From the NCBI RefSeq assembly GCF_900110215.1, contig NZ_FOCX01000028.1, forward strand, positions 1-39,165: 39,165 nucleotides of DNA, in the 5' to 3' direction. A model generated the notes under the pieces. The model did no database searches and had not been told where the DNA came from. It worked only from the letters and a program-made list of their open reading frames with translations. Each line of letters opens with the position of its first letter. Position 1 is the stretch's first letter. Origin of the DNA: Halorientalis persicus (GTDB taxonomy: Archaea > Halobacteriota > Halobacteria > Halobacteriales > Haloarculaceae). Below are positions 1 through 39,165 of this stretch, one piece after another. The position numbers and the translations under genes were made by a program.

Positions 1-1
1 C

Positions 2-313
2 CTGCTTGCGGACCACAACAAGGAGTCGCTGACCGTCTATACGGACGGATTTCGGGCCTACGATCCGCTCGAAGAAGACGACGCTTTCACCCGCAAATAC
101 GTCGTCCACAGTGACGGAGAATACGCTGACGGCGACATCCACGTCAACACCTGCGAGAGCCACGCGTCGCTGACGCGACGGTGGCTCTCGCCCCACCGAG
201 GAGTGTCAAAAGACAAGCTAACGCCGTATCTCAAAGCCTTTCAGCTCCGCCGCGAACTCTACAGAAAACCAGGTGACGAAGCACTCAAATATGCTCTCGA
301 CGCCGTCCTCTAA
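2..313 (+). CDS. IS1595-family transposase, C-terminal part (cut by window edge)
   Basis: An open frame runs from the window edge to a TAA at 311-313, giving the last 103 residues of a transposase. The frame holds TVYTDGFRAYD (the second catalytic Asp region of the ISXO2-like DDE domain), then HVNTCESHASLTRRWL and HRGVSKDKLTPYLKAF. This N-E-S...R.WL...GVSK...YL..F pattern is characteristic of the IS1595 (ISXO2/ISH4) family. The protein would act as a DDE-type cut-and-paste transposase. The N-terminal zinc-finger and first catalytic Asp lie outside the window, so intactness cannot be judged. Alternative families are unlikely given the C-terminal motif. Confidence 0.85.
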   Translation: MLADHNKESLTVYTDGFRAYDPLEEDDAFTRKYVVHSDGEYADGDIHVNTCESHASLTRRWLSPHRGVSKDKLTPYLKAFQLRRELYRKPGDEALKYALDAVL

Positions 314-541
314 AAATCAACAACGTGCTTCACAAGAGCGTTGCTTCGATTCCGTCCGCAAGGCTCGCAGCGTGACTAAAATAGTCAGGAGATGCCGAGA
401 GCAATATGGGAACCGTCATAGCCGAACTATCGGGGCAGGCGACGTAATGGTTCGGTAGCCTCTCCACATTTTTTCTTTTCCTCCACAAACGATCGTGGCT
501 GGGAAACCTACTTATCGGCTCCACAACTCGATATTCCATTG

Positions 542-1549
542 ATGGGACGACCAATCCGTGTCTCTGTCCCGCGTCGCATTCTATCCAGCGAGAACCCCGT
601 TCGTCAGGAGTACCTCAATACGATCGCCAACATGGATCTCAGTATCGAGCTTTTCACGCCAGACCCACCGAGGGGACATGGACCACTCGGATCGTTCCTG
701 AATGAAGAACTGCACAACGAATCCGCTGTGGAACGTGCATCGCAATATGATCTCGATGTCGAATCGGTCCACTGCACCCCTTTGCTCAGTGGCTGTAGCT
801 CGTCGGGAGCGAAGGCCTGCGCTGACAAGGTCCTCGATGCACAACTCGGATTCCAAGATCAGGATTCGGCTCAAGGCCCGGATGACGGCGGTGTGAGTCG
901 TTACCCCTACTGTGACCCATCAGTATTTGTTTTCCATCCACCACGAACCTACGCGAGCGAGAACGCGGATCTACAGCGAAGACGAAAACAGCTTGTCGCG
1001 ACGTTCGGAAACGCTCAATATCGACTTGAGAGCAACGAGAATCTTGACAGCGTTCCGGTCCTGACGATCGAGAACGTCTGTCCGCGAGGGCCCTTCGAAT
1101 ATCTCCTGACCGAAGAATCGGACATCGCGAAGTTCGAGAAGGCAACGGCTGATTTACAACGCGAGCAACCAGAAGACGTTGAGGTGCCGTCGGTACAGTT
1201 TACTATCGACCTCGGTCACGCACCGAACCCGCTCGCCATGCTGGATGCAGTTGGGTGCCCAGCACACGTCCACCTTCACGGGTCGCTACCCATTACGGAA
1301 ACTAATCGTCTCCAGAGCATCCGGGACAAGTACGGGATTGGCGATGATGTTCTGCGCGGTCTTGAGGAGCCACCCGGGGAGATACAACATCTCCCGCCAC
1401 AGGACGGCCAACATGATCTGGGGAGAATGGTGGACACTCTAGATTCATCGGGCTATAATGGCCCCGTGGTCTTGGAACTCGCTCCACCCTTCCGGACATC
1501 CGAGACGCTGAGAAAAACTGTCTATGCTCTGCGTACTGCTGGGTGGTGA
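542..1549 (+). CDS. Xylose isomerase-like TIM-barrel protein (sugar-phosphate isomerase/epimerase or AP endonuclease 2 superfamily)
   Basis: 335 residues. ATG at 542 is chosen over the TTG at 539 directly before it. The first half is divergent. The second half carries VQFTIDLGHAPNP, then AHVHLHGSLP about 30 residues later, then HDLGRMVDTLDSSGYNGPVVLEL near the end. This D-x-GH / H-x-H / D....GY.GP...E order is the metal-binding beta-strand pattern of the AP_endonuc_2 (xylose isomerase-like) TIM barrel. Members act on sugars, inositols or abasic DNA, so the substrate cannot be assigned. There is no obvious operon partner: it follows an IS remnant and precedes a long non-coding stretch. The upstream region contains an AT-rich tract at about 468-480. 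Confidence 0.7.
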   Translation: MGRPIRVSVPRRILSSENPVRQEYLNTIANMDLSIELFTPDPPRGHGPLGSFLNEELHNESAVERASQYDLDVESVHCTPLLSGCSSSGAKACADKVLDAQLGFQDQDSAQGPDDGGVSRYPYCDPSVFVFHPPRTYASENADLQRRRKQLVATFGNAQYRLESNENLDSVPVLTIENVCPRGPFEYLLTEESDIAKFEKATADLQREQPEDVEVPSVQFTIDLGHAPNPLAMLDAVGCPAHVHLHGSLPITETNRLQSIRDKYGIGDDVLRGLEEPPGEIQHLPPQDGQHDLGRMVDTLDSSGYNGPVVLELAPPFRTSETLRKTVYALRTAGW

Positions 1550-2178
1550 ATCCTATACCTGAAGATTGCTTTGACAACCGATTCCGCGTCAGTGACTATC
1601 TACTCCACCGGTTTCGCGTGACCGAAGCTATCGGCATTACCATCAGAGCCACTCGTCCTCACTGTGTCGTGATTTCGGGATGTATTCGTAGTATACAACA
1701 CCGGTACGACAGCACCCGCAACACTCGGTGTCTCCGGGACAACCCGGATGGCGGCCCGACCAGCTGTCCGGGTGTACAACTGCGATATCTTGAGCGAAAT
1801 TCTCCGCCAAGTCGTGATACTGGTCGCAGTCCTGCCAGAACCTTGAGGCGGCACTGGACGTGTGCTGGTGCTCCGTGTCCCCGGCAGAGTGAGACTTTCG
1901 TGCGGTCATGGTTGGGTGTCGATGACCAGAACAGACACCCAACGGCGCAAGTGCGCCGGCGACGCCCGCAAGATATCCAAGATGCGATATCAGCCAGCTA
2001 TCCGGAATCGGATTTCCTGACTGAGAGACGCATCCCTATCTCACGGGGCGGTGCTGTTCTGGTCTATGAAACCCCAAACCGGGACCAGGAAGACCCATAC
2101 AGCGGTGTTCCGGGTAAACGGATATAAAACTGACGTGCAAAGCTGCGTAGATAGGCCAACTCGGCATCCGAGATAGCT
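1550..2178. other. Long stretch without a supported gene
   Basis: 629 bases separate the TIM-barrel gene from the convergent metallophosphoesterase. Overlapping open frames exist on both strands: a plus frame from 1543 to 2127, and minus frames at 1643-1942 and 1600-1854. None has the acidic composition of the neighbours, a recognisable domain or a clear ribosome-binding site. The minus frame at 1643-1942 contains a Cys-rich stretch (CPGDTECCGCC), which could be a decayed zinc-finger gene, but this is weak. I see no RNA gene, IS end or tandem repeat here. Confidence 0.4.
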
Positions 2179-2850
2179 TCACGAACCGTCGAGAAGTCGC
2201 GTCCCGGTTTTAGTGGGCAGCCCACACTCCTCAACACGGGAAATCACCCGGTTGATATCGTATTCCACGCGGCGAAGTTCGACTTCGTCAGCGGCAGTAT
2301 CGAGAGTCGCGTACGCAGCACGCTCATCGCCGTCTCGTGGCTGGCCGACACTCCCTGGATTCACGATGAGCCGGCCGTCGATCGTAGCTTTGTGCTGGAT
2401 ATGGGTGTGACCAAGCACGATCCCAACGTGGTCGTCCAGATAGGGTCGCATCTTCGGGAACTGTGCGGGACGGACGTAGGAGCTGAGCCGGTTTGGATCC
2501 GGATGGCTATGCACCAATCGATAGGTATCGCCTGCGAATTCCGTTCGTTCTGGGAGATCAGAAAGCCACTTTCGCTGACTGTCACTCAGCTCCTGTTGGG
2601 CGAATTCGAGCTCGGCGTGCGCCATGTCATTGTGTTCGTAACGATGCGGCGTCTCGACGTTGCGGTCGTGGTTGCCCTGTACGATGAGTGAACTGACAGT
2701 TCGAACCCGCTCGAGACACTCACGTGGCCAGGGATTGTATCCGACGATGTCGCCAGCGCAGATAATGTCGTCGACAGGTGGCATATCATCCAGGACGGCT
2801 TCGAGGGCTGGCAGGTTCGCGTGGATGTCGGAAATCAGACCGACTTGCAT
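2179..2850 (-). CDS. Calcineurin-like metallophosphoesterase (YfcE/MJ0936-type phosphodiesterase)
   Basis: 223 residues, cytoplasmic. The dinuclear-metal motifs appear in the expected order: SDIHAN at residues 7-12 (D8, H10), GDIVGYNP at about 34-41, GNHDRN at about 59-64, H-S-H near 115, and GHTHIQ at about 146-151, followed by NPGSVGQPRDGD. Length and motif spacing match small archaeal phosphodiesterases of this family, which hydrolyse phosphodiesters with Mn or Ni. The natural substrate is usually unknown. ATG at 2850 begins the family-typical MxVGLISDIH start, so the start is well supported. The phosphatase gene on the same strand ends 42 bases upstream, so the two may be co-transcribed. 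Confidence 0.92.
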   Translation of the reverse strand: MQVGLISDIHANLPALEAVLDDMPPVDDIICAGDIVGYNPWPRECLERVRTVSSLIVQGNHDRNVETPHRYEHNDMAHAELEFAQQELSDSQRKWLSDLPERTEFAGDTYRLVHSHPDPNRLSSYVRPAQFPKMRPYLDDHVGIVLGHTHIQHKATIDGRLIVNPGSVGQPRDGDERAAYATLDTAADEVELRRVEYDINRVISRVEECGLPTKTGTRLLDGS

Positions 2851-2892
2851 ACAGTTTCCTTGAGGAGCCTAACTGAAATGCCGGTGGTTAGC

Positions 2893-3297
2893 TTACTCAC
2901 GGTGCTGGGTGTAGACGCGTGCCGCCTGTCGGACTACTGCTTCGTGTGGGTCGACGGCGTTCCGGTGTTTCGAGACCTGCTCGAACGCTGCTTCCAATCT
3001 GATTTCATCGTAGAGTGCGAGTGCAGTCGCCGCCACCGCTGGACTACGTGAGGCTCCCGCCGAACAATGAACGAGAATATTGTCCCCAGTCTTGAGACAA
3101 GACAGAACATGGGTGACAGCTCGATCGAATTTCTGCTGGTCGTTACGAGGTCCATCTTTCATAGGGACATTTTCGACCGGCAGATCAGAGGAAAACCCAC
3201 CATCTGGCTCACCATGTGTTAGTGAGACGATGTTCACGATATTGTGTTCCTGTATCAGTGCCTTATCACCGGCATCCTTGAGCGTTCCAACGAACAA
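2893..3297 (-). CDS. Dual-specificity protein phosphatase
   Basis: 134 residues from the TTG at 3297. The active-site P-loop HCSAGASRSP (Cys at about 78) fits HCxxGxxRS, and an upstream MKDGP supplies the likely general acid Asp. The AAATALALYDE helix after the loop is typical of the family. It should remove phosphate from protein Ser/Thr/Tyr residues through a cysteinyl intermediate. The start is odd: homologous-looking coding sequence (EVADGLFVGTL) continues upstream of the TTG in the same frame, right up to the TGA that ends the SIMPL gene. No ATG or GTG lies between. Translation therefore starts at TTG, at a non-standard codon, or by readthrough from the SIMPL gene. Confidence 0.85.
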   Translation of the reverse strand: MFVGTLKDAGDKALIQEHNIVNIVSLTHGEPDGGFSSDLPVENVPMKDGPRNDQQKFDRAVTHVLSCLKTGDNILVHCSAGASRSPAVAATALALYDEIRLEAAFEQVSKHRNAVDPHEAVVRQAARVYTQHRE

Positions 3298-3327
3298 CCC
3301 ATCTGCAACCTCGTCTATCTCCTCAGA

Positions 3328-3942
3328 TCACTCCTCACTGAGTTCATACACGGCTTCGATACCCTCAGAGACAGTAATTGGTGCTGGATGAAGATCCGTG
3401 TCGGGACTGGAATCCAGCGCCTCGTCGACAATACTTTCAAACCCAGTACTCACGTCTGTCGTCGCCGCTTCTTGTATCTCTGCCACAGCGAGACCCTCGG
3501 CAGCAGCCATTTGTTCAGCTTTCTCGCGAGCGCGTTCCATCGCCGAGTTAATGGCTTTGTCCTGAAGTTCTCGACGCTTGTTCTCATGGAGATGAAACCG
3601 TACGGTCTGTATCTGTCCGCCGGCGTTTGTTATATCGACCACAACCGATTCGGCGTTTTCTGGAAGACAATCGATGTGGAGTCGCTCGGTTGCTTGGAAT
3701 GGAGCGTCAGTGACGGGATCAAACATCTCGTCCGTATCCTGAACCTGGAGGTCGACAGTTCTGATTTGGTCCGTCGAGATGTCAGTTATCGACTCCCGGA
3801 TGGTGGATGCTCGATCTTTCGCTATAGCTCGGGCATCACTAGCGGACTCACCTTCACCAATTGCAAATGCCTCTACAGTCGCTAAATCTGGCACTGCCTC
3901 ACATTGACCAACAGCGTCAACAGTAACTGTCCTGGATTTCAT
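3328..3942 (-). CDS. SIMPL (DUF541) domain protein
   Basis: 204 residues from ATG at 3942 (MKSRTVTVDAVGQCEAVPD); an upstream in-frame ATG at 3972 would add ten residues without family support. The protein has the SIMPL layout: a first strand with V.A.G...A.PD.A.V, a helix rich in A/R/K (SASDARAIAKDRASTI), a central segment IRTVDLQVQDT, and a second helix AINSAMERAREKAEQMAAAEG. Bacterial relatives (Omp28/BP26-like) are exported, but no signal peptide is visible here, so it may be cytoplasmic. The precise role of the family is not established. It ends with YELSEE then TGA; the phosphatase frame continues in register directly after the stop, so these two genes form a likely transcription unit. 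Confidence 0.8.
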   Translation of the reverse strand: MKSRTVTVDAVGQCEAVPDLATVEAFAIGEGESASDARAIAKDRASTIRESITDISTDQIRTVDLQVQDTDEMFDPVTDAPFQATERLHIDCLPENAESVVVDITNAGGQIQTVRFHLHENKRRELQDKAINSAMERAREKAEQMAAAEGLAVAEIQEAATTDVSTGFESIVDEALDSSPDTDLHPAPITVSEGIEAVYELSEE

Positions 3943-4057
3943 AACCGAACCAATCTTCTCAAACAGTATCAATTTTCGTCAGACATCCTAACAACATCCG
4001 CTTGGGGAATCCGTGAAGCATCTTTTTGGAACTGCCAATCAAAGGTTAGAAGCGTGT

Positions 4058-5110
4058 ATGGCGGACGCACCGGATGCTGAACGGCAGGCAGTCGAGCCTG
4101 ACGCGGGAGAGGTCCTCAGCGTGTCACAGCTGAACGACCGGATTGCGTCGGTCGTCGAGGATGCGCCTGCCCTCGACGGTGTCCGGTGCATCGGCGAAGT
4201 CACCGACCTCCACCAAAACAGTACGGCGCTCTACTTCACGCTCACCGACGGTGACGCTGAGCTCCCCTGTATGATCTGGGCGAACCGCTACCGGAACATG
4301 GACGCCGAGCTCGAGGACGGGACCGAAGTCATCCTCGAGGGTGATATCGATTACTGGACTGAGGGCGGGAAAATCGACCTCAAGCCGTGGGAGGTGATCG
4401 TCGTCGGCGACGGCGACCAAGCGGTCGCCGTCGAGCGGTTGCGAAGCGAACTCGAAGAGCGTGGCTGGTTCGACGACGAGCAGAAACAACGTCCGCCGGC
4501 GTTCCCAGAGCGGGTCGGTGTCGTGACCTCGCTCCGGGGCGACGCTCGCTACGACATCCAGAGCGCGATCCACGAGCAGGACCCTACCGTCGATATCCTG
4601 GTCAAGGATGCGACCGTCCAGGGGTCGGAGGCACCGACGTCCATCGCGAACGGGATTCACCATCTGGACAGGTCAGAGGACGTCGATGCGATCATCGTCG
4701 GCCGCGGTGGCGGGAGCGATTCGAACCTCCAGGCGTTCAACACCGAGCGTGTCGCGGAAGCGATCTTCACTGCGAATACGCCGATCGTGACTGCCATCGG
4801 CCATACTGACGACCGGCTGATCGCGGATCGGGTGGCGGATATGGCCGCGATCACGCCGACCGCCGCCGGCGAGTACATCGCGAAGTCCCGGAATGACTTC
4901 CTCGCCAGTGAGATCGAGCCGCTGGAGCAACAGCTGGAGGCCGCCTACGAGACCTTCGAGCAGGAGCACGAACACGAACAGGAACTGGCCGAGGCAGTCG
5001 AGGAGGCGACGGCTCCTGAGGGGCTTCCGCCGGTCTACTACAAGGCCGCGATTGCTGTCCTCCTCCTACTACTGTTGCTCATCACCGCCCTCTGGTTAGG
5101 AGTGATCTGA
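4058..5110 (+). CDS. xseA: Exonuclease VII large subunit, haloarchaeal type, with C-terminal membrane segment
   Basis: 350 residues from ATG at 4058 (MADAPDAERQ); the upstream GTG at 4013 adds 15 residues lacking family features. Residues about 20-115 form the OB-fold (LSVSQLNDRIASVVED, GEVTDLHQNSTALYFTLTD). Residues about 125-285 form the catalytic domain, with RVGVVTSLRGDARYDI, IIVGRGGGSDSNLQAFN and TPIVTAIGHTDDRLIAD. With XseB it degrades single-stranded DNA in both directions. Compared with bacterial XseA (about 450 residues), the long helical C-terminus is short. It ends instead in a hydrophobic stretch (about 330-348, seven consecutive Leu) that looks like a tail anchor. The partner xseB lies 1.5 kb downstream because an IS1341-type element has inserted between them. 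Confidence 0.92.
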   Translation: MADAPDAERQAVEPDAGEVLSVSQLNDRIASVVEDAPALDGVRCIGEVTDLHQNSTALYFTLTDGDAELPCMIWANRYRNMDAELEDGTEVILEGDIDYWTEGGKIDLKPWEVIVVGDGDQAVAVERLRSELEERGWFDDEQKQRPPAFPERVGVVTSLRGDARYDIQSAIHEQDPTVDILVKDATVQGSEAPTSIANGIHHLDRSEDVDAIIVGRGGGSDSNLQAFNTERVAEAIFTANTPIVTAIGHTDDRLIADRVADMAAITPTAAGEYIAKSRNDFLASEIEPLEQQLEAAYETFEQEHEHEQELAEAVEEATAPEGLPPVYYKAAIAVLLLLLLLITALWLGVI

Positions 5111-5114
5111 GGTG

Positions 5115-5330
5115 ACATCCTCCCCGCCGTGACGGCGGGGCTTCCCCTCCAAGGGGAATCCGGGCTGGCAGGTTTCAGTCCGAGTAGGCCGCGAGCGTCA
5201 TCTGTCCGGGACTCGGACTCGTCTCGCGGTGGACTGTGGCGCTGTCACAGGCGCTCCCATCCCGAGGCGAGTCATCGCGTCCGGGTTCCCAACGGACGCT
5301 CTCTCCCCACGGGTTAGCGCGACTGGCGAT
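5115..5330 (-). ncRNA. Candidate TnpB-associated reRNA (omega RNA) at the element right end
   Basis: In the minus orientation the 3' end of tnpB runs into a hairpin with a 7-bp stem (5142-5158) and then a GC-rich hairpin with an 8-bp stem, CCCCGCCG paired with CGGCGGGG (5122-5140). TnpB proteins are known to use an RNA made from the 3' part of tnpB plus the right end, with the guide taken from the flank. Overlapping 3' transcripts of IS1341-type tnpB genes have been described in Halobacterium. Here the guide would be read from the last bases of xseA. The boundaries given are approximate. Confidence 0.5.
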
Positions 5331-6410
5331 ATTCGCCGCCGCGTTGATATCTGCTTGGAACTCCGAGATGTGGCAGTCGTCATGTGGACACATGAACTCC
5401 GCTTGTTCGGTCCGCCGACCGAGCCGGCTGCAGGCGTGGCACGTCTGTGAGGTGTACGCCGCATTGACGAATTCGACGCGAATGCCTGCCTCGGTCGCCT
5501 TATTTTCGATTCGACCCTGTAGGCGGGCGAATGCCCAGCTGTGGAGGCGGCGGTTCATCCACGTGCCGTAGTCGAGATGCTCGCGGATGTACGACAAGTC
5601 TTCGAGGACGATAACCGGATTCTCGAACTGTCGGGCATATTCGACGGCCTCCCGAGACACCTTCTCGATAATATCGGTGAGGGCGTTCTGGTAGTGGTCG
5701 AATCGCTCGTCAATCCGCCACTCGGCGGCGTCACGCTCTTGCAGTCGCTTGAGCGTCGTGTGCATCTCCTTGCGGAGGCGTCGCGCTCGACTGCCGCTGA
5801 CGAGCATCGGTTTCCGTGGTGTGTCGCGTTTGAGGGCACAGCCCGTAATCAACGCGCTCTCGCCGATGTCGAAGCCGATGTACGTCGGGTCATCCGACTC
5901 AGGCGGTACTTCGACCGAGTATTCGACGGTGACATGCAACTCCCACGACGTTCGGTGGCGCTGTAACCGAAGTTCGCCCGCCGTCGCGTCGCCGTTCAGC
6001 AGGTCGAACCAGAGCGATTCCTGTTCGGGGTTGATCCGAAGCGGAATCCAGAAGTTCGTCCCACGACCGGGCTGTGGAACCTGCCACACGAAGCCGTAGT
6101 CGCGGTTCTCCGAGTGGTCGAACGTGGCCGCCCGATTGACGAGCCGAACCGGATGCTCGTCGTCCAACTCCTCGGCATCGTAGGTGTCGTGGAGTTGCGG
6201 GACGTAGGACTTGAGCGCGTCCTTGGCTTGGTAGGGCAGGTCGTAGGGCGTCACGATGTCGTTGACGGCGGCCATCGTGTCAGCCCCGGCGTCGAATGCG
6301 TCGTGGAGTGCGTCACGGTAGGTGTCCAAGAGTCGCTGGAGGCGTTGCTCTTTGCCCGTAGTGGGCGTGGCGAGCGTGGCCTGTAGCGTCTTCGTCACCG
6401 TCTCGGACAC
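5175..6410 (-). CDS. tnpB: TnpB, RNA-guided endonuclease of IS200/IS605 family
   Basis: 411 residues, starting at GTG 6410. The RuvC-like nuclease residues are all present: GFDIGESAL supplies the first Asp, VIVLEDLSYIR the Glu, and EFQADINAAANI the last Asp. A zinc finger CHACSRLG...CPHDDCH lies between the second and third motifs. The N-terminal half holds the helical/WED part (LQATLATPTTGKEQRLQRLLDTY). The protein is therefore probably active; TnpB cuts DNA guided by the RNA from the element's right end and promotes retention of the element. It has only weak resemblance to the other TnpB in the window and belongs to a different subgroup. Promoter space is shared with the divergent small ORF. 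Confidence 0.95.
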   Translation of the reverse strand: MSETVTKTLQATLATPTTGKEQRLQRLLDTYRDALHDAFDAGADTMAAVNDIVTPYDLPYQAKDALKSYVPQLHDTYDAEELDDEHPVRLVNRAATFDHSENRDYGFVWQVPQPGRGTNFWIPLRINPEQESLWFDLLNGDATAGELRLQRHRTSWELHVTVEYSVEVPPESDDPTYIGFDIGESALITGCALKRDTPRKPMLVSGSRARRLRKEMHTTLKRLQERDAAEWRIDERFDHYQNALTDIIEKVSREAVEYARQFENPVIVLEDLSYIREHLDYGTWMNRRLHSWAFARLQGRIENKATEAGIRVEFVNAAYTSQTCHACSRLGRRTEQAEFMCPHDDCHISEFQADINAAANIASRANPWGESVRWEPGRDDSPRDGSACDSATVHRETSPSPGQMTLAAYSD

Positions 6411-6464
6411 AATATAACAAAAATGTTAGTCACAGTTAACACCATCGGACACAAACTATGAGAC

Positions 6465-6602
6465 ATGAAGAACATCAATATTGAAGTAGAGGAGAACCAG
6501 TACGAGTCTCTGAAAGAGACGAAGAAACGATACGGACTGACGTGGCGAGGGATGCTACTCCACGCGCAACGGGAGCTGGATTCCGGCTCAGCCACCGAGT
6601 AA
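6465..6602 (+). CDS. Small protein divergent to tnpB (45 residues)
   Basis: ATG at 6465 opens MKNINIEVEENQYESLKE and continues through KKRYGLTWRGMLLHAQ to a TAA at 6600-6602. The beta strand, then helix-turn-helix-like layout resembles a ribbon-helix-helix protein. Small ORFs of this look, with the GLTW..ML signature, are common directly upstream of haloarchaeal IS1341-type tnpB genes. It starts 55 bases from the tnpB start on the opposite strand, so it could bind the shared promoter and control tnpB. That role is inference; the reading frame and composition are clear. Confidence 0.7.
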   Translation: MKNINIEVEENQYESLKETKKRYGLTWRGMLLHAQRELDSGSATE

Positions 6603-6610
6603 CGGCTGGT

Positions 6611-6660
6611 CAGCATCCTGCCGCATTCCCTCTCGGCCTGAAGGCCGGAATTCCATGCTG
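6611..6660. repeat. Nested inverted repeats at the IS1341-type left end
   Basis: An outer pair CAGCAT/ATGCTG (6611-6616 and 6655-6660), a middle pair ATTCC/GGAAT and an inner 6-bp stem CGGCCT/AGGCCG (6634-6647) fold into one imperfect hairpin. It ends eight bases before the xseB start codon. Subterminal hairpins of this kind are the recognition sites of IS200/IS605 TnpA. Confidence 0.6.
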
Positions 6661-6667
6661 TAGAAAG

Positions 6668-6850
6668 ATGGCGAAGGACCCCGACATCAAACGCCGGATG
6701 GACCGCGTCGAGGAGATCATCGACCAGCTCGATGCGGATGAGGTGTCGCTTGAGGACGGCCGTGAACTCTACGACGAGGGCCAGGAACTGCTAGCTGAAA
6801 TCCGGGAACAGCTCCAAGACGGCGACGGCGAGGTTATCGAGATCGAGTGA
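6668..6850 (+). CDS. xseB: Exonuclease VII small subunit
   Basis: 60 residues from ATG at 6668 (MAKDPDIKRRMDRVEEII). The pattern SLEDGRELYDEGQELLAEIREQL is the XseB helical hairpin, and the length is normal for archaeal XseB. It associates with several copies per XseA to form exonuclease VII. Its start codon follows the element left end by only seven bases (TAGAAAG), so any original ribosome-binding site or translational coupling with xseA has been replaced by element sequence. Expression may now depend on a promoter inside or at the edge of the IS. The assignment is firm because the small subunit directly follows the element that follows xseA. Confidence 0.93.
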   Translation: MAKDPDIKRRMDRVEEIIDQLDADEVSLEDGRELYDEGQELLAEIREQLQDGDGEVIEIE

Positions 6851-6880
6851 CCGCCGGTGGCGTCGACAAATCGTCAGAGC

Positions 6881-6924
6881 CTTAACCAACACTCCACCGG
6901 AAGCCTGCTGTGCTGTTGGTTAAG
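6881..6924. repeat. Perfect 10-bp inverted repeat downstream of xseB
   Basis: CTTAACCAAC at 6881-6890 is repeated in inverse as GTTGGTTAAG at 6915-6924, with 24 bases between. It lies 31 bases after the xseB stop and 78 bases before the next gene. It may be an operator for a dimeric regulator or a transcript-end hairpin; there is no T-run after it, so a terminator is not clearly supported. Confidence 0.5.
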
Positions 6925-7001
6925 ATTGTGTTCGCCCCGAGCCAGCCTGCAGGCTTAACTACGAGGTTCGTCCAATTCGAAACGTGCGGGTCTGAGCTAC
7001 G

Positions 7002-7376
7002 ATGCTACACGAGTCGGTCTTGGTCTTCGGTGGCTATCTGGTAGCTTGTGGCGTCGCCTGGGTGCTTCACGAGTCGGCTCACTACGCAGTCCACAGTCTC
7101 TATGCGGACTCGGTCTCGTTCGGCATCAATCGCCGAGGCCCCTACGTCGACGCGGTCTACGAACCGACCGCTCCCACGCTTGCGATCAGGGTCGGGTCGT
7201 TGGCTCCGACCCTCTTCTATACCCCACTCGTCGCCCTGGGTATTGCCGGCTATCTCTCAACGTATCCACTCCCTCAGCTGGACCCGGTTGGGTGGTCGTT
7301 AGTGGCCGTTCCCCTCGCAATTCTGACTATCCCGACAGGTGCTGATATCCGAGCCTGCCTTGAAGCCGCTCAGTAG
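7002..7376 (+). CDS. Small membrane protein with HExxH metalloprotease-like motif
   Basis: 124 residues from ATG at 7002. The first hydrophobic segment runs straight into VLHESAHYAVH, giving H23-E24-S-A-H27, the HExxH zinc-binding motif placed in or at the edge of a membrane helix. Two further hydrophobic segments follow (about 65-85 and 97-113). This arrangement resembles membrane-embedded metalloproteases of the site-2-protease or DUF3267-like type, but the protein is short and a downstream third ligand is not obvious: candidates are Asp in PTGADIRACLE near the C-terminus. It could be a degenerate or minimal family member. Only an intramembrane or membrane-associated location can be stated with confidence. 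Confidence 0.6.
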   Translation: MLHESVLVFGGYLVACGVAWVLHESAHYAVHSLYADSVSFGINRRGPYVDAVYEPTAPTLAIRVGSLAPTLFYTPLVALGIAGYLSTYPLPQLDPVGWSLVAVPLAILTIPTGADIRACLEAAQ

Positions 7377-7499
7377 CTGTTCTTGACGCATACTTGGTCT
7401 GCGTCAGACACACACTACATTACTCATATAATCAGAATTAAAGAAATGTGTTGGCCGTCAATATTTAGTGCATATGGCGCAAGTATGTGCAAATGTATC

Positions 7500-7784
7500 A
7501 TGGCACAAGCGAGTCCCCGCAGTAACCTCTCTGAAACTGACTCGGACGAGCGGCCCTCCGTGTCAGTCGAAGCATGGTTAGAGGCGGTCAGTAGAGAACT
7601 GGATCCCGCCGAGTGCGAGGACCTCTCGGAACTCGGCATCTACTCGATCCACGAACACGGCAGCGCCCGCACTATTACCCTTCCCGAGGATGCCGACGAG
7701 TTCGACGACGCGACGACGGTGAAGCAGTACTACTTCGAGGGCGAGGATTGTCCGCTTCTTATCGTTGCTCCGCTGATGGTTTAA
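7500..7784 (+). CDS. Small acidic protein of unknown function
   Basis: 94 residues from ATG at 7500 (MAQASPRSNLSETD). An in-frame TTG at 7383 would add 39 residues with non-haloarchaeal composition and is rejected. The second half reads SVEAWLEAVSRELDPAECEDL, then a beta-rich part ending YYFEGEDCPLLIVAPLMV. I do not recognise the family. Upstream, ATATTTAG (7461-7468) is a plausible TATA box about 32 bases before the ATG, which would give a nearly leaderless transcript. TATGTGCA at 7484-7491 matches the half-site of the RHH operator at 25366-25390, suggesting shared control. Confidence 0.6.
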   Translation: MAQASPRSNLSETDSDERPSVSVEAWLEAVSRELDPAECEDLSELGIYSIHEHGSARTITLPEDADEFDDATTVKQYYFEGEDCPLLIVAPLMV

Positions 7785-7801
7785 GCCGCTTCCGCCGGCG
7801 G

Positions 7802-8008
7802 TCAGGAACAGTCGGTGTCGTCTTCTTTGTGGTCGGAATAGAACTGGATGAGGTACTGGAATCTGCCTGTATCACTTGTGAACGAATCGAGTTCTTCCTG
7901 CAACCACTCGTATTTGCCTTGCGGGATTCGCATATTGATCCGCGCGACATCGTCGCTAACATCCGAGCCGGAGCTGCCGGCGCTGGTCGCTGTATCGGCG
8001 TCTGACAT
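7802..8008 (-). CDS. Ribbon-helix-helix DNA-binding protein
   Basis: 68 residues from ATG at 8008 (MSDADTATSAGSS); a longer frame from 8104 has an unsupported Trp/Phe-rich start. After a flexible Ser-rich N-terminus, VARINMRIPQGKYEWLQEELDSF is the strand-helix of a ribbon-helix-helix fold, and SDTGRFQYLIQFYSDH the second helix. Such small proteins usually bind palindromic operators as dimers and control plasmid or transfer genes. It is divergent from the T4SS-like cluster that begins at 8199, so it is the obvious candidate repressor of that cluster; this is inference. Confidence 0.65.
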   Translation of the reverse strand: MSDADTATSAGSSGSDVSDDVARINMRIPQGKYEWLQEELDSFTSDTGRFQYLIQFYSDHKEDDTDCS

Positions 8009-8198
8009 TAGTTCGACCCAGGCTATGCGGTCGCATATATCCCAGTAGAATGAGAACTTCTCTAGAGGACTTGGAAAACTTTGGAGACCTCCAAACTCAT
8101 TCAAATTTTCTGACTTCTTTTGGTCGTGCTATCCGTCCCCACAAACGATGTGTGCTCAGGTCCCCTCCGGCGAGACGCCGGCCAGTACTGAGGAATCG

Positions 8199-8570
8199 AT
8201 GTCCGTCATTCGAATTATCCACAGGTCCATCGGCCCGATTCTGCTGGCGCTCCTCCCGCTGATCCTGTTCGTGGGGACGGCGGCCGCGCAGTCGGACCCT
8301 GGGAGCGCCTTCTGTGATTCCAATATGGCCGACACCATCCAGAACATCTTCACCATCATCCAGTTCGGCGGCCCGCTCATCGGCGGTGTCCTCGCGCTCG
8401 GCGCGACGGTGGCGATCCCGTTCACCCGCCGGTCGGACTGGAAGAAGGAGATGAAGTCGGTCCGGAATCAGGGTCTGCTGTGGGGCGTGATCGTCGCGCC
8501 GCTCGGGACGGAGATCGTCCAGTTCATCCTGAACAACATCGTGGTCGGTGGCACGAGTTGTGGATTCTAA
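8199..8570 (+). CDS. Exported two-TM protein, VirB2/TrbC pilin-like
   Basis: 123 residues from ATG at 8199, which follows a GAGG ribosome-binding site; an earlier ATG at 8148 lacks one. The N-terminus is a clear signal peptide (SIGPILLALLPLILFVGTAAAQ). The mature part has two hydrophobic segments joined by a basic loop: IIQFGGPLIGGVLALGATVAI, then TRRSDWKKEMKSVRNQ, then LLWGVIVAPLGTEIVQFIL. Size, cleaved leader and TM hairpin with a basic cytoplasmic loop are the hallmarks of VirB2/TrbC pilins, and it is the first gene of a T4SS-like cluster. Sequence identity to bacterial pilins is not visible, so the call rests on architecture and context. Confidence 0.6.
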   Translation: MSVIRIIHRSIGPILLALLPLILFVGTAAAQSDPGSAFCDSNMADTIQNIFTIIQFGGPLIGGVLALGATVAIPFTRRSDWKKEMKSVRNQGLLWGVIVAPLGTEIVQFILNNIVVGGTSCGF

Positions 8571-10251
8571 CCACGCACCAGGATTCGCACTCGTCATGTC
8601 CGCCGTCCTCGTCGCATCGACAGCCGCCGTTCCAGCGGTCGCCCATCCCCCGAACAGTACCGACCACGGCGTCCCGGAGGAGACCTTTCACAAACTGTGG
8701 TCGGGGGATCAGGACGGTGCGACCGACGGCGCGAATCTGAGTAACGGGTCGGCGGTCGAGCAGCTCGGCAAGGGAACCGATGTCCCGTTTGATTCACCCC
8801 CGCGGGCGGTCGAGCGATGGAACCGGGGTGATCACCAGGAGTTCCCGGCGACCAACAGCTCCGTGTCGATCCATCCGCCCGATGCCGACCTCTCCAGCGG
8901 CCAGTTCATCAAGGAAGCCTATACCGAGGTGTTCGCCGTCCAGCCGTCCACACGAGCACGCCTGTCGCCGTCGCGACAGCCGCTCTACGTCGCCCCAGAT
9001 GGAACGCTCCGCGGAACCGTCGACTACCGGGTGGCGGTGCCGCCAGACGACACTTCCGGTGACCGGCGCGTCTACTGGAGTCTCGAGAGCCACCAGATCG
9101 AGGAGACGAAACTCCTCGTCGACGGCGACGAGGAGACCACGGCTGGTGGCTCTCACACGCCGGCGCTGTCGTACTCCTTGGATGGATACGCCGGCGAGGA
9201 CCACCAGCTCACGCTCCAGGCGAACATCTCGGTTCGCCTTCGGAAGGAGGTCGAGACCTGTACCGCCCACAACGACGAGGGCGACTGTACCAACTGGGAG
9301 AGCTCCGTTTCGTACCCGACCGAGAACGTCACGGTGACCGATTCCATCGAGGTCACGAAGTACGACCTCGCGGTCTCCGGCTTCATCGCCGAGTATCCGA
9401 ACGGCGACCTCGGCCTCGTCGTCTACAAGAACCAGCCGTGGCTCGGCTACCAGTTGCCAAACGGTGACGTCCGAGGTGTCTGGCGGTTCTACTCGGCCCG
9501 AGACAAGGACTGGGATACGCTGGTCTACAGCTCGGACGATGGACAGCGGACCGCTCACTCACCGCTCCATCCACTCCAGGTGAACGCCTACCCCATCGAG
9601 ACGGGGCCGACGCCATCGCCCCGCCGGAACGTGACGATACTGGACGTGTACGGCACGTCGACGTCGCCGCCGACGCTCCCGTCGAACGTTCATCTGGATG
9701 TCCTCACGGAGCCGTACACGGCCAGCTACGGCATCGCGACGCGGGCCACGGCTGACGAACAGCCCGAGACCGTCCGTGCTTGGGGCCTCGTCAGAGGTGT
9801 CGAGGCAGAACGGCCCGCCGATGAGTTCGCTCGAATTCAGATCTACGAGAGCAACCTCACCGTGGAGGTGGTGAACCAAACTGAAGACACCGTCACCGTC
9901 CGGGTTATCCTCCAGAACGCGAATACCGGCGCACCAATCAATACCGACGAACGGGACGGCTACGTCGTCGTCAACGGGCAACGGGTCAACACAACCGGAA
10001 ACGGAACCGTCACGACGACGATCGAACGGCCCCCAGGCGGTGTGTCGGCCCGATACGAACCGGGTCACTGGTGGCTCAATCCCCCGGGCTATACCGGCGA
10101 CTCGGACACCGTGCTGCTGCAAGGCTCAGTGCTCCAGATAGTGTCGACGCTGTTCCGGATTGGCGTGCCCGTCTCGCTGTTCCTCCTTGCGGTTTTCTTC
10201 ATCGACCGAATCACCGGGTGGCGGATTTGGCCCCCATGGAGGTCCCTATGA
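8560..10251 (+). CDS. Large exported, membrane-anchored surface protein of the transfer cluster
   Basis: 563 residues from GTG at 8560, overlapping the pilin-like stop. The N-terminus contains a signal peptide (FALVMSAVLVASTAAVPAVAH). A long beta-rich extracellular region follows, with a short Cys pair (ETCTAHNDEGDCTNW) and Ig-like C-terminal text (VTVRVILQNANTGAPINTDERDGY). It ends in one TM helix (RIGVPVSLFLLAVFFI) and a short basic tail. This type I topology fits a surface component or adhesin of the conjugation apparatus. No named domain is recognised. It overlaps the next gene by ATGA, so it is part of the operon. Confidence 0.6.
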   Translation: MDSNHAPGFALVMSAVLVASTAAVPAVAHPPNSTDHGVPEETFHKLWSGDQDGATDGANLSNGSAVEQLGKGTDVPFDSPPRAVERWNRGDHQEFPATNSSVSIHPPDADLSSGQFIKEAYTEVFAVQPSTRARLSPSRQPLYVAPDGTLRGTVDYRVAVPPDDTSGDRRVYWSLESHQIEETKLLVDGDEETTAGGSHTPALSYSLDGYAGEDHQLTLQANISVRLRKEVETCTAHNDEGDCTNWESSVSYPTENVTVTDSIEVTKYDLAVSGFIAEYPNGDLGLVVYKNQPWLGYQLPNGDVRGVWRFYSARDKDWDTLVYSSDDGQRTAHSPLHPLQVNAYPIETGPTPSPRRNVTILDVYGTSTSPPTLPSNVHLDVLTEPYTASYGIATRATADEQPETVRAWGLVRGVEAERPADEFARIQIYESNLTVEVVNQTEDTVTVRVILQNANTGAPINTDERDGYVVVNGQRVNTTGNGTVTTTIERPPGGVSARYEPGHWWLNPPGYTGDSDTVLLQGSVLQIVSTLFRIGVPVSLFLLAVFFIDRITGWRIWPPWRSL

Positions 10252-11162
10252 TGTTGGGAAAACACCTCAAATCTCACGACTCTGAGTCGGAACAGTGCGT
10301 TAGCCGACGGCGTCTCTTGGCGTGGTCCGGGACGGCGATAGTGGGTGGATTAGCAGGTTGTGCTGGAAATGGAAACCAAGGGAACAACTCCGATTCGCCA
10401 GCTACGACCTCGTCACCGTCTGAGGATTCGGTGTTCGAAGAGAGCCGTTTTGATGGCCCCGAAATCGTTGTGACACTTAGTCAGGACCACGGCGTCAGCC
10501 GTCTCAATCTCATCGCCCCTGATGGAAGTCTCTACACCCAAGCCGACGTGGCAGAAGGCGCCACGACGGTTCGACTCCGAGTAATGGATATCCAGCCTGG
10601 ACTGGGAGACTATGAACACTACAGTCCTGGTACGTACGAGCTGACCGCAGTCAGAGAAGATTCCTCTCAAAGCAGAGAGCTGGAGATGCGGCCAAATCTC
10701 CAACTTACCGAAGCATCCCATTATCAAGATGGAGCAAACCAAGGAAATCTCGCGTTAACCATCGAGAACACGGGAACTGCGCCAACGTGGCCCTATCAGA
10801 TCGTCTATCGAGATGCACCTAACGAAGCGGCCAATGCGGAACTCAACGACAAGAAGGGAATTCCACAGTTCATCACTCCCGAAGATCCAGTAGAGAACAT
10901 CATCGGCCCGGGTGAGGCCATTGATATTGTGGGTAACACTCCACCAGTTGTATTCACAGACGACGATTCGACGGAGCGGACCTGTGACGACCAGACGGTG
11001 GAGTTCACGGCTGTCGTGGGAACAGTAGTCGGCTCTCCGCTGGAACAAGAGATAGAGGTAACTCTCAGCGGTGAGCGGTCAGGGGTCGGCACTTCAGATA
11101 CGTACACCTGCTCCGAAATCGCAGCAGAGCTCACTGACGGAGGTGGGACCGATGCGTCATAG
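10248..11162 (+). CDS. Tat-exported lipoprotein
   Basis: 304 residues. ATG at 10248 overlaps the TGA of the previous gene. The N-terminus has a twin-arginine motif CVSRRRLLAWSG, a short hydrophobic stretch, and a lipobox GLAGC, after which come Asn/Ser/Thr-rich linker residues. Haloarchaea export most lipoproteins this way and attach them to the outer face of the membrane. The body is beta-rich (IVVTLSQDHGVSRLNLIAPDG, LALTIENTGTAPTWPYQIVY) and resembles small Ig-like folds. Base composition is slightly less GC-rich than the neighbours. In the cluster it may be the analogue of the small lipoproteins (VirB7-like) of type IV secretion systems; that analogy rests on position only. Confidence 0.7.
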   Translation: MMLGKHLKSHDSESEQCVSRRRLLAWSGTAIVGGLAGCAGNGNQGNNSDSPATTSSPSEDSVFEESRFDGPEIVVTLSQDHGVSRLNLIAPDGSLYTQADVAEGATTVRLRVMDIQPGLGDYEHYSPGTYELTAVREDSSQSRELEMRPNLQLTEASHYQDGANQGNLALTIENTGTAPTWPYQIVYRDAPNEAANAELNDKKGIPQFITPEDPVENIIGPGEAIDIVGNTPPVVFTDDDSTERTCDDQTVEFTAVVGTVVGSPLEQEIEVTLSGERSGVGTSDTYTCSEIAAELTDGGGTDAS

Positions 11163-12498
11163 ACTCAGGAGGGTTTCGACGTTCGTCTGTGCTTCTGTGA
11201 TATTGCTGTTGTTAGCAACCCAACCAGCGCTTGCGCAAAGCGGCAGTTCCGGAGGAGGAGGAGCATTAGTCGATATTATCATCGAGGCTTTCCGGCAGCT
11301 ACTGCGGGCCCTGTTCAGTCCGATTGAAACCATCCGGAGCCTCGGAGATTCGCTTGCCCGATTAGTTGTTGGAACTCCCCATCCCGAGTCAACATTTAGT
11401 CGACCCACCAACGGACCTTGGCCCAACATCTATGATTACTACTGGGGCACGATCATCCCGCTCTCACTCACTCTCTATGGCCTGTCGATTGGATTGGTCA
11501 TTTTCTTCGAGTCGACCAGTCATCTCTTCAGCAGCTACCATCGATCCAAGCTCAAGAAGCGGGCCTTTGCTGGCCTCTTGGGAATCCTCTCATGGTGGTG
11601 GATGGCTGCGCTTTCGCTCCGGTTCATCGATGCGTTGAGTGGGTTCCTGACCCCGAGTCTATCCAATATCAGTTGGTTTCAGACCCTGTCCTTCAGTGCC
11701 ATCGGTCTTATCGGACTCGTCCTGAGCTGGGCAGTCGATATCATCCTCTTCCTACTAATTGCCCTCATCTACCTGGTTAGACAGCACGCACTCTATCTCT
11801 ATGTCCTCCTGATGCCTCTGCTGATCGTTCTCTGGATTCCAGGTGTGGGCCCGTTCAAGCTCGTCTCGAAGTTTATGAAGAAGCTCGCCAGTTTCTACGT
11901 TCCCTTCCTCTTTATGACGGTCCCTGTGGCCCTCCTCTTCCGGCTGGGTGATTTGCTCGGAACCAGTGCTGGGCCGACGCTCGGTGGGATCGGAACATGG
12001 ATCTCAGCATTGGTGATTCCCTTCTTAGCTCTCGTGTCGCCGCTAGTACTCTTCTGGCAGGCTGGAGCGCTGTTTTTCATCGGCGACCGGATGGCCCATC
12101 ACTTCTCCGCTCAACGGGCCAAAAATCGTGCCCGTCGGGTTAAGCAGGGAATCAACACAGGCAAACAGGGCAGTCGGAACTTTGTGAGAGGACTTCGGGA
12201 TGAACCCGCAATCACCCAGAGTGGCCAATATGTGTTCGATTCGGGAGATTCGCGAGCACATTCAGCCGGTCAGCGATTGAACAATGTTGGGTCCCGCCTC
12301 CGGAATCCCGAGAATGGGAACGGTGGAAATAGTGGAGGGAATCTCGGAGGGGGAGGAGGGAGTTCCGCATCGGAGACCAGCAGTACAGACTCTGGAGGGG
12401 ACGCGTACGACCGTAGCAATCAGGATCAGTTCAGAGATCCTGAAACCAAGGATCGATCCCGCGATTCGACTGACGAACCGCCACGCTATATCCACTAA
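11152..12498 (+). CDS. Polytopic membrane protein, VirB6/TrbL-like
   Basis: 448 residues from ATG at 11152, overlapping the previous gene by 11 bases. A signal-like N-terminus (VCASVILLLLATQPALAQ) is followed by six to eight membrane helices between about residues 95 and 325, including a Trp-rich one (ILSWWWMAALSLRFI). A basic segment (AQRAKNRARRVKQGI) and a Gly/Ser-rich low-complexity tail come after the last helix. Multi-helix proteins with a hydrophilic tail in this position of the operon are typically VirB6/TrbL, the inner-membrane channel component. Direct similarity to bacterial VirB6 cannot be claimed from reading alone. Confidence 0.6.
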   Translation: MRHRLRRVSTFVCASVILLLLATQPALAQSGSSGGGGALVDIIIEAFRQLLRALFSPIETIRSLGDSLARLVVGTPHPESTFSRPTNGPWPNIYDYYWGTIIPLSLTLYGLSIGLVIFFESTSHLFSSYHRSKLKKRAFAGLLGILSWWWMAALSLRFIDALSGFLTPSLSNISWFQTLSFSAIGLIGLVLSWAVDIILFLLIALIYLVRQHALYLYVLLMPLLIVLWIPGVGPFKLVSKFMKKLASFYVPFLFMTVPVALLFRLGDLLGTSAGPTLGGIGTWISALVIPFLALVSPLVLFWQAGALFFIGDRMAHHFSAQRAKNRARRVKQGINTGKQGSRNFVRGLRDEPAITQSGQYVFDSGDSRAHSAGQRLNNVGSRLRNPENGNGGNSGGNLGGGGGSSASETSSTDSGGDAYDRSNQDQFRDPETKDRSRDSTDEPPRYIH

Positions 12499-12504
12499 CA
12501 ACCC

Positions 12505-13518
12505 ATGAGCTCCGCAACTGACCCCGCGAAACGAATTCCGAAGTCGCTCGGTACCGACACCCAGTTCCTCGGGAAGTACTCCCTGACGGACCTCGCCGTT
12601 GCGGGCCTTCCCGGTGTCCTGGTAGTCCTGGTGACGCAGGTCGTTATCCCACCGTCGCTTACGGTCCGCGGCATTCCGGTGTCTGCCCTCACAATCCCAC
12701 TCGCAGCGATTGCGATCGCTTTCGGTGGGCTGTTCGTCTACCTCACGCCCGGCTACACCAACAGTCTCGACTGGCTCGGTCTGTTCGTGAACTTCCATCG
12801 CAGCGAGACAGAGATCGCCCACGAGGAAGCGAAGGAGTACACCCACGTCGAGCGCGTCTACCCACGCCACGACGCCATTGAGCGGACGGACCGGGCCCTC
12901 GTCGGCGCGGTGCAGGTGTCGCCGCCGACCATGGCGCTCGCGACTGACGAGGAATGGGCCCAAAAGGCAGAGGCCTTCCAGGACTTCGTCAACACGACCG
13001 TCGAGTTCCCGATCCAGATTTACTCGACGACGCAGGCGTTCCCAGCCGACGAGTACGTCGGCCGCTACGAGGACCGGTTGAGCGATCCGGACGTCAAATC
13101 CAACGAGAAACTCCAGGCGCTCATCGAGCACTACGTCGACTGGTACGACCGGGAACTGGCGCAGCGTCAGATGACCATTCGCGACCACTACGTCCTGATC
13201 CCGGTGCGACCCGAGGAAGTCCGGTACGAACGGGCCAGCCTCCTCGAAAAGCTCGCTGGGATCCCCGTACTGGGCATCCTAGTCCAGATTGTCACGGCGC
13301 CGCCCGAAGAGGAAGAGCGAGCCGCGATGCTCGAGGAACTGGACGAGCGGCGCCGGCGGGTCGAGCGCGGCCTGCGTGGCATCGAGGGGTGTGACACGCG
13401 CCCCGTCGATGCGGCCGAACTCACCCGCCTTATCGCGGAATACTGGAGCGGTACGGAAATCGAGTACGGCGACCCCGAACAGGTGCTCCGCACGTCCCCC
13501 GTCATCAACAAATCGTAG
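12505..13518 (+). CDS. PrgI/VirB3-like membrane protein with long cytoplasmic domain
   Basis: 337 residues from ATG at 12505. The N-terminus SLGTDTQFLGKYSLTDLAV leads into two close TM segments (about 27-48 and 55-78), the PrgI/TcpE/VirB3 pattern. The remaining 260 residues are soluble and contain RALVGAVQVSPPTMALATD and FVNTTVEFPIQIYSTTQAF, which read like the N-terminal domain of VirB4/TraC proteins. PrgI alone is usually about 120 residues, so this looks like a PrgI-VirB4N fusion lying just before the ATPase. The gene stops at 13516-13518, only one base before the tnpB stop codon of the second IS1341-type element. Confidence 0.65.
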   Translation: MSSATDPAKRIPKSLGTDTQFLGKYSLTDLAVAGLPGVLVVLVTQVVIPPSLTVRGIPVSALTIPLAAIAIAFGGLFVYLTPGYTNSLDWLGLFVNFHRSETEIAHEEAKEYTHVERVYPRHDAIERTDRALVGAVQVSPPTMALATDEEWAQKAEAFQDFVNTTVEFPIQIYSTTQAFPADEYVGRYEDRLSDPDVKSNEKLQALIEHYVDWYDRELAQRQMTIRDHYVLIPVRPEEVRYERASLLEKLAGIPVLGILVQIVTAPPEEEERAAMLEELDERRRRVERGLRGIEGCDTRPVDAAELTRLIAEYWSGTEIEYGDPEQVLRTSPVINKS

Positions 13519-13519
13519 G

Positions 13520-14752
13520 CTACCCAGTGGAGTGGATTTCACCATGAATTCCCGCTCGAACCGAATCCGGTACGGATTGAATGCCGTTCGCGGTCATCAT
13601 TCCGGTGTTCAAGCGCACGCCTACGGGTGCGCCTCCTTCGCCCCCATTTTGGTTGCGAAGGAGCCGATACCCGACGTTCTTAGCCGCGTTGTAGTCCGCA
13701 TGGTTCTCGTACCCACAGGATTGACACCGAAAGGTATCCTGCGACGGGCGATTACCCTCGCGCGAGCATCCACACGAGGAACATCGGCGCGAGGTATTCT
13801 TTGGGTTGACCTTTTTGACGGTGATGCCTCGTTCTTCAGCCTTGTAGGAGACGTACTCGTAAAGTCGATTGAACGCCCACTCGTGGAATTCCCTGGCGTT
13901 GGGCAATCGATTTCGGATACCGGTCAAATCCTCGAAGGCGATCACCGTGCAGCCGGTACTGACGGCCTCTTCAATAATGCCATTCGCGACACGATGAAGG
14001 GATTGTTTGAAGCGACCGGTCTCCCGTCGGCCGACTGCTTGGATATTTTCGTGGGCATATCGCGAACCACACTGTTGGAGCGAGTTCCGACGCTGAGCGT
14101 ATTCATTATACCAGTGGTTCAATTCGTTGCCGGACCAGAACACGCCAGTCGAGGTGACGGCGATGTTCTCGACCCCGAGATCAACGCCGAGAACCGTTCC
14201 GTTCTCGAGTTTGTCGGGGACGTCCACGTCCGCCTTTGTTCGGACGTGAAGGTAGAAATCACCACGGCGATGATGAAGGGTGGCGCTAGTCGTCTCCCAA
14301 TCATCGGAGTGCAGGTACTCAGAGTGGGGCGTATCACGGCTTTCGTCGGGCAGAACGTACCCGACGGTGATGCGCCCATCAACAGTACTCAGCGAGGCGT
14401 GATCGTCGTGGAACGTCGCGTTTCGCTGATTATATTCACAAAATGGGGTGGTGAAGGTCGGCAGAGATGCGGATTTACCCTTCGACCACTTGGCGACGAC
14501 GCTTTTGAGCGCGTCAACAGCGCGATCACGAGCGGATTGCACGTGATTACTGTGGAGGCGTGTCCGAGCACGAACGTCATCATAGGTCTCGTCGTGGAGT
14601 ACAGTAGAGCGGGTTTCAGCCCACTCCCCGTCCCACGCCGCGTCGACGACGTAGTTGGCTGCCCACAGGAACTCGTCGATCGTTTCGTGCAGCAGGTCTG
14701 CCTGGCCCTCAGTCACCTCCAGCTTGACCCGGACAGTACGGCAGACCTCCAT
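13520..14752 (-). CDS. tnpB: TnpB, RNA-guided endonuclease of IS200/IS605 family (second copy, different subgroup)
   Basis: 410 residues from ATG at 14752. The N-terminus VRVKLEVTEGQADLLHETI is the usual TnpB start. RuvC residues are intact: GVDLGVENIAV (Asp), VIAFEDLTGIR (Glu) and NHADYNAAKNVG (Asp). The zinc finger CSSCGCSREGNR...CQSCGY is complete with two CxxC pairs. It should be an active guide-RNA nuclease. The gene lies antisense to the transfer operon, so transcripts from upstream genes would read through it in antisense. It has the classic haloarchaeal OrfB zinc-finger form, unlike the first copy, whose finger ends CxxxxC. Confidence 0.95.
   Translation of the reverse strand: MEVCRTVRVKLEVTEGQADLLHETIDEFLWAANYVVDAAWDGEWAETRSTVLHDETYDDVRARTRLHSNHVQSARDRAVDALKSVVAKWSKGKSASLPTFTTPFCEYNQRNATFHDDHASLSTVDGRITVGYVLPDESRDTPHSEYLHSDDWETTSATLHHRRGDFYLHVRTKADVDVPDKLENGTVLGVDLGVENIAVTSTGVFWSGNELNHWYNEYAQRRNSLQQCGSRYAHENIQAVGRRETGRFKQSLHRVANGIIEEAVSTGCTVIAFEDLTGIRNRLPNAREFHEWAFNRLYEYVSYKAEERGITVKKVNPKNTSRRCSSCGCSREGNRPSQDTFRCQSCGYENHADYNAAKNVGYRLLRNQNGGEGGAPVGVRLNTGMMTANGIQSVPDSVRAGIHGEIHSTG
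13564..13632 (-). ncRNA. Candidate reRNA scaffold hairpins inside the tnpB 3' end
   Basis: Two clean hairpins lie in the last 115 bases of tnpB: AATCCG/CGGATT with a 3-base loop (13564-13578), and GCGCAC/GTGCGC enclosing GCCTACGG (13613-13632). TnpB guide RNAs are known to derive from this part of the gene. The structures are visible; their use as a scaffold is inference, and the 3' guide end cannot be placed because the right end of the element is unclear. Confidence 0.35.
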
Positions 14753-14803
14753 AACTCACCCCAACAACGCCATGACTATGAGATTAATGCGGTTTGGCTG
14801 AGA

Positions 14804-14832
14804 GCATCGTCGACTTCGAATATCGAAGATGC
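14804..14832. repeat. Palindromic left-end hairpin of the second IS1341-type element
   Basis: CTTCGA (14814-14819) and TCGAAG (14823-14828) form a 6-bp stem with a 3-base loop, and GCAT/ATGC extend it outwards at 14804-14807 and 14829-14832. It lies 52 bases upstream of the tnpB start and 61 bases before the virB4 start. Confidence 0.5.
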
Positions 14833-14892
14833 AGAGACCAACGAATCGGTATTCGAACACCACCAGCCCCAGCCGATCAAAGCCCTGAACCA

Positions 14893-16968
14893 ATGATTGG
14901 AAACCTGCTGCCCTTCACCAGCTCGGACAGTTCGGAAACTGACGACGAGGCGACCGCCGACGAGCAGGGACAAGATGACGGCGAGTCCCAGTTCACCGTG
15001 GACTACGAGGCCGACGGTGAAGCGGTCGACGGGATCCCCGAGATCCATCAGACCGTCGTCTCACCGTCGAGTATTGAGCGAACACCCAGCGCCCTCCGGA
15101 CTGACACCCAGTGGGCACAGAGCCTGTGGGTCGGCGAGTACCCCGATGCGCCGATGGATGGCTTCCTCGAAAAGCTGTACGCGGCCGCCGAGACCCAGCA
15201 GACGGATGTCAGCATCCACATCGATCCTCGTGACACGCGAGAGACGCTGGATTCGCTGGAGAACAAGATCGAGGATCTCGAAGCCGACTACGAGTACCTG
15301 ACCGAGAAACACCGTGCGAGCGCCCGGGGCGTCGAGAAAGACCTCGAGGACCACCAGGAGATGTACGATGTCCTCCGGAACACGACGATGCAGGCGTTCG
15401 ACGTCTCGATGTATCTCACGGTCAGGGGCGACGACCGCGAGAACATCGACGCCGAGTCGGTGTCGACGACAGCCCGACAAGCGCCTGCGAATCTGACCCC
15501 GGTGACGCCTCGGTGGTCTCAGCTGAAGACGTTCACCTCAGCGAGCCCGATCGCCCTGGATCAGTTCAACGAGACGCTCGACAGCAAGACGCCGATGCTC
15601 GGCGGGGCGGTCGGCGCGATGTTCCCCTTCGTTTCCGGTGCGTTTGCGGAACCCGGCATCGAGTACGGAACGTACGCGCTGAATTCGAGTCCGCTCATCC
15701 TCGACCGCTTCAAGCGGCAAACCGGCTACTGTATGATGGTTATCGGCCGGCTCGGCGCGGGCAAATCGTTCGCGACCAAGCTCCGGTTGGTGCGGCGGGC
15801 GATGTTCGATGAGGATACGGTCGTCATTATGCTCGACCCGATGCGGGGGTTCGCCGGCGTCAACGAGGCACTCGATGGCGAGCGCATCACGGTCGGTGGC
15901 CGGCGGGGGCTGAACCCGCTGGAAATCAAACCGACGCCCGATCACGTCCTGCAGGAGGTCGACGACATCGACCCGTGGGGCGAACAGATCAACTGGGTGA
16001 TGACCTTCTTCGCGACGTTCTTCGAGCACGTCGCAGACCATCCACTCGGCGAGCGCAACCAGACGCTCCGGCGGTCCGTCCAGGAAGCCTACGAGAAGCG
16101 CGGGATCACCCGCGATCCAGAGACACATACCCGGGACTCGCCCACCATCCACGACGTCATCACGGTCCTCGAAGAGATGGTCGAAGACCCCGAGGAGTAC
16201 GGGTACGTTACGGATGGGGAGCAGGAAGCCGTCCAGTCCGATGCCCAGTCGCTACTCAAGGATCTCCGCCCGTCGTTCCGCGAGGGTGGTGAACTCGAGA
16301 ACCTTGCTCGCCCCTCGGAGTTCGATCTCGATTCGAAGGTCATCTACCTCGATCTCCATCAGGAGGAGGGTACCCGTGGCCGGGCGGAGACCAGCCTGAT
16401 GATGCAGGTGCTGTTCAACAGCGTCTACGAGCGGGTCAAGCAGACCGACAAGCGCGTCGTCTTCTGTATCGATGAGGCGCACTACCTGATGAACGACGCC
16501 GTCTCGCTGGATTTCCTGGAGACGGCCGTCCGGCACAGCCGCCATTTCGATCTGAGCCTCGAATTCATCACGCAAACGGGGGGCGAATTCGCGCTGACGC
16601 CGGAGGCACGCACCATCGCAAACCTCTGTTCGCTGACCGTCCTCCACCGCGTCAACGAGGAGAAAGAGAAGATTGCCAAGTGGTTCGATCTCAGCGAACG
16701 GCAGGTGAACTGGGTCACCTCCGCGAAGGCCGGAGAGGACGAGGACGGCTACTCGGAAGCGCTGGTCGGCATCGACCAGGAGGGCTGGTTCCCACTCCGA
16801 ATTCGGGCGAGCGATTACGAGGCCCACGTCATCGACGGCGGCGCTGCGGACGTGGCCGAGCTCGAGCCCGAACCGACGACGAGCGTGACGAATCCAGATA
16901 GCCGACCCGCCGGCACGCGTGCCGACGGCGGTGAACAAACTGGCACTACTTCTCAGGAGGATGACTGA
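14893..16968 (+). CDS. virB4: VirB4/TraC-family conjugation ATPase
   Basis: 691 residues from ATG at 14893 (MIGNLLPFTSSDSSETDDE). The N-terminal domain includes WVGEYPDAPMDGFLEKLY and a coiled coil (about 120-165). The Walker A GRLGAGKS is at about 286-293 and the Walker B CIDEAH at about 525-530. FITQTGGEF and PEARTIANLCS follow in the positions of VirB4 motifs C and D. The protein powers substrate transfer and pilus assembly at the inner face of the membrane. It overlaps the next gene by eight bases. The IS1341-type insertion upstream separates it from the rest of the operon, so it may need its own promoter in 14753-14892. An earlier in-frame start would read through the IS end and is rejected. 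Confidence 0.88.
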   Translation: MIGNLLPFTSSDSSETDDEATADEQGQDDGESQFTVDYEADGEAVDGIPEIHQTVVSPSSIERTPSALRTDTQWAQSLWVGEYPDAPMDGFLEKLYAAAETQQTDVSIHIDPRDTRETLDSLENKIEDLEADYEYLTEKHRASARGVEKDLEDHQEMYDVLRNTTMQAFDVSMYLTVRGDDRENIDAESVSTTARQAPANLTPVTPRWSQLKTFTSASPIALDQFNETLDSKTPMLGGAVGAMFPFVSGAFAEPGIEYGTYALNSSPLILDRFKRQTGYCMMVIGRLGAGKSFATKLRLVRRAMFDEDTVVIMLDPMRGFAGVNEALDGERITVGGRRGLNPLEIKPTPDHVLQEVDDIDPWGEQINWVMTFFATFFEHVADHPLGERNQTLRRSVQEAYEKRGITRDPETHTRDSPTIHDVITVLEEMVEDPEEYGYVTDGEQEAVQSDAQSLLKDLRPSFREGGELENLARPSEFDLDSKVIYLDLHQEEGTRGRAETSLMMQVLFNSVYERVKQTDKRVVFCIDEAHYLMNDAVSLDFLETAVRHSRHFDLSLEFITQTGGEFALTPEARTIANLCSLTVLHRVNEEKEKIAKWFDLSERQVNWVTSAKAGEDEDGYSEALVGIDQEGWFPLRIRASDYEAHVIDGGAADVAELEPEPTTSVTNPDSRPAGTRADGGEQTGTTSQEDD

Positions 16969-19900
16969 GCAGACCCCGTCAGAACTCCCGGCAGTGGCTA
17001 ACGGCGACGAGTACATCCGGATCACTCCCTCCCGAAGCGATCTCGCGCCGGAGACCGTCGTCCGTCAGCTGGCCGGCCTCCACGGCCTTGACGCTGGCAA
17101 CGACGGATTTCTCGAAAGTATCGGTCCCTTCGGCGATCCGCCACCGGTGTTCGAGTTCCTCGCAGTGAGTGAGGGGGCAGACGAGCCGGTCGAGTTCTAT
17201 TACGGAGTCGACCGCCGGTTGGATGCCTTCGAGGAACGCCTCCGGACGCTGTATCCACCGACCGTCACGTTCGAGCGGGTCACCCTTGACTTGGAAGCGA
17301 AGCTACTCCCATCGACAGCAGACCCATCTCAGGACCACAGTGCCGGGAGTGACGATAGCCACGGAATAAATTCCAGGACAGCTGAGGAATCCTCCGGAGA
17401 CCCGAATTCGGATTCAGAGCCTGTGACTCTCTTCGATTCATCGGGGGAGGAACCGGTCGGTGACGGCGGAAGTGTGCTGTCGGAGAGCTCCACGTCGCTA
17501 GACGAGGACGAAGTCTTGTTCGAGGCTGATTCGAGTGGCGAGTCCACAGCGACTGGTCCGTCCAACTCCGAACTCGATGCCGATCACCAGCCGGCTCATA
17601 CGCAACCGACCGTCGATGAGACGACCCCACTCGGAATCAGCTGGCACGGGCAGGCTACCCGGCGGGAAGACTGGATGACGACACTACCCCAATTCACGGA
17701 TACGGAAGACGACGATGACGTTCACGCTCGGGCCCCACTCGCGTCACTCATCGATCAGCTGACCCGGGCCGAACACCCGATCGCGTTCCAGGTACTCTTT
17801 CAGCGGAAATCGGACTGGACGCACGAGGCACGAGAGCGCCAGCGAAAGCTCCGGGAAGGGGAAGACCGAGTCGTCGACTGGTTCTTCGGAGAACTCCTCG
17901 GAAACACGGAGAACGAACCACAGAGCCCGTCGAACACCGGGCGACAGCGTCGGTATCTCGACATCGGTGGGCGGGAGCGAGTCGAGGCTATCGACGAGAA
18001 GGAGCCACAGCACACGTTCACGGTGAATATGCGGGCGCTTTCGCTCGTGACTTCCGACCGACAACGAGAGCGGGTTGACCATCGTCTCGACGATATTGGG
18101 TCCGTGTTTGACCACCTGAACGGGCCGCACTATCGGCTCCGACCGAAGCGCATCCGCCGTGGGCTTCGAAAGGGGCGGCGAGCCAAGAAGCACGCCGACC
18201 GGGTACTCAACGCTACGTTAGCTATCAAGAGCGACTGGCGGAAAACCCGCCCCGATCTCGTTCTCGGGCCGGCTGAGTTGGCGAACTTCGTGGTCGTTCC
18301 GCCGGCGACTGACCTCACGACTGAGGGTGGACGGGGGTCCGACGCCGAACCCGAGAGCCGGACGCCCCTGCCACTCCCGGCGCAGGACCACATGGATGCG
18401 TTCACGGACTCGGGGATGGCGATCGGCCGCGGTCTCGGGGAGGACGGCACGCCCACGTCGGAGCCGATGCGGATTCCTCCGCATTTGCTGCCGTTCCACG
18501 TCGGCCGGTTCGCGAAGAGCGGCGCCGGCAAATCGGTCGCGCTGATCAACGACGCGCTCTCCCTGTACGACCATACCACGGGCCCAGTGTTCCTCATCGA
18601 CTCCAAGGGCGGGAATCTCCCCGAGAACTATATGCGGGCTCACGCGAACCGCTTCGGCACCGACGACCTCGAGGAGAACGTCCTCCACTTCTCGGTGCCT
18701 GACATCCTGCCTGGCTTCGCGTTCTTCGACATTACGCCGGCGCTGGAAGATGGGGTTCGTCGCGTCGACGCGATCCAGGACAAGGCCGACCACTACGAGG
18801 AGCTCATCAAACTCGTGATGGGGCCGGAGCGGTACGAGGATGCTATCGCCTCGCCGACGCTCATCAAGTACCTCATCAAGGCGATGTACGACGAGGAGTA
18901 CGGCCTCGAAAACGGCCATTTCCGGCAGGATACGAACTACTTCACCCACGACCAGTTCGAGCAGGCGGTGACCCAGTTCCATGCCGCCGGGCCGCCGGAC
19001 TCGACTCCAGAAGATGCACCGCGAGCCAGCGACCCGCAAGTCGCCGAGAAACTGGAGCGACACCTGCGCTCGAACCCAGCGACGTTCTCGAACGTCGTGA
19101 GCGGCATCAGCAACCGCATGGACTACATCACGCAGGACGCCCACCTCCGGCGGATCTTCAACAATACCCAGTCGCAGTTCGACTTCCGCGACCTTCTCGA
19201 CGAGGACAAGGTGGTCATCTTCGACCTCGGCGATCTCCGCGACGAGGCCGCCCGTGTGATGACCGGCGTCATTCTGACGCAGCTTTACGACGCCGTCAAG
19301 CGTCGCGACGGCGACGAGCTGGCCCGCAAGCCAGACGACTACGTGGCGAACCTGCTCATCGACGAAGCGTCGTCGGTCGTTGTCTCGGATACGCTGACGA
19401 CGCTGCTCGAAAAGGGGCGGGAGTTCCGGCTGTCCATCGAACTCGTGACACAGTTCCCCGAGCAGATGAAGGAGGCCGGCAACCGCGAGGTCTACCTGAA
19501 CGTCCTGAACAACATCGGCAGTCCGCTTGTCGGAAAGATCGCCGTCGACGCCGACATCGCCGAGGCACTCTCACACGAGGCGATGGATCCCGTCGAGTTC
19601 AAGAATCGGATCAGTTCCCTCCCGCGTGGCGAGTGGATCGCACAGCTCCCGAGCCCAGAGTTCGGCGAAACCGGTCCGGATCCGTTCAGTATCGAGCCGC
19701 TCCCGATTCCGCCTGGGCATCCTGATAGCGAGCAGCCTCTGACTGGGGCGCAGGAAGAGCGGTTCCAAGACGCCCTGGGGGCTGTTCACGAGCATACTCG
19801 TGAAGAGTATGGTGTTGCCGGCGGGACGACTGTCGAGAGTCGTGACGCGGCCACTGACGTCGCCTTGGAGAACGCTGACGAGTTGCCGCTCGAAGTGGCG

Positions 19901-21304
19901 ATGGCCCGTGCGATTCGCGCTGTCCAGCTGTCGAACGACGTCCGCGAGACGAACGGCTGGGTCTCCGTCGAGGAAGTCGATGAGGAACTGCTCTCGCGAA
20001 TCGAGGAGGACACCATCGAGGTGCAGGGCTACGAGACGCTTCCGGAGGTGCGGGAGGCATCCTCGCTTATCGAGGTCGATCTCCCAGACGGGGGATCGTC
20101 GGTTCAGTGTCGGCTCACGGATGAGGGTGAGCAGGCAGCCACGCCCGACACGTCGACGTCACCGACCGGCGGGGGCGAGCACCACGATGCAGTCCTTGAA
20201 ACGGTCGAGCAGTCGCTCGCAACTGCGGGGTTCTCCGTGGAGGTCCTCGATCAGAACGGGGAGTCCCGCCCCGACGCCATCGCGACGCATCCGGATCTCG
20301 ACAGGGAGCTCCAGGTGGAGGTCGAAACCACCACCCACGTCCGGCCGGCGAAGGTCCTCTCGAACCTCCGGAAGGCCCAGGAACAGGAGCGAATCCCGCT
20401 GTTCGTCGTCGCAGACCACGACGATCAACCGGCTGCCGAGATTGCCGACCGGCTCGCGAAGATCCTCCGTGAGCCGCGAAATCAGCTCTCATCCGGTGAG
20501 ACGCGGCTGTATACGATGAACCACAATGTCACATTCAACGGCGGTGCGCGAGCAGCGGATGGGGTGACAGCTGTCCGGCCAGCCACTGGCGGCAGTCGCC
20601 ACACCCGCTGGTTCGAGCGAGATGGGGCGTTCGTCCTCGAGGATAGTGCCGGGGACCAGCACGCCCGGATCGACTCTTTCGACGCCGTGTCGAAAGACCA
20701 GTTCCCGGCGACGTACAGCTACGACGCAGAGAGCGAGACCTACACCGTCTTCAGGCCGGGAGAACTCCCCGAGTCCTACGAGTCCCGCGAGGCATTCGAA
20801 GCGGAGTGGGTGCCTGTCAAGCGCCCGTTCGTTCCCAGTACCGACCTGCCCGTTCCGGACTATGCGGAGAATTCGTATGCAATTAGTATTCTCACCAGCG
20901 ACGACGAACCGGATCTTCAGCTCTACAAGCCGGCATCGGATACGGCCCAAGATCTCTCAGTACTCGTTGAGGCGATTCAAGGTAGTGAACTTCACCCAGC
21001 AGGGATTGAACCGACGGATACCGAGGAAGATCCGTTTGGAATTGAGGCCTTCGTGCGCGATAGGATCACCGAGTGTGATGAGGAGTTCGTCCCGATCGCA
21101 TATGTCTACGAAGCATACGAAGAATATGTCGAGGATCGTGAGTATGAGCGAAAAAAGAAACCCCGGTTCACGCCAGCATTCCGTGAGTATGCTGACTTCG
21201 ACCGGAAGAGGAAGTGGGTAGATGAAGAAACCCGACGCTGTTACATTGGGATCCAACTGAGCGACGCCGGCGACCAGGAGGAATCGAGCGATGCCAGTGC
21301 GTAG
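16961..21304 (+). CDS. VirD4/TraD-like AAA ATPase with nuclease-like and winged-helix C-terminal extension
   Basis: 1447 residues. ATG at 16961 follows a strong CAGGAGG ribosome-binding site and overlaps virB4. Residues about 130-230 are an acidic Ser-rich linker. The ATPase has Walker A FAKSGAGKS (about 517-525) and Walker B LLIDEASS (D801, E802), with motifs typical of VirD4/HerA-FtsK proteins (FLIDSKGGNL, ELVTQFPEQM). A restriction-endonuclease-like domain lies at about 1085-1175: RPDAIATH (D1105) followed by ELQVEVETTTH (E1120, E1122). The last 100 residues (RFTPAFREYADF, CYIGIQL) resemble the winged helix at the end of plasmid primase/helicase proteins. As coupling ATPase it would feed DNA to the VirB4 channel. 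No relaxase is found nearby; the tail could be part of DNA processing, but this is inference. Confidence 0.75.
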   Translation: MTEQTPSELPAVANGDEYIRITPSRSDLAPETVVRQLAGLHGLDAGNDGFLESIGPFGDPPPVFEFLAVSEGADEPVEFYYGVDRRLDAFEERLRTLYPPTVTFERVTLDLEAKLLPSTADPSQDHSAGSDDSHGINSRTAEESSGDPNSDSEPVTLFDSSGEEPVGDGGSVLSESSTSLDEDEVLFEADSSGESTATGPSNSELDADHQPAHTQPTVDETTPLGISWHGQATRREDWMTTLPQFTDTEDDDDVHARAPLASLIDQLTRAEHPIAFQVLFQRKSDWTHEARERQRKLREGEDRVVDWFFGELLGNTENEPQSPSNTGRQRRYLDIGGRERVEAIDEKEPQHTFTVNMRALSLVTSDRQRERVDHRLDDIGSVFDHLNGPHYRLRPKRIRRGLRKGRRAKKHADRVLNATLAIKSDWRKTRPDLVLGPAELANFVVVPPATDLTTEGGRGSDAEPESRTPLPLPAQDHMDAFTDSGMAIGRGLGEDGTPTSEPMRIPPHLLPFHVGRFAKSGAGKSVALINDALSLYDHTTGPVFLIDSKGGNLPENYMRAHANRFGTDDLEENVLHFSVPDILPGFAFFDITPALEDGVRRVDAIQDKADHYEELIKLVMGPERYEDAIASPTLIKYLIKAMYDEEYGLENGHFRQDTNYFTHDQFEQAVTQFHAAGPPDSTPEDAPRASDPQVAEKLERHLRSNPATFSNVVSGISNRMDYITQDAHLRRIFNNTQSQFDFRDLLDEDKVVIFDLGDLRDEAARVMTGVILTQLYDAVKRRDGDELARKPDDYVANLLIDEASSVVVSDTLTTLLEKGREFRLSIELVTQFPEQMKEAGNREVYLNVLNNIGSPLVGKIAVDADIAEALSHEAMDPVEFKNRISSLPRGEWIAQLPSPEFGETGPDPFSIEPLPIPPGHPDSEQPLTGAQEERFQDALGAVHEHTREEYGVAGGTTVESRDAATDVALENADELPLEVAMARAIRAVQLSNDVRETNGWVSVEEVDEELLSRIEEDTIEVQGYETLPEVREASSLIEVDLPDGGSSVQCRLTDEGEQAATPDTSTSPTGGGEHHDAVLETVEQSLATAGFSVEVLDQNGESRPDAIATHPDLDRELQVEVETTTHVRPAKVLSNLRKAQEQERIPLFVVADHDDQPAAEIADRLAKILREPRNQLSSGETRLYTMNHNVTFNGGARAADGVTAVRPATGGSRHTRWFERDGAFVLEDSAGDQHARIDSFDAVSKDQFPATYSYDAESETYTVFRPGELPESYESREAFEAEWVPVKRPFVPSTDLPVPDYAENSYAISILTSDDEPDLQLYKPASDTAQDLSVLVEAIQGSELHPAGIEPTDTEEDPFGIEAFVRDRITECDEEFVPIAYVYEAYEEYVEDREYERKKKPRFTPAFREYADFDRKRKWVDEETRRCYIGIQLSDAGDQEESSDASA

Positions 21305-21334
21305 TCGTTTCGCTCCCGTGCAGGAGCACGCAAG

Positions 21335-23368
21335 ATGACACTCTCCGAATCAGCCATCAGTGAGCACTACCGTCGTGCCAAACCCGTCTACGAGGCGCTG
21401 GCGACCGTTAAGGACTACCCGACTATCGGGCTGAACGACTTCGTCGGATGGTACATCAAACGCGACCACGACGACGTTGATGCGATCAAGGCCGGGTATC
21501 CGCAGCGCGGGCGGGTTGCCCACCTAGAACGTGACTACGATGAGATCCACGACCGCCTCGAACGGACCCTCTATGCTGTCACCACCTACAAGACACCGAC
21601 CGCCTTCCAGCGGTGGGAACCCTGTCGCTACGACGAGTCTGAGGAGACGACCGTCTGGCAGGATGAGCCCCCGACCCCTGGGTATGCCGACTTCCGAGCG
21701 GTTCCCGCTTGGGGCGATATCGACCTCGCTGACGACATCAAGCCTCAGCGTGGCAACTTGGATGGCGAGACGCAGGCACTCGTCGAGCGTTCGCTCGACG
21801 CCTACATCGAGGAGTATGCTACGCTCTACGGCACGCGGGATGCGGTGTATGCGCTGGACTCTGTCGGGGGCGCGTACGTCTTCGGGGCCCCGGAGGCCAC
21901 ACTCCCTATTGCGGACCACTTCAGCGATGATCCAGATGCGCTCGAACGGGTATTCGATGAGTTCCTCGACCGCTCGAACGCGTGGCTCCAGGAGGCAGAG
22001 ACCCGTGTGAACAAGCGCATCGACGGCGCCGGCGATGTCATCCAGCCCGACTGGGTGAATAACAAGAATCGTCAGTACAAGCCGCCGTTGTCGATTCACG
22101 CCGACCACGATGCCGTCGTCACGCCTATCGCGACCGACGACGTCCGCTACGAACTCCGTCCGTTCGAGACCGTCGATGATACCCTCATCGAGCAGGCGGT
22201 CAGCTGGGCTGACGAGTTCACACAGGTTGAGCACACGGACTGCGTCGACTCGCTGGTCGCGACGCTCTGGCCTGATCTCTACGAGGACCACGACGGGTGG
22301 CGGGCAACGCTGGAGGAATGGGTCGAAGGGGAGCGTGAGCGCAAACGGGAGCGCCAGCGTCAGCGTGAGGCGGCGCTCCAACGACGTAAGGAGCGGCTGG
22401 CAGAACTCGATGGCACCCTCGAAGGACGGCCCATTACGCCGTTCAAAGAAGACGTCTACGAAGCCGTCGAGAACATCGACATCACCGAGATCGCCCGCCA
22501 CTACGCGAGCGATGCCTACGATACGGATCCAAACCAGCCGCGGCCGCAGTTCGACCCGTGTTGGCGCCACAGCGAGAGCGGCCAGTCCTGTTTCGTCGAC
22601 GAACAGGCCAACACCTTCGGCGATTCGAAGGTAAACGCCGGGGGCGGGCCGACGAAGCTGATAGCGCTCGCGACGGGGATTATATCCGACGCCGATGCGG
22701 ACCTCGACGGAGAGGACTACTGGGCTGCCGTCGATGAACTGCGGAACGCCGGCTACGACATTCCGGTGTGGGTTCCAGAGGCCGGGTCAGACCGCGTCGA
22801 CGGCGGAACCTACGACCAGATGCCCTTCTGGGCCGTTCGGAAAGCAGCTGTCGCGCTCGAGATCTGTCCAGAGGACGCGTTTGTCGATCGTGAGGGAGAG
22901 GATGGATCCTACGAGGGATTCCCCGGCTACGAAACCTACAACGAGACGCTAGAAGCTATCGAGGACGCCGGATTAAGACACGGACGCGATCCGATCTCAC
23001 CGGAAGAAGGGCCCGATACCGAGGACCAGAACGAAGAGGACGCGAGTAGTGATACGGCCTCGGCAGATAGCCCAGCTTCGCAACTCGATCAAGCTCATCT
23101 TCGCGAGAAGAATCGGCTCTTATCGGCGAAAGTGGATCAGCTCGAAGCAGAGTTAGACGAAAAGACCCACCGGATCGACACCCTAGAGGCTGAGCTAGAG
23201 CGTCTACAGAGAGAACTCGAAACGGTTCGATCGGAACGTGACCACTTGGAATCCGCTCTCGAAGACGATGTATTGACTCAGGATTCCGAACAGCAGACGG
23301 AAGAAGACCCTGCTGACGACCGATCCCCGCTGGATCGAGCGAGGGAGCTCGTCTCTTTCGATCAGTAG
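21335..23368 (+). CDS. Archaeo-eukaryotic primase (AEP)-like replication protein
   Basis: 677 residues from ATG at 21335. The primase-type catalytic core is seen in WGDIDLADDIKP (D128, D130, metal-binding pair), SVGGAYVFGAP (176-186, nucleotide-binding motif; the usual His appears replaced by Tyr), and YKPPLSIHADHDAVVTP (S253, H255, D257). A helical region with a basic RERKRERQRQREAALQRRKER segment follows. Then comes CWRHSESGQSCFVDEQANTFGD, a pattern found in plasmid and virus primase C-terminal parts. The C-terminal 90 residues form a heptad-rich coiled coil (LREKNRLLSAKVDQLEAEL). It would make primers for element replication or for strand conversion after transfer. It starts 30 bases after the coupling ATPase gene, with a GGAG-like site at 21323. 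Confidence 0.72.
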   Translation: MTLSESAISEHYRRAKPVYEALATVKDYPTIGLNDFVGWYIKRDHDDVDAIKAGYPQRGRVAHLERDYDEIHDRLERTLYAVTTYKTPTAFQRWEPCRYDESEETTVWQDEPPTPGYADFRAVPAWGDIDLADDIKPQRGNLDGETQALVERSLDAYIEEYATLYGTRDAVYALDSVGGAYVFGAPEATLPIADHFSDDPDALERVFDEFLDRSNAWLQEAETRVNKRIDGAGDVIQPDWVNNKNRQYKPPLSIHADHDAVVTPIATDDVRYELRPFETVDDTLIEQAVSWADEFTQVEHTDCVDSLVATLWPDLYEDHDGWRATLEEWVEGERERKRERQRQREAALQRRKERLAELDGTLEGRPITPFKEDVYEAVENIDITEIARHYASDAYDTDPNQPRPQFDPCWRHSESGQSCFVDEQANTFGDSKVNAGGGPTKLIALATGIISDADADLDGEDYWAAVDELRNAGYDIPVWVPEAGSDRVDGGTYDQMPFWAVRKAAVALEICPEDAFVDREGEDGSYEGFPGYETYNETLEAIEDAGLRHGRDPISPEEGPDTEDQNEEDASSDTASADSPASQLDQAHLREKNRLLSAKVDQLEAELDEKTHRIDTLEAELERLQRELETVRSERDHLESALEDDVLTQDSEQQTEEDPADDRSPLDRARELVSFDQ

Positions 23369-23839
23369 AGCGTATCTGTTATTCAGGTAGACGGTGTAAC
23401 CATAGCGACTCAGCTACGCTGCCCGATCTACCTGACACCCCCAGCGACGCTACCTGACACCCGACAGGCTTCACCCCCTCCCAATATGGGAAAATCGCCA
23501 GACGGGAGCACTAGACAGCTGTTCCGGGAGTCTGTGTTTTTTCGGTCGGCACTGAAATCGGCTGTCAGGTAGCGCCGTCTTGCGATTTGAGGGTACCTGA
23601 CAGCCGAAAAATCAACCGATATATGGTGGGGGTGGCCGCCCAAAGTTGAGTTCGCGGCCAACGGGGCCGAGATGCCAGGCCGCAGGCCAAGCGAGAGTAG
23701 GCTGCCACCCGGACGATGGCGTGGGGCGTGGAGGGTGAAGGAGCAGGTCGACGTAGTGACAGGGAGTGGGTGGCTGTAGGAACTGTTTTTCTGCCCCAGA
23801 ATGGGGTGCGGGGCGGTTCGTGCGCTGCCCCTGATTCGT
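23369..23839. other. Non-coding block after the primase gene, candidate replication origin
   Basis: 471 bases without a convincing gene. The first half holds the repeat set described separately (direct CTACCTGACACCC copies and a 14-bp inverted repeat), plus an AT-rich TTTTTT tract near 23536 and a TATATGG near 23620. The second half is GC-rich with an inverted repeat GGCCGC/GCGGCC at 23634-23659. Repeats beside a primase gene are the usual layout of an archaeal plasmid origin; this function is not shown by the sequence itself. Confidence 0.45.
23428..23607. repeat. CTACCTGACA repeats: two direct copies and a perfect 14-bp inverted repeat
   Basis: CTACCTGACACCC occurs at 23428-23440 and 23450-23462, start-to-start spacing 22 bases (two helical turns). 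The same core occurs inverted and direct in TCGGCTGTCAGGTA (23558-23571) and TACCTGACAGCCGA (23594-23607), a perfect 14-bp inverted repeat with a 22-base spacer. Four copies of TACCTGACA within 180 bases, on both strands and with regular phasing, point to a protein-binding array such as replication iterons. Confidence 0.8.
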
Positions 23840-24130
23840 ATGTCTGGTCCGGATAGATACGACGATACGGCAGACGATCACGAACGGTTCGAAGCGGAAT
23901 TGCTCGCTCAGGATCGGGATGCGCGGTCACCATCGACGGCGGATCTCGACGACGAGACGGCCCGCCAGCTGATTCGAGAGCTACTCGATACCGGGACGGT
24001 CACACCGGTCGTCGACCAGCGGCTCCTCGTTCACGAGCCCAGCGGCACGGCGTTCGAATCGATGCAGCAGCTCGCCGTCTTCCACACGGGCTGGACGGCC
24101 GCCCGCGACACCGGCGAGGCGGACGAATGA
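23840..24130 (+). CDS. Small acidic protein of unknown function
   Basis: 96 residues from ATG at 23840 (MSGPDRYDDTADDHERF); the earlier in-frame start at 23801 lies in GC-rich non-coding sequence. It contains DDETARQLIRELLDTGTVTP and VHEPSGTAFESMQQLAVFHTG, a helix-then-strand layout. I do not recognise the family. It begins a run of four small genes and overlaps the next one by ATGA, so the two are translationally coupled. Confidence 0.6.
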   Translation: MSGPDRYDDTADDHERFEAELLAQDRDARSPSTADLDDETARQLIRELLDTGTVTPVVDQRLLVHEPSGTAFESMQQLAVFHTGWTAARDTGEADE

Positions 24131-24456
24131 TGCAACAGACGCTGGCGGGCTGTGCCTTCTGCGAGGCGCCACCCGGGACAGAGACCGGGATCGCCTACAC
24201 GTGGGGGAAAGAGGAACGGATCAGCCACCCGATTTGCGTCGACTGTGCGATTCAGGAGACGCCGGATCCTGACGAGCGTGATCACTACGCCTGTGACAGC
24301 TGTGGCCTCGTCGTCGACGCGCTCGCAGCGCTGACACGGTTTCGGATCGAACTCGGTCATCTCGAAGGCCCGATACAGGTCTGTGCGCGGTGTAGTCCAA
24401 ATGGGCCAGCAACGTACTGGACGCGCGACCTCGAGGCGCACATCGTCCCTGAGTGA
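24127..24456 (+). CDS. Small zinc-finger protein with three Cys pairs
   Basis: 109 residues from ATG at 24127, overlapping the preceding stop. Cysteines come in pairs: CAFC (residues 9-12), CVDC, CDSC and CARC. This gives two probable treble-clef or ribbon zinc sites. The rest is acidic with short helices (VVDALAALTRFRIELGHL). Haloarchaeal plasmids and proviruses carry many such small zinc-finger proteins, mostly with unknown function; binding of nucleic acid or a partner protein is the general expectation. No closer assignment is possible. Confidence 0.7.
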   Translation: MMQQTLAGCAFCEAPPGTETGIAYTWGKEERISHPICVDCAIQETPDPDERDHYACDSCGLVVDALAALTRFRIELGHLEGPIQVCARCSPNGPATYWTRDLEAHIVPE

Positions 24457-24604
24457 TCCGCCGAGCGATCGTCGACACGAGTTGAACGGCGACCAGGGGG
24501 GAGGGTCACAGTTGTCCGTAGCTGTCCCACCCCACGCCCCAGCAGCGTTGGTTGTGTCGCTGTCCCGTCGCTCCGCTATCTTCAACAGACGGGCGCTCCT
24601 CAGG

Positions 24605-24961
24605 ATGACTATGGACTGCCCCGCGTGCGGGTCCCCAGTCACCCTCGAGGTCGGACCGGACCGGCCGCTTTCGACGTCGGTGTCCGACGCCGTCCTCGCA
24701 GCGGAAGAGGACGAGCAGATCGAGGTGACCCGAGACTGTTGGGACTGTGGCTGGCACGAAACGCGGGCGCTTCGCGTCACATCGATCGACACGACCGCCG
24801 GCGACGAGACTGCCGTCGAGCGAGCCGCACTCATCGACGAGATTACCGACGAGCTCGCGTCGATCGAGAGTGTGGGTACGCTTGAGGAGACGCTGGCTGC
24901 AATCCGCCAGCAACGAGCAACCGACCCGACGACGACCGATACAGACAACGCCACGGAGTGA
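24605..24961 (+). CDS. Small zinc-ribbon protein with acidic helical tail
   Basis: 118 residues from ATG at 24605; a second ATG at 24611 is also possible. CPAC near the start and CWDCGWHET about 40 residues later form a four-Cys zinc ribbon. The C-terminal half is acidic and helical (AALIDEITDELASIESV, LEETLAAIRQQ). The family is not recognised. The upstream 148 bases to the previous gene show no other ORF, so the gene may have its own promoter. The next gene begins seven bases downstream. Confidence 0.65.
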   Translation: MTMDCPACGSPVTLEVGPDRPLSTSVSDAVLAAEEDEQIEVTRDCWDCGWHETRALRVTSIDTTAGDETAVERAALIDEITDELASIESVGTLEETLAAIRQQRATDPTTTDTDNATE

Positions 24962-24967
24962 CTCGCA

Positions 24968-25297
24968 ATGCCTGATGCTGAGCCCCACTATAACGTCCGT
25001 GAGCAAACCGGGAATCCCGACCACGCATCGGTCGATGATGTGGTTGACCTCGTGATCCACCGAGCGCAGAACCCGCGAGCCGAGCACGAGGATGCGCATT
25101 TCGATACGGCGGTCGCGGCTCTCGCTGACAGGTACGGAACGGAGTCGGTCCGGACAGTCATCCACCGCATCCTCGTCGACGACGAGCCGTTTCGGACCGC
25201 CACGAACGGCCTTGAGATGCGCAACGTCGACGGCGTTCGGATCGGGACCGCCGCCAGCTGGTTCCTCGAGGAACTGAACGCACAGGACTCCGACTGA
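24968..25297 (+). CDS. Conserved-looking small acidic protein
   Basis: 109 residues from ATG at 24968, seven bases after the zinc-ribbon gene. It has regular helical text: VDDVVDLVIHRAQNPRAEHEDAH, FDTAVAALADRYGTESVRTVIHRIL, and ASWFLEELNAQ. No cysteine pairs, membrane segment or known catalytic motif is visible. Its place between zinc-ribbon genes and a toxin-antitoxin pair suggests a plasmid or element accessory function. I cannot assign a family. Confidence 0.6.
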   Translation: MPDAEPHYNVREQTGNPDHASVDDVVDLVIHRAQNPRAEHEDAHFDTAVAALADRYGTESVRTVIHRILVDDEPFRTATNGLEMRNVDGVRIGTAASWFLEELNAQDSD

Positions 25298-25365
25298 GAC
25301 TGGCGGGACGACCCCGTCAGGAGACCGATGTGCAAGCTCTGTGCAAACGCCGAAACGGTTATCAC

Positions 25366-25390
25366 TCTATGTGCATAACTTGCACATAGA
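25366..25390. promoter_or_regulatory. Perfect palindromic operator at the RHH/PIN gene start
   Basis: TCTATGTGCA (25366-25375) and TGCACATAGA (25381-25390) form a perfect 10-bp inverted repeat with a 5-base spacer, ending directly before the ATG at 25391. Two further half-sites TGTGCA lie at 25329-25334 and 25340-25345, 11 bases apart. GGTTATC just upstream is a possible TATA element. The layout fits autorepression by the RHH protein through blocking a leaderless promoter. Confidence 0.75.
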
Positions 25391-25759
25391 ATGAGCGCAA
25401 GCGACGATCCGCGACGGGTCCATTTCCAGTCGCCGGAGTATCTCGTCGACCGGCTGGATGCGATCGCAGAGCTCTTCGACAAGGATCGGACGGATCTGCT
25501 TGTCGAGGCGATTCGGGAATACATCGAAGACACGGCCGACAGCGAGACGTTCCAGGAACTTGTCGCCACGAAGTACTACGACGACCAGCTTGAGTTCGAG
25601 ACGGTCAAGCAGTTGGTCGGCGCCGAGACTGCCCAGCGTCTCCGGCTTCTCAAAGCAGATCTCGAGGATGAACCACTCGATCTTGCTGCCCCCGACGACG
25701 TCGACGTCTACGATGGCGACGCGACGGCGGTCGAGACCGCAGCCGACGACGAGCAATGA
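25391..25759 (+). CDS. Ribbon-helix-helix antitoxin-like regulator (VapB-type)
   Basis: 122 residues from ATG at 25391. The start RRVHFQSPEYLVDRLDAIAELFDKDRTDLLVEAIREYI is a ribbon-helix-helix fold: a strand, then two helices. A longer C-terminal part (FETVKQLVGAETAQRLRLL) probably binds the toxin. It overlaps the PIN gene by ATGA and lies directly behind the palindromic operator. Together these features fit a type II antitoxin that neutralises the PIN nuclease and represses the pair. At 122 residues it is longer than most VapB antitoxins (about 80). Confidence 0.8.
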   Translation: MSASDDPRRVHFQSPEYLVDRLDAIAELFDKDRTDLLVEAIREYIEDTADSETFQELVATKYYDDQLEFETVKQLVGAETAQRLRLLKADLEDEPLDLAAPDDVDVYDGDATAVETAADDEQ

Positions 25760-26325
25760 GCGGCCGGCGACTGCGTACGGTCGTCGCCGACACCAGTGCA
25801 CTCGTCAGTCTCGCGGTTCCCAGAGCCGACGCGACCGTCGACACTGACACTCCGGACCCGTTCCAGTATCTGCTCACCTCGTGTGAGGTGTTCGTACCAC
25901 CAGAAGTGGTCGCGGAACTCCGTGACATCACGCAGTACCAGGACATCCACGGGGCAGCCGCGAGTAACGTCCTCGCAGCCCGCAGCTACTATACGGTCAC
26001 GGACCCGTACGAGCGCGAGGATACACCAGACTCGCGGCCGACGTTCGGGCTCGACGACGGCGAAACCGACGGTATCGTCCTCGCGAACGCGCTCGATGTC
26101 GATGGGGTTCTCACCGACGAGTTCGGCGGGACGAACTTCCCGCTCATCCACGCCGTGCTGCAGGGGCCACGGATCGTCCCGACGCCGCGGCTCATCGTCG
26201 ACTACGCTCGGAACGGCCATCTGAGCCCCGAAGAGGCTCGGGCGCTGATCACGACGATTAGCCCGCATCGGAGCTGGGAGAACAGTCCGTACGTCACACA
26301 ATTGCTCCGCCGTCTCGAAGAGTAA
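25756..26325 (+). CDS. PIN-domain ribonuclease (VapC-type toxin)
   Basis: 189 residues. VVADTSALVSLAV provides the first catalytic Asp (D12), FVPPEVVAEL the following Glu region, GLDDGETDGIVLANAL the central acidic cluster, and VDGVLTDEFGG the late Asp. This is the complete PIN acidic set for metal-dependent RNA cleavage. The C-terminal RLIVDYARNGHLSPEEARALI helix is common in archaeal PIN proteins. It is about 50 residues longer than minimal VapC. Overlap with the RHH gene indicates one operon. In VapC toxins the target is usually tRNA or rRNA; the target here is unknown. The pair could stabilise the element. Confidence 0.85.
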   Translation: MSGRRLRTVVADTSALVSLAVPRADATVDTDTPDPFQYLLTSCEVFVPPEVVAELRDITQYQDIHGAAASNVLAARSYYTVTDPYEREDTPDSRPTFGLDDGETDGIVLANALDVDGVLTDEFGGTNFPLIHAVLQGPRIVPTPRLIVDYARNGHLSPEEARALITTISPHRSWENSPYVTQLLRRLEE

Positions 26326-26652
26326 CCGGCCTCCGAGTAACGATGCCGAACAGCCAGCGCCGGCGACGACACCCGAAAGCCCTCGGCCGCTCGGCATCCC
26401 GCGACCACCGCTGCGCTCCTCGTCCCTGCGGTGCTTACGGGGTCGGGGGACGGCCGAGGCGGCCTCGCCCTTTCTGAGTCCGCCAGGACGGTAGCTGGGT
26501 CACCGAGTGTCGCGGCCGGCTGGACAGTGGGTACGACACGGCCCGCCCCGCTCGCCGCTGCCGCCCTCCGCGTCGCTCGCGACCGACCATTCCGGGCTGC
26601 CTGCCTGCAGTAGCGGGCGGGCTGCCGGGCTAAAATGAATGTGCCCTCGACG

Positions 26653-26715
26653 CCAGCGGGAAAGCGCGGGGGGTTGCGCGGCGTGGCTGCTCACCCCCCA
26701 CGCTTTCTCCGCTGG
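26653..26715. repeat. Imperfect 21/22-bp inverted repeat
   Basis: CCAGCGGGAAAGCGCGGGGGG (26653-26673, 21 bases) and the 22-base arm at 26694-26715 pair with one bulge and one mismatch, around a 20-base loop. It is the first of the series of repeats before the RPA-like gene. Confidence 0.65.
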
Positions 26716-26769
26716 CCGCTCGCTCCGGGCGGGTCGGCGCGCGGTGCTGGTTGGGATCGCCGCACTCGG

Positions 26770-26825
26770 GCGCGCTCTCGCTCGCGCCCGGTAGGGCGCT
26801 CGCGAAGGCGCGAGCGAGAGCGCGC
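26770..26825. repeat. Perfect 19-bp GC-rich inverted repeat
   Basis: GCGCGCTCTCGCTCGCGCC at 26770-26788 and its exact inverse at 26807-26825 flank an 18-base loop. It contains alternating CGC/CTC steps, so it could form a very stable hairpin or cruciform. The next bases outward do not pair. Confidence 0.85.
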
Positions 26826-26858
26826 AGTCGGTGCTATTGGACGTCGACACGTCGGAAA

Positions 26859-26883
26859 ACCGCGATGCTTGGGACATCGCGGT
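26859..26883. repeat. Perfect 9-bp inverted repeat
   Basis: ACCGCGATG (26859-26867) and CATCGCGGT (26875-26883) surround a 7-base loop, 38 bases before the RPA-like start codon. Confidence 0.8.
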
Positions 26884-26904
26884 GGCGGCGCGCAAGCGCC
26901 TTCA

Positions 26905-26920
26905 GGTCTCTGGTGAGACC
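26905..26920. repeat. 6-bp hairpin abutting the RPA-like start codon
   Basis: GGTCTC (26905-26910), loop TGGT, GAGACC (26915-26920). The stem ends one base before the ATG at 26922, and no Shine-Dalgarno is present, so the hairpin could mask or position the start. Confidence 0.65.
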
Positions 26921-26921
26921 A

Positions 26922-27782
26922 ATGTCAAGTAACAACTCGAGTCGCAAGGTCGTTACGGTGGATGAACAGGCATTCGAACGAACCGAAGAGGCCGACGTCG
27001 ACGAGGACGGCTTCGAGGTCGTCGACGACCAGCCGGAGTTCCGGGCGACGGTCCAGCAGGAAACGCAGGCGAAGGTGGATTCCAACCACCCCGACGGGAT
27101 CGTCCAGGACTTCTCGCACCTGCCCCTCGCGCAGGAAGAGAAGATTCGTGCCCGGGAAGCCGAACTGGAGCACATCAGCGCCCAGGCGGAACTCGGCACC
27201 CAGGAGGGCCGGGCGAAGCGAACTCGCGAGGTGGTCACCGAACGGCGGCAGCGCAAGCGGAAGGAACGCACCCCCGAGCGGACGGATCCGCGCGAACGCC
27301 TCTCCCGGATGGAGCTGGCGAAGGTGAACCAGGAAGCAGACCGGATGGCACAGCGGCTTCGCACCGGTCACAGTCGGGCGGCCGTCTCGCGGGCGCTCGC
27401 AAAGCGGGTCGCCAAGGGGCAGGACATCACCAAAGCAGTGTTCGACACGATGGACGCGCTCAAGGCGGCCCCCGGCGCGATCTGCCCGATTGAGGACGTC
27501 CCGGACGTGCAGACGGATGAGGTGAGCATCGAAGGCGAGATCGTGAAACTCTGGCCTCCGAGCGATTCAGCCATAGCCCAAGTCGGTCTCATCGCAGACG
27601 ACACTGGGAAAATCAAGTTCACGTCCTGGACGGCTTCAGAGCCAAAATTCGTCCGAGAGGGTGAACGGGTGCGGATGCGCGCGCTCAAGAAGAACTGGTA
27701 CCAGGGGCGGTGTTCCCTCGCAGTCACCTACGACAGTATGATCGTCTTCCCAGAGCGCGACGACCGCTGGTGGGAAGAGTAG
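26922..27782 (+). CDS. OB-fold single-stranded DNA-binding protein (RPA-like)
   Basis: 286 residues from ATG at 26922 (MSSNNSSRKVVTVDEQAF); longer frames run into GC-rich non-coding sequence. The middle is helical and basic (RRQRKRKERTPERTDPRERL, MAQRLRTGHSRAAVSRAL). Residues about 190-275 form an OB-fold of the RPA type: SIEGEIVKLWPPSDS, LIADDTGKIKFTSW, REGERVRMRALKKNW and GRCSLAVTYDSMIVF. The tail has a WW (DDRWWEE). This type of single-OB protein is common on haloarchaeal plasmids and would protect single-stranded DNA during replication or transfer. It fits with the primase and coupling ATPase in the same element. GC-rich structured DNA flanks it on both sides. Confidence 0.8.
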   Translation: MSSNNSSRKVVTVDEQAFERTEEADVDEDGFEVVDDQPEFRATVQQETQAKVDSNHPDGIVQDFSHLPLAQEEKIRAREAELEHISAQAELGTQEGRAKRTREVVTERRQRKRKERTPERTDPRERLSRMELAKVNQEADRMAQRLRTGHSRAAVSRALAKRVAKGQDITKAVFDTMDALKAAPGAICPIEDVPDVQTDEVSIEGEIVKLWPPSDSAIAQVGLIADDTGKIKFTSWTASEPKFVREGERVRMRALKKNWYQGRCSLAVTYDSMIVFPERDDRWWEE

Positions 27783-28117
27783 GGGCCGATGCCCTTCTTT
27801 TTCTGGTGAGTGCCGGACCGACCCAAGCCCCGCCGCCCCGCCCACCGCTCCGTGCTCGCTCCCTCCGGTCGCTGCGCGCGCAGCCACGACCTCGAGTACT
27901 GATCCAACGGTTATCTCGAGATTCAAAGAAATCGGTACGCTTCCCGAATGGAGTCATCTGGCCCCAATAGGTGCGGGCAACCAAGCGCAGTCATATGAAT
28001 CCAAGGACGACTGCATCTATGAAATCTGTAGGGTGAATGCTCGAGAGAAATTGGATATTGAGGCCTATGTGGAGGACCAGTAGTCATCAATCGATCCCAA
28101 ACACATCCTCACTAAAC
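27783..28117. other. Gap after RPA-like gene with GC-rich palindrome and a gene remnant
   Basis: 335 bases. The first 110 are GC-rich, with a perfect 14-base palindrome GCTGCGCGCGCAGC at 27871-27884. The rest has lower GC and holds the C-terminal remnant described separately. No promoter or RNA gene is evident. The fall in GC at about 27900 marks the edge of the defence island. Confidence 0.5.
27886..28083 (+). pseudogene. Possible C-terminal remnant of an unknown protein
   Basis: An open frame ending in TAG at 28081-28083 reads STDPTVISRFKEIGTLPEW, HLAPIGAGNQAQSYES, then DDCIYEICRVNAREKLDIEA and YVEDQ at the end. It has normal protein composition, unlike the Arg/Pro-rich neighbouring frames, but no start codon with context and no N-terminal domain. 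It is probably the surviving tail of a gene broken when the defence genes or the GC-rich block arrived. The family is not recognised. It could also be chance coding. Confidence 0.3.
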
Positions 28118-28570
28118 TCACCGACATTGCCACTCACAGGAATACCCGGGGTCATCGAAATCTTGCCCTGTCTCAAACCTCACAAACAGCCCATAGTCAT
28201 AATCTAAGTGTTGCATATATGCTCGTATCTTCTGGCGGTCACCGCCGCTTGGATTCCCCGATTTCTTCGCTTCGACTACAAGGATATTATGCTCTCCGGA
28301 GCCTCGTTGATGTAGAATAACGTCCGGTACTACTCGTCCCTGGCTTCCGCTTGTTAGCAATTCCTCTGGAACCTCTTTGGTTTCATCACCACCGACACGA
28401 TTGTACTCAACATCTACGTCCCAATGATCCTCAACAGCTTCCTGTAGGTACATTCCGAGCCGATGAGTAATGCTCCTCTCGTTAATATCGAACCTCAGTA
28501 AGTCAGCATCCTCGTCATTGACCTTCTCAAGCGCAACAGAGACCGCCTGCCGTACCTCGTCTTCGTTCAT
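28118..28570 (-). CDS. PD-(D/E)xK nuclease-like protein
   Basis: 150 residues from ATG at 28570. VVPDVILHQRGSGEHNILVVEAKKSG gives the PD-(D/E)xK signature: P82-D83, then E100-A-K102 at the end of the next strand. DRQKIRAYMQHLDYDYGLFVRF is the usual helix and strand after the core, with YGLFV marking the fold. A helix with Glu (about 44) precedes it, as in many restriction-type nucleases. It is the last gene of the minus-strand run from KwaA and overlaps the EVE-like gene by ATGA, which suggests that EVE reader and nuclease work together. The substrate is unknown; modified DNA is a reasonable inference. Confidence 0.75.
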   Translation of the reverse strand: MNEDEVRQAVSVALEKVNDEDADLLRFDINERSITHRLGMYLQEAVEDHWDVDVEYNRVGGDETKEVPEELLTSGSQGRVVPDVILHQRGSGEHNILVVEAKKSGNPSGGDRQKIRAYMQHLDYDYGLFVRFETGQDFDDPGYSCEWQCR

Positions 28571-29043
28571 ACCTGAGTCGTGAGATCGTTGACTTTGTCG
28601 AGGTCTGAAGGTGCGACCTGGGTAAAATTGAACCCCTGCTGCCCACAATAACTCATCTTCTCGGAGAACTCTCCTTGGTCAACGAGCCGCTGAATGTCTT
28701 GGTAGTTGATTTTGGGTTTAATCTCTATCGACGTCTCAAACTCCAAGAGCGCGCCTTTTGAGTCGATTTGTTTGTTCTCGATCGGCAGAATATGGCTGAG
28801 ACAGGTCGGGTGATCGTTTACGGAGGATGAACAATACAGAAGCGCGGTATCTCCCCCGGTCGCAGTTTCCCATGCATCGCGACGTTCGTATCCCTCACGT
28901 TTCCAGTAGGGATTTGCGTTGAAATATCGGTGATGTCGAAGCGGCTCATCAACGAATGTCGGGCCCATAGCACCGCGGATATACTCTGGTTTCGCATCCT
29001 CGCTGATTTCGCGGCCATTCGTTTGGATGAGGAAGACGCTCAT
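28567..29043 (-). CDS. EVE (PUA-like) domain protein, candidate modified-base reader
   Basis: 158 residues from ATG at 29043 (MSVFLIQTNGREISEDAK); an upstream in-frame extension is not supported because it crosses the zinc-ribbon gene. Elements of the EVE/PUA pocket are seen: RYFNANPYWKREGYERRDAWE, then GDTALLYCSSSVNDHP, CLSHILPIE, and later KMSYCGQQGFNFTQVA. EVE domains bind modified bases such as 5-methyl or hydroxymethyl cytosine and are often part of restriction or defence systems. The stop overlaps the nuclease start by four bases. The assignment rests on motif order, so PUA-like is safer than EVE in the strict sense. Confidence 0.6.
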   Translation of the reverse strand: MSVFLIQTNGREISEDAKPEYIRGAMGPTFVDEPLRHHRYFNANPYWKREGYERRDAWETATGGDTALLYCSSSVNDHPTCLSHILPIENKQIDSKGALLEFETSIEIKPKINYQDIQRLVDQGEFSEKMSYCGQQGFNFTQVAPSDLDKVNDLTTQV

Positions 29044-29111
29044 ACTACCGGGAACTGGAGGATGGACAATAAATTGGGTTGACCAGCAGATTCCACCGTG
29101 TTCGCTGTTGC

Positions 29112-29228
29112 CTATGCGCGGAAGTTCTCGCCGCAGTTTCGGCACGTCGCCCAGCCTCCTTGTTTCACCTTCTGCTTTTCACCGCACTCTGGACACTCCC
29201 GCCACACGGAGCGATTTCGATGGGACAT
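29112..29228 (-). CDS. Small zinc-ribbon protein (38 residues)
   Basis: ATG at 29228 opens MSHRNRSVWRECPECGEKQK and ends CRNCGENFRA at a TAG (29112-29114). CPECG and CRNCG, 18 residues apart, form a complete four-Cys zinc ribbon, the kind of small CPxCG protein that haloarchaea encode in numbers. It lies between kwaB and the EVE-like gene on the same strand, with gaps of 46 and 68 bases. It may be a regulatory or structural part of the system, or an unrelated passenger. Confidence 0.7.
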   Translation of the reverse strand: MSHRNRSVWRECPECGEKQKVKQGGWATCRNCGENFRA

Positions 29229-29274
29229 AGTTCACCTCCGCTCTAATGACGTTATATCGTCCGCCCACTCTCGA

Positions 29275-30246
29275 TTAGAGGCGCTGTCCGCTATCAATTT
29301 CCCACTGTTCACCCATAATGTCGTCCTCAGCATACTTCGCCGCTAGTAACTTGATCAATTTCCAAGTATGCTGGTACTCGTCTACGCCCAATTCGATTTG
29401 GCCGTCCCGACGAGCGTAATCGAGCGAGAAACGGGTATCCAAATTGTATTTTTGAATCATCGCCTCGATTTTGTCTGGGGTGGCCTCTTCGTGAATATCG
29501 TTATCATAGATTTCGTACATCCCTCGAAGCATATTGATATGGCTCAGCATCCATGCGGTCGTGGTCTCACGGTCAGCAAAGGTAATCCCGGCATCCTCGA
29601 ACGCCTCGATGGCTTCCTCCGCTCGCTTTCTGTACTCCTCACGCATGTCGAACATACTCTCGAACGACTTTGGGGTAATAATGAACACCCACCCATCGTA
29701 GCAGATGGCGTTGAGGTTCGGGCGAATGACCAATAAATCCCCCTGAAAGCGCTCGTACTCCTCGTTTTGATACCAGAGTGTGAGTTCGTTTGTCGTGTCG
29801 ACCAATTTCGCGTTACTGTAGTTTTGAACCCCGATCAGAACCTTCCCGTCCGGTTCACTGATACGGATGAGTTGAAAATTCGGCTCAGGATCTTCCGAGT
29901 ACGTCGTCGTCCCGTCATTATCTCTGGAGTTCAGAATCTCAAATAGCTCGGAGTCGGGCAGGTTCTCTATTCTAACACACTGTATGACCGATTCCTCGCT
30001 AATCGTGTTTGCAACATCCAGGGGCCGTGCTCGGGTTCGCCCGTCACGAAGGTTGTTAATCTGTTCGGTGAGAGCGTCTGAGACGGTTTTTGCGATTTCC
30101 TGTTGAACAAGATGTCCAAGCTGAAGCTTCCCTACCTCTGGGGAGTCCCCCTGCTTCCTAACGAGCAAGAACTCAGCTTCCGTCCGCCCCTCCGCAAACT
30201 CCCGGGCTTCCTTGAGTTTTTCAGCCGCGTTTAGTTTCCCAGACAT
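29275..30246 (-). CDS. kwaB: Kiwa defence protein KwaB (DUF4868)
   Basis: 323 residues from ATG at 30246, one base after the KwaA stop. The protein fits DUF4868: a central beta-rich core around SDELFEILNSRD and IRISEPDGKVLIGVQNYSNA, then LLVIRPNLNAICYDGWVFIITPKSFESMFD, then the helical region FADRETTTAWMLSHINMLRGMYEI. Length is close to that of bacterial KwaB. KwaB is the cytoplasmic partner of KwaA; in published studies the two form a membrane-associated complex that stops phage after adsorption or injection. Base composition is AT-richer than in the transfer cluster, in line with separate acquisition. KwaA directly upstream supports the assignment. Confidence 0.82.
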   Translation of the reverse strand: MSGKLNAAEKLKEAREFAEGRTEAEFLLVRKQGDSPEVGKLQLGHLVQQEIAKTVSDALTEQINNLRDGRTRARPLDVANTISEESVIQCVRIENLPDSELFEILNSRDNDGTTTYSEDPEPNFQLIRISEPDGKVLIGVQNYSNAKLVDTTNELTLWYQNEEYERFQGDLLVIRPNLNAICYDGWVFIITPKSFESMFDMREEYRKRAEEAIEAFEDAGITFADRETTTAWMLSHINMLRGMYEIYDNDIHEEATPDKIEAMIQKYNLDTRFSLDYARRDGQIELGVDEYQHTWKLIKLLAAKYAEDDIMGEQWEIDSGQRL

Positions 30247-30247
30247 A

Positions 30248-30865
30248 TTATGGTGCGAGGTATGTGGTTCGACCGAGGGAGACGACCTCGATTTTCTTTC
30301 GGGGATTATCTGCCGTTTTTGTCTCCGGTAGTATCATTTTTTCCTCAAGTGAGGACTTACTGATTACCAATATCACCTGCTCGTCACTCGTCACCTCGTA
30401 CACCTGATAGCCGCGTATCCCCAACATCGGGTTGACATGCAGTATTTCCGAATTGATTTGGAGCACTCCCAAGATGACGAAAAACACTAGGAAGATACCA
30501 AGGTCAAGCAGAGTCGTGAAATTCAGACCCGCGAAGACAAAAACATAGACCAGTAGGTACGTCGAAAGCAGTTCACTCCGCTTCTGATACTTGTCGACTG
30601 GCTCTTGAGTAGTAGCACGGCTGGAATGAACCGTGACCATTCGGTACAAAAGGGCGGTGAACAATACACAGAGCACCAAAATTCCGATGGACAGATACGA
30701 GATGTATAGTCGGAAATCGATGTAGGGGAGGTCGATAAGGGGGATTTTGTAACCCGCGATCAAGAGTGGGGGAATCTTCCCGAACTTCAACGCCATAATG
30801 AAGAATAGCGGTACGTAAGAGCTGAGGAAGAGAACGATCTTGACCGGTGCCCTGAACTTTCGCAT
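30248..30865 (-). CDS. kwaA: Kiwa defence protein KwaA, membrane component
   Basis: 205 residues from ATG at 30865. Four membrane helices are evident: IVLFLSSYVPLFFIMAL (about 10-26), LYISYLSIGILVLCVLFTALLY (about 53-74), LLSTYLLVYVFVFAGLNF (about 98-115) and LDLGIFLVFFVILGVLQI (about 120-137). A cytoplasmic domain with INSEILHVNPMLGIRGYQVYEV and VILVISKSS follows. The four-TM plus soluble tail design and the immediate downstream KwaB define the Kiwa pair. Published work on bacterial Kiwa describes KwaA as the membrane sensor of phage infection. In this host the threat would be an archaeal virus. The low GC content suggests horizontal acquisition. Confidence 0.78.
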   Translation of the reverse strand: MRKFRAPVKIVLFLSSYVPLFFIMALKFGKIPPLLIAGYKIPLIDLPYIDFRLYISYLSIGILVLCVLFTALLYRMVTVHSSRATTQEPVDKYQKRSELLSTYLLVYVFVFAGLNFTTLLDLGIFLVFFVILGVLQINSEILHVNPMLGIRGYQVYEVTSDEQVILVISKSSLEEKMILPETKTADNPRKKIEVVSLGRTTYLAP

Positions 30866-30930
30866 AGTCGGCGCTACTCTTTTGTAATTGTCAGATGGCT
30901 ACTGACCTAATCTTGATGGTGGCTTGGTTG

Positions 30931-31641
30931 TTAGTCGGGTCTCGGAAAATCCTGGCTGCTTCCATCATACCTCATCTGTTCCAGGTCATCCTCAGACAGC
31001 TGTTTCACTATCTCAAGAAACCGCTTCCCACGAATTTCCATCCACGTCGTTTCGAGGGCTCGACGTTCCGTTTCCGTAGCTGGAATCCAGGTACAATCAC
31101 CAATAAACTGCTTACTCCCCTTCGAGGCCAACGCGAATGCTACCATTTGCTCTGGAATCTGGGTAAGAGCATCCGCCACTGACAGGAGATACGGCTCACT
31201 CAAGACGACAAACAGCAAGTCGTACTCTTGACCCAGTACCTTCCGGAACTCCTGAGGAATGTCCTTCTCCCGTCCGACCATCTGAATCGTCTCGTCGTTT
31301 GTTAGGTTGTCAATATCGTATCCTGCTCGCTCGGCCCGTGTTCGAACGGATTCGATATCGCTGAAACCGCACTCATAGGACGGGATCTCTGTCTCGCTAT
31401 GTAGCAACCCGAATCCTGCAGAAATGATATACCAGTCGACGTCGGCACTACTGCGGAGATGGTCGACCGCGGTCTTGATATGCTGGTGTTCATTGCCGGT
31501 ATACATCTCTGCCGCAGTCGTAGCGGATTCCGGATGTGCTTGCAGTAATTTCTCGCGCGAATGCTCGTCCACACCCTCACAGTCAAGAACAGGGTCGTAT
31601 CGTTTGTCTTTGGAACAGGGTGAGAGTACGAGAACGTTCAT
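30931..31641 (-). CDS. DUF6884-like protein
   Basis: 236 residues from ATG at 31641 (MNVLVLSPCSKDKRYDP). The start LSPCSKDK, the segment TAAEMYTGNEHQHI and DWYIISAGFGLLHSETEIPSYE reproduce the DUF6884 pattern (CSxxK...LY.s......wyilSa..GLl.....i.pY). The later part (QEYDLLFVVLSEPYLLSV) is consistent. The biochemical role of the family is not established to my knowledge; it is often found in defence or DNA-modification gene neighbourhoods. It is divergent from the GIY-YIG gene, with 73 bases and an inverted repeat between them. KwaA follows 65 bases downstream on the same strand, so both could be co-transcribed. Confidence 0.65.
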   Translation of the reverse strand: MNVLVLSPCSKDKRYDPVLDCEGVDEHSREKLLQAHPESATTAAEMYTGNEHQHIKTAVDHLRSSADVDWYIISAGFGLLHSETEIPSYECGFSDIESVRTRAERAGYDIDNLTNDETIQMVGREKDIPQEFRKVLGQEYDLLFVVLSEPYLLSVADALTQIPEQMVAFALASKGSKQFIGDCTWIPATETERRALETTWMEIRGKRFLEIVKQLSEDDLEQMRYDGSSQDFPRPD

Positions 31642-31651
31642 CCGGTATCCT

Positions 31652-31673
31652 ACTCGGTGTCGTCTCACCGAGT
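31652..31673. promoter_or_regulatory. 8-bp inverted repeat in divergent promoter region
   Basis: ACTCGGTG (31652-31659) and CACCGAGT (31666-31673) with a 6-base spacer, centred in the 73 bases between the divergent DUF6884-like and GIY-YIG-like genes. Position and symmetry fit an operator for a dimeric regulator acting on both genes. Confidence 0.5.
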
Positions 31674-31714
31674 GGTGAAACTCTTTGTGCGTGAATGAGA
31701 GCAATCCTGTAAGA

Positions 31715-32443
31715 ATGACTCGTCGAGACGATCTCGACCGTTTCTATAGCTTGCTTGACGATCTAGAGCAACGAGTCGGCGGAACTCGAAAACTCAAGAA
31801 TTGCACTGGGTACATGGACTGGCCCGATCGGGGTGTCTACTTTTTCCTTGAACCGGGGGAAACACGTGCATCAACCGACCGAGCACGTGTTACTCGCGTC
31901 GGGACGCATGCTGTGTCTGAAGGAAGCAGCACCTCTCTCTGGGACAGACTGAAACAACACTACGGAACAGGCAGCGGGAGTTCCAACCATCCTCACGGAG
32001 GTGCTCACCGCGGCTCTGTGTATCGCAAGCGCGTCGGGGAGGCGATTATCGAGAAACACGAACTCCAAGACGACTACCCCGACTGGGACAAACGCTGGTC
32101 GAGCATTAACCGCGAGCGGTCAGTGGTCCGTGACGAGGAGTACATCCTCGAACGACGTGTGAGCACCTACATCCGAGAACAGCCGTTCCTCTGGGTGAAC
32201 CTCGACGACAAACCGAGTGCCGACAGTAACCGAGCAACCCTTGAACAGAACGCTATCGCTCTCCTCAGCAATTTCGGTAAGCGTCCAATTGACCAACGAG
32301 GAGATGAGTGGCTCGGTCGGTACAGTCAGAGTCGAGAGATTCGGGAATCTGGTCTTTGGAACGTGAATCACGTTGAGGAGAACTATGAGGAGGAGTTCTT
32401 GGAGCTATTGGAACAGGCGCTCAACAACACAACGCCACTATGA
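31715..32443 (+). CDS. GIY-YIG nuclease-like protein
   Basis: 242 residues from ATG at 31715 (MTRRDDLDRFYSLLDDL); a TTG at 31685 would add ten residues. RGVYFFLEPGE followed by RVTRVGTHAV is the GIY...YIG pair in variant form. SLWDRLKQHYG places the catalytic Arg (WDRL) after the second strand, and a Glu occurs in GEAIIEKHE. An insertion rich in His/Gly (NHPHGGAHRGSVYRKR) lies in between. Such proteins cleave DNA, and in defence islands may act with a modification reader. It is divergent from the DUF6884-like gene, suggesting joint control. Confidence 0.65.
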   Translation: MTRRDDLDRFYSLLDDLEQRVGGTRKLKNCTGYMDWPDRGVYFFLEPGETRASTDRARVTRVGTHAVSEGSSTSLWDRLKQHYGTGSGSSNHPHGGAHRGSVYRKRVGEAIIEKHELQDDYPDWDKRWSSINRERSVVRDEEYILERRVSTYIREQPFLWVNLDDKPSADSNRATLEQNAIALLSNFGKRPIDQRGDEWLGRYSQSREIRESGLWNVNHVEENYEEEFLELLEQALNNTTPL

Positions 32444-32617
32444 CCTCTGGTCGAGCATTACTATGCTGCCAAATGGTCGCTAAATACCGTTACTGAACAA
32501 AACAGATCTCTGCAATTCCGGACGACGAGTCCCATTCTCAGAGACAAGCCAACAGTTGAATCTCCATGTCCATCATCGGCAATACAAGCGTGCTTTGTCC
32601 AACAGTACTGAAACGAA

Positions 32618-32634
32618 CGCCATCTAAAATGGCG
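32618..32634. repeat. Short hairpin upstream of mcrB
   Basis: CGCCAT (32618-32623), loop CTAAA, ATGGCG (32629-32634), 65 bases before the mcrB start in a 255-base gap. TTTATCC near 32653 is a possible TATA element. The hairpin could be an operator; the rest of the gap shows nothing recognisable. Confidence 0.35.
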
Positions 32635-32698
32635 CTGAGGGTAATGATACAGGTTTATCCGGAAAGTTTTCCCGCCTGCCCTTCGCGACCGAATGTAG

Positions 32699-35600
32699 AT
32701 GACAACTCGATATGCGGATACTACTCTGGATATCGATGCTGATCGCTGGTACTACACGAAATTCAGTGTCAAGCGGTATCGCCAGGCAGTGGAGTGGGAG
32801 AGTGTCAAAGAAACCTTCGACCGGACTGCAGAGGCTGTCCGGGCCCTTCTGGAGGCGTACCAATCGGAAGGCGTGTTTGGGGATGCAGAGCTCACAGCAC
32901 TCAAGTCGACGACTCTGACCTCCTCAGCTATCGGTGGGGAGGCAACTCAGGCTCAGTACTTCGAAACTGATGGCTCCGAAGAGGAGCTGGAACGCGCAGC
33001 AAACCTGGTATCGGACAATACTGGAATTGTTGGTGGCATCCCTTACGATGCTTCAGTCAAGGGGACGTCTGCAGAGACGCTACTCGATATTTTTGAGATA
33101 CTTCTCGATGAAGAGGCAGACCCAGATACAGTCGATTCGGCAGCGAAGCGCCTCCTCGATCTCGATCTAGATAACGTCGGCGGGGCAACGCTCACGGCCC
33201 TCCTCTGTCTGCTCCGTCCGACGCGATTCCCAATCGTCAACCAGCAGACTGAGAAGGTGTTCGATGCCTGTTTCGACATCCGCCTCTCGGCCAGTACCGA
33301 AGAATATCTCGACAGTACCGCGCAGTTTCACACGATTCGCGAAGAGTTCGGATTCGATTCCCATCTCCGACAGCTGGACTATTTCTGTTACTGGGTACGA
33401 GCGGAGGTCAGTCCAGAGAATTCACCGCTCCCAGAGAACTTCGACGACCGGACAGTCTGGCAGATCAATGCAGGGCGGTCCAATGTTGAGAAACCCGAAC
33501 CGGAGCGGCTCTGGCCCGTATGGCAGGAACTGGGAATCTGCTCTATCGGCTGGGATACAGGCCCACTCGACGAATTCTCGGGAGCAGAACTCGAAACTGC
33601 CGCCGAGCAGTGGGATGGAGACGAAGTCGGTGACTACCTCCGGCGGTTCGGCAAGGAGATGCAGCCCGGACAGCTAGTCATCGCGAAGGACGGGAGCGAC
33701 ATTCTCGGTATCGGTGTGACCAAACAGGGTGGATATCACTACTGCCCGGAGGTCATCGACGAGCGGGTCGAGGGGCCGGATACCGGACATGTTCACGCTT
33801 GGCCGGTGGAATGGGGGGTGGTTCCCGAATCAGAGTTCGATCGAGACGTCAGTAATTGGGGACTCGAGACCGGACTTTCTGCACGAAAGACGCTCATCGG
33901 GACCGAGGCATTCGAGGGCATCCGCTGGCAGTTAGCTGAGCGTGACCCGGACCTGATTCCGGCATTAGGCGCCCTCGAGGAGACGGTAACCGACCCACCA
34001 GTAGCAACCCTACCAGACGACTGCCAGGCTACAGACCAGTCCCCAAGTGGTTGCTTTATTCTCCAAACAGGGGATGACAAGTGGGAAGACGACCTGACGT
34101 CGCAGTATCATTTCAAGCTGGGCAATCCCGGGACCCGACTCCTCTGGGAAGCCGAGACGGCTCGTGTGGTCTATCTCGAAGACGGCGATCTTTATGCGAC
34201 GGCGCGAGTCACAGACATCGAGCGCGAGGAACGCGACGATGAGATCCACTGCTTTGCGTCTATCGAGGATTATGAGGAGATTCATCCAGTCGCTGTGAAC
34301 GACATCCGGGGCGAACTCGAAACGTCGTTTTCCTTACAACACTCAATCATTGAGATCTCGGACGCCGATTTTCAGACCATCGTTACCCGAGGGACCAAGA
34401 CCCATTATTTCTGGATCAATTCCGCGTCCGAGGACTGGTATCATGAAGGCGGTGAGGCGTTCTACACGAGGAATACGAACGCCGGAACGCAACGCCGGAA
34501 CCAGTCGGTCTACGAACGGGCTCGACCAGGCGACGAGATTCTGATTTATCGGAATGCTCCCGCTCAGGCCATCGTCGGTCGAGGTCACGTCACTGAAGGA
34601 CTGCACGAGGAGGTGCCCAACGATGGAGACGAGCCCGTCGAAGGCATCACTCTCGCCTGGGATGAGACATTAGACGGGGTCGACTGGAGTCGCCTGCAGA
34701 CCGTGCCGGAGCTTGAGGATAGCCCGGTACTGGAGTCAGACAATAGTTACGTCATCACTGAACTCAGCGAACAGGAGTACAACACCATCCTGGAGCTGGC
34801 TCGAGGCCGTGAACGAAAATACTACTGGGCAACTGCCAATCAAGATCTCTGGGACCTCGACGGCGTGGAACCTGGAGAAGAGATATTCTATACAGCTTAC
34901 AACGAGGCCGGACGAAAGCGACGCCTCTTCGAATCATATGAAACCGCCCGGTCGGGGGACCGGGTGTTGTTCTATCACTCCTCGCCGGTACAGCAGATCG
35001 TCGGTGAGGGTGTCGTGGTCGAGGGGCTCCATGAGGAAGAACCGGAATTCCGCGACGAGCCAGTCGAGGGGCTCACGCTCCGATTCGAGAACTCACTGGC
35101 ACCTATCTCCTGGGAAACCATAACCGACATCGAAGAGTTAGAAGACTCTCGGGTACTCCGGAACAACGCGCGAGGGGCCTTGTTCCCGCTGTCGGAAACG
35201 CAATTCAAGGCGATTCAGTCGACTGGCGATATCGACACGCAAATCGAAGGGCTTCGAGACCGCCTCTCGCCCCCAACGATGGCGATTAAGTTCCCGGAGG
35301 GGCTCTACTTCGAATCTAAGGCAGAACTCAAGCGCCAAATCGAAGCCTCATTGAATTCCGGGCAGCACATCATCTTCACCGGGCCGCCCGGGACGGGGAA
35401 GACCAAGCTGGCCAAACACATCTGCAAGCAGGTTGTCGACAAACACGGCGATATCGTCGATGGCCACCGCTTCACCACTGCCACCGCCGAATGGACGACC
35501 TTTGATACGATTGGTGGTTATGTCCCGAACCGATCGGCTGAAGGTGACGAACTCGTTTTCCAGCCACGTATCTTTCTGGACTGCTTCCGGAAGGACGGCG

Positions 35601-36367
35601 CCATCCGCAACGAGTGGCTTGTCATCGACGAGATCAACCGCTCAGATATCGACAAAGCCTTCGGTCAGCTGTTTTCGGTCCTCTCAGGTGATTCGGTCCA
35701 GCTCCCCTACGAGCGAGAGTCGCCTATCGAGATCGCCTCGCTTGATAGTAGTGACGCAGAAAATGACGCCCGTCTGGAATCGATCATCACTGATCCGGAT
35801 ACGTTCCCGGTGACCCCGTCGTGGCGGCTACTTGCAACGATGAACACCTACGACAAGACCTCGCTCTATGAACTCTCCTATGCGTTTATGCGTCGCTTCA
35901 ACTTCATACACGTCGGCGTTCCCCCACTGGCCGAGGATGGGGAAGTTCGCGTCTCGCTTCTTGATCCCGAGTCCGACGAAAACTATGCAGCGGGATGGAT
36001 TGCCGAGGACGAGACTCTCCGGGAACCACTGGAAGCGAGTTACAAACAGCTAGCCGTGGTCTGGTACAAGGTTAATAACCACCAGACAATCGGTCCGTCA
36101 ATCGTCCGGGATATCCTCGGATATCTCGCAGCGGCCGGTCCGGCAACGCTTGAGGATCCGGGGCCAGCTCTGACGGACGCGGTCATCGCGCTGGTCTTCC
36201 CACAGCTCGAAGGGATGGCACCTCAGGAGCAACGAGGTCTTGTCGACGCGCTCACGGACGAAGACGTTCCGACCGAAGAAGGCCCAGTCGACTTAACCCT
36301 CGAGGGCGAGCGACTCGAACGGAAGGCAGAGGACTTCTTCGACCTGCCGCCACGGAGCGATGAGTAA
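32699..36367 (+). CDS. mcrB: McrB-type AAA+ restriction protein with multiple PUA/EVE-like reader domains
   Basis: 1222 residues from ATG at 32699. Residues 1-240 are helical, with a helix-hairpin-helix-like LDLDNVGGATLTALLCLLRP. Residues about 250-415 form a PUA-like domain starting VWQINAGRSN. About 450-560 is another (GCFILQTGDDKWEDD...YHFKLGN). Two clearly duplicated EVE-type domains follow at about 567-700 and 705-865: both contain ARxGD...Y, QxIVGxG, VxEGLHEE and EPVEG. The AAA+ domain has Walker A GPPGTGKT (895-902), Walker B LVIDEINRSD (D977, E978) and the McrB signature MNTYDKTS...FMRRFNF. Type IV McrB proteins translocate DNA bearing modified bases to activate McrC. Four reader-like domains in one chain is unusually rich. 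The gene overlaps mcrC by eight bases. Confidence 0.88.
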   Translation: MTTRYADTTLDIDADRWYYTKFSVKRYRQAVEWESVKETFDRTAEAVRALLEAYQSEGVFGDAELTALKSTTLTSSAIGGEATQAQYFETDGSEEELERAANLVSDNTGIVGGIPYDASVKGTSAETLLDIFEILLDEEADPDTVDSAAKRLLDLDLDNVGGATLTALLCLLRPTRFPIVNQQTEKVFDACFDIRLSASTEEYLDSTAQFHTIREEFGFDSHLRQLDYFCYWVRAEVSPENSPLPENFDDRTVWQINAGRSNVEKPEPERLWPVWQELGICSIGWDTGPLDEFSGAELETAAEQWDGDEVGDYLRRFGKEMQPGQLVIAKDGSDILGIGVTKQGGYHYCPEVIDERVEGPDTGHVHAWPVEWGVVPESEFDRDVSNWGLETGLSARKTLIGTEAFEGIRWQLAERDPDLIPALGALEETVTDPPVATLPDDCQATDQSPSGCFILQTGDDKWEDDLTSQYHFKLGNPGTRLLWEAETARVVYLEDGDLYATARVTDIEREERDDEIHCFASIEDYEEIHPVAVNDIRGELETSFSLQHSIIEISDADFQTIVTRGTKTHYFWINSASEDWYHEGGEAFYTRNTNAGTQRRNQSVYERARPGDEILIYRNAPAQAIVGRGHVTEGLHEEVPNDGDEPVEGITLAWDETLDGVDWSRLQTVPELEDSPVLESDNSYVITELSEQEYNTILELARGRERKYYWATANQDLWDLDGVEPGEEIFYTAYNEAGRKRRLFESYETARSGDRVLFYHSSPVQQIVGEGVVVEGLHEEEPEFRDEPVEGLTLRFENSLAPISWETITDIEELEDSRVLRNNARGALFPLSETQFKAIQSTGDIDTQIEGLRDRLSPPTMAIKFPEGLYFESKAELKRQIEASLNSGQHIIFTGPPGTGKTKLAKHICKQVVDKHGDIVDGHRFTTATAEWTTFDTIGGYVPNRSAEGDELVFQPRIFLDCFRKDGAIRNEWLVIDEINRSDIDKAFGQLFSVLSGDSVQLPYERESPIEIASLDSSDAENDARLESIITDPDTFPVTPSWRLLATMNTYDKTSLYELSYAFMRRFNFIHVGVPPLAEDGEVRVSLLDPESDENYAAGWIAEDETLREPLEASYKQLAVVWYKVNNHQTIGPSIVRDILGYLAAAGPATLEDPGPALTDAVIALVFPQLEGMAPQEQRGLVDALTDEDVPTEEGPVDLTLEGERLERKAEDFFDLPPRSDE

Positions 36368-37688
36368 GCTCAGTCGAGCGGCCTTGACAGATGCCGTCCA
36401 AGAGGAATTGATCACCTATCTCCGGAACGGGACCATCAACGAGCGATCAGTCACCCGGGCGCTCGATATCTCGGGGTTAGGGATCGAGAACCTCAATCGG
36501 CTCAAACGCATCCACTTCTGCCTTAGCGACGATATCGTCGAGTTCGTTGAAGCCCTCCAGGGACGGCTCCGCCGAGTCAAGACCGCCAATCAGCGCGAGC
36601 GAGAGGTCACGCAGGGTGAGGTGCGCGGCGGCATCGACTGGCAGGCGACGACCAGGCTTCGGTATTCCGAGGCTGCGGGCGACCGAACTCAATTTGCCTG
36701 CAAGACACCGTATACCGAGTACGATATCCCGGAAAATCTCGTTCTGAAGAAACTACTCTGGGTTATTCACTCGACAGTCCAGGATGACCTGTCGAATATC
36801 GACTATGAGTGGCGGACGAATGCTTGGCCGACCGAGCGCATCACCAAATTCGATCGAATCTACGCCAGAAATGTCCATCTCAACCGCATCCGTGACGGGG
36901 ACAATATCGAGATCAACCGACGGATGCTCAATACGGCTCGGACAGCCCGCCAGTCACTATATACCGACGCCTACACCTACTACGATCGATACCGCCGGTT
37001 GTTGGCCGGGGCCTATGATGACGATGATATCTCCGAGTTGCTATCGGACACTCTCGTCGTCCCGGAGCGCTTGCCGCGGCTGTTCGAACTGTTCTGCATT
37101 TTCCGACTTCTCAGAGGGTTCAGCGACGAGGGGTTCCGACTGCATCCGATTGAGTCTGGGTCAAACCCGCTCGCGACACTAGAGGGCGACCAGCACACGG
37201 TCGATGTGTACCACGACCGAAGTGGGGAACTCTCCTTCCACGTTCCACTCTCTGAACTGGATGGAGTCGAGGAGGACTACGTCGAACGTATCCGGCACAT
37301 CCAGCGCCGTCATGAAGAACTGGTAGATGCTTTTCTTGGGGACGATACGCGGCATTCGCTGTTCAGTGGACGCCCCGATATCGTTTTCGAGGTGTATGAT
37401 TCCCCTCGGCGAGAGATACCGGTATCGGTCATCTTAGCCGAAATAAAATATAGTGACAGTCCACAGACGTTCAAGAGCGGTCTAGAGGAACTGCTGGAGT
37501 ACATCGAGTTCGCCCAGCAGGATGGTTATCTTACCGACCAGGATATCGAGATTCGGGGGCTACTCATCACCGACGGGGTTGAGTCGAACATGGTTGCCCC
37601 GCTCGATGGGCACATCGCGCATCTCTCGGCTGCTGATCTAACAGCTGAGAGATTCTCAACGCACTGGATACCAGAGAGGCTTCGATAG
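36360..37688 (+). CDS. mcrC: McrC-type PD-(D/E)xK nuclease subunit
   Basis: 442 residues from ATG at 36360, overlapping mcrB. The N-terminal two thirds are helical and basic (FVEALQGRLRRVKTANQRER, LNRIRDGDNIEINRRM), the usual McrC region that contacts McrB. The nuclease core is GRPDIVFEVYDSP (Asp at about 340), then VILAEIKYSDSP (E360-I-K362), a canonical D...ExK site, followed by LEELLEYIEFA. McrC cuts DNA when the McrB ring stalls. It differs from E. coli McrC in sequence but has the same architecture. Overlap and order with mcrB make the assignment strong. Confidence 0.85.
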   Translation: MSKLSRAALTDAVQEELITYLRNGTINERSVTRALDISGLGIENLNRLKRIHFCLSDDIVEFVEALQGRLRRVKTANQREREVTQGEVRGGIDWQATTRLRYSEAAGDRTQFACKTPYTEYDIPENLVLKKLLWVIHSTVQDDLSNIDYEWRTNAWPTERITKFDRIYARNVHLNRIRDGDNIEINRRMLNTARTARQSLYTDAYTYYDRYRRLLAGAYDDDDISELLSDTLVVPERLPRLFELFCIFRLLRGFSDEGFRLHPIESGSNPLATLEGDQHTVDVYHDRSGELSFHVPLSELDGVEEDYVERIRHIQRRHEELVDAFLGDDTRHSLFSGRPDIVFEVYDSPRREIPVSVILAEIKYSDSPQTFKSGLEELLEYIEFAQQDGYLTDQDIEIRGLLITDGVESNMVAPLDGHIAHLSAADLTAERFSTHWIPERLR

Positions 37689-37930
37689 GTCAATCGAGGT
37701 CCGCAGACCGTCCGTATTCGTGTTTGTGTTCGGCGCCATGACTGCTGGGAGCCTCGCGAGAGTTGTGTTCTGCAAGCCATAACCACGCGATTGGAAGTAT
37801 TCTCGATGATTCTATGAGCAAGAGAATGCAGTTCAGGAGTGGGCCGTTCTGTTGTAGAGTAAGAGTGCGCCGTATTCGATTCCTCACTCCGGTGAGACGG
37901 CTGTGTTGAATCGCCATATAGCGGTGGAAT

Positions 37931-38761
37931 TCACTGTTTCACAGCTCTCTTGATGTTATAGACGACACACATCAGCGCGATTTCTCGGAACTCACGGAAC
38001 CAGGAACGCGCTCGCACGGCGAAGCCGAGCGAGCGCTTCACAGCCGAGTTCACGGTCTTGGTCATCGAGCGCTGATTGTAGCGCTGTTCGTCGATTCTGG
38101 CGTTGTGCGCGTGATCATAGGGTGCGAAGACGCGATGTTTGATGAGCGGGCGAATCCCGAGGTCACGAAGGGATTCGCGGAGCGATTGCTTGTCGTATCC
38201 CTTGTCGGCGGCAAGAGACCGCAGATCGCCCGCGTTCCGGCGGGCGATCTGCGCACAGAGGTCGGCATCACTTCCTTCACGGGTGGTCGAGCAATGCACG
38301 TCAAGGACGGCTTGCGTGTCTGTATCGACGAGTTTCGTGACCTTCAGCTTCTGCACGCGGTAGCTTATTCGCTGGCAGTAGTGGCGGCTCGCTGCTGAGC
38401 GTTCGTAGAATGTCGCGTCGATCGCGCCATGTTTCGAGGGGTCGTGCAACTGCCCCGACTGGCGCAGCAGCACTCGGCAGACGCTCATACTGATCCGGTC
38501 GAACGCTTTACACAACGTGGACGGGGAGGAGAGATCGGCCGCCTCAAGGCCGATCTCCCCGGTTATTTGTGGCATCTCCTTCAGCAGATCAATCGTCATT
38601 CGGTAGGACGTGTCGAGGTAAATCGGGAGACAATGGAGGGAAACGAAGGCATAGTCGGCGAATCCGCCGCCACCTTCCGGGGCGGCGGATTCGTCTCCAT
38701 CGCCAGTAACTCTTTGAGAAATCGGGACGATTTCGCTAGTGAAGCGGGAGATTTGGGTCAT
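37931..38761 (-). CDS. IS5-family transposase (copy 1)
   Basis: 276 residues from ATG at 38761 (MTQISRFTSEIVPISQ). DDE transposase features: HGAIDATFYER with the first Asp, KVTKLVDTD, LAADKGYDKQSLRESL with the second Asp, then the Y-(2)-R-(3)-D/E like tail RYNQRSMTKTVNSAVKRSLG. The C-terminus REIALMCVVYNIKRA is typical of haloarchaeal IS5 members. The frame is intact, so it may be active. A conserved 12-bp hairpin lies within codons for about residues 25-35 (see separate entry). It is related to, but clearly distinct from, copy 2 on the other strand. Confidence 0.92.
   Translation of the reverse strand: MTQISRFTSEIVPISQRVTGDGDESAAPEGGGGFADYAFVSLHCLPIYLDTSYRMTIDLLKEMPQITGEIGLEAADLSSPSTLCKAFDRISMSVCRVLLRQSGQLHDPSKHGAIDATFYERSAASRHYCQRISYRVQKLKVTKLVDTDTQAVLDVHCSTTREGSDADLCAQIARRNAGDLRSLAADKGYDKQSLRESLRDLGIRPLIKHRVFAPYDHAHNARIDEQRYNQRSMTKTVNSAVKRSLGFAVRARSWFREFREIALMCVVYNIKRAVKQ
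38660..38692 (-). repeat. 12-bp hairpin inside IS5 transposase copy 1
   Basis: In coding direction GAATCCGCCGCC, loop CCGGAAGGT, GGCGGCGGATTC: a perfect 12-bp stem with a 9-base loop, encoding ESAAPEGGGGF. The same structure with two compensating base-pair changes is in copy 2. Confidence 0.85.
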
Positions 38762-38776
38762 AGATAACTGAAGTCT

Positions 38777-38894
38777 CCCGCTTCAACTCCTTCGATTTAG
38801 CGACCTATCCCGACGCCGTCTAGTGATTCAACGGCTCTATTGAATCACTAGACAGCGTCGGTGTAGGTCGGTAAATCAAAGGAGTTGAAGCGGG
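38777..38894. repeat. 55-bp imperfect palindrome at the junction of two IS5 elements
   Basis: Arms 38777-38831 and 38840-38894 pair at 50 of 55 positions around an 8-base centre (38832-38839). The arms are the 5' flanks (including terminal repeats) of the two head-to-head transposase genes. An 8-base centre equals the target duplication length of ISH1-group elements, which may be coincidence. Confidence 0.8.
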
Positions 38895-38909
38895 TGAGTG
38901 GTAGTTTGG

Positions 38910-39165
38910 ATGAACATCACCACCCGCTTCACCGAGGAGATGGTGTCGCTGGCAAAAAGTTATTGCGACAATCCCGATGAAGCTGCCGCCCCGGAAGGCG
39001 GCGGCAGCTTCGCAGAGTACGCGATGATTTCCCTCCACGGGCTACGGATTTTCCTCGATGAGACCTACAAGATGACCATCGACCGGCTGGAGGTGATGCG
39101 ACCAATTCTGGAGATTATTGGACTTGAGCCCGACGATCTCCCACATCCATCGACGTTGAATAAGT
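38910..39165 (+). CDS. IS5-family transposase (copy 2), N-terminal part (cut by window edge)
   Basis: An open frame from ATG at 38910 (MNITTRFTEEMVSLAKSYCD) runs off the window. It matches copy 1 throughout: RFT.E.V...., AAPEGGG.FA.YA, ISLHGLRIFLDETYKMTID and DDLPHPSTL. About half of the residues are identical, so it is a related but separate element, in opposite orientation. The catalytic core lies outside the window. The hairpin at 38979-39011 is at the same codons as in copy 1. Confidence 0.9.
   Translation, partial: MNITTRFTEEMVSLAKSYCDNPDEAAAPEGGGSFAEYAMISLHGLRIFLDETYKMTIDRLEVMRPILEIIGLEPDDLPHPSTLNK
38979..39011 (+). repeat. 12-bp hairpin inside IS5 transposase copy 2
   Basis: GAAGCTGCCGCC, loop CCGGAAGGC, GGCGGCAGCTTC: a perfect 12-bp stem with a 9-base loop, encoding EAAAPEGGGSF. 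Compared with copy 1, two stem pairs change (T-A to G-C and C-G to T-A) on both sides, so pairing is kept. Confidence 0.85.

Follow-up and report, generated by a model that had tools for sequence, protein, structure and literature searches.

The repeat array that follows the conjugation operon in the window (the whole analysed stretch of 39,165 nucleotides of Halorientalis persicus DNA), together with the core block adjoining it, is a candidate origin of transfer (oriT) belonging to a conjugative plasmid of haloarchaea. We assign to this reading, which is drawn from sequence comparison, a probability of about 0.55; it is based on the finding of a plasmid-specific phased array adjoining transfer genes and a leading-type region, and of similar cores on plasmids devoid of transfer genes. 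Most likely, the array marks the point at which DNA transfer between cells begins; sites of this kind have so far gone unrecognised in archaea.

The repeat array and its surrounding genes

Exact matches to TACCTGACA occur in the window at 23429 and 23451 (plus strand), at 23563-23571 (minus strand) and at 23594 (plus strand), in agreement with the preliminary description, which had reported four copies within 180 bases. The same description had noted two direct repeats of 13 bases and a perfect inverted repeat, and both are present: CTACCTGACACCC starts at 23428 and again at 23450, with a period of 22 bases, while TCGGCTGTCAGGTA (23558-23571) and TACCTGACAGCCGA (23594-23607) form a perfect 14-bp inverted repeat with a spacer of 22 bases. 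The extended 12-mer TACCTGACANCC is found only in these four places in the whole 4.87-Mb genome. In addition, TACCTGACA alone among the 9-mers of the window has at least four copies inside 180 bases, and none of 60 first-order Markov simulations yielded such a 9-mer. In full, the element comprises five phased sites (23428-23607), then the AACCGATATATGG box, CCAAAG, a block rich in GGCC and, before a small gene, a hairpin. Its parts are as follows.

23428..23440, plus strand: site 1, CTACCTGACACCC; position kept in relatives
23450..23462, plus strand: site 2, CTACCTGACACCC; 22 bases past site 1
23509..23519, plus strand: site 3, CACTAGACAGC; a degenerate copy in the window, with strong conservation among the relatives on large plasmids
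23558..23571, minus strand: site 4, TACCTGACAGCCGA; left arm of the inverted repeat, kept in 13 distinct loci
23594..23607, plus strand: site 5, TACCTGACAGCCGA; the matching right arm, at 33 or 43 bases from its partner
23614..23626, plus strand: TATA-like box AACCGATATATGG of the core (ATAT box); at fixed distances in 13 distinct loci
23627..23760, plus strand: noncoding core block, GGGGGTGGCC..CCAAAG (23640)..GGCC-rich
23786..23814, plus strand: hairpin element TTTTTCTGCCCC-AGAATG-GGGTGCGGGGC; 54 bases ahead of the 96-aa start codon

The core block is considered noncoding because its alignments show indels of 1-2 bases, and it may be the region where the strands are opened or nicked. A half-site, CTACCTGA, at 23383-23390 on the minus strand is found in the window only. 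A divergent leftward promoter at 23472-23490 (inverted repeat I3) was dropped, since relatives do not conserve it, and a match to SOX2OT from a permissive Rfam scan was likewise dropped, as it lies far below the gathering score.

The array is located at the end of a type IV secretion system (T4SS) operon and at the start of a mostly same-strand run of leading-type genes (the 96-aa gene, the DUF7558 gene, small conserved genes and the RPA-like gene).

8548..23368, plus strand: T4SS (conjugation) operon, assigned through Pfam, NCBIfam and gene-by-gene homology to a second T4SS plasmid family
before 11071, plus strand: first genes of the T4SS operon, 567 aa and 363 aa
11071-12498, plus strand: VirB6/TrbL-like protein, 475 aa (Pfam TrbL_3, 1.3e-17); the next gene encodes 337 aa
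14794-16968, plus strand: VirB4-like ATPase (NCBIfam VirB4 model, 8e-50)
16919-21304, plus strand: VirD4/TraG-like protein with a C-terminal Pox_D5-like domain (Pfam T4SS-DNA_transf, 5.3e-5; Pox_D5, 6.3e-5)
21335-23368, plus strand: 677-aa primase-like gene, the last of the T4SS operon
23840..24130, plus strand: 96-aa gene, the first leading-type gene; a longer reading frame starts at 23801, and relatives are annotated with the 23840 start
24127..24456, plus strand: DUF7558 gene (Pfam, 9.7e-66)
26922..27782, plus strand: RPA-like single-stranded DNA (ssDNA)-binding protein, 286 aa, 88% identical to the product of L001:8730-9590 (which scored 6.3e-17 against the NCBIfam replication factor A model, under the model's curated cut-off)

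No Pfam match above the cut-off was obtained for the 96-aa protein. In two relatives, of which one map is complete and the other covers 150 of 155 kb, the run continues with TFIIB, DUF6735, DUF6166, DUF6610 and ArdC-like genes, with some opposite-strand genes between them; the ArdC-like gene is thus placed on one complete and one nearly complete map. In each of the three plasmid families examined, the RPA-like gene lies on the right-hand side of the array. A scan of a subset of the proteins of the window and its relatives against Pfam and NCBIfam matched no relaxase model. The VirD4/TraG-like protein, a relative of which carries the annotation 'primase-like DNA-binding domain-containing protein', is a candidate binder of the array. 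Defence-like genes are also present in the window, namely a KwaB-like gene (29275-30246, minus strand) and, at 32699-37688, an EVE plus AAA (McrB-like) gene with the one that follows it.

The preliminary description had placed the array behind a primase gene. The array does adjoin the 677-aa gene, but searches of its product against Pfam, NCBIfam and PDB profiles returned no primase match, and the AlphaFold model is poor (pLDDT 38.8). The only similarity shared with the PriS-like gene of a second plasmid family (family 2, see below) is the stretch PxSxHAD..VxP, which lends weak support to the assignment of the 677-aa product as a primase.

Conservation of the array and of its core

The layout described above is common to 13 distinct loci, and six plasmids were aligned with the window; these loci were gathered through similarity searches and with a pattern of which the box is a part, so that the conservation of the box is partly due to the selection of loci. 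The array is thus carried by related elements, an outcome that favours the preliminary description, for which relatives devoid of the array would have told against the proposal. The sites themselves vary in the six-plasmid alignment and the 13 loci, with forms such as TACCTGACAcC and CACTAGACAcC, and their spacing is confined to narrow ranges: 22-23 bases between sites 1 and 2, 56-58 between sites 2 and 3, and 51-54 between sites 3 and 4, with the 8.9-kb plasmid as the outlier, in which sites 1-3 align poorly (51 and 62). The distance between sites 4 and 5 is 33 bases in 4 loci and 43 in 9, while that from site 5 to the box (19 bases) and that from the box to CCAAAG (22 bases) are the same in 13 of 13 loci. 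Because the 10-bp difference between sites 4 and 5 corresponds to one helical turn, the alignments support binding to one face of the double helix. As for the spacing of two helical turns claimed earlier, the phasing is backed by this 10-bp difference in the relatives, but the 22-base distances are not universal.

The window-type core (family 1) was detected in 9 plasmid records and 11 genome-contig stretches. In one search, matches spanning only positions 229-292 of the query were left out, as they reflect the hairpin and not the core. Viral contigs and phages gave no match. The eight plasmid records with a VirB4 93.7-97% identical to that of the window, two of which come from the same strain, are the eight large records among the nine with a window-type core; after these eight, VirB4 identity falls to 70%, and the ninth record is an 8,896-bp plasmid without a detected T4SS. 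In family 1, T4SS type and core type travel together.

The array lies between the T4SS operon and the leading-type genes in the six relatives L001-L006. In five of them (L001 and L003-L006), cargo genes stand between the primase-like gene and the array, and in these cases the array keeps with the downstream block; no such cargo is found in L002 or in the window. In pCBA1229 the cargo located between the T4SS operon and the array (L001:1582-5530) comprises a phosphotransferase as well as modification genes of the TOMM/YcaO/SagB kind. Several plasmids appear to have a hot spot for cargo immediately to the left of the array.

The start of the leading-type region was matched in 116 plasmid records, 107 of them at 60-80% identity. 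In seven further plasmids examined, the gap after the T4SS operon holds different iteron arrays, which define families 2 and 3. The family-2 array has direct repeats of the type CCCCGTCGAGCAATTTT, spaced 83, 159 and 40, two inverted repeats and a GGCC-rich block; one plasmid of this family has T4SS genes homologous one by one to those of the window (VirB4 40%, VirD4 41%). The family-3 array is made of five 33-nt repeats, has AAATCGCAGGACGGC in common with the array of the window and was found in 23 records. Family-2 cores are present in 47 plasmid records and in 74 of 392 genomes, the latter figure including weak short matches (e.g. query 217-256) that reflect the GGCC motif only. The VirB4 proteins of families 2 and 3 are 82-83% alike, with no one-to-one link to the core. 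Across 35 family-2 cores, pairing is seen in 94.6% of the cells that make up the two inverted repeats, and in five pairs both partners change. Furthermore, DNA folding of the family-2 core from L096 is far better than that of shuffled sequences (z -3.5), which is not the case for the cores of the window (DNA and RNA folds ordinary, z about -1) and of the 8.9- and 35-kb plasmids. The GGCC-rich motif GGCCGCCGGCTCTCTCAGGCCGAGGGGCC of the family-2 core (L096:3656-3695) also occurs without the rest in several other haloarchaeal genomes.

Four smaller plasmids (8.9, 35, 41 and 53 kb) carry a core without a detected T4SS. The smallest, from Halorientalis litorea, has an intergenic core of the window type, and the other three have a family-2 core and, a long way from it, an orc1/cdc6 of their own. 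In tblastn searches with VirB4, VirD4, primase and primase-associated queries, the four plasmids gave no matches except for a weak one between the 677-aa protein and the Rep of the 8.9-kb plasmid (E 0.001); as a control, the T4SS queries did match T4SS plasmids, and the 53-kb record was covered from base 3000 on. On the 8.9- and 35-kb plasmids, the core is an isolated island to which similarity is limited. The 41- and 53-kb plasmids retain one or two leading-type genes beside the core, in the same orientation, and for this reason may be T4SS plasmids that lost the operon. A possible helper for the 53-kb plasmid is a 253-kb plasmid of the same strain, which carries VirB4 and a family-2 core; in the strain of the 8.9-kb plasmid, no family-1 helper was found among the plasmid records matched. 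MOB-suite types all these haloarchaeal plasmid records as 'non-mobilizable', though many hold a full T4SS operon.

The candidate oriT and its alternatives

In bacteria, the oriT generally lies between the transfer genes and the leading region and carries plasmid-specific repeats, and in the F plasmid the leading genes run toward it. The element described here resembles this plan in that the array lies between transfer genes and a leading-type region, has plasmid-specific direct and inverted repeats, and has copies on plasmids without transfer genes (four plasmids, two perhaps by loss). It differs in its archaeal host, in the lack of a relaxase among the scanned proteins and in the direction of the leading-type genes, which are transcribed away from the array, against the F-like layout. 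Because of this direction, the F-like scheme of expression from ssDNA does not fit; if the array is an oriT, either archaeal transfer differs or these genes do without the F manner of expression from entering ssDNA. In addition, the unremarkable ssDNA folding of the window core (z about -1) counts against an oriT.

The proposed transfer would proceed as follows. The phased sites would be bound, and the DNA bent, by a DNA-binding protein specific to the plasmid, which may be the Pox_D5-like domain at the C-terminus of the VirD4-like protein; the core block would then be opened, and nicked or unwound by some enzyme, and VirD4 would hand the strand to the channel. On entry, the strand would be protected by RPA, ArdC-like and other genes, and the primase-like protein would help to make it double-stranded. 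The smaller core-bearing plasmids would be mobilized in trans.

In the accessible parts of PMC11389934, oriT-only 'hitcher' plasmids are described in bacteria, and it is suggested that archaeal conjugative hitchers might exist, their identification lagging because the proteins with relaxase function are unknown there. According to the accessible text of PMC9905601, no relaxase homologue is known in archaeal conjugative plasmids, and an archaeal relaxase was not reported in the portions of the literature searched (including these two papers). Similarly, no archaeal oriT was found in the accessible portions of the literature, including PMC9905601, PMC9899855, PMC13107129, PMC11541004, PMC3158045, PMC11389934 and PMC3528665, a search that covered few subscription papers and leaves absence unproven. 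We therefore put forward, tentatively and at slightly less than even odds, that the arrays constitute the first recognised class of archaeal oriT, with at least three iteron families, arrays between the T4SS operon and leading regions with RPA (and ArdC-like genes where mapped), and oriT-only hitchers. If true, this would imply a relaxosome in which no known relaxase takes part, as well as a set of entry genes marked by hairpins. The relaxase and hitcher questions become directly testable in Haloferax or Haloarcula with a defined fragment of 200-300 bases, for which the three families provide natural variants, and the fragment could serve as bait for the missing nicking or unwinding protein.

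An alternative that we regard as unlikely is that the sites bind a plasmid regulator and that a transcript started by the ATAT box, either a long leader or a noncoding RNA of about 140 nt, controls the leading-type genes. The box could be a promoter: it is TATA-like and stands at a fixed 19 bases from site 5, the first gene starts about 200 bases downstream, and the T-run at 23786 could end a short RNA. However, on the 8,896-bp plasmid there is no annotated gene behind the box in that direction, the whole window has no Rfam match at the gathering score, the leader behind the box folds no better than shuffled sequences (z -1.0), and RNAalifold gave no covariation gain on the family-1 cores. By these three analyses (fold, Rfam and RNAalifold), a structured RNA behind the ATAT box is unsupported in family 1.

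Another plasmid cis-site, e.g. a partition or recombination site, is more improbable still: iterons and presence on smaller plasmids would also fit it, but parA is far from the core in the maps and no integrase is consistently adjacent.

A replication origin with iterons used by the neighbouring primase-like protein is highly improbable, despite the iteron-like layout beside a possible primase gene and the PriS-like gene near the family-2 array, since the array stays put when cargo parts it from the primase-like gene, the core persists in the absence of primase-like or T4SS genes on smaller plasmids that have replication genes of their own, orc1/cdc6 is annotated elsewhere on the mapped relatives, so that the adjacency expected of an Orc1/Cdc6 origin is lacking, and pNG600 has one predicted origin, adjoining orc/cdc6, in the published table of PMC3528665. 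The haloarchaeal Orc1/Cdc6 origins with ORB repeats in the accessible part of that paper are likewise noncoding repeat arrays on plasmids, and differ from the present array, which lies away from orc1/cdc6. An operator of the primase-like gene was rejected in view of the intervening cargo genes in five of six plasmids. Of the preliminary description, the conserved, phased, iteron-like cis-site beside a primase-like gene is retained, and its function as a replication origin or as the operator of a replication gene is not supported.

The hairpin element of the leading-type region

Returning to the candidate oriT, the hairpin element that follows its core is part of the anatomy of the leading-type region. 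It recurs in the form TTTTTCnGCCCC-N-GGGTGCGGGGC, and the strict pattern matched 29 sites in 20 of 392 genomes, compared with 0 for the reversed control. In a separate search, a match at L071:24510 looks like chance. Two plasmids carry 9 copies (one of them probably due to chance) and 6 copies, against 0 or 1 in Markov simulations; every copy shares its strand with the leading-type genes, and the opposite strand has none. The hairpin stands mostly 50-58 bases before the start codons of varied genes. A stem pair is C-G in 66 and G-C in 16 of 93 instances, which were chosen for likeness to both arms, so that the pairing is biased upward. The hairpins, with their covarying stem pair, may mark a regulon. 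The copies at 23786-23814 of the window and within L070:10129-18363 and L074:3071-26877 recur on one strand, mostly before leading-type genes of varied kinds (ArdC-like, DUF6610, TFIIB and others).

The bacterial leading regions with Frpo, as presented in the accessible part of PMC11541004 (the word 'archaea' is absent from its main text), are similar in having ssDNA-binding and ArdC-like genes on the same strand and a hairpin before several genes. They differ in that the hairpin described here leaves its T-run unpaired (by inspection, no paired A-run, and hence no Frpo-like pairing of promoter elements, was found) and in the opposite orientation to the candidate oriT. Owing to the unpaired T-run and the unfitting gene direction, the hairpins were not adopted as Frpo-like ssDNA promoters. 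Finally, inverted repeats TTAACCAAC..GTTGGTTAA, putative regulator sites, are found near hairpins (L027, L029, L030, L034, L035 and L040) and beside the core of the 8.9-kb plasmid (L086:1667-1710).

Follow-up and report, generated by a model that had tools for sequence, protein, structure and literature searches.

How does an McrB protein come to carry four reader-like domains in front of its motor, and what would it recognize with them? In McrBC systems, N-terminal readers bind modified DNA, a hexameric GTPase translocates and McrC cuts. At the locus of the haloarchaeon Halorientalis persicus studied here, the original prediction described a helical N-terminal domain, two different PUA-like domains and a "clearly duplicated" pair of EVE domains before the AAA+ motor, a number and mix of readers that was considered high. 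The whole stretch of DNA analysed, called the window, comprises 39,165 nucleotides of contig NZ_FOCX01000028.1.

Gene Pair, Motor and Nuclease

The predicted McrBC assignment of positions 32699-37688 is borne out by two intact open reading frames, the first of which encodes an McrB-type AAA+ motor. The start of mcrC overlaps the end of mcrB by a few bases.

32699..36367 (+): mcrB, 1222 aa; helical N domain, P1, P2, EVE-1, EVE-2 and McrB-type AAA+ GTPase (open reading frame; domain architecture by HMMs)
35255..36346 (+): McrB AAA+ GTPase, residues 853-1216 (motifs; best solved relatives)
36360..37688 (+): mcrC, 442 aa, PD-(D/E)xK nuclease subunit (alignment; position beside the motor gene)

The motor is an McrB-type AAA+ GTPase with Walker A (GPPGTGKT, residues 895-902), Walker B (WLVIDEINR, residues 973-981) and the NxxD signature (MNTYD, residues 1048-1052). 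The arginine-rich FMRRF motif and the C-terminal part are also intact, and the top PDB matches are the McrB proteins of Thermococcus gammatolerans and E. coli. Membership in the CoCoNuT group was considered and rejected, as MNTYD is an NxxD motif, whereas CoCoNuT proteins have NxD according to the motif definition in PMC11090510.

Judged by its position and its invariant PD-(D/E)xK residues, the second protein is McrC. Residues D340, E361 and K363 do not vary in the alignment of 20 relatives, and an McrC gene adjoins McrB in all complete relatives examined, including L094, a locus with a reversed EVE order (see below). The Pfam families of McrC match weakly (N-terminal DUF2357, E=0.03; McrBC, PF10117, E=0.022), each in 2 of the 20 members, the McrC of the window not being among them. 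A comparison of this McrC with solved McrC structures gave no match.

Mobility and Genomic Neighbourhood

The DNA match between the window and L033, a locus in genome G271, begins 62 bases before the McrB start and ends exactly at the McrC stop codon. This extent indicates that the gene pair moves as a cassette. Relative to this 89%-identical homologue, every McrB domain is under purifying selection and none is decaying: dN/dS is 0.09 for N, 0.19 for P1, 0.05 for P2, 0.11 for E1, 0.08 for E2 and 0.08 for the motor. The value for McrC is 0.10. In Salinigranum salinum, only the first 75 codons of a window-type McrB are present (L002:8001-8315, +), 88% identical and followed by divergence; this fragment is either a remnant or a joining point.

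A defence island, at window positions 28118-32443, adjoins the McrBC genes:

28118-28648 (-): PD-Lambda-3_A-like
29275-30246 (-): KwaB of Kiwa
30248-30865 (-): KwaA of Kiwa
30931-31704 (-): DUF6884/DpdC-like gene, divergent from the PDC-M57B gene
31685-32443 (+): PDC-M57B gene

Further reading frames, judged by eye, resemble those of mobile elements:

5175-6410 (-): TnpB-like, with a zinc-ribbon C-terminus
13520-14752 (-): TnpB-like, with a zinc-ribbon C-terminus
37931-38761 (-): transposase-like, downstream of mcrC
38898-39165 (+): transposase-like, downstream of mcrC

The two transposase-like frames have similar starts. The two TnpB-like frames are surrounded by VirB4/HerA-like genes, which suggests that a mobile element carries the island.

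Identity of the Reader Domains

Five modules precede the motor:

32729..33400 (+): N, residues 11-234, helical N-terminal module (shared by 17 aligned members; no Pfam family)
33443..33985 (+): P1, putative EVE/PUA-like domain, residues 249-429 (profile-profile match to EVE)
34034..34396 (+): P2, putative EVE/PUA-like domain, residues 446-566 (profile-profile match to EVE)
34400..34798 (+): E1, residues 568-700, EVE domain whose type is native to motor clade 2 (profile match E=1.8e-58; tree clade)
34814..35224 (+): E2, residues 706-842, EVE domain whose type is native to motor clade 1 (Pfam EVE; tree clade)

The predicted helical N-terminal module is shared by 17 aligned McrB proteins or parts of genes and matches no family in Pfam. 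E1 and E2 are certainly EVE domains. The Pfam EVE family (PF01878) matches the window McrB in two stretches (E=1.2e-15, 58.2 bits against a cut-off of 23), and E1 falls in the same profile family. The joint profile of E1, E2 and their relatives matches the solved EVE proteins 1zce, 2gbs, 2ar1 and 2eve.

Neither P1 nor P2 matches a family in Pfam. In profile-profile comparison with hhalign, the P2 profile (12 members) reaches EVE at 93.5% (P=2e-7) over nearly its full length, and the P1 profile (23 members) at 73.5% (P=3e-5). The controls remain at or below 0.4%; they comprise reversed EVE (0.3% with either profile), the N domain, and a comparison of P1 with P2. P1 first reached EVE domains by iterated HMM search, and because such a search risks profile drift, the link was tested again, this time leaving EVE sequences out of the P1 profile and adding reversed controls. 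P1 gave no match against solved EVE and YTH domains, and neither P1 nor P2 has a detectable sequence match to the YTH-like reader of the T. gammatolerans McrB (6p0g). AlphaFold models predicted from single sequences, with no alignment, have a mean pLDDT of 43 for P1 and 49 for P2; a Foldseek search with this low-confidence P2 model returned chance-like matches only. Relatives for the P1 and P2 alignments were also looked for among viral contigs, where none was found.

These profile-profile matches and their controls place all four domains before the motor in the EVE/PUA superfamily, and the predicted pair of different PUA-like domains holds to this extent. For P2, membership appears well supported by profile comparison; for P1 it seems moderately supported, the weakest case of the four.

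Standalone proteins related to P2 and weakly EVE-like, 149-200 aa as called, occur at L089:4585-5031 (-), L090:3807-4406 (-) and L091:3824-4270 (+), and are possible single-domain readers. A 149-aa standalone relative of P2 matches Pfam EVE at E=0.011, below the cut-off.

Origin of the Tandem EVE Domains

E1 and E2 are 40-42% identical, and their similarity is far above chance, as had been noticed: the local score is 271, compared to a mean of 31 (SD 4.8, maximum 48) for shuffled sequences. The view that the pair arose by local duplication is not supported. In trees of EVE domains from at least 28 McrB proteins, E1 and E2 fall in two separate clades. The E2-type clade unites the tandem E2 domains with the single EVE domains of McrB proteins that have the same kind of motor as the window (clade 1). 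The E1-type clade unites the tandem E1 domains with the single EVE domains of McrB proteins with a second kind of motor (clade 2), the two kinds being about 42% identical. According to these trees, the EVE domain next to the motor is always E2-type in motor clade 1 (17 of 17 proteins) and always E1-type in motor clade 2 (10 of 10). The AU test rejects a tree that unites tandem E1 and E2 in one clade (p=0.0001), and with it a simple local tandem duplication. Both types also occur alone, beside different motors. The tandem of the window thus joins two EVE lineages.

The same two types are also joined in the opposite order. In genome G155, an McrB with a clade 2 motor and an adjoining McrC (L094:4374-7808, -) carries an E2-type EVE upstream of an E1-type EVE, the mirror image of the order in the window. 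A sister relationship of these two EVE domains is rejected (p=2e-6). A second reversed tandem was sought in further relatives and none was found, so that the reversed order is known from G155 alone. The motor tree, a quick tree with SH-aLRT support only, needs two origins of the tandem state.

Given the two EVE clades, the rejected one-clade tree and the reversed order in L094, the tandem looks like the product of recombinational stacking, in which the motor would keep its own EVE domain and gain a foreign one upstream. A different history, which concerns the origin only, is possible though doubtful: E1 and E2 would have duplicated in place in the motor lineage of the window, and E1, together with P2, would later have been exported to the second motor. 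Joining the E1-type with the tandem E2 domains costs only 2.9 log units (p=0.108), and the E1-type singles nest among the tandem E1 domains with moderate support. However, in the best trees E1 branches outside the entire E2-type clade, a clade made up of tandem E1 and E2 alone is rejected, and the reversed tandem on the second motor requires lateral joining under either history. The case warns that similar neighbouring domains need not be tandem duplicates.

Mosaic Relatives and Distribution

Different parts of the window McrB have their closest relatives in different proteins. Apart from the full-length homologues (L033, L034), the best matches by domain identity for N and P1 are two N-P1-McrB proteins, L050 and L051 (44-46% and 47-50%). 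For P2 they are N-P1-P2-EVE-McrB proteins that have the other motor (L047-L049, 57-68%). For E1 (57-62%), E2 (49-59%) and the motor (76-80%), the closest are the EVE-EVE-McrB proteins L035-L039, whose N-termini differ from that of the window and include, for example, MrcB_N.

From these sequence relationships, haloarchaeal McrB proteins are seen as mosaics in which reader modules are swapped and stacked. Between zero and four readers are detectable by HMM in the haloarchaeal set, and some stretches of these proteins with no detected domain hold further EVE-like segments. The stack of the window is therefore at the upper end, yet ordinary for its lineage. The number and mix of readers are thus not exceptional, as comparable stacks occur in other haloarchaeal McrB proteins and a tandem EVE-McrB has been published (PcdA, PMC10602043). 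The E1/E2-type EVE family is present in 34 of the 391 sampled genomes of the class, the tandem in nine open reading frames.

Split and broken genes were also encountered. In genome G317, McrB is divided into an N-P1-P2-EVE protein of 750 aa and an overlapping motor frame of 365 aa (L059:8636-11771, +); a second motor and McrC lie on the other strand of this locus. In genome G117, an EVE-McrB gene (L058:4626-7274, +) is broken by a TAA within the EVE domain.

Cleft Residues of E1 and E2

Conservation of at least 75% in both EVE types is seen at 30 columns, of which 25 hold the same residue and five differ. Both domains keep the conserved tyrosine of the nucleic-acid cleft (Y617 in E1, Y759 in E2), which aligns with Y57/Y187 of PcdA and is invariant in 36 of 36 EVE domains. 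Y57/Y187 and K114/K253 of PcdA were chosen as part of its nucleic-acid interface (PMC10602043). At the position of K114/K253, E1 has S683 and E2 has R825, so that the basic partner is kept in E2. The substrate loop around this position reads N-x-[YF] in 17 of 18 E1-type domains and [AG]-[RQ]-G in 18 of 18 E2-type domains.

The origin of E1 and E2 in two lineages, together with this loop difference, suggests that the two probably differ in the modification or context they read, and it is reasonable to infer different ligands. That this McrB recognizes more than one modification, as had been proposed, appears plausible because both domains keep the cleft tyrosine, differ class-specifically at the loop and, like all other domains, are under purifying selection.

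Comparison with Known Systems

EVE-McrB fusions are known, and Bell et al. (2020, PMC7641849; 2024, PMC11090510) note extra domains as frequent; the literature states "one or more" reader domains per McrB. These type IV systems share with the McrBC pair described here an EVE domain before the McrB GTPase, an McrC partner and the NxxD signature of the classical branches, whereas the McrB of the window has four EVE-superfamily domains and a two-lineage tandem EVE. No description of such a four-domain stack or two-lineage tandem was found in the passages of the two papers that were consulted. The window system is a new arrangement of a known type of machine, not a new machine. As far as the open-access literature was searched, the new elements are the four-domain EVE-superfamily stack and the joining of two EVE lineages, once in each order.

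PcdA of Staphylococcus (PMC10602043) shares the tandem EVE followed by an McrB-family AAA+ domain, with aligned cleft tyrosines. Unlike the window system, it has a degraded motor, no McrC and a role in cell division. Its EVE domains are about 25% identical to E1 and E2, and their long branches give no placement relative to E1 and E2 in the tree. Membership of the window protein in PcdA was rejected on its intact motor motifs and its McrC. PcdA is nevertheless a precedent for a co-opted tandem-EVE McrB, and the window protein could similarly have left restriction behind. We consider this highly improbable, since Walker A and B, FMRRF and the C-terminal part are intact, an McrC with intact catalytic residues adjoins, the genes sit among defence genes, and the distribution is patchy, with the tandem form in 9 of 391 genomes of the class. 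A protein with a tandem EVE and a degenerate motor is encoded on a contig deposited as Staphylococcus phage (L098:3507-4877, +); it is probably PcdA, as its residues agree at the four published PcdA positions.

The McrB of T. gammatolerans (PDB 6ut3/6ut5) is archaeal, is the best solved match of the motor and has an N-terminal reader of the PUA superfamily (YTH-like, 6p0g). It differs from the stack of the window in having a single reader, which senses 6mA. The EVE-HNH endonuclease VcaM4I (PMC7897488) is likewise a restriction enzyme whose EVE domain senses modified cytosine by base flipping, but has one EVE, an HNH nuclease and no dependence on NTP. ScoMcrA (PMC3009677) is a precedent for one type IV enzyme acting on both phosphorothioate and methylated DNA; unlike the window system, it is an HNH enzyme with other reader domains and no McrB motor.

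Proposed Function

The mcrB-mcrC pair probably encodes a type IV McrBC system for modification-dependent restriction, with four EVE-superfamily readers, not copies of one another, stacked on the motor and loading it by OR logic. By analogy with solved McrBC complexes, the McrB motor would form GTP-driven hexamers, and McrC would be recruited as the cutting nuclease. Recognition would fall to the four domains before the motor, with DNA as the presumed target. Known EVE and YTH readers of restriction enzymes take up flipped 5mC/5hmC or 6mA in a pocket (PMC7897488), and each reader here is likewise predicted to test a modified base by flipping it out. The chain probably arose by module stacking: E2 belongs with the motor lineage of this McrB, and E1 and P2 are of the kind carried on another motor lineage. 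Engagement of any one reader is most likely enough to load the motor; that each reader adds a substrate is the simplest reading, and a coincidence requirement is possible.

Alternatively, only one domain, such as the motor-proximal E2, may read a modification, the others being non-specific DNA-binding, spacing or oligomer-shaping modules. The constant company of E2 and its motor clade, the free exchange of upstream domains among relatives and the many relatives with a single EVE would fit this arrangement. It is nonetheless unlikely: purifying selection is comparable on all domains, E1 keeps the cleft tyrosine and has a conserved loop of its own, and PcdA, though a cell division protein, needs both of its tandem EVE domains for function (PMC10602043).

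Beyond the proposed OR-loaded system, the two EVE types may have come together on at least two occasions, in opposite orders, each time leaving the native EVE beside the motor and adding the foreign one upstream. This would imply selection for reading two distinct modifications in one complex, a proximal EVE mechanically coupled to the motor, freely exchangeable distal readers and possibly an AND gate. We regard this extended scenario as rather improbable.

Biological Significance

If the readers are non-redundant, the relatives would provide natural swap experiments, in which one motor carries different stacks of readers and both EVE types occur in either order on two motors. Two questions would then become testable with this family: whether an McrBC combines several readers of base modifications by OR or by AND logic, and which reader must sit beside the motor. 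Modified-DNA sensing would also be extended in haloarchaea; to our knowledge, the DNA modifications of their viruses have been little explored with this class of enzyme.
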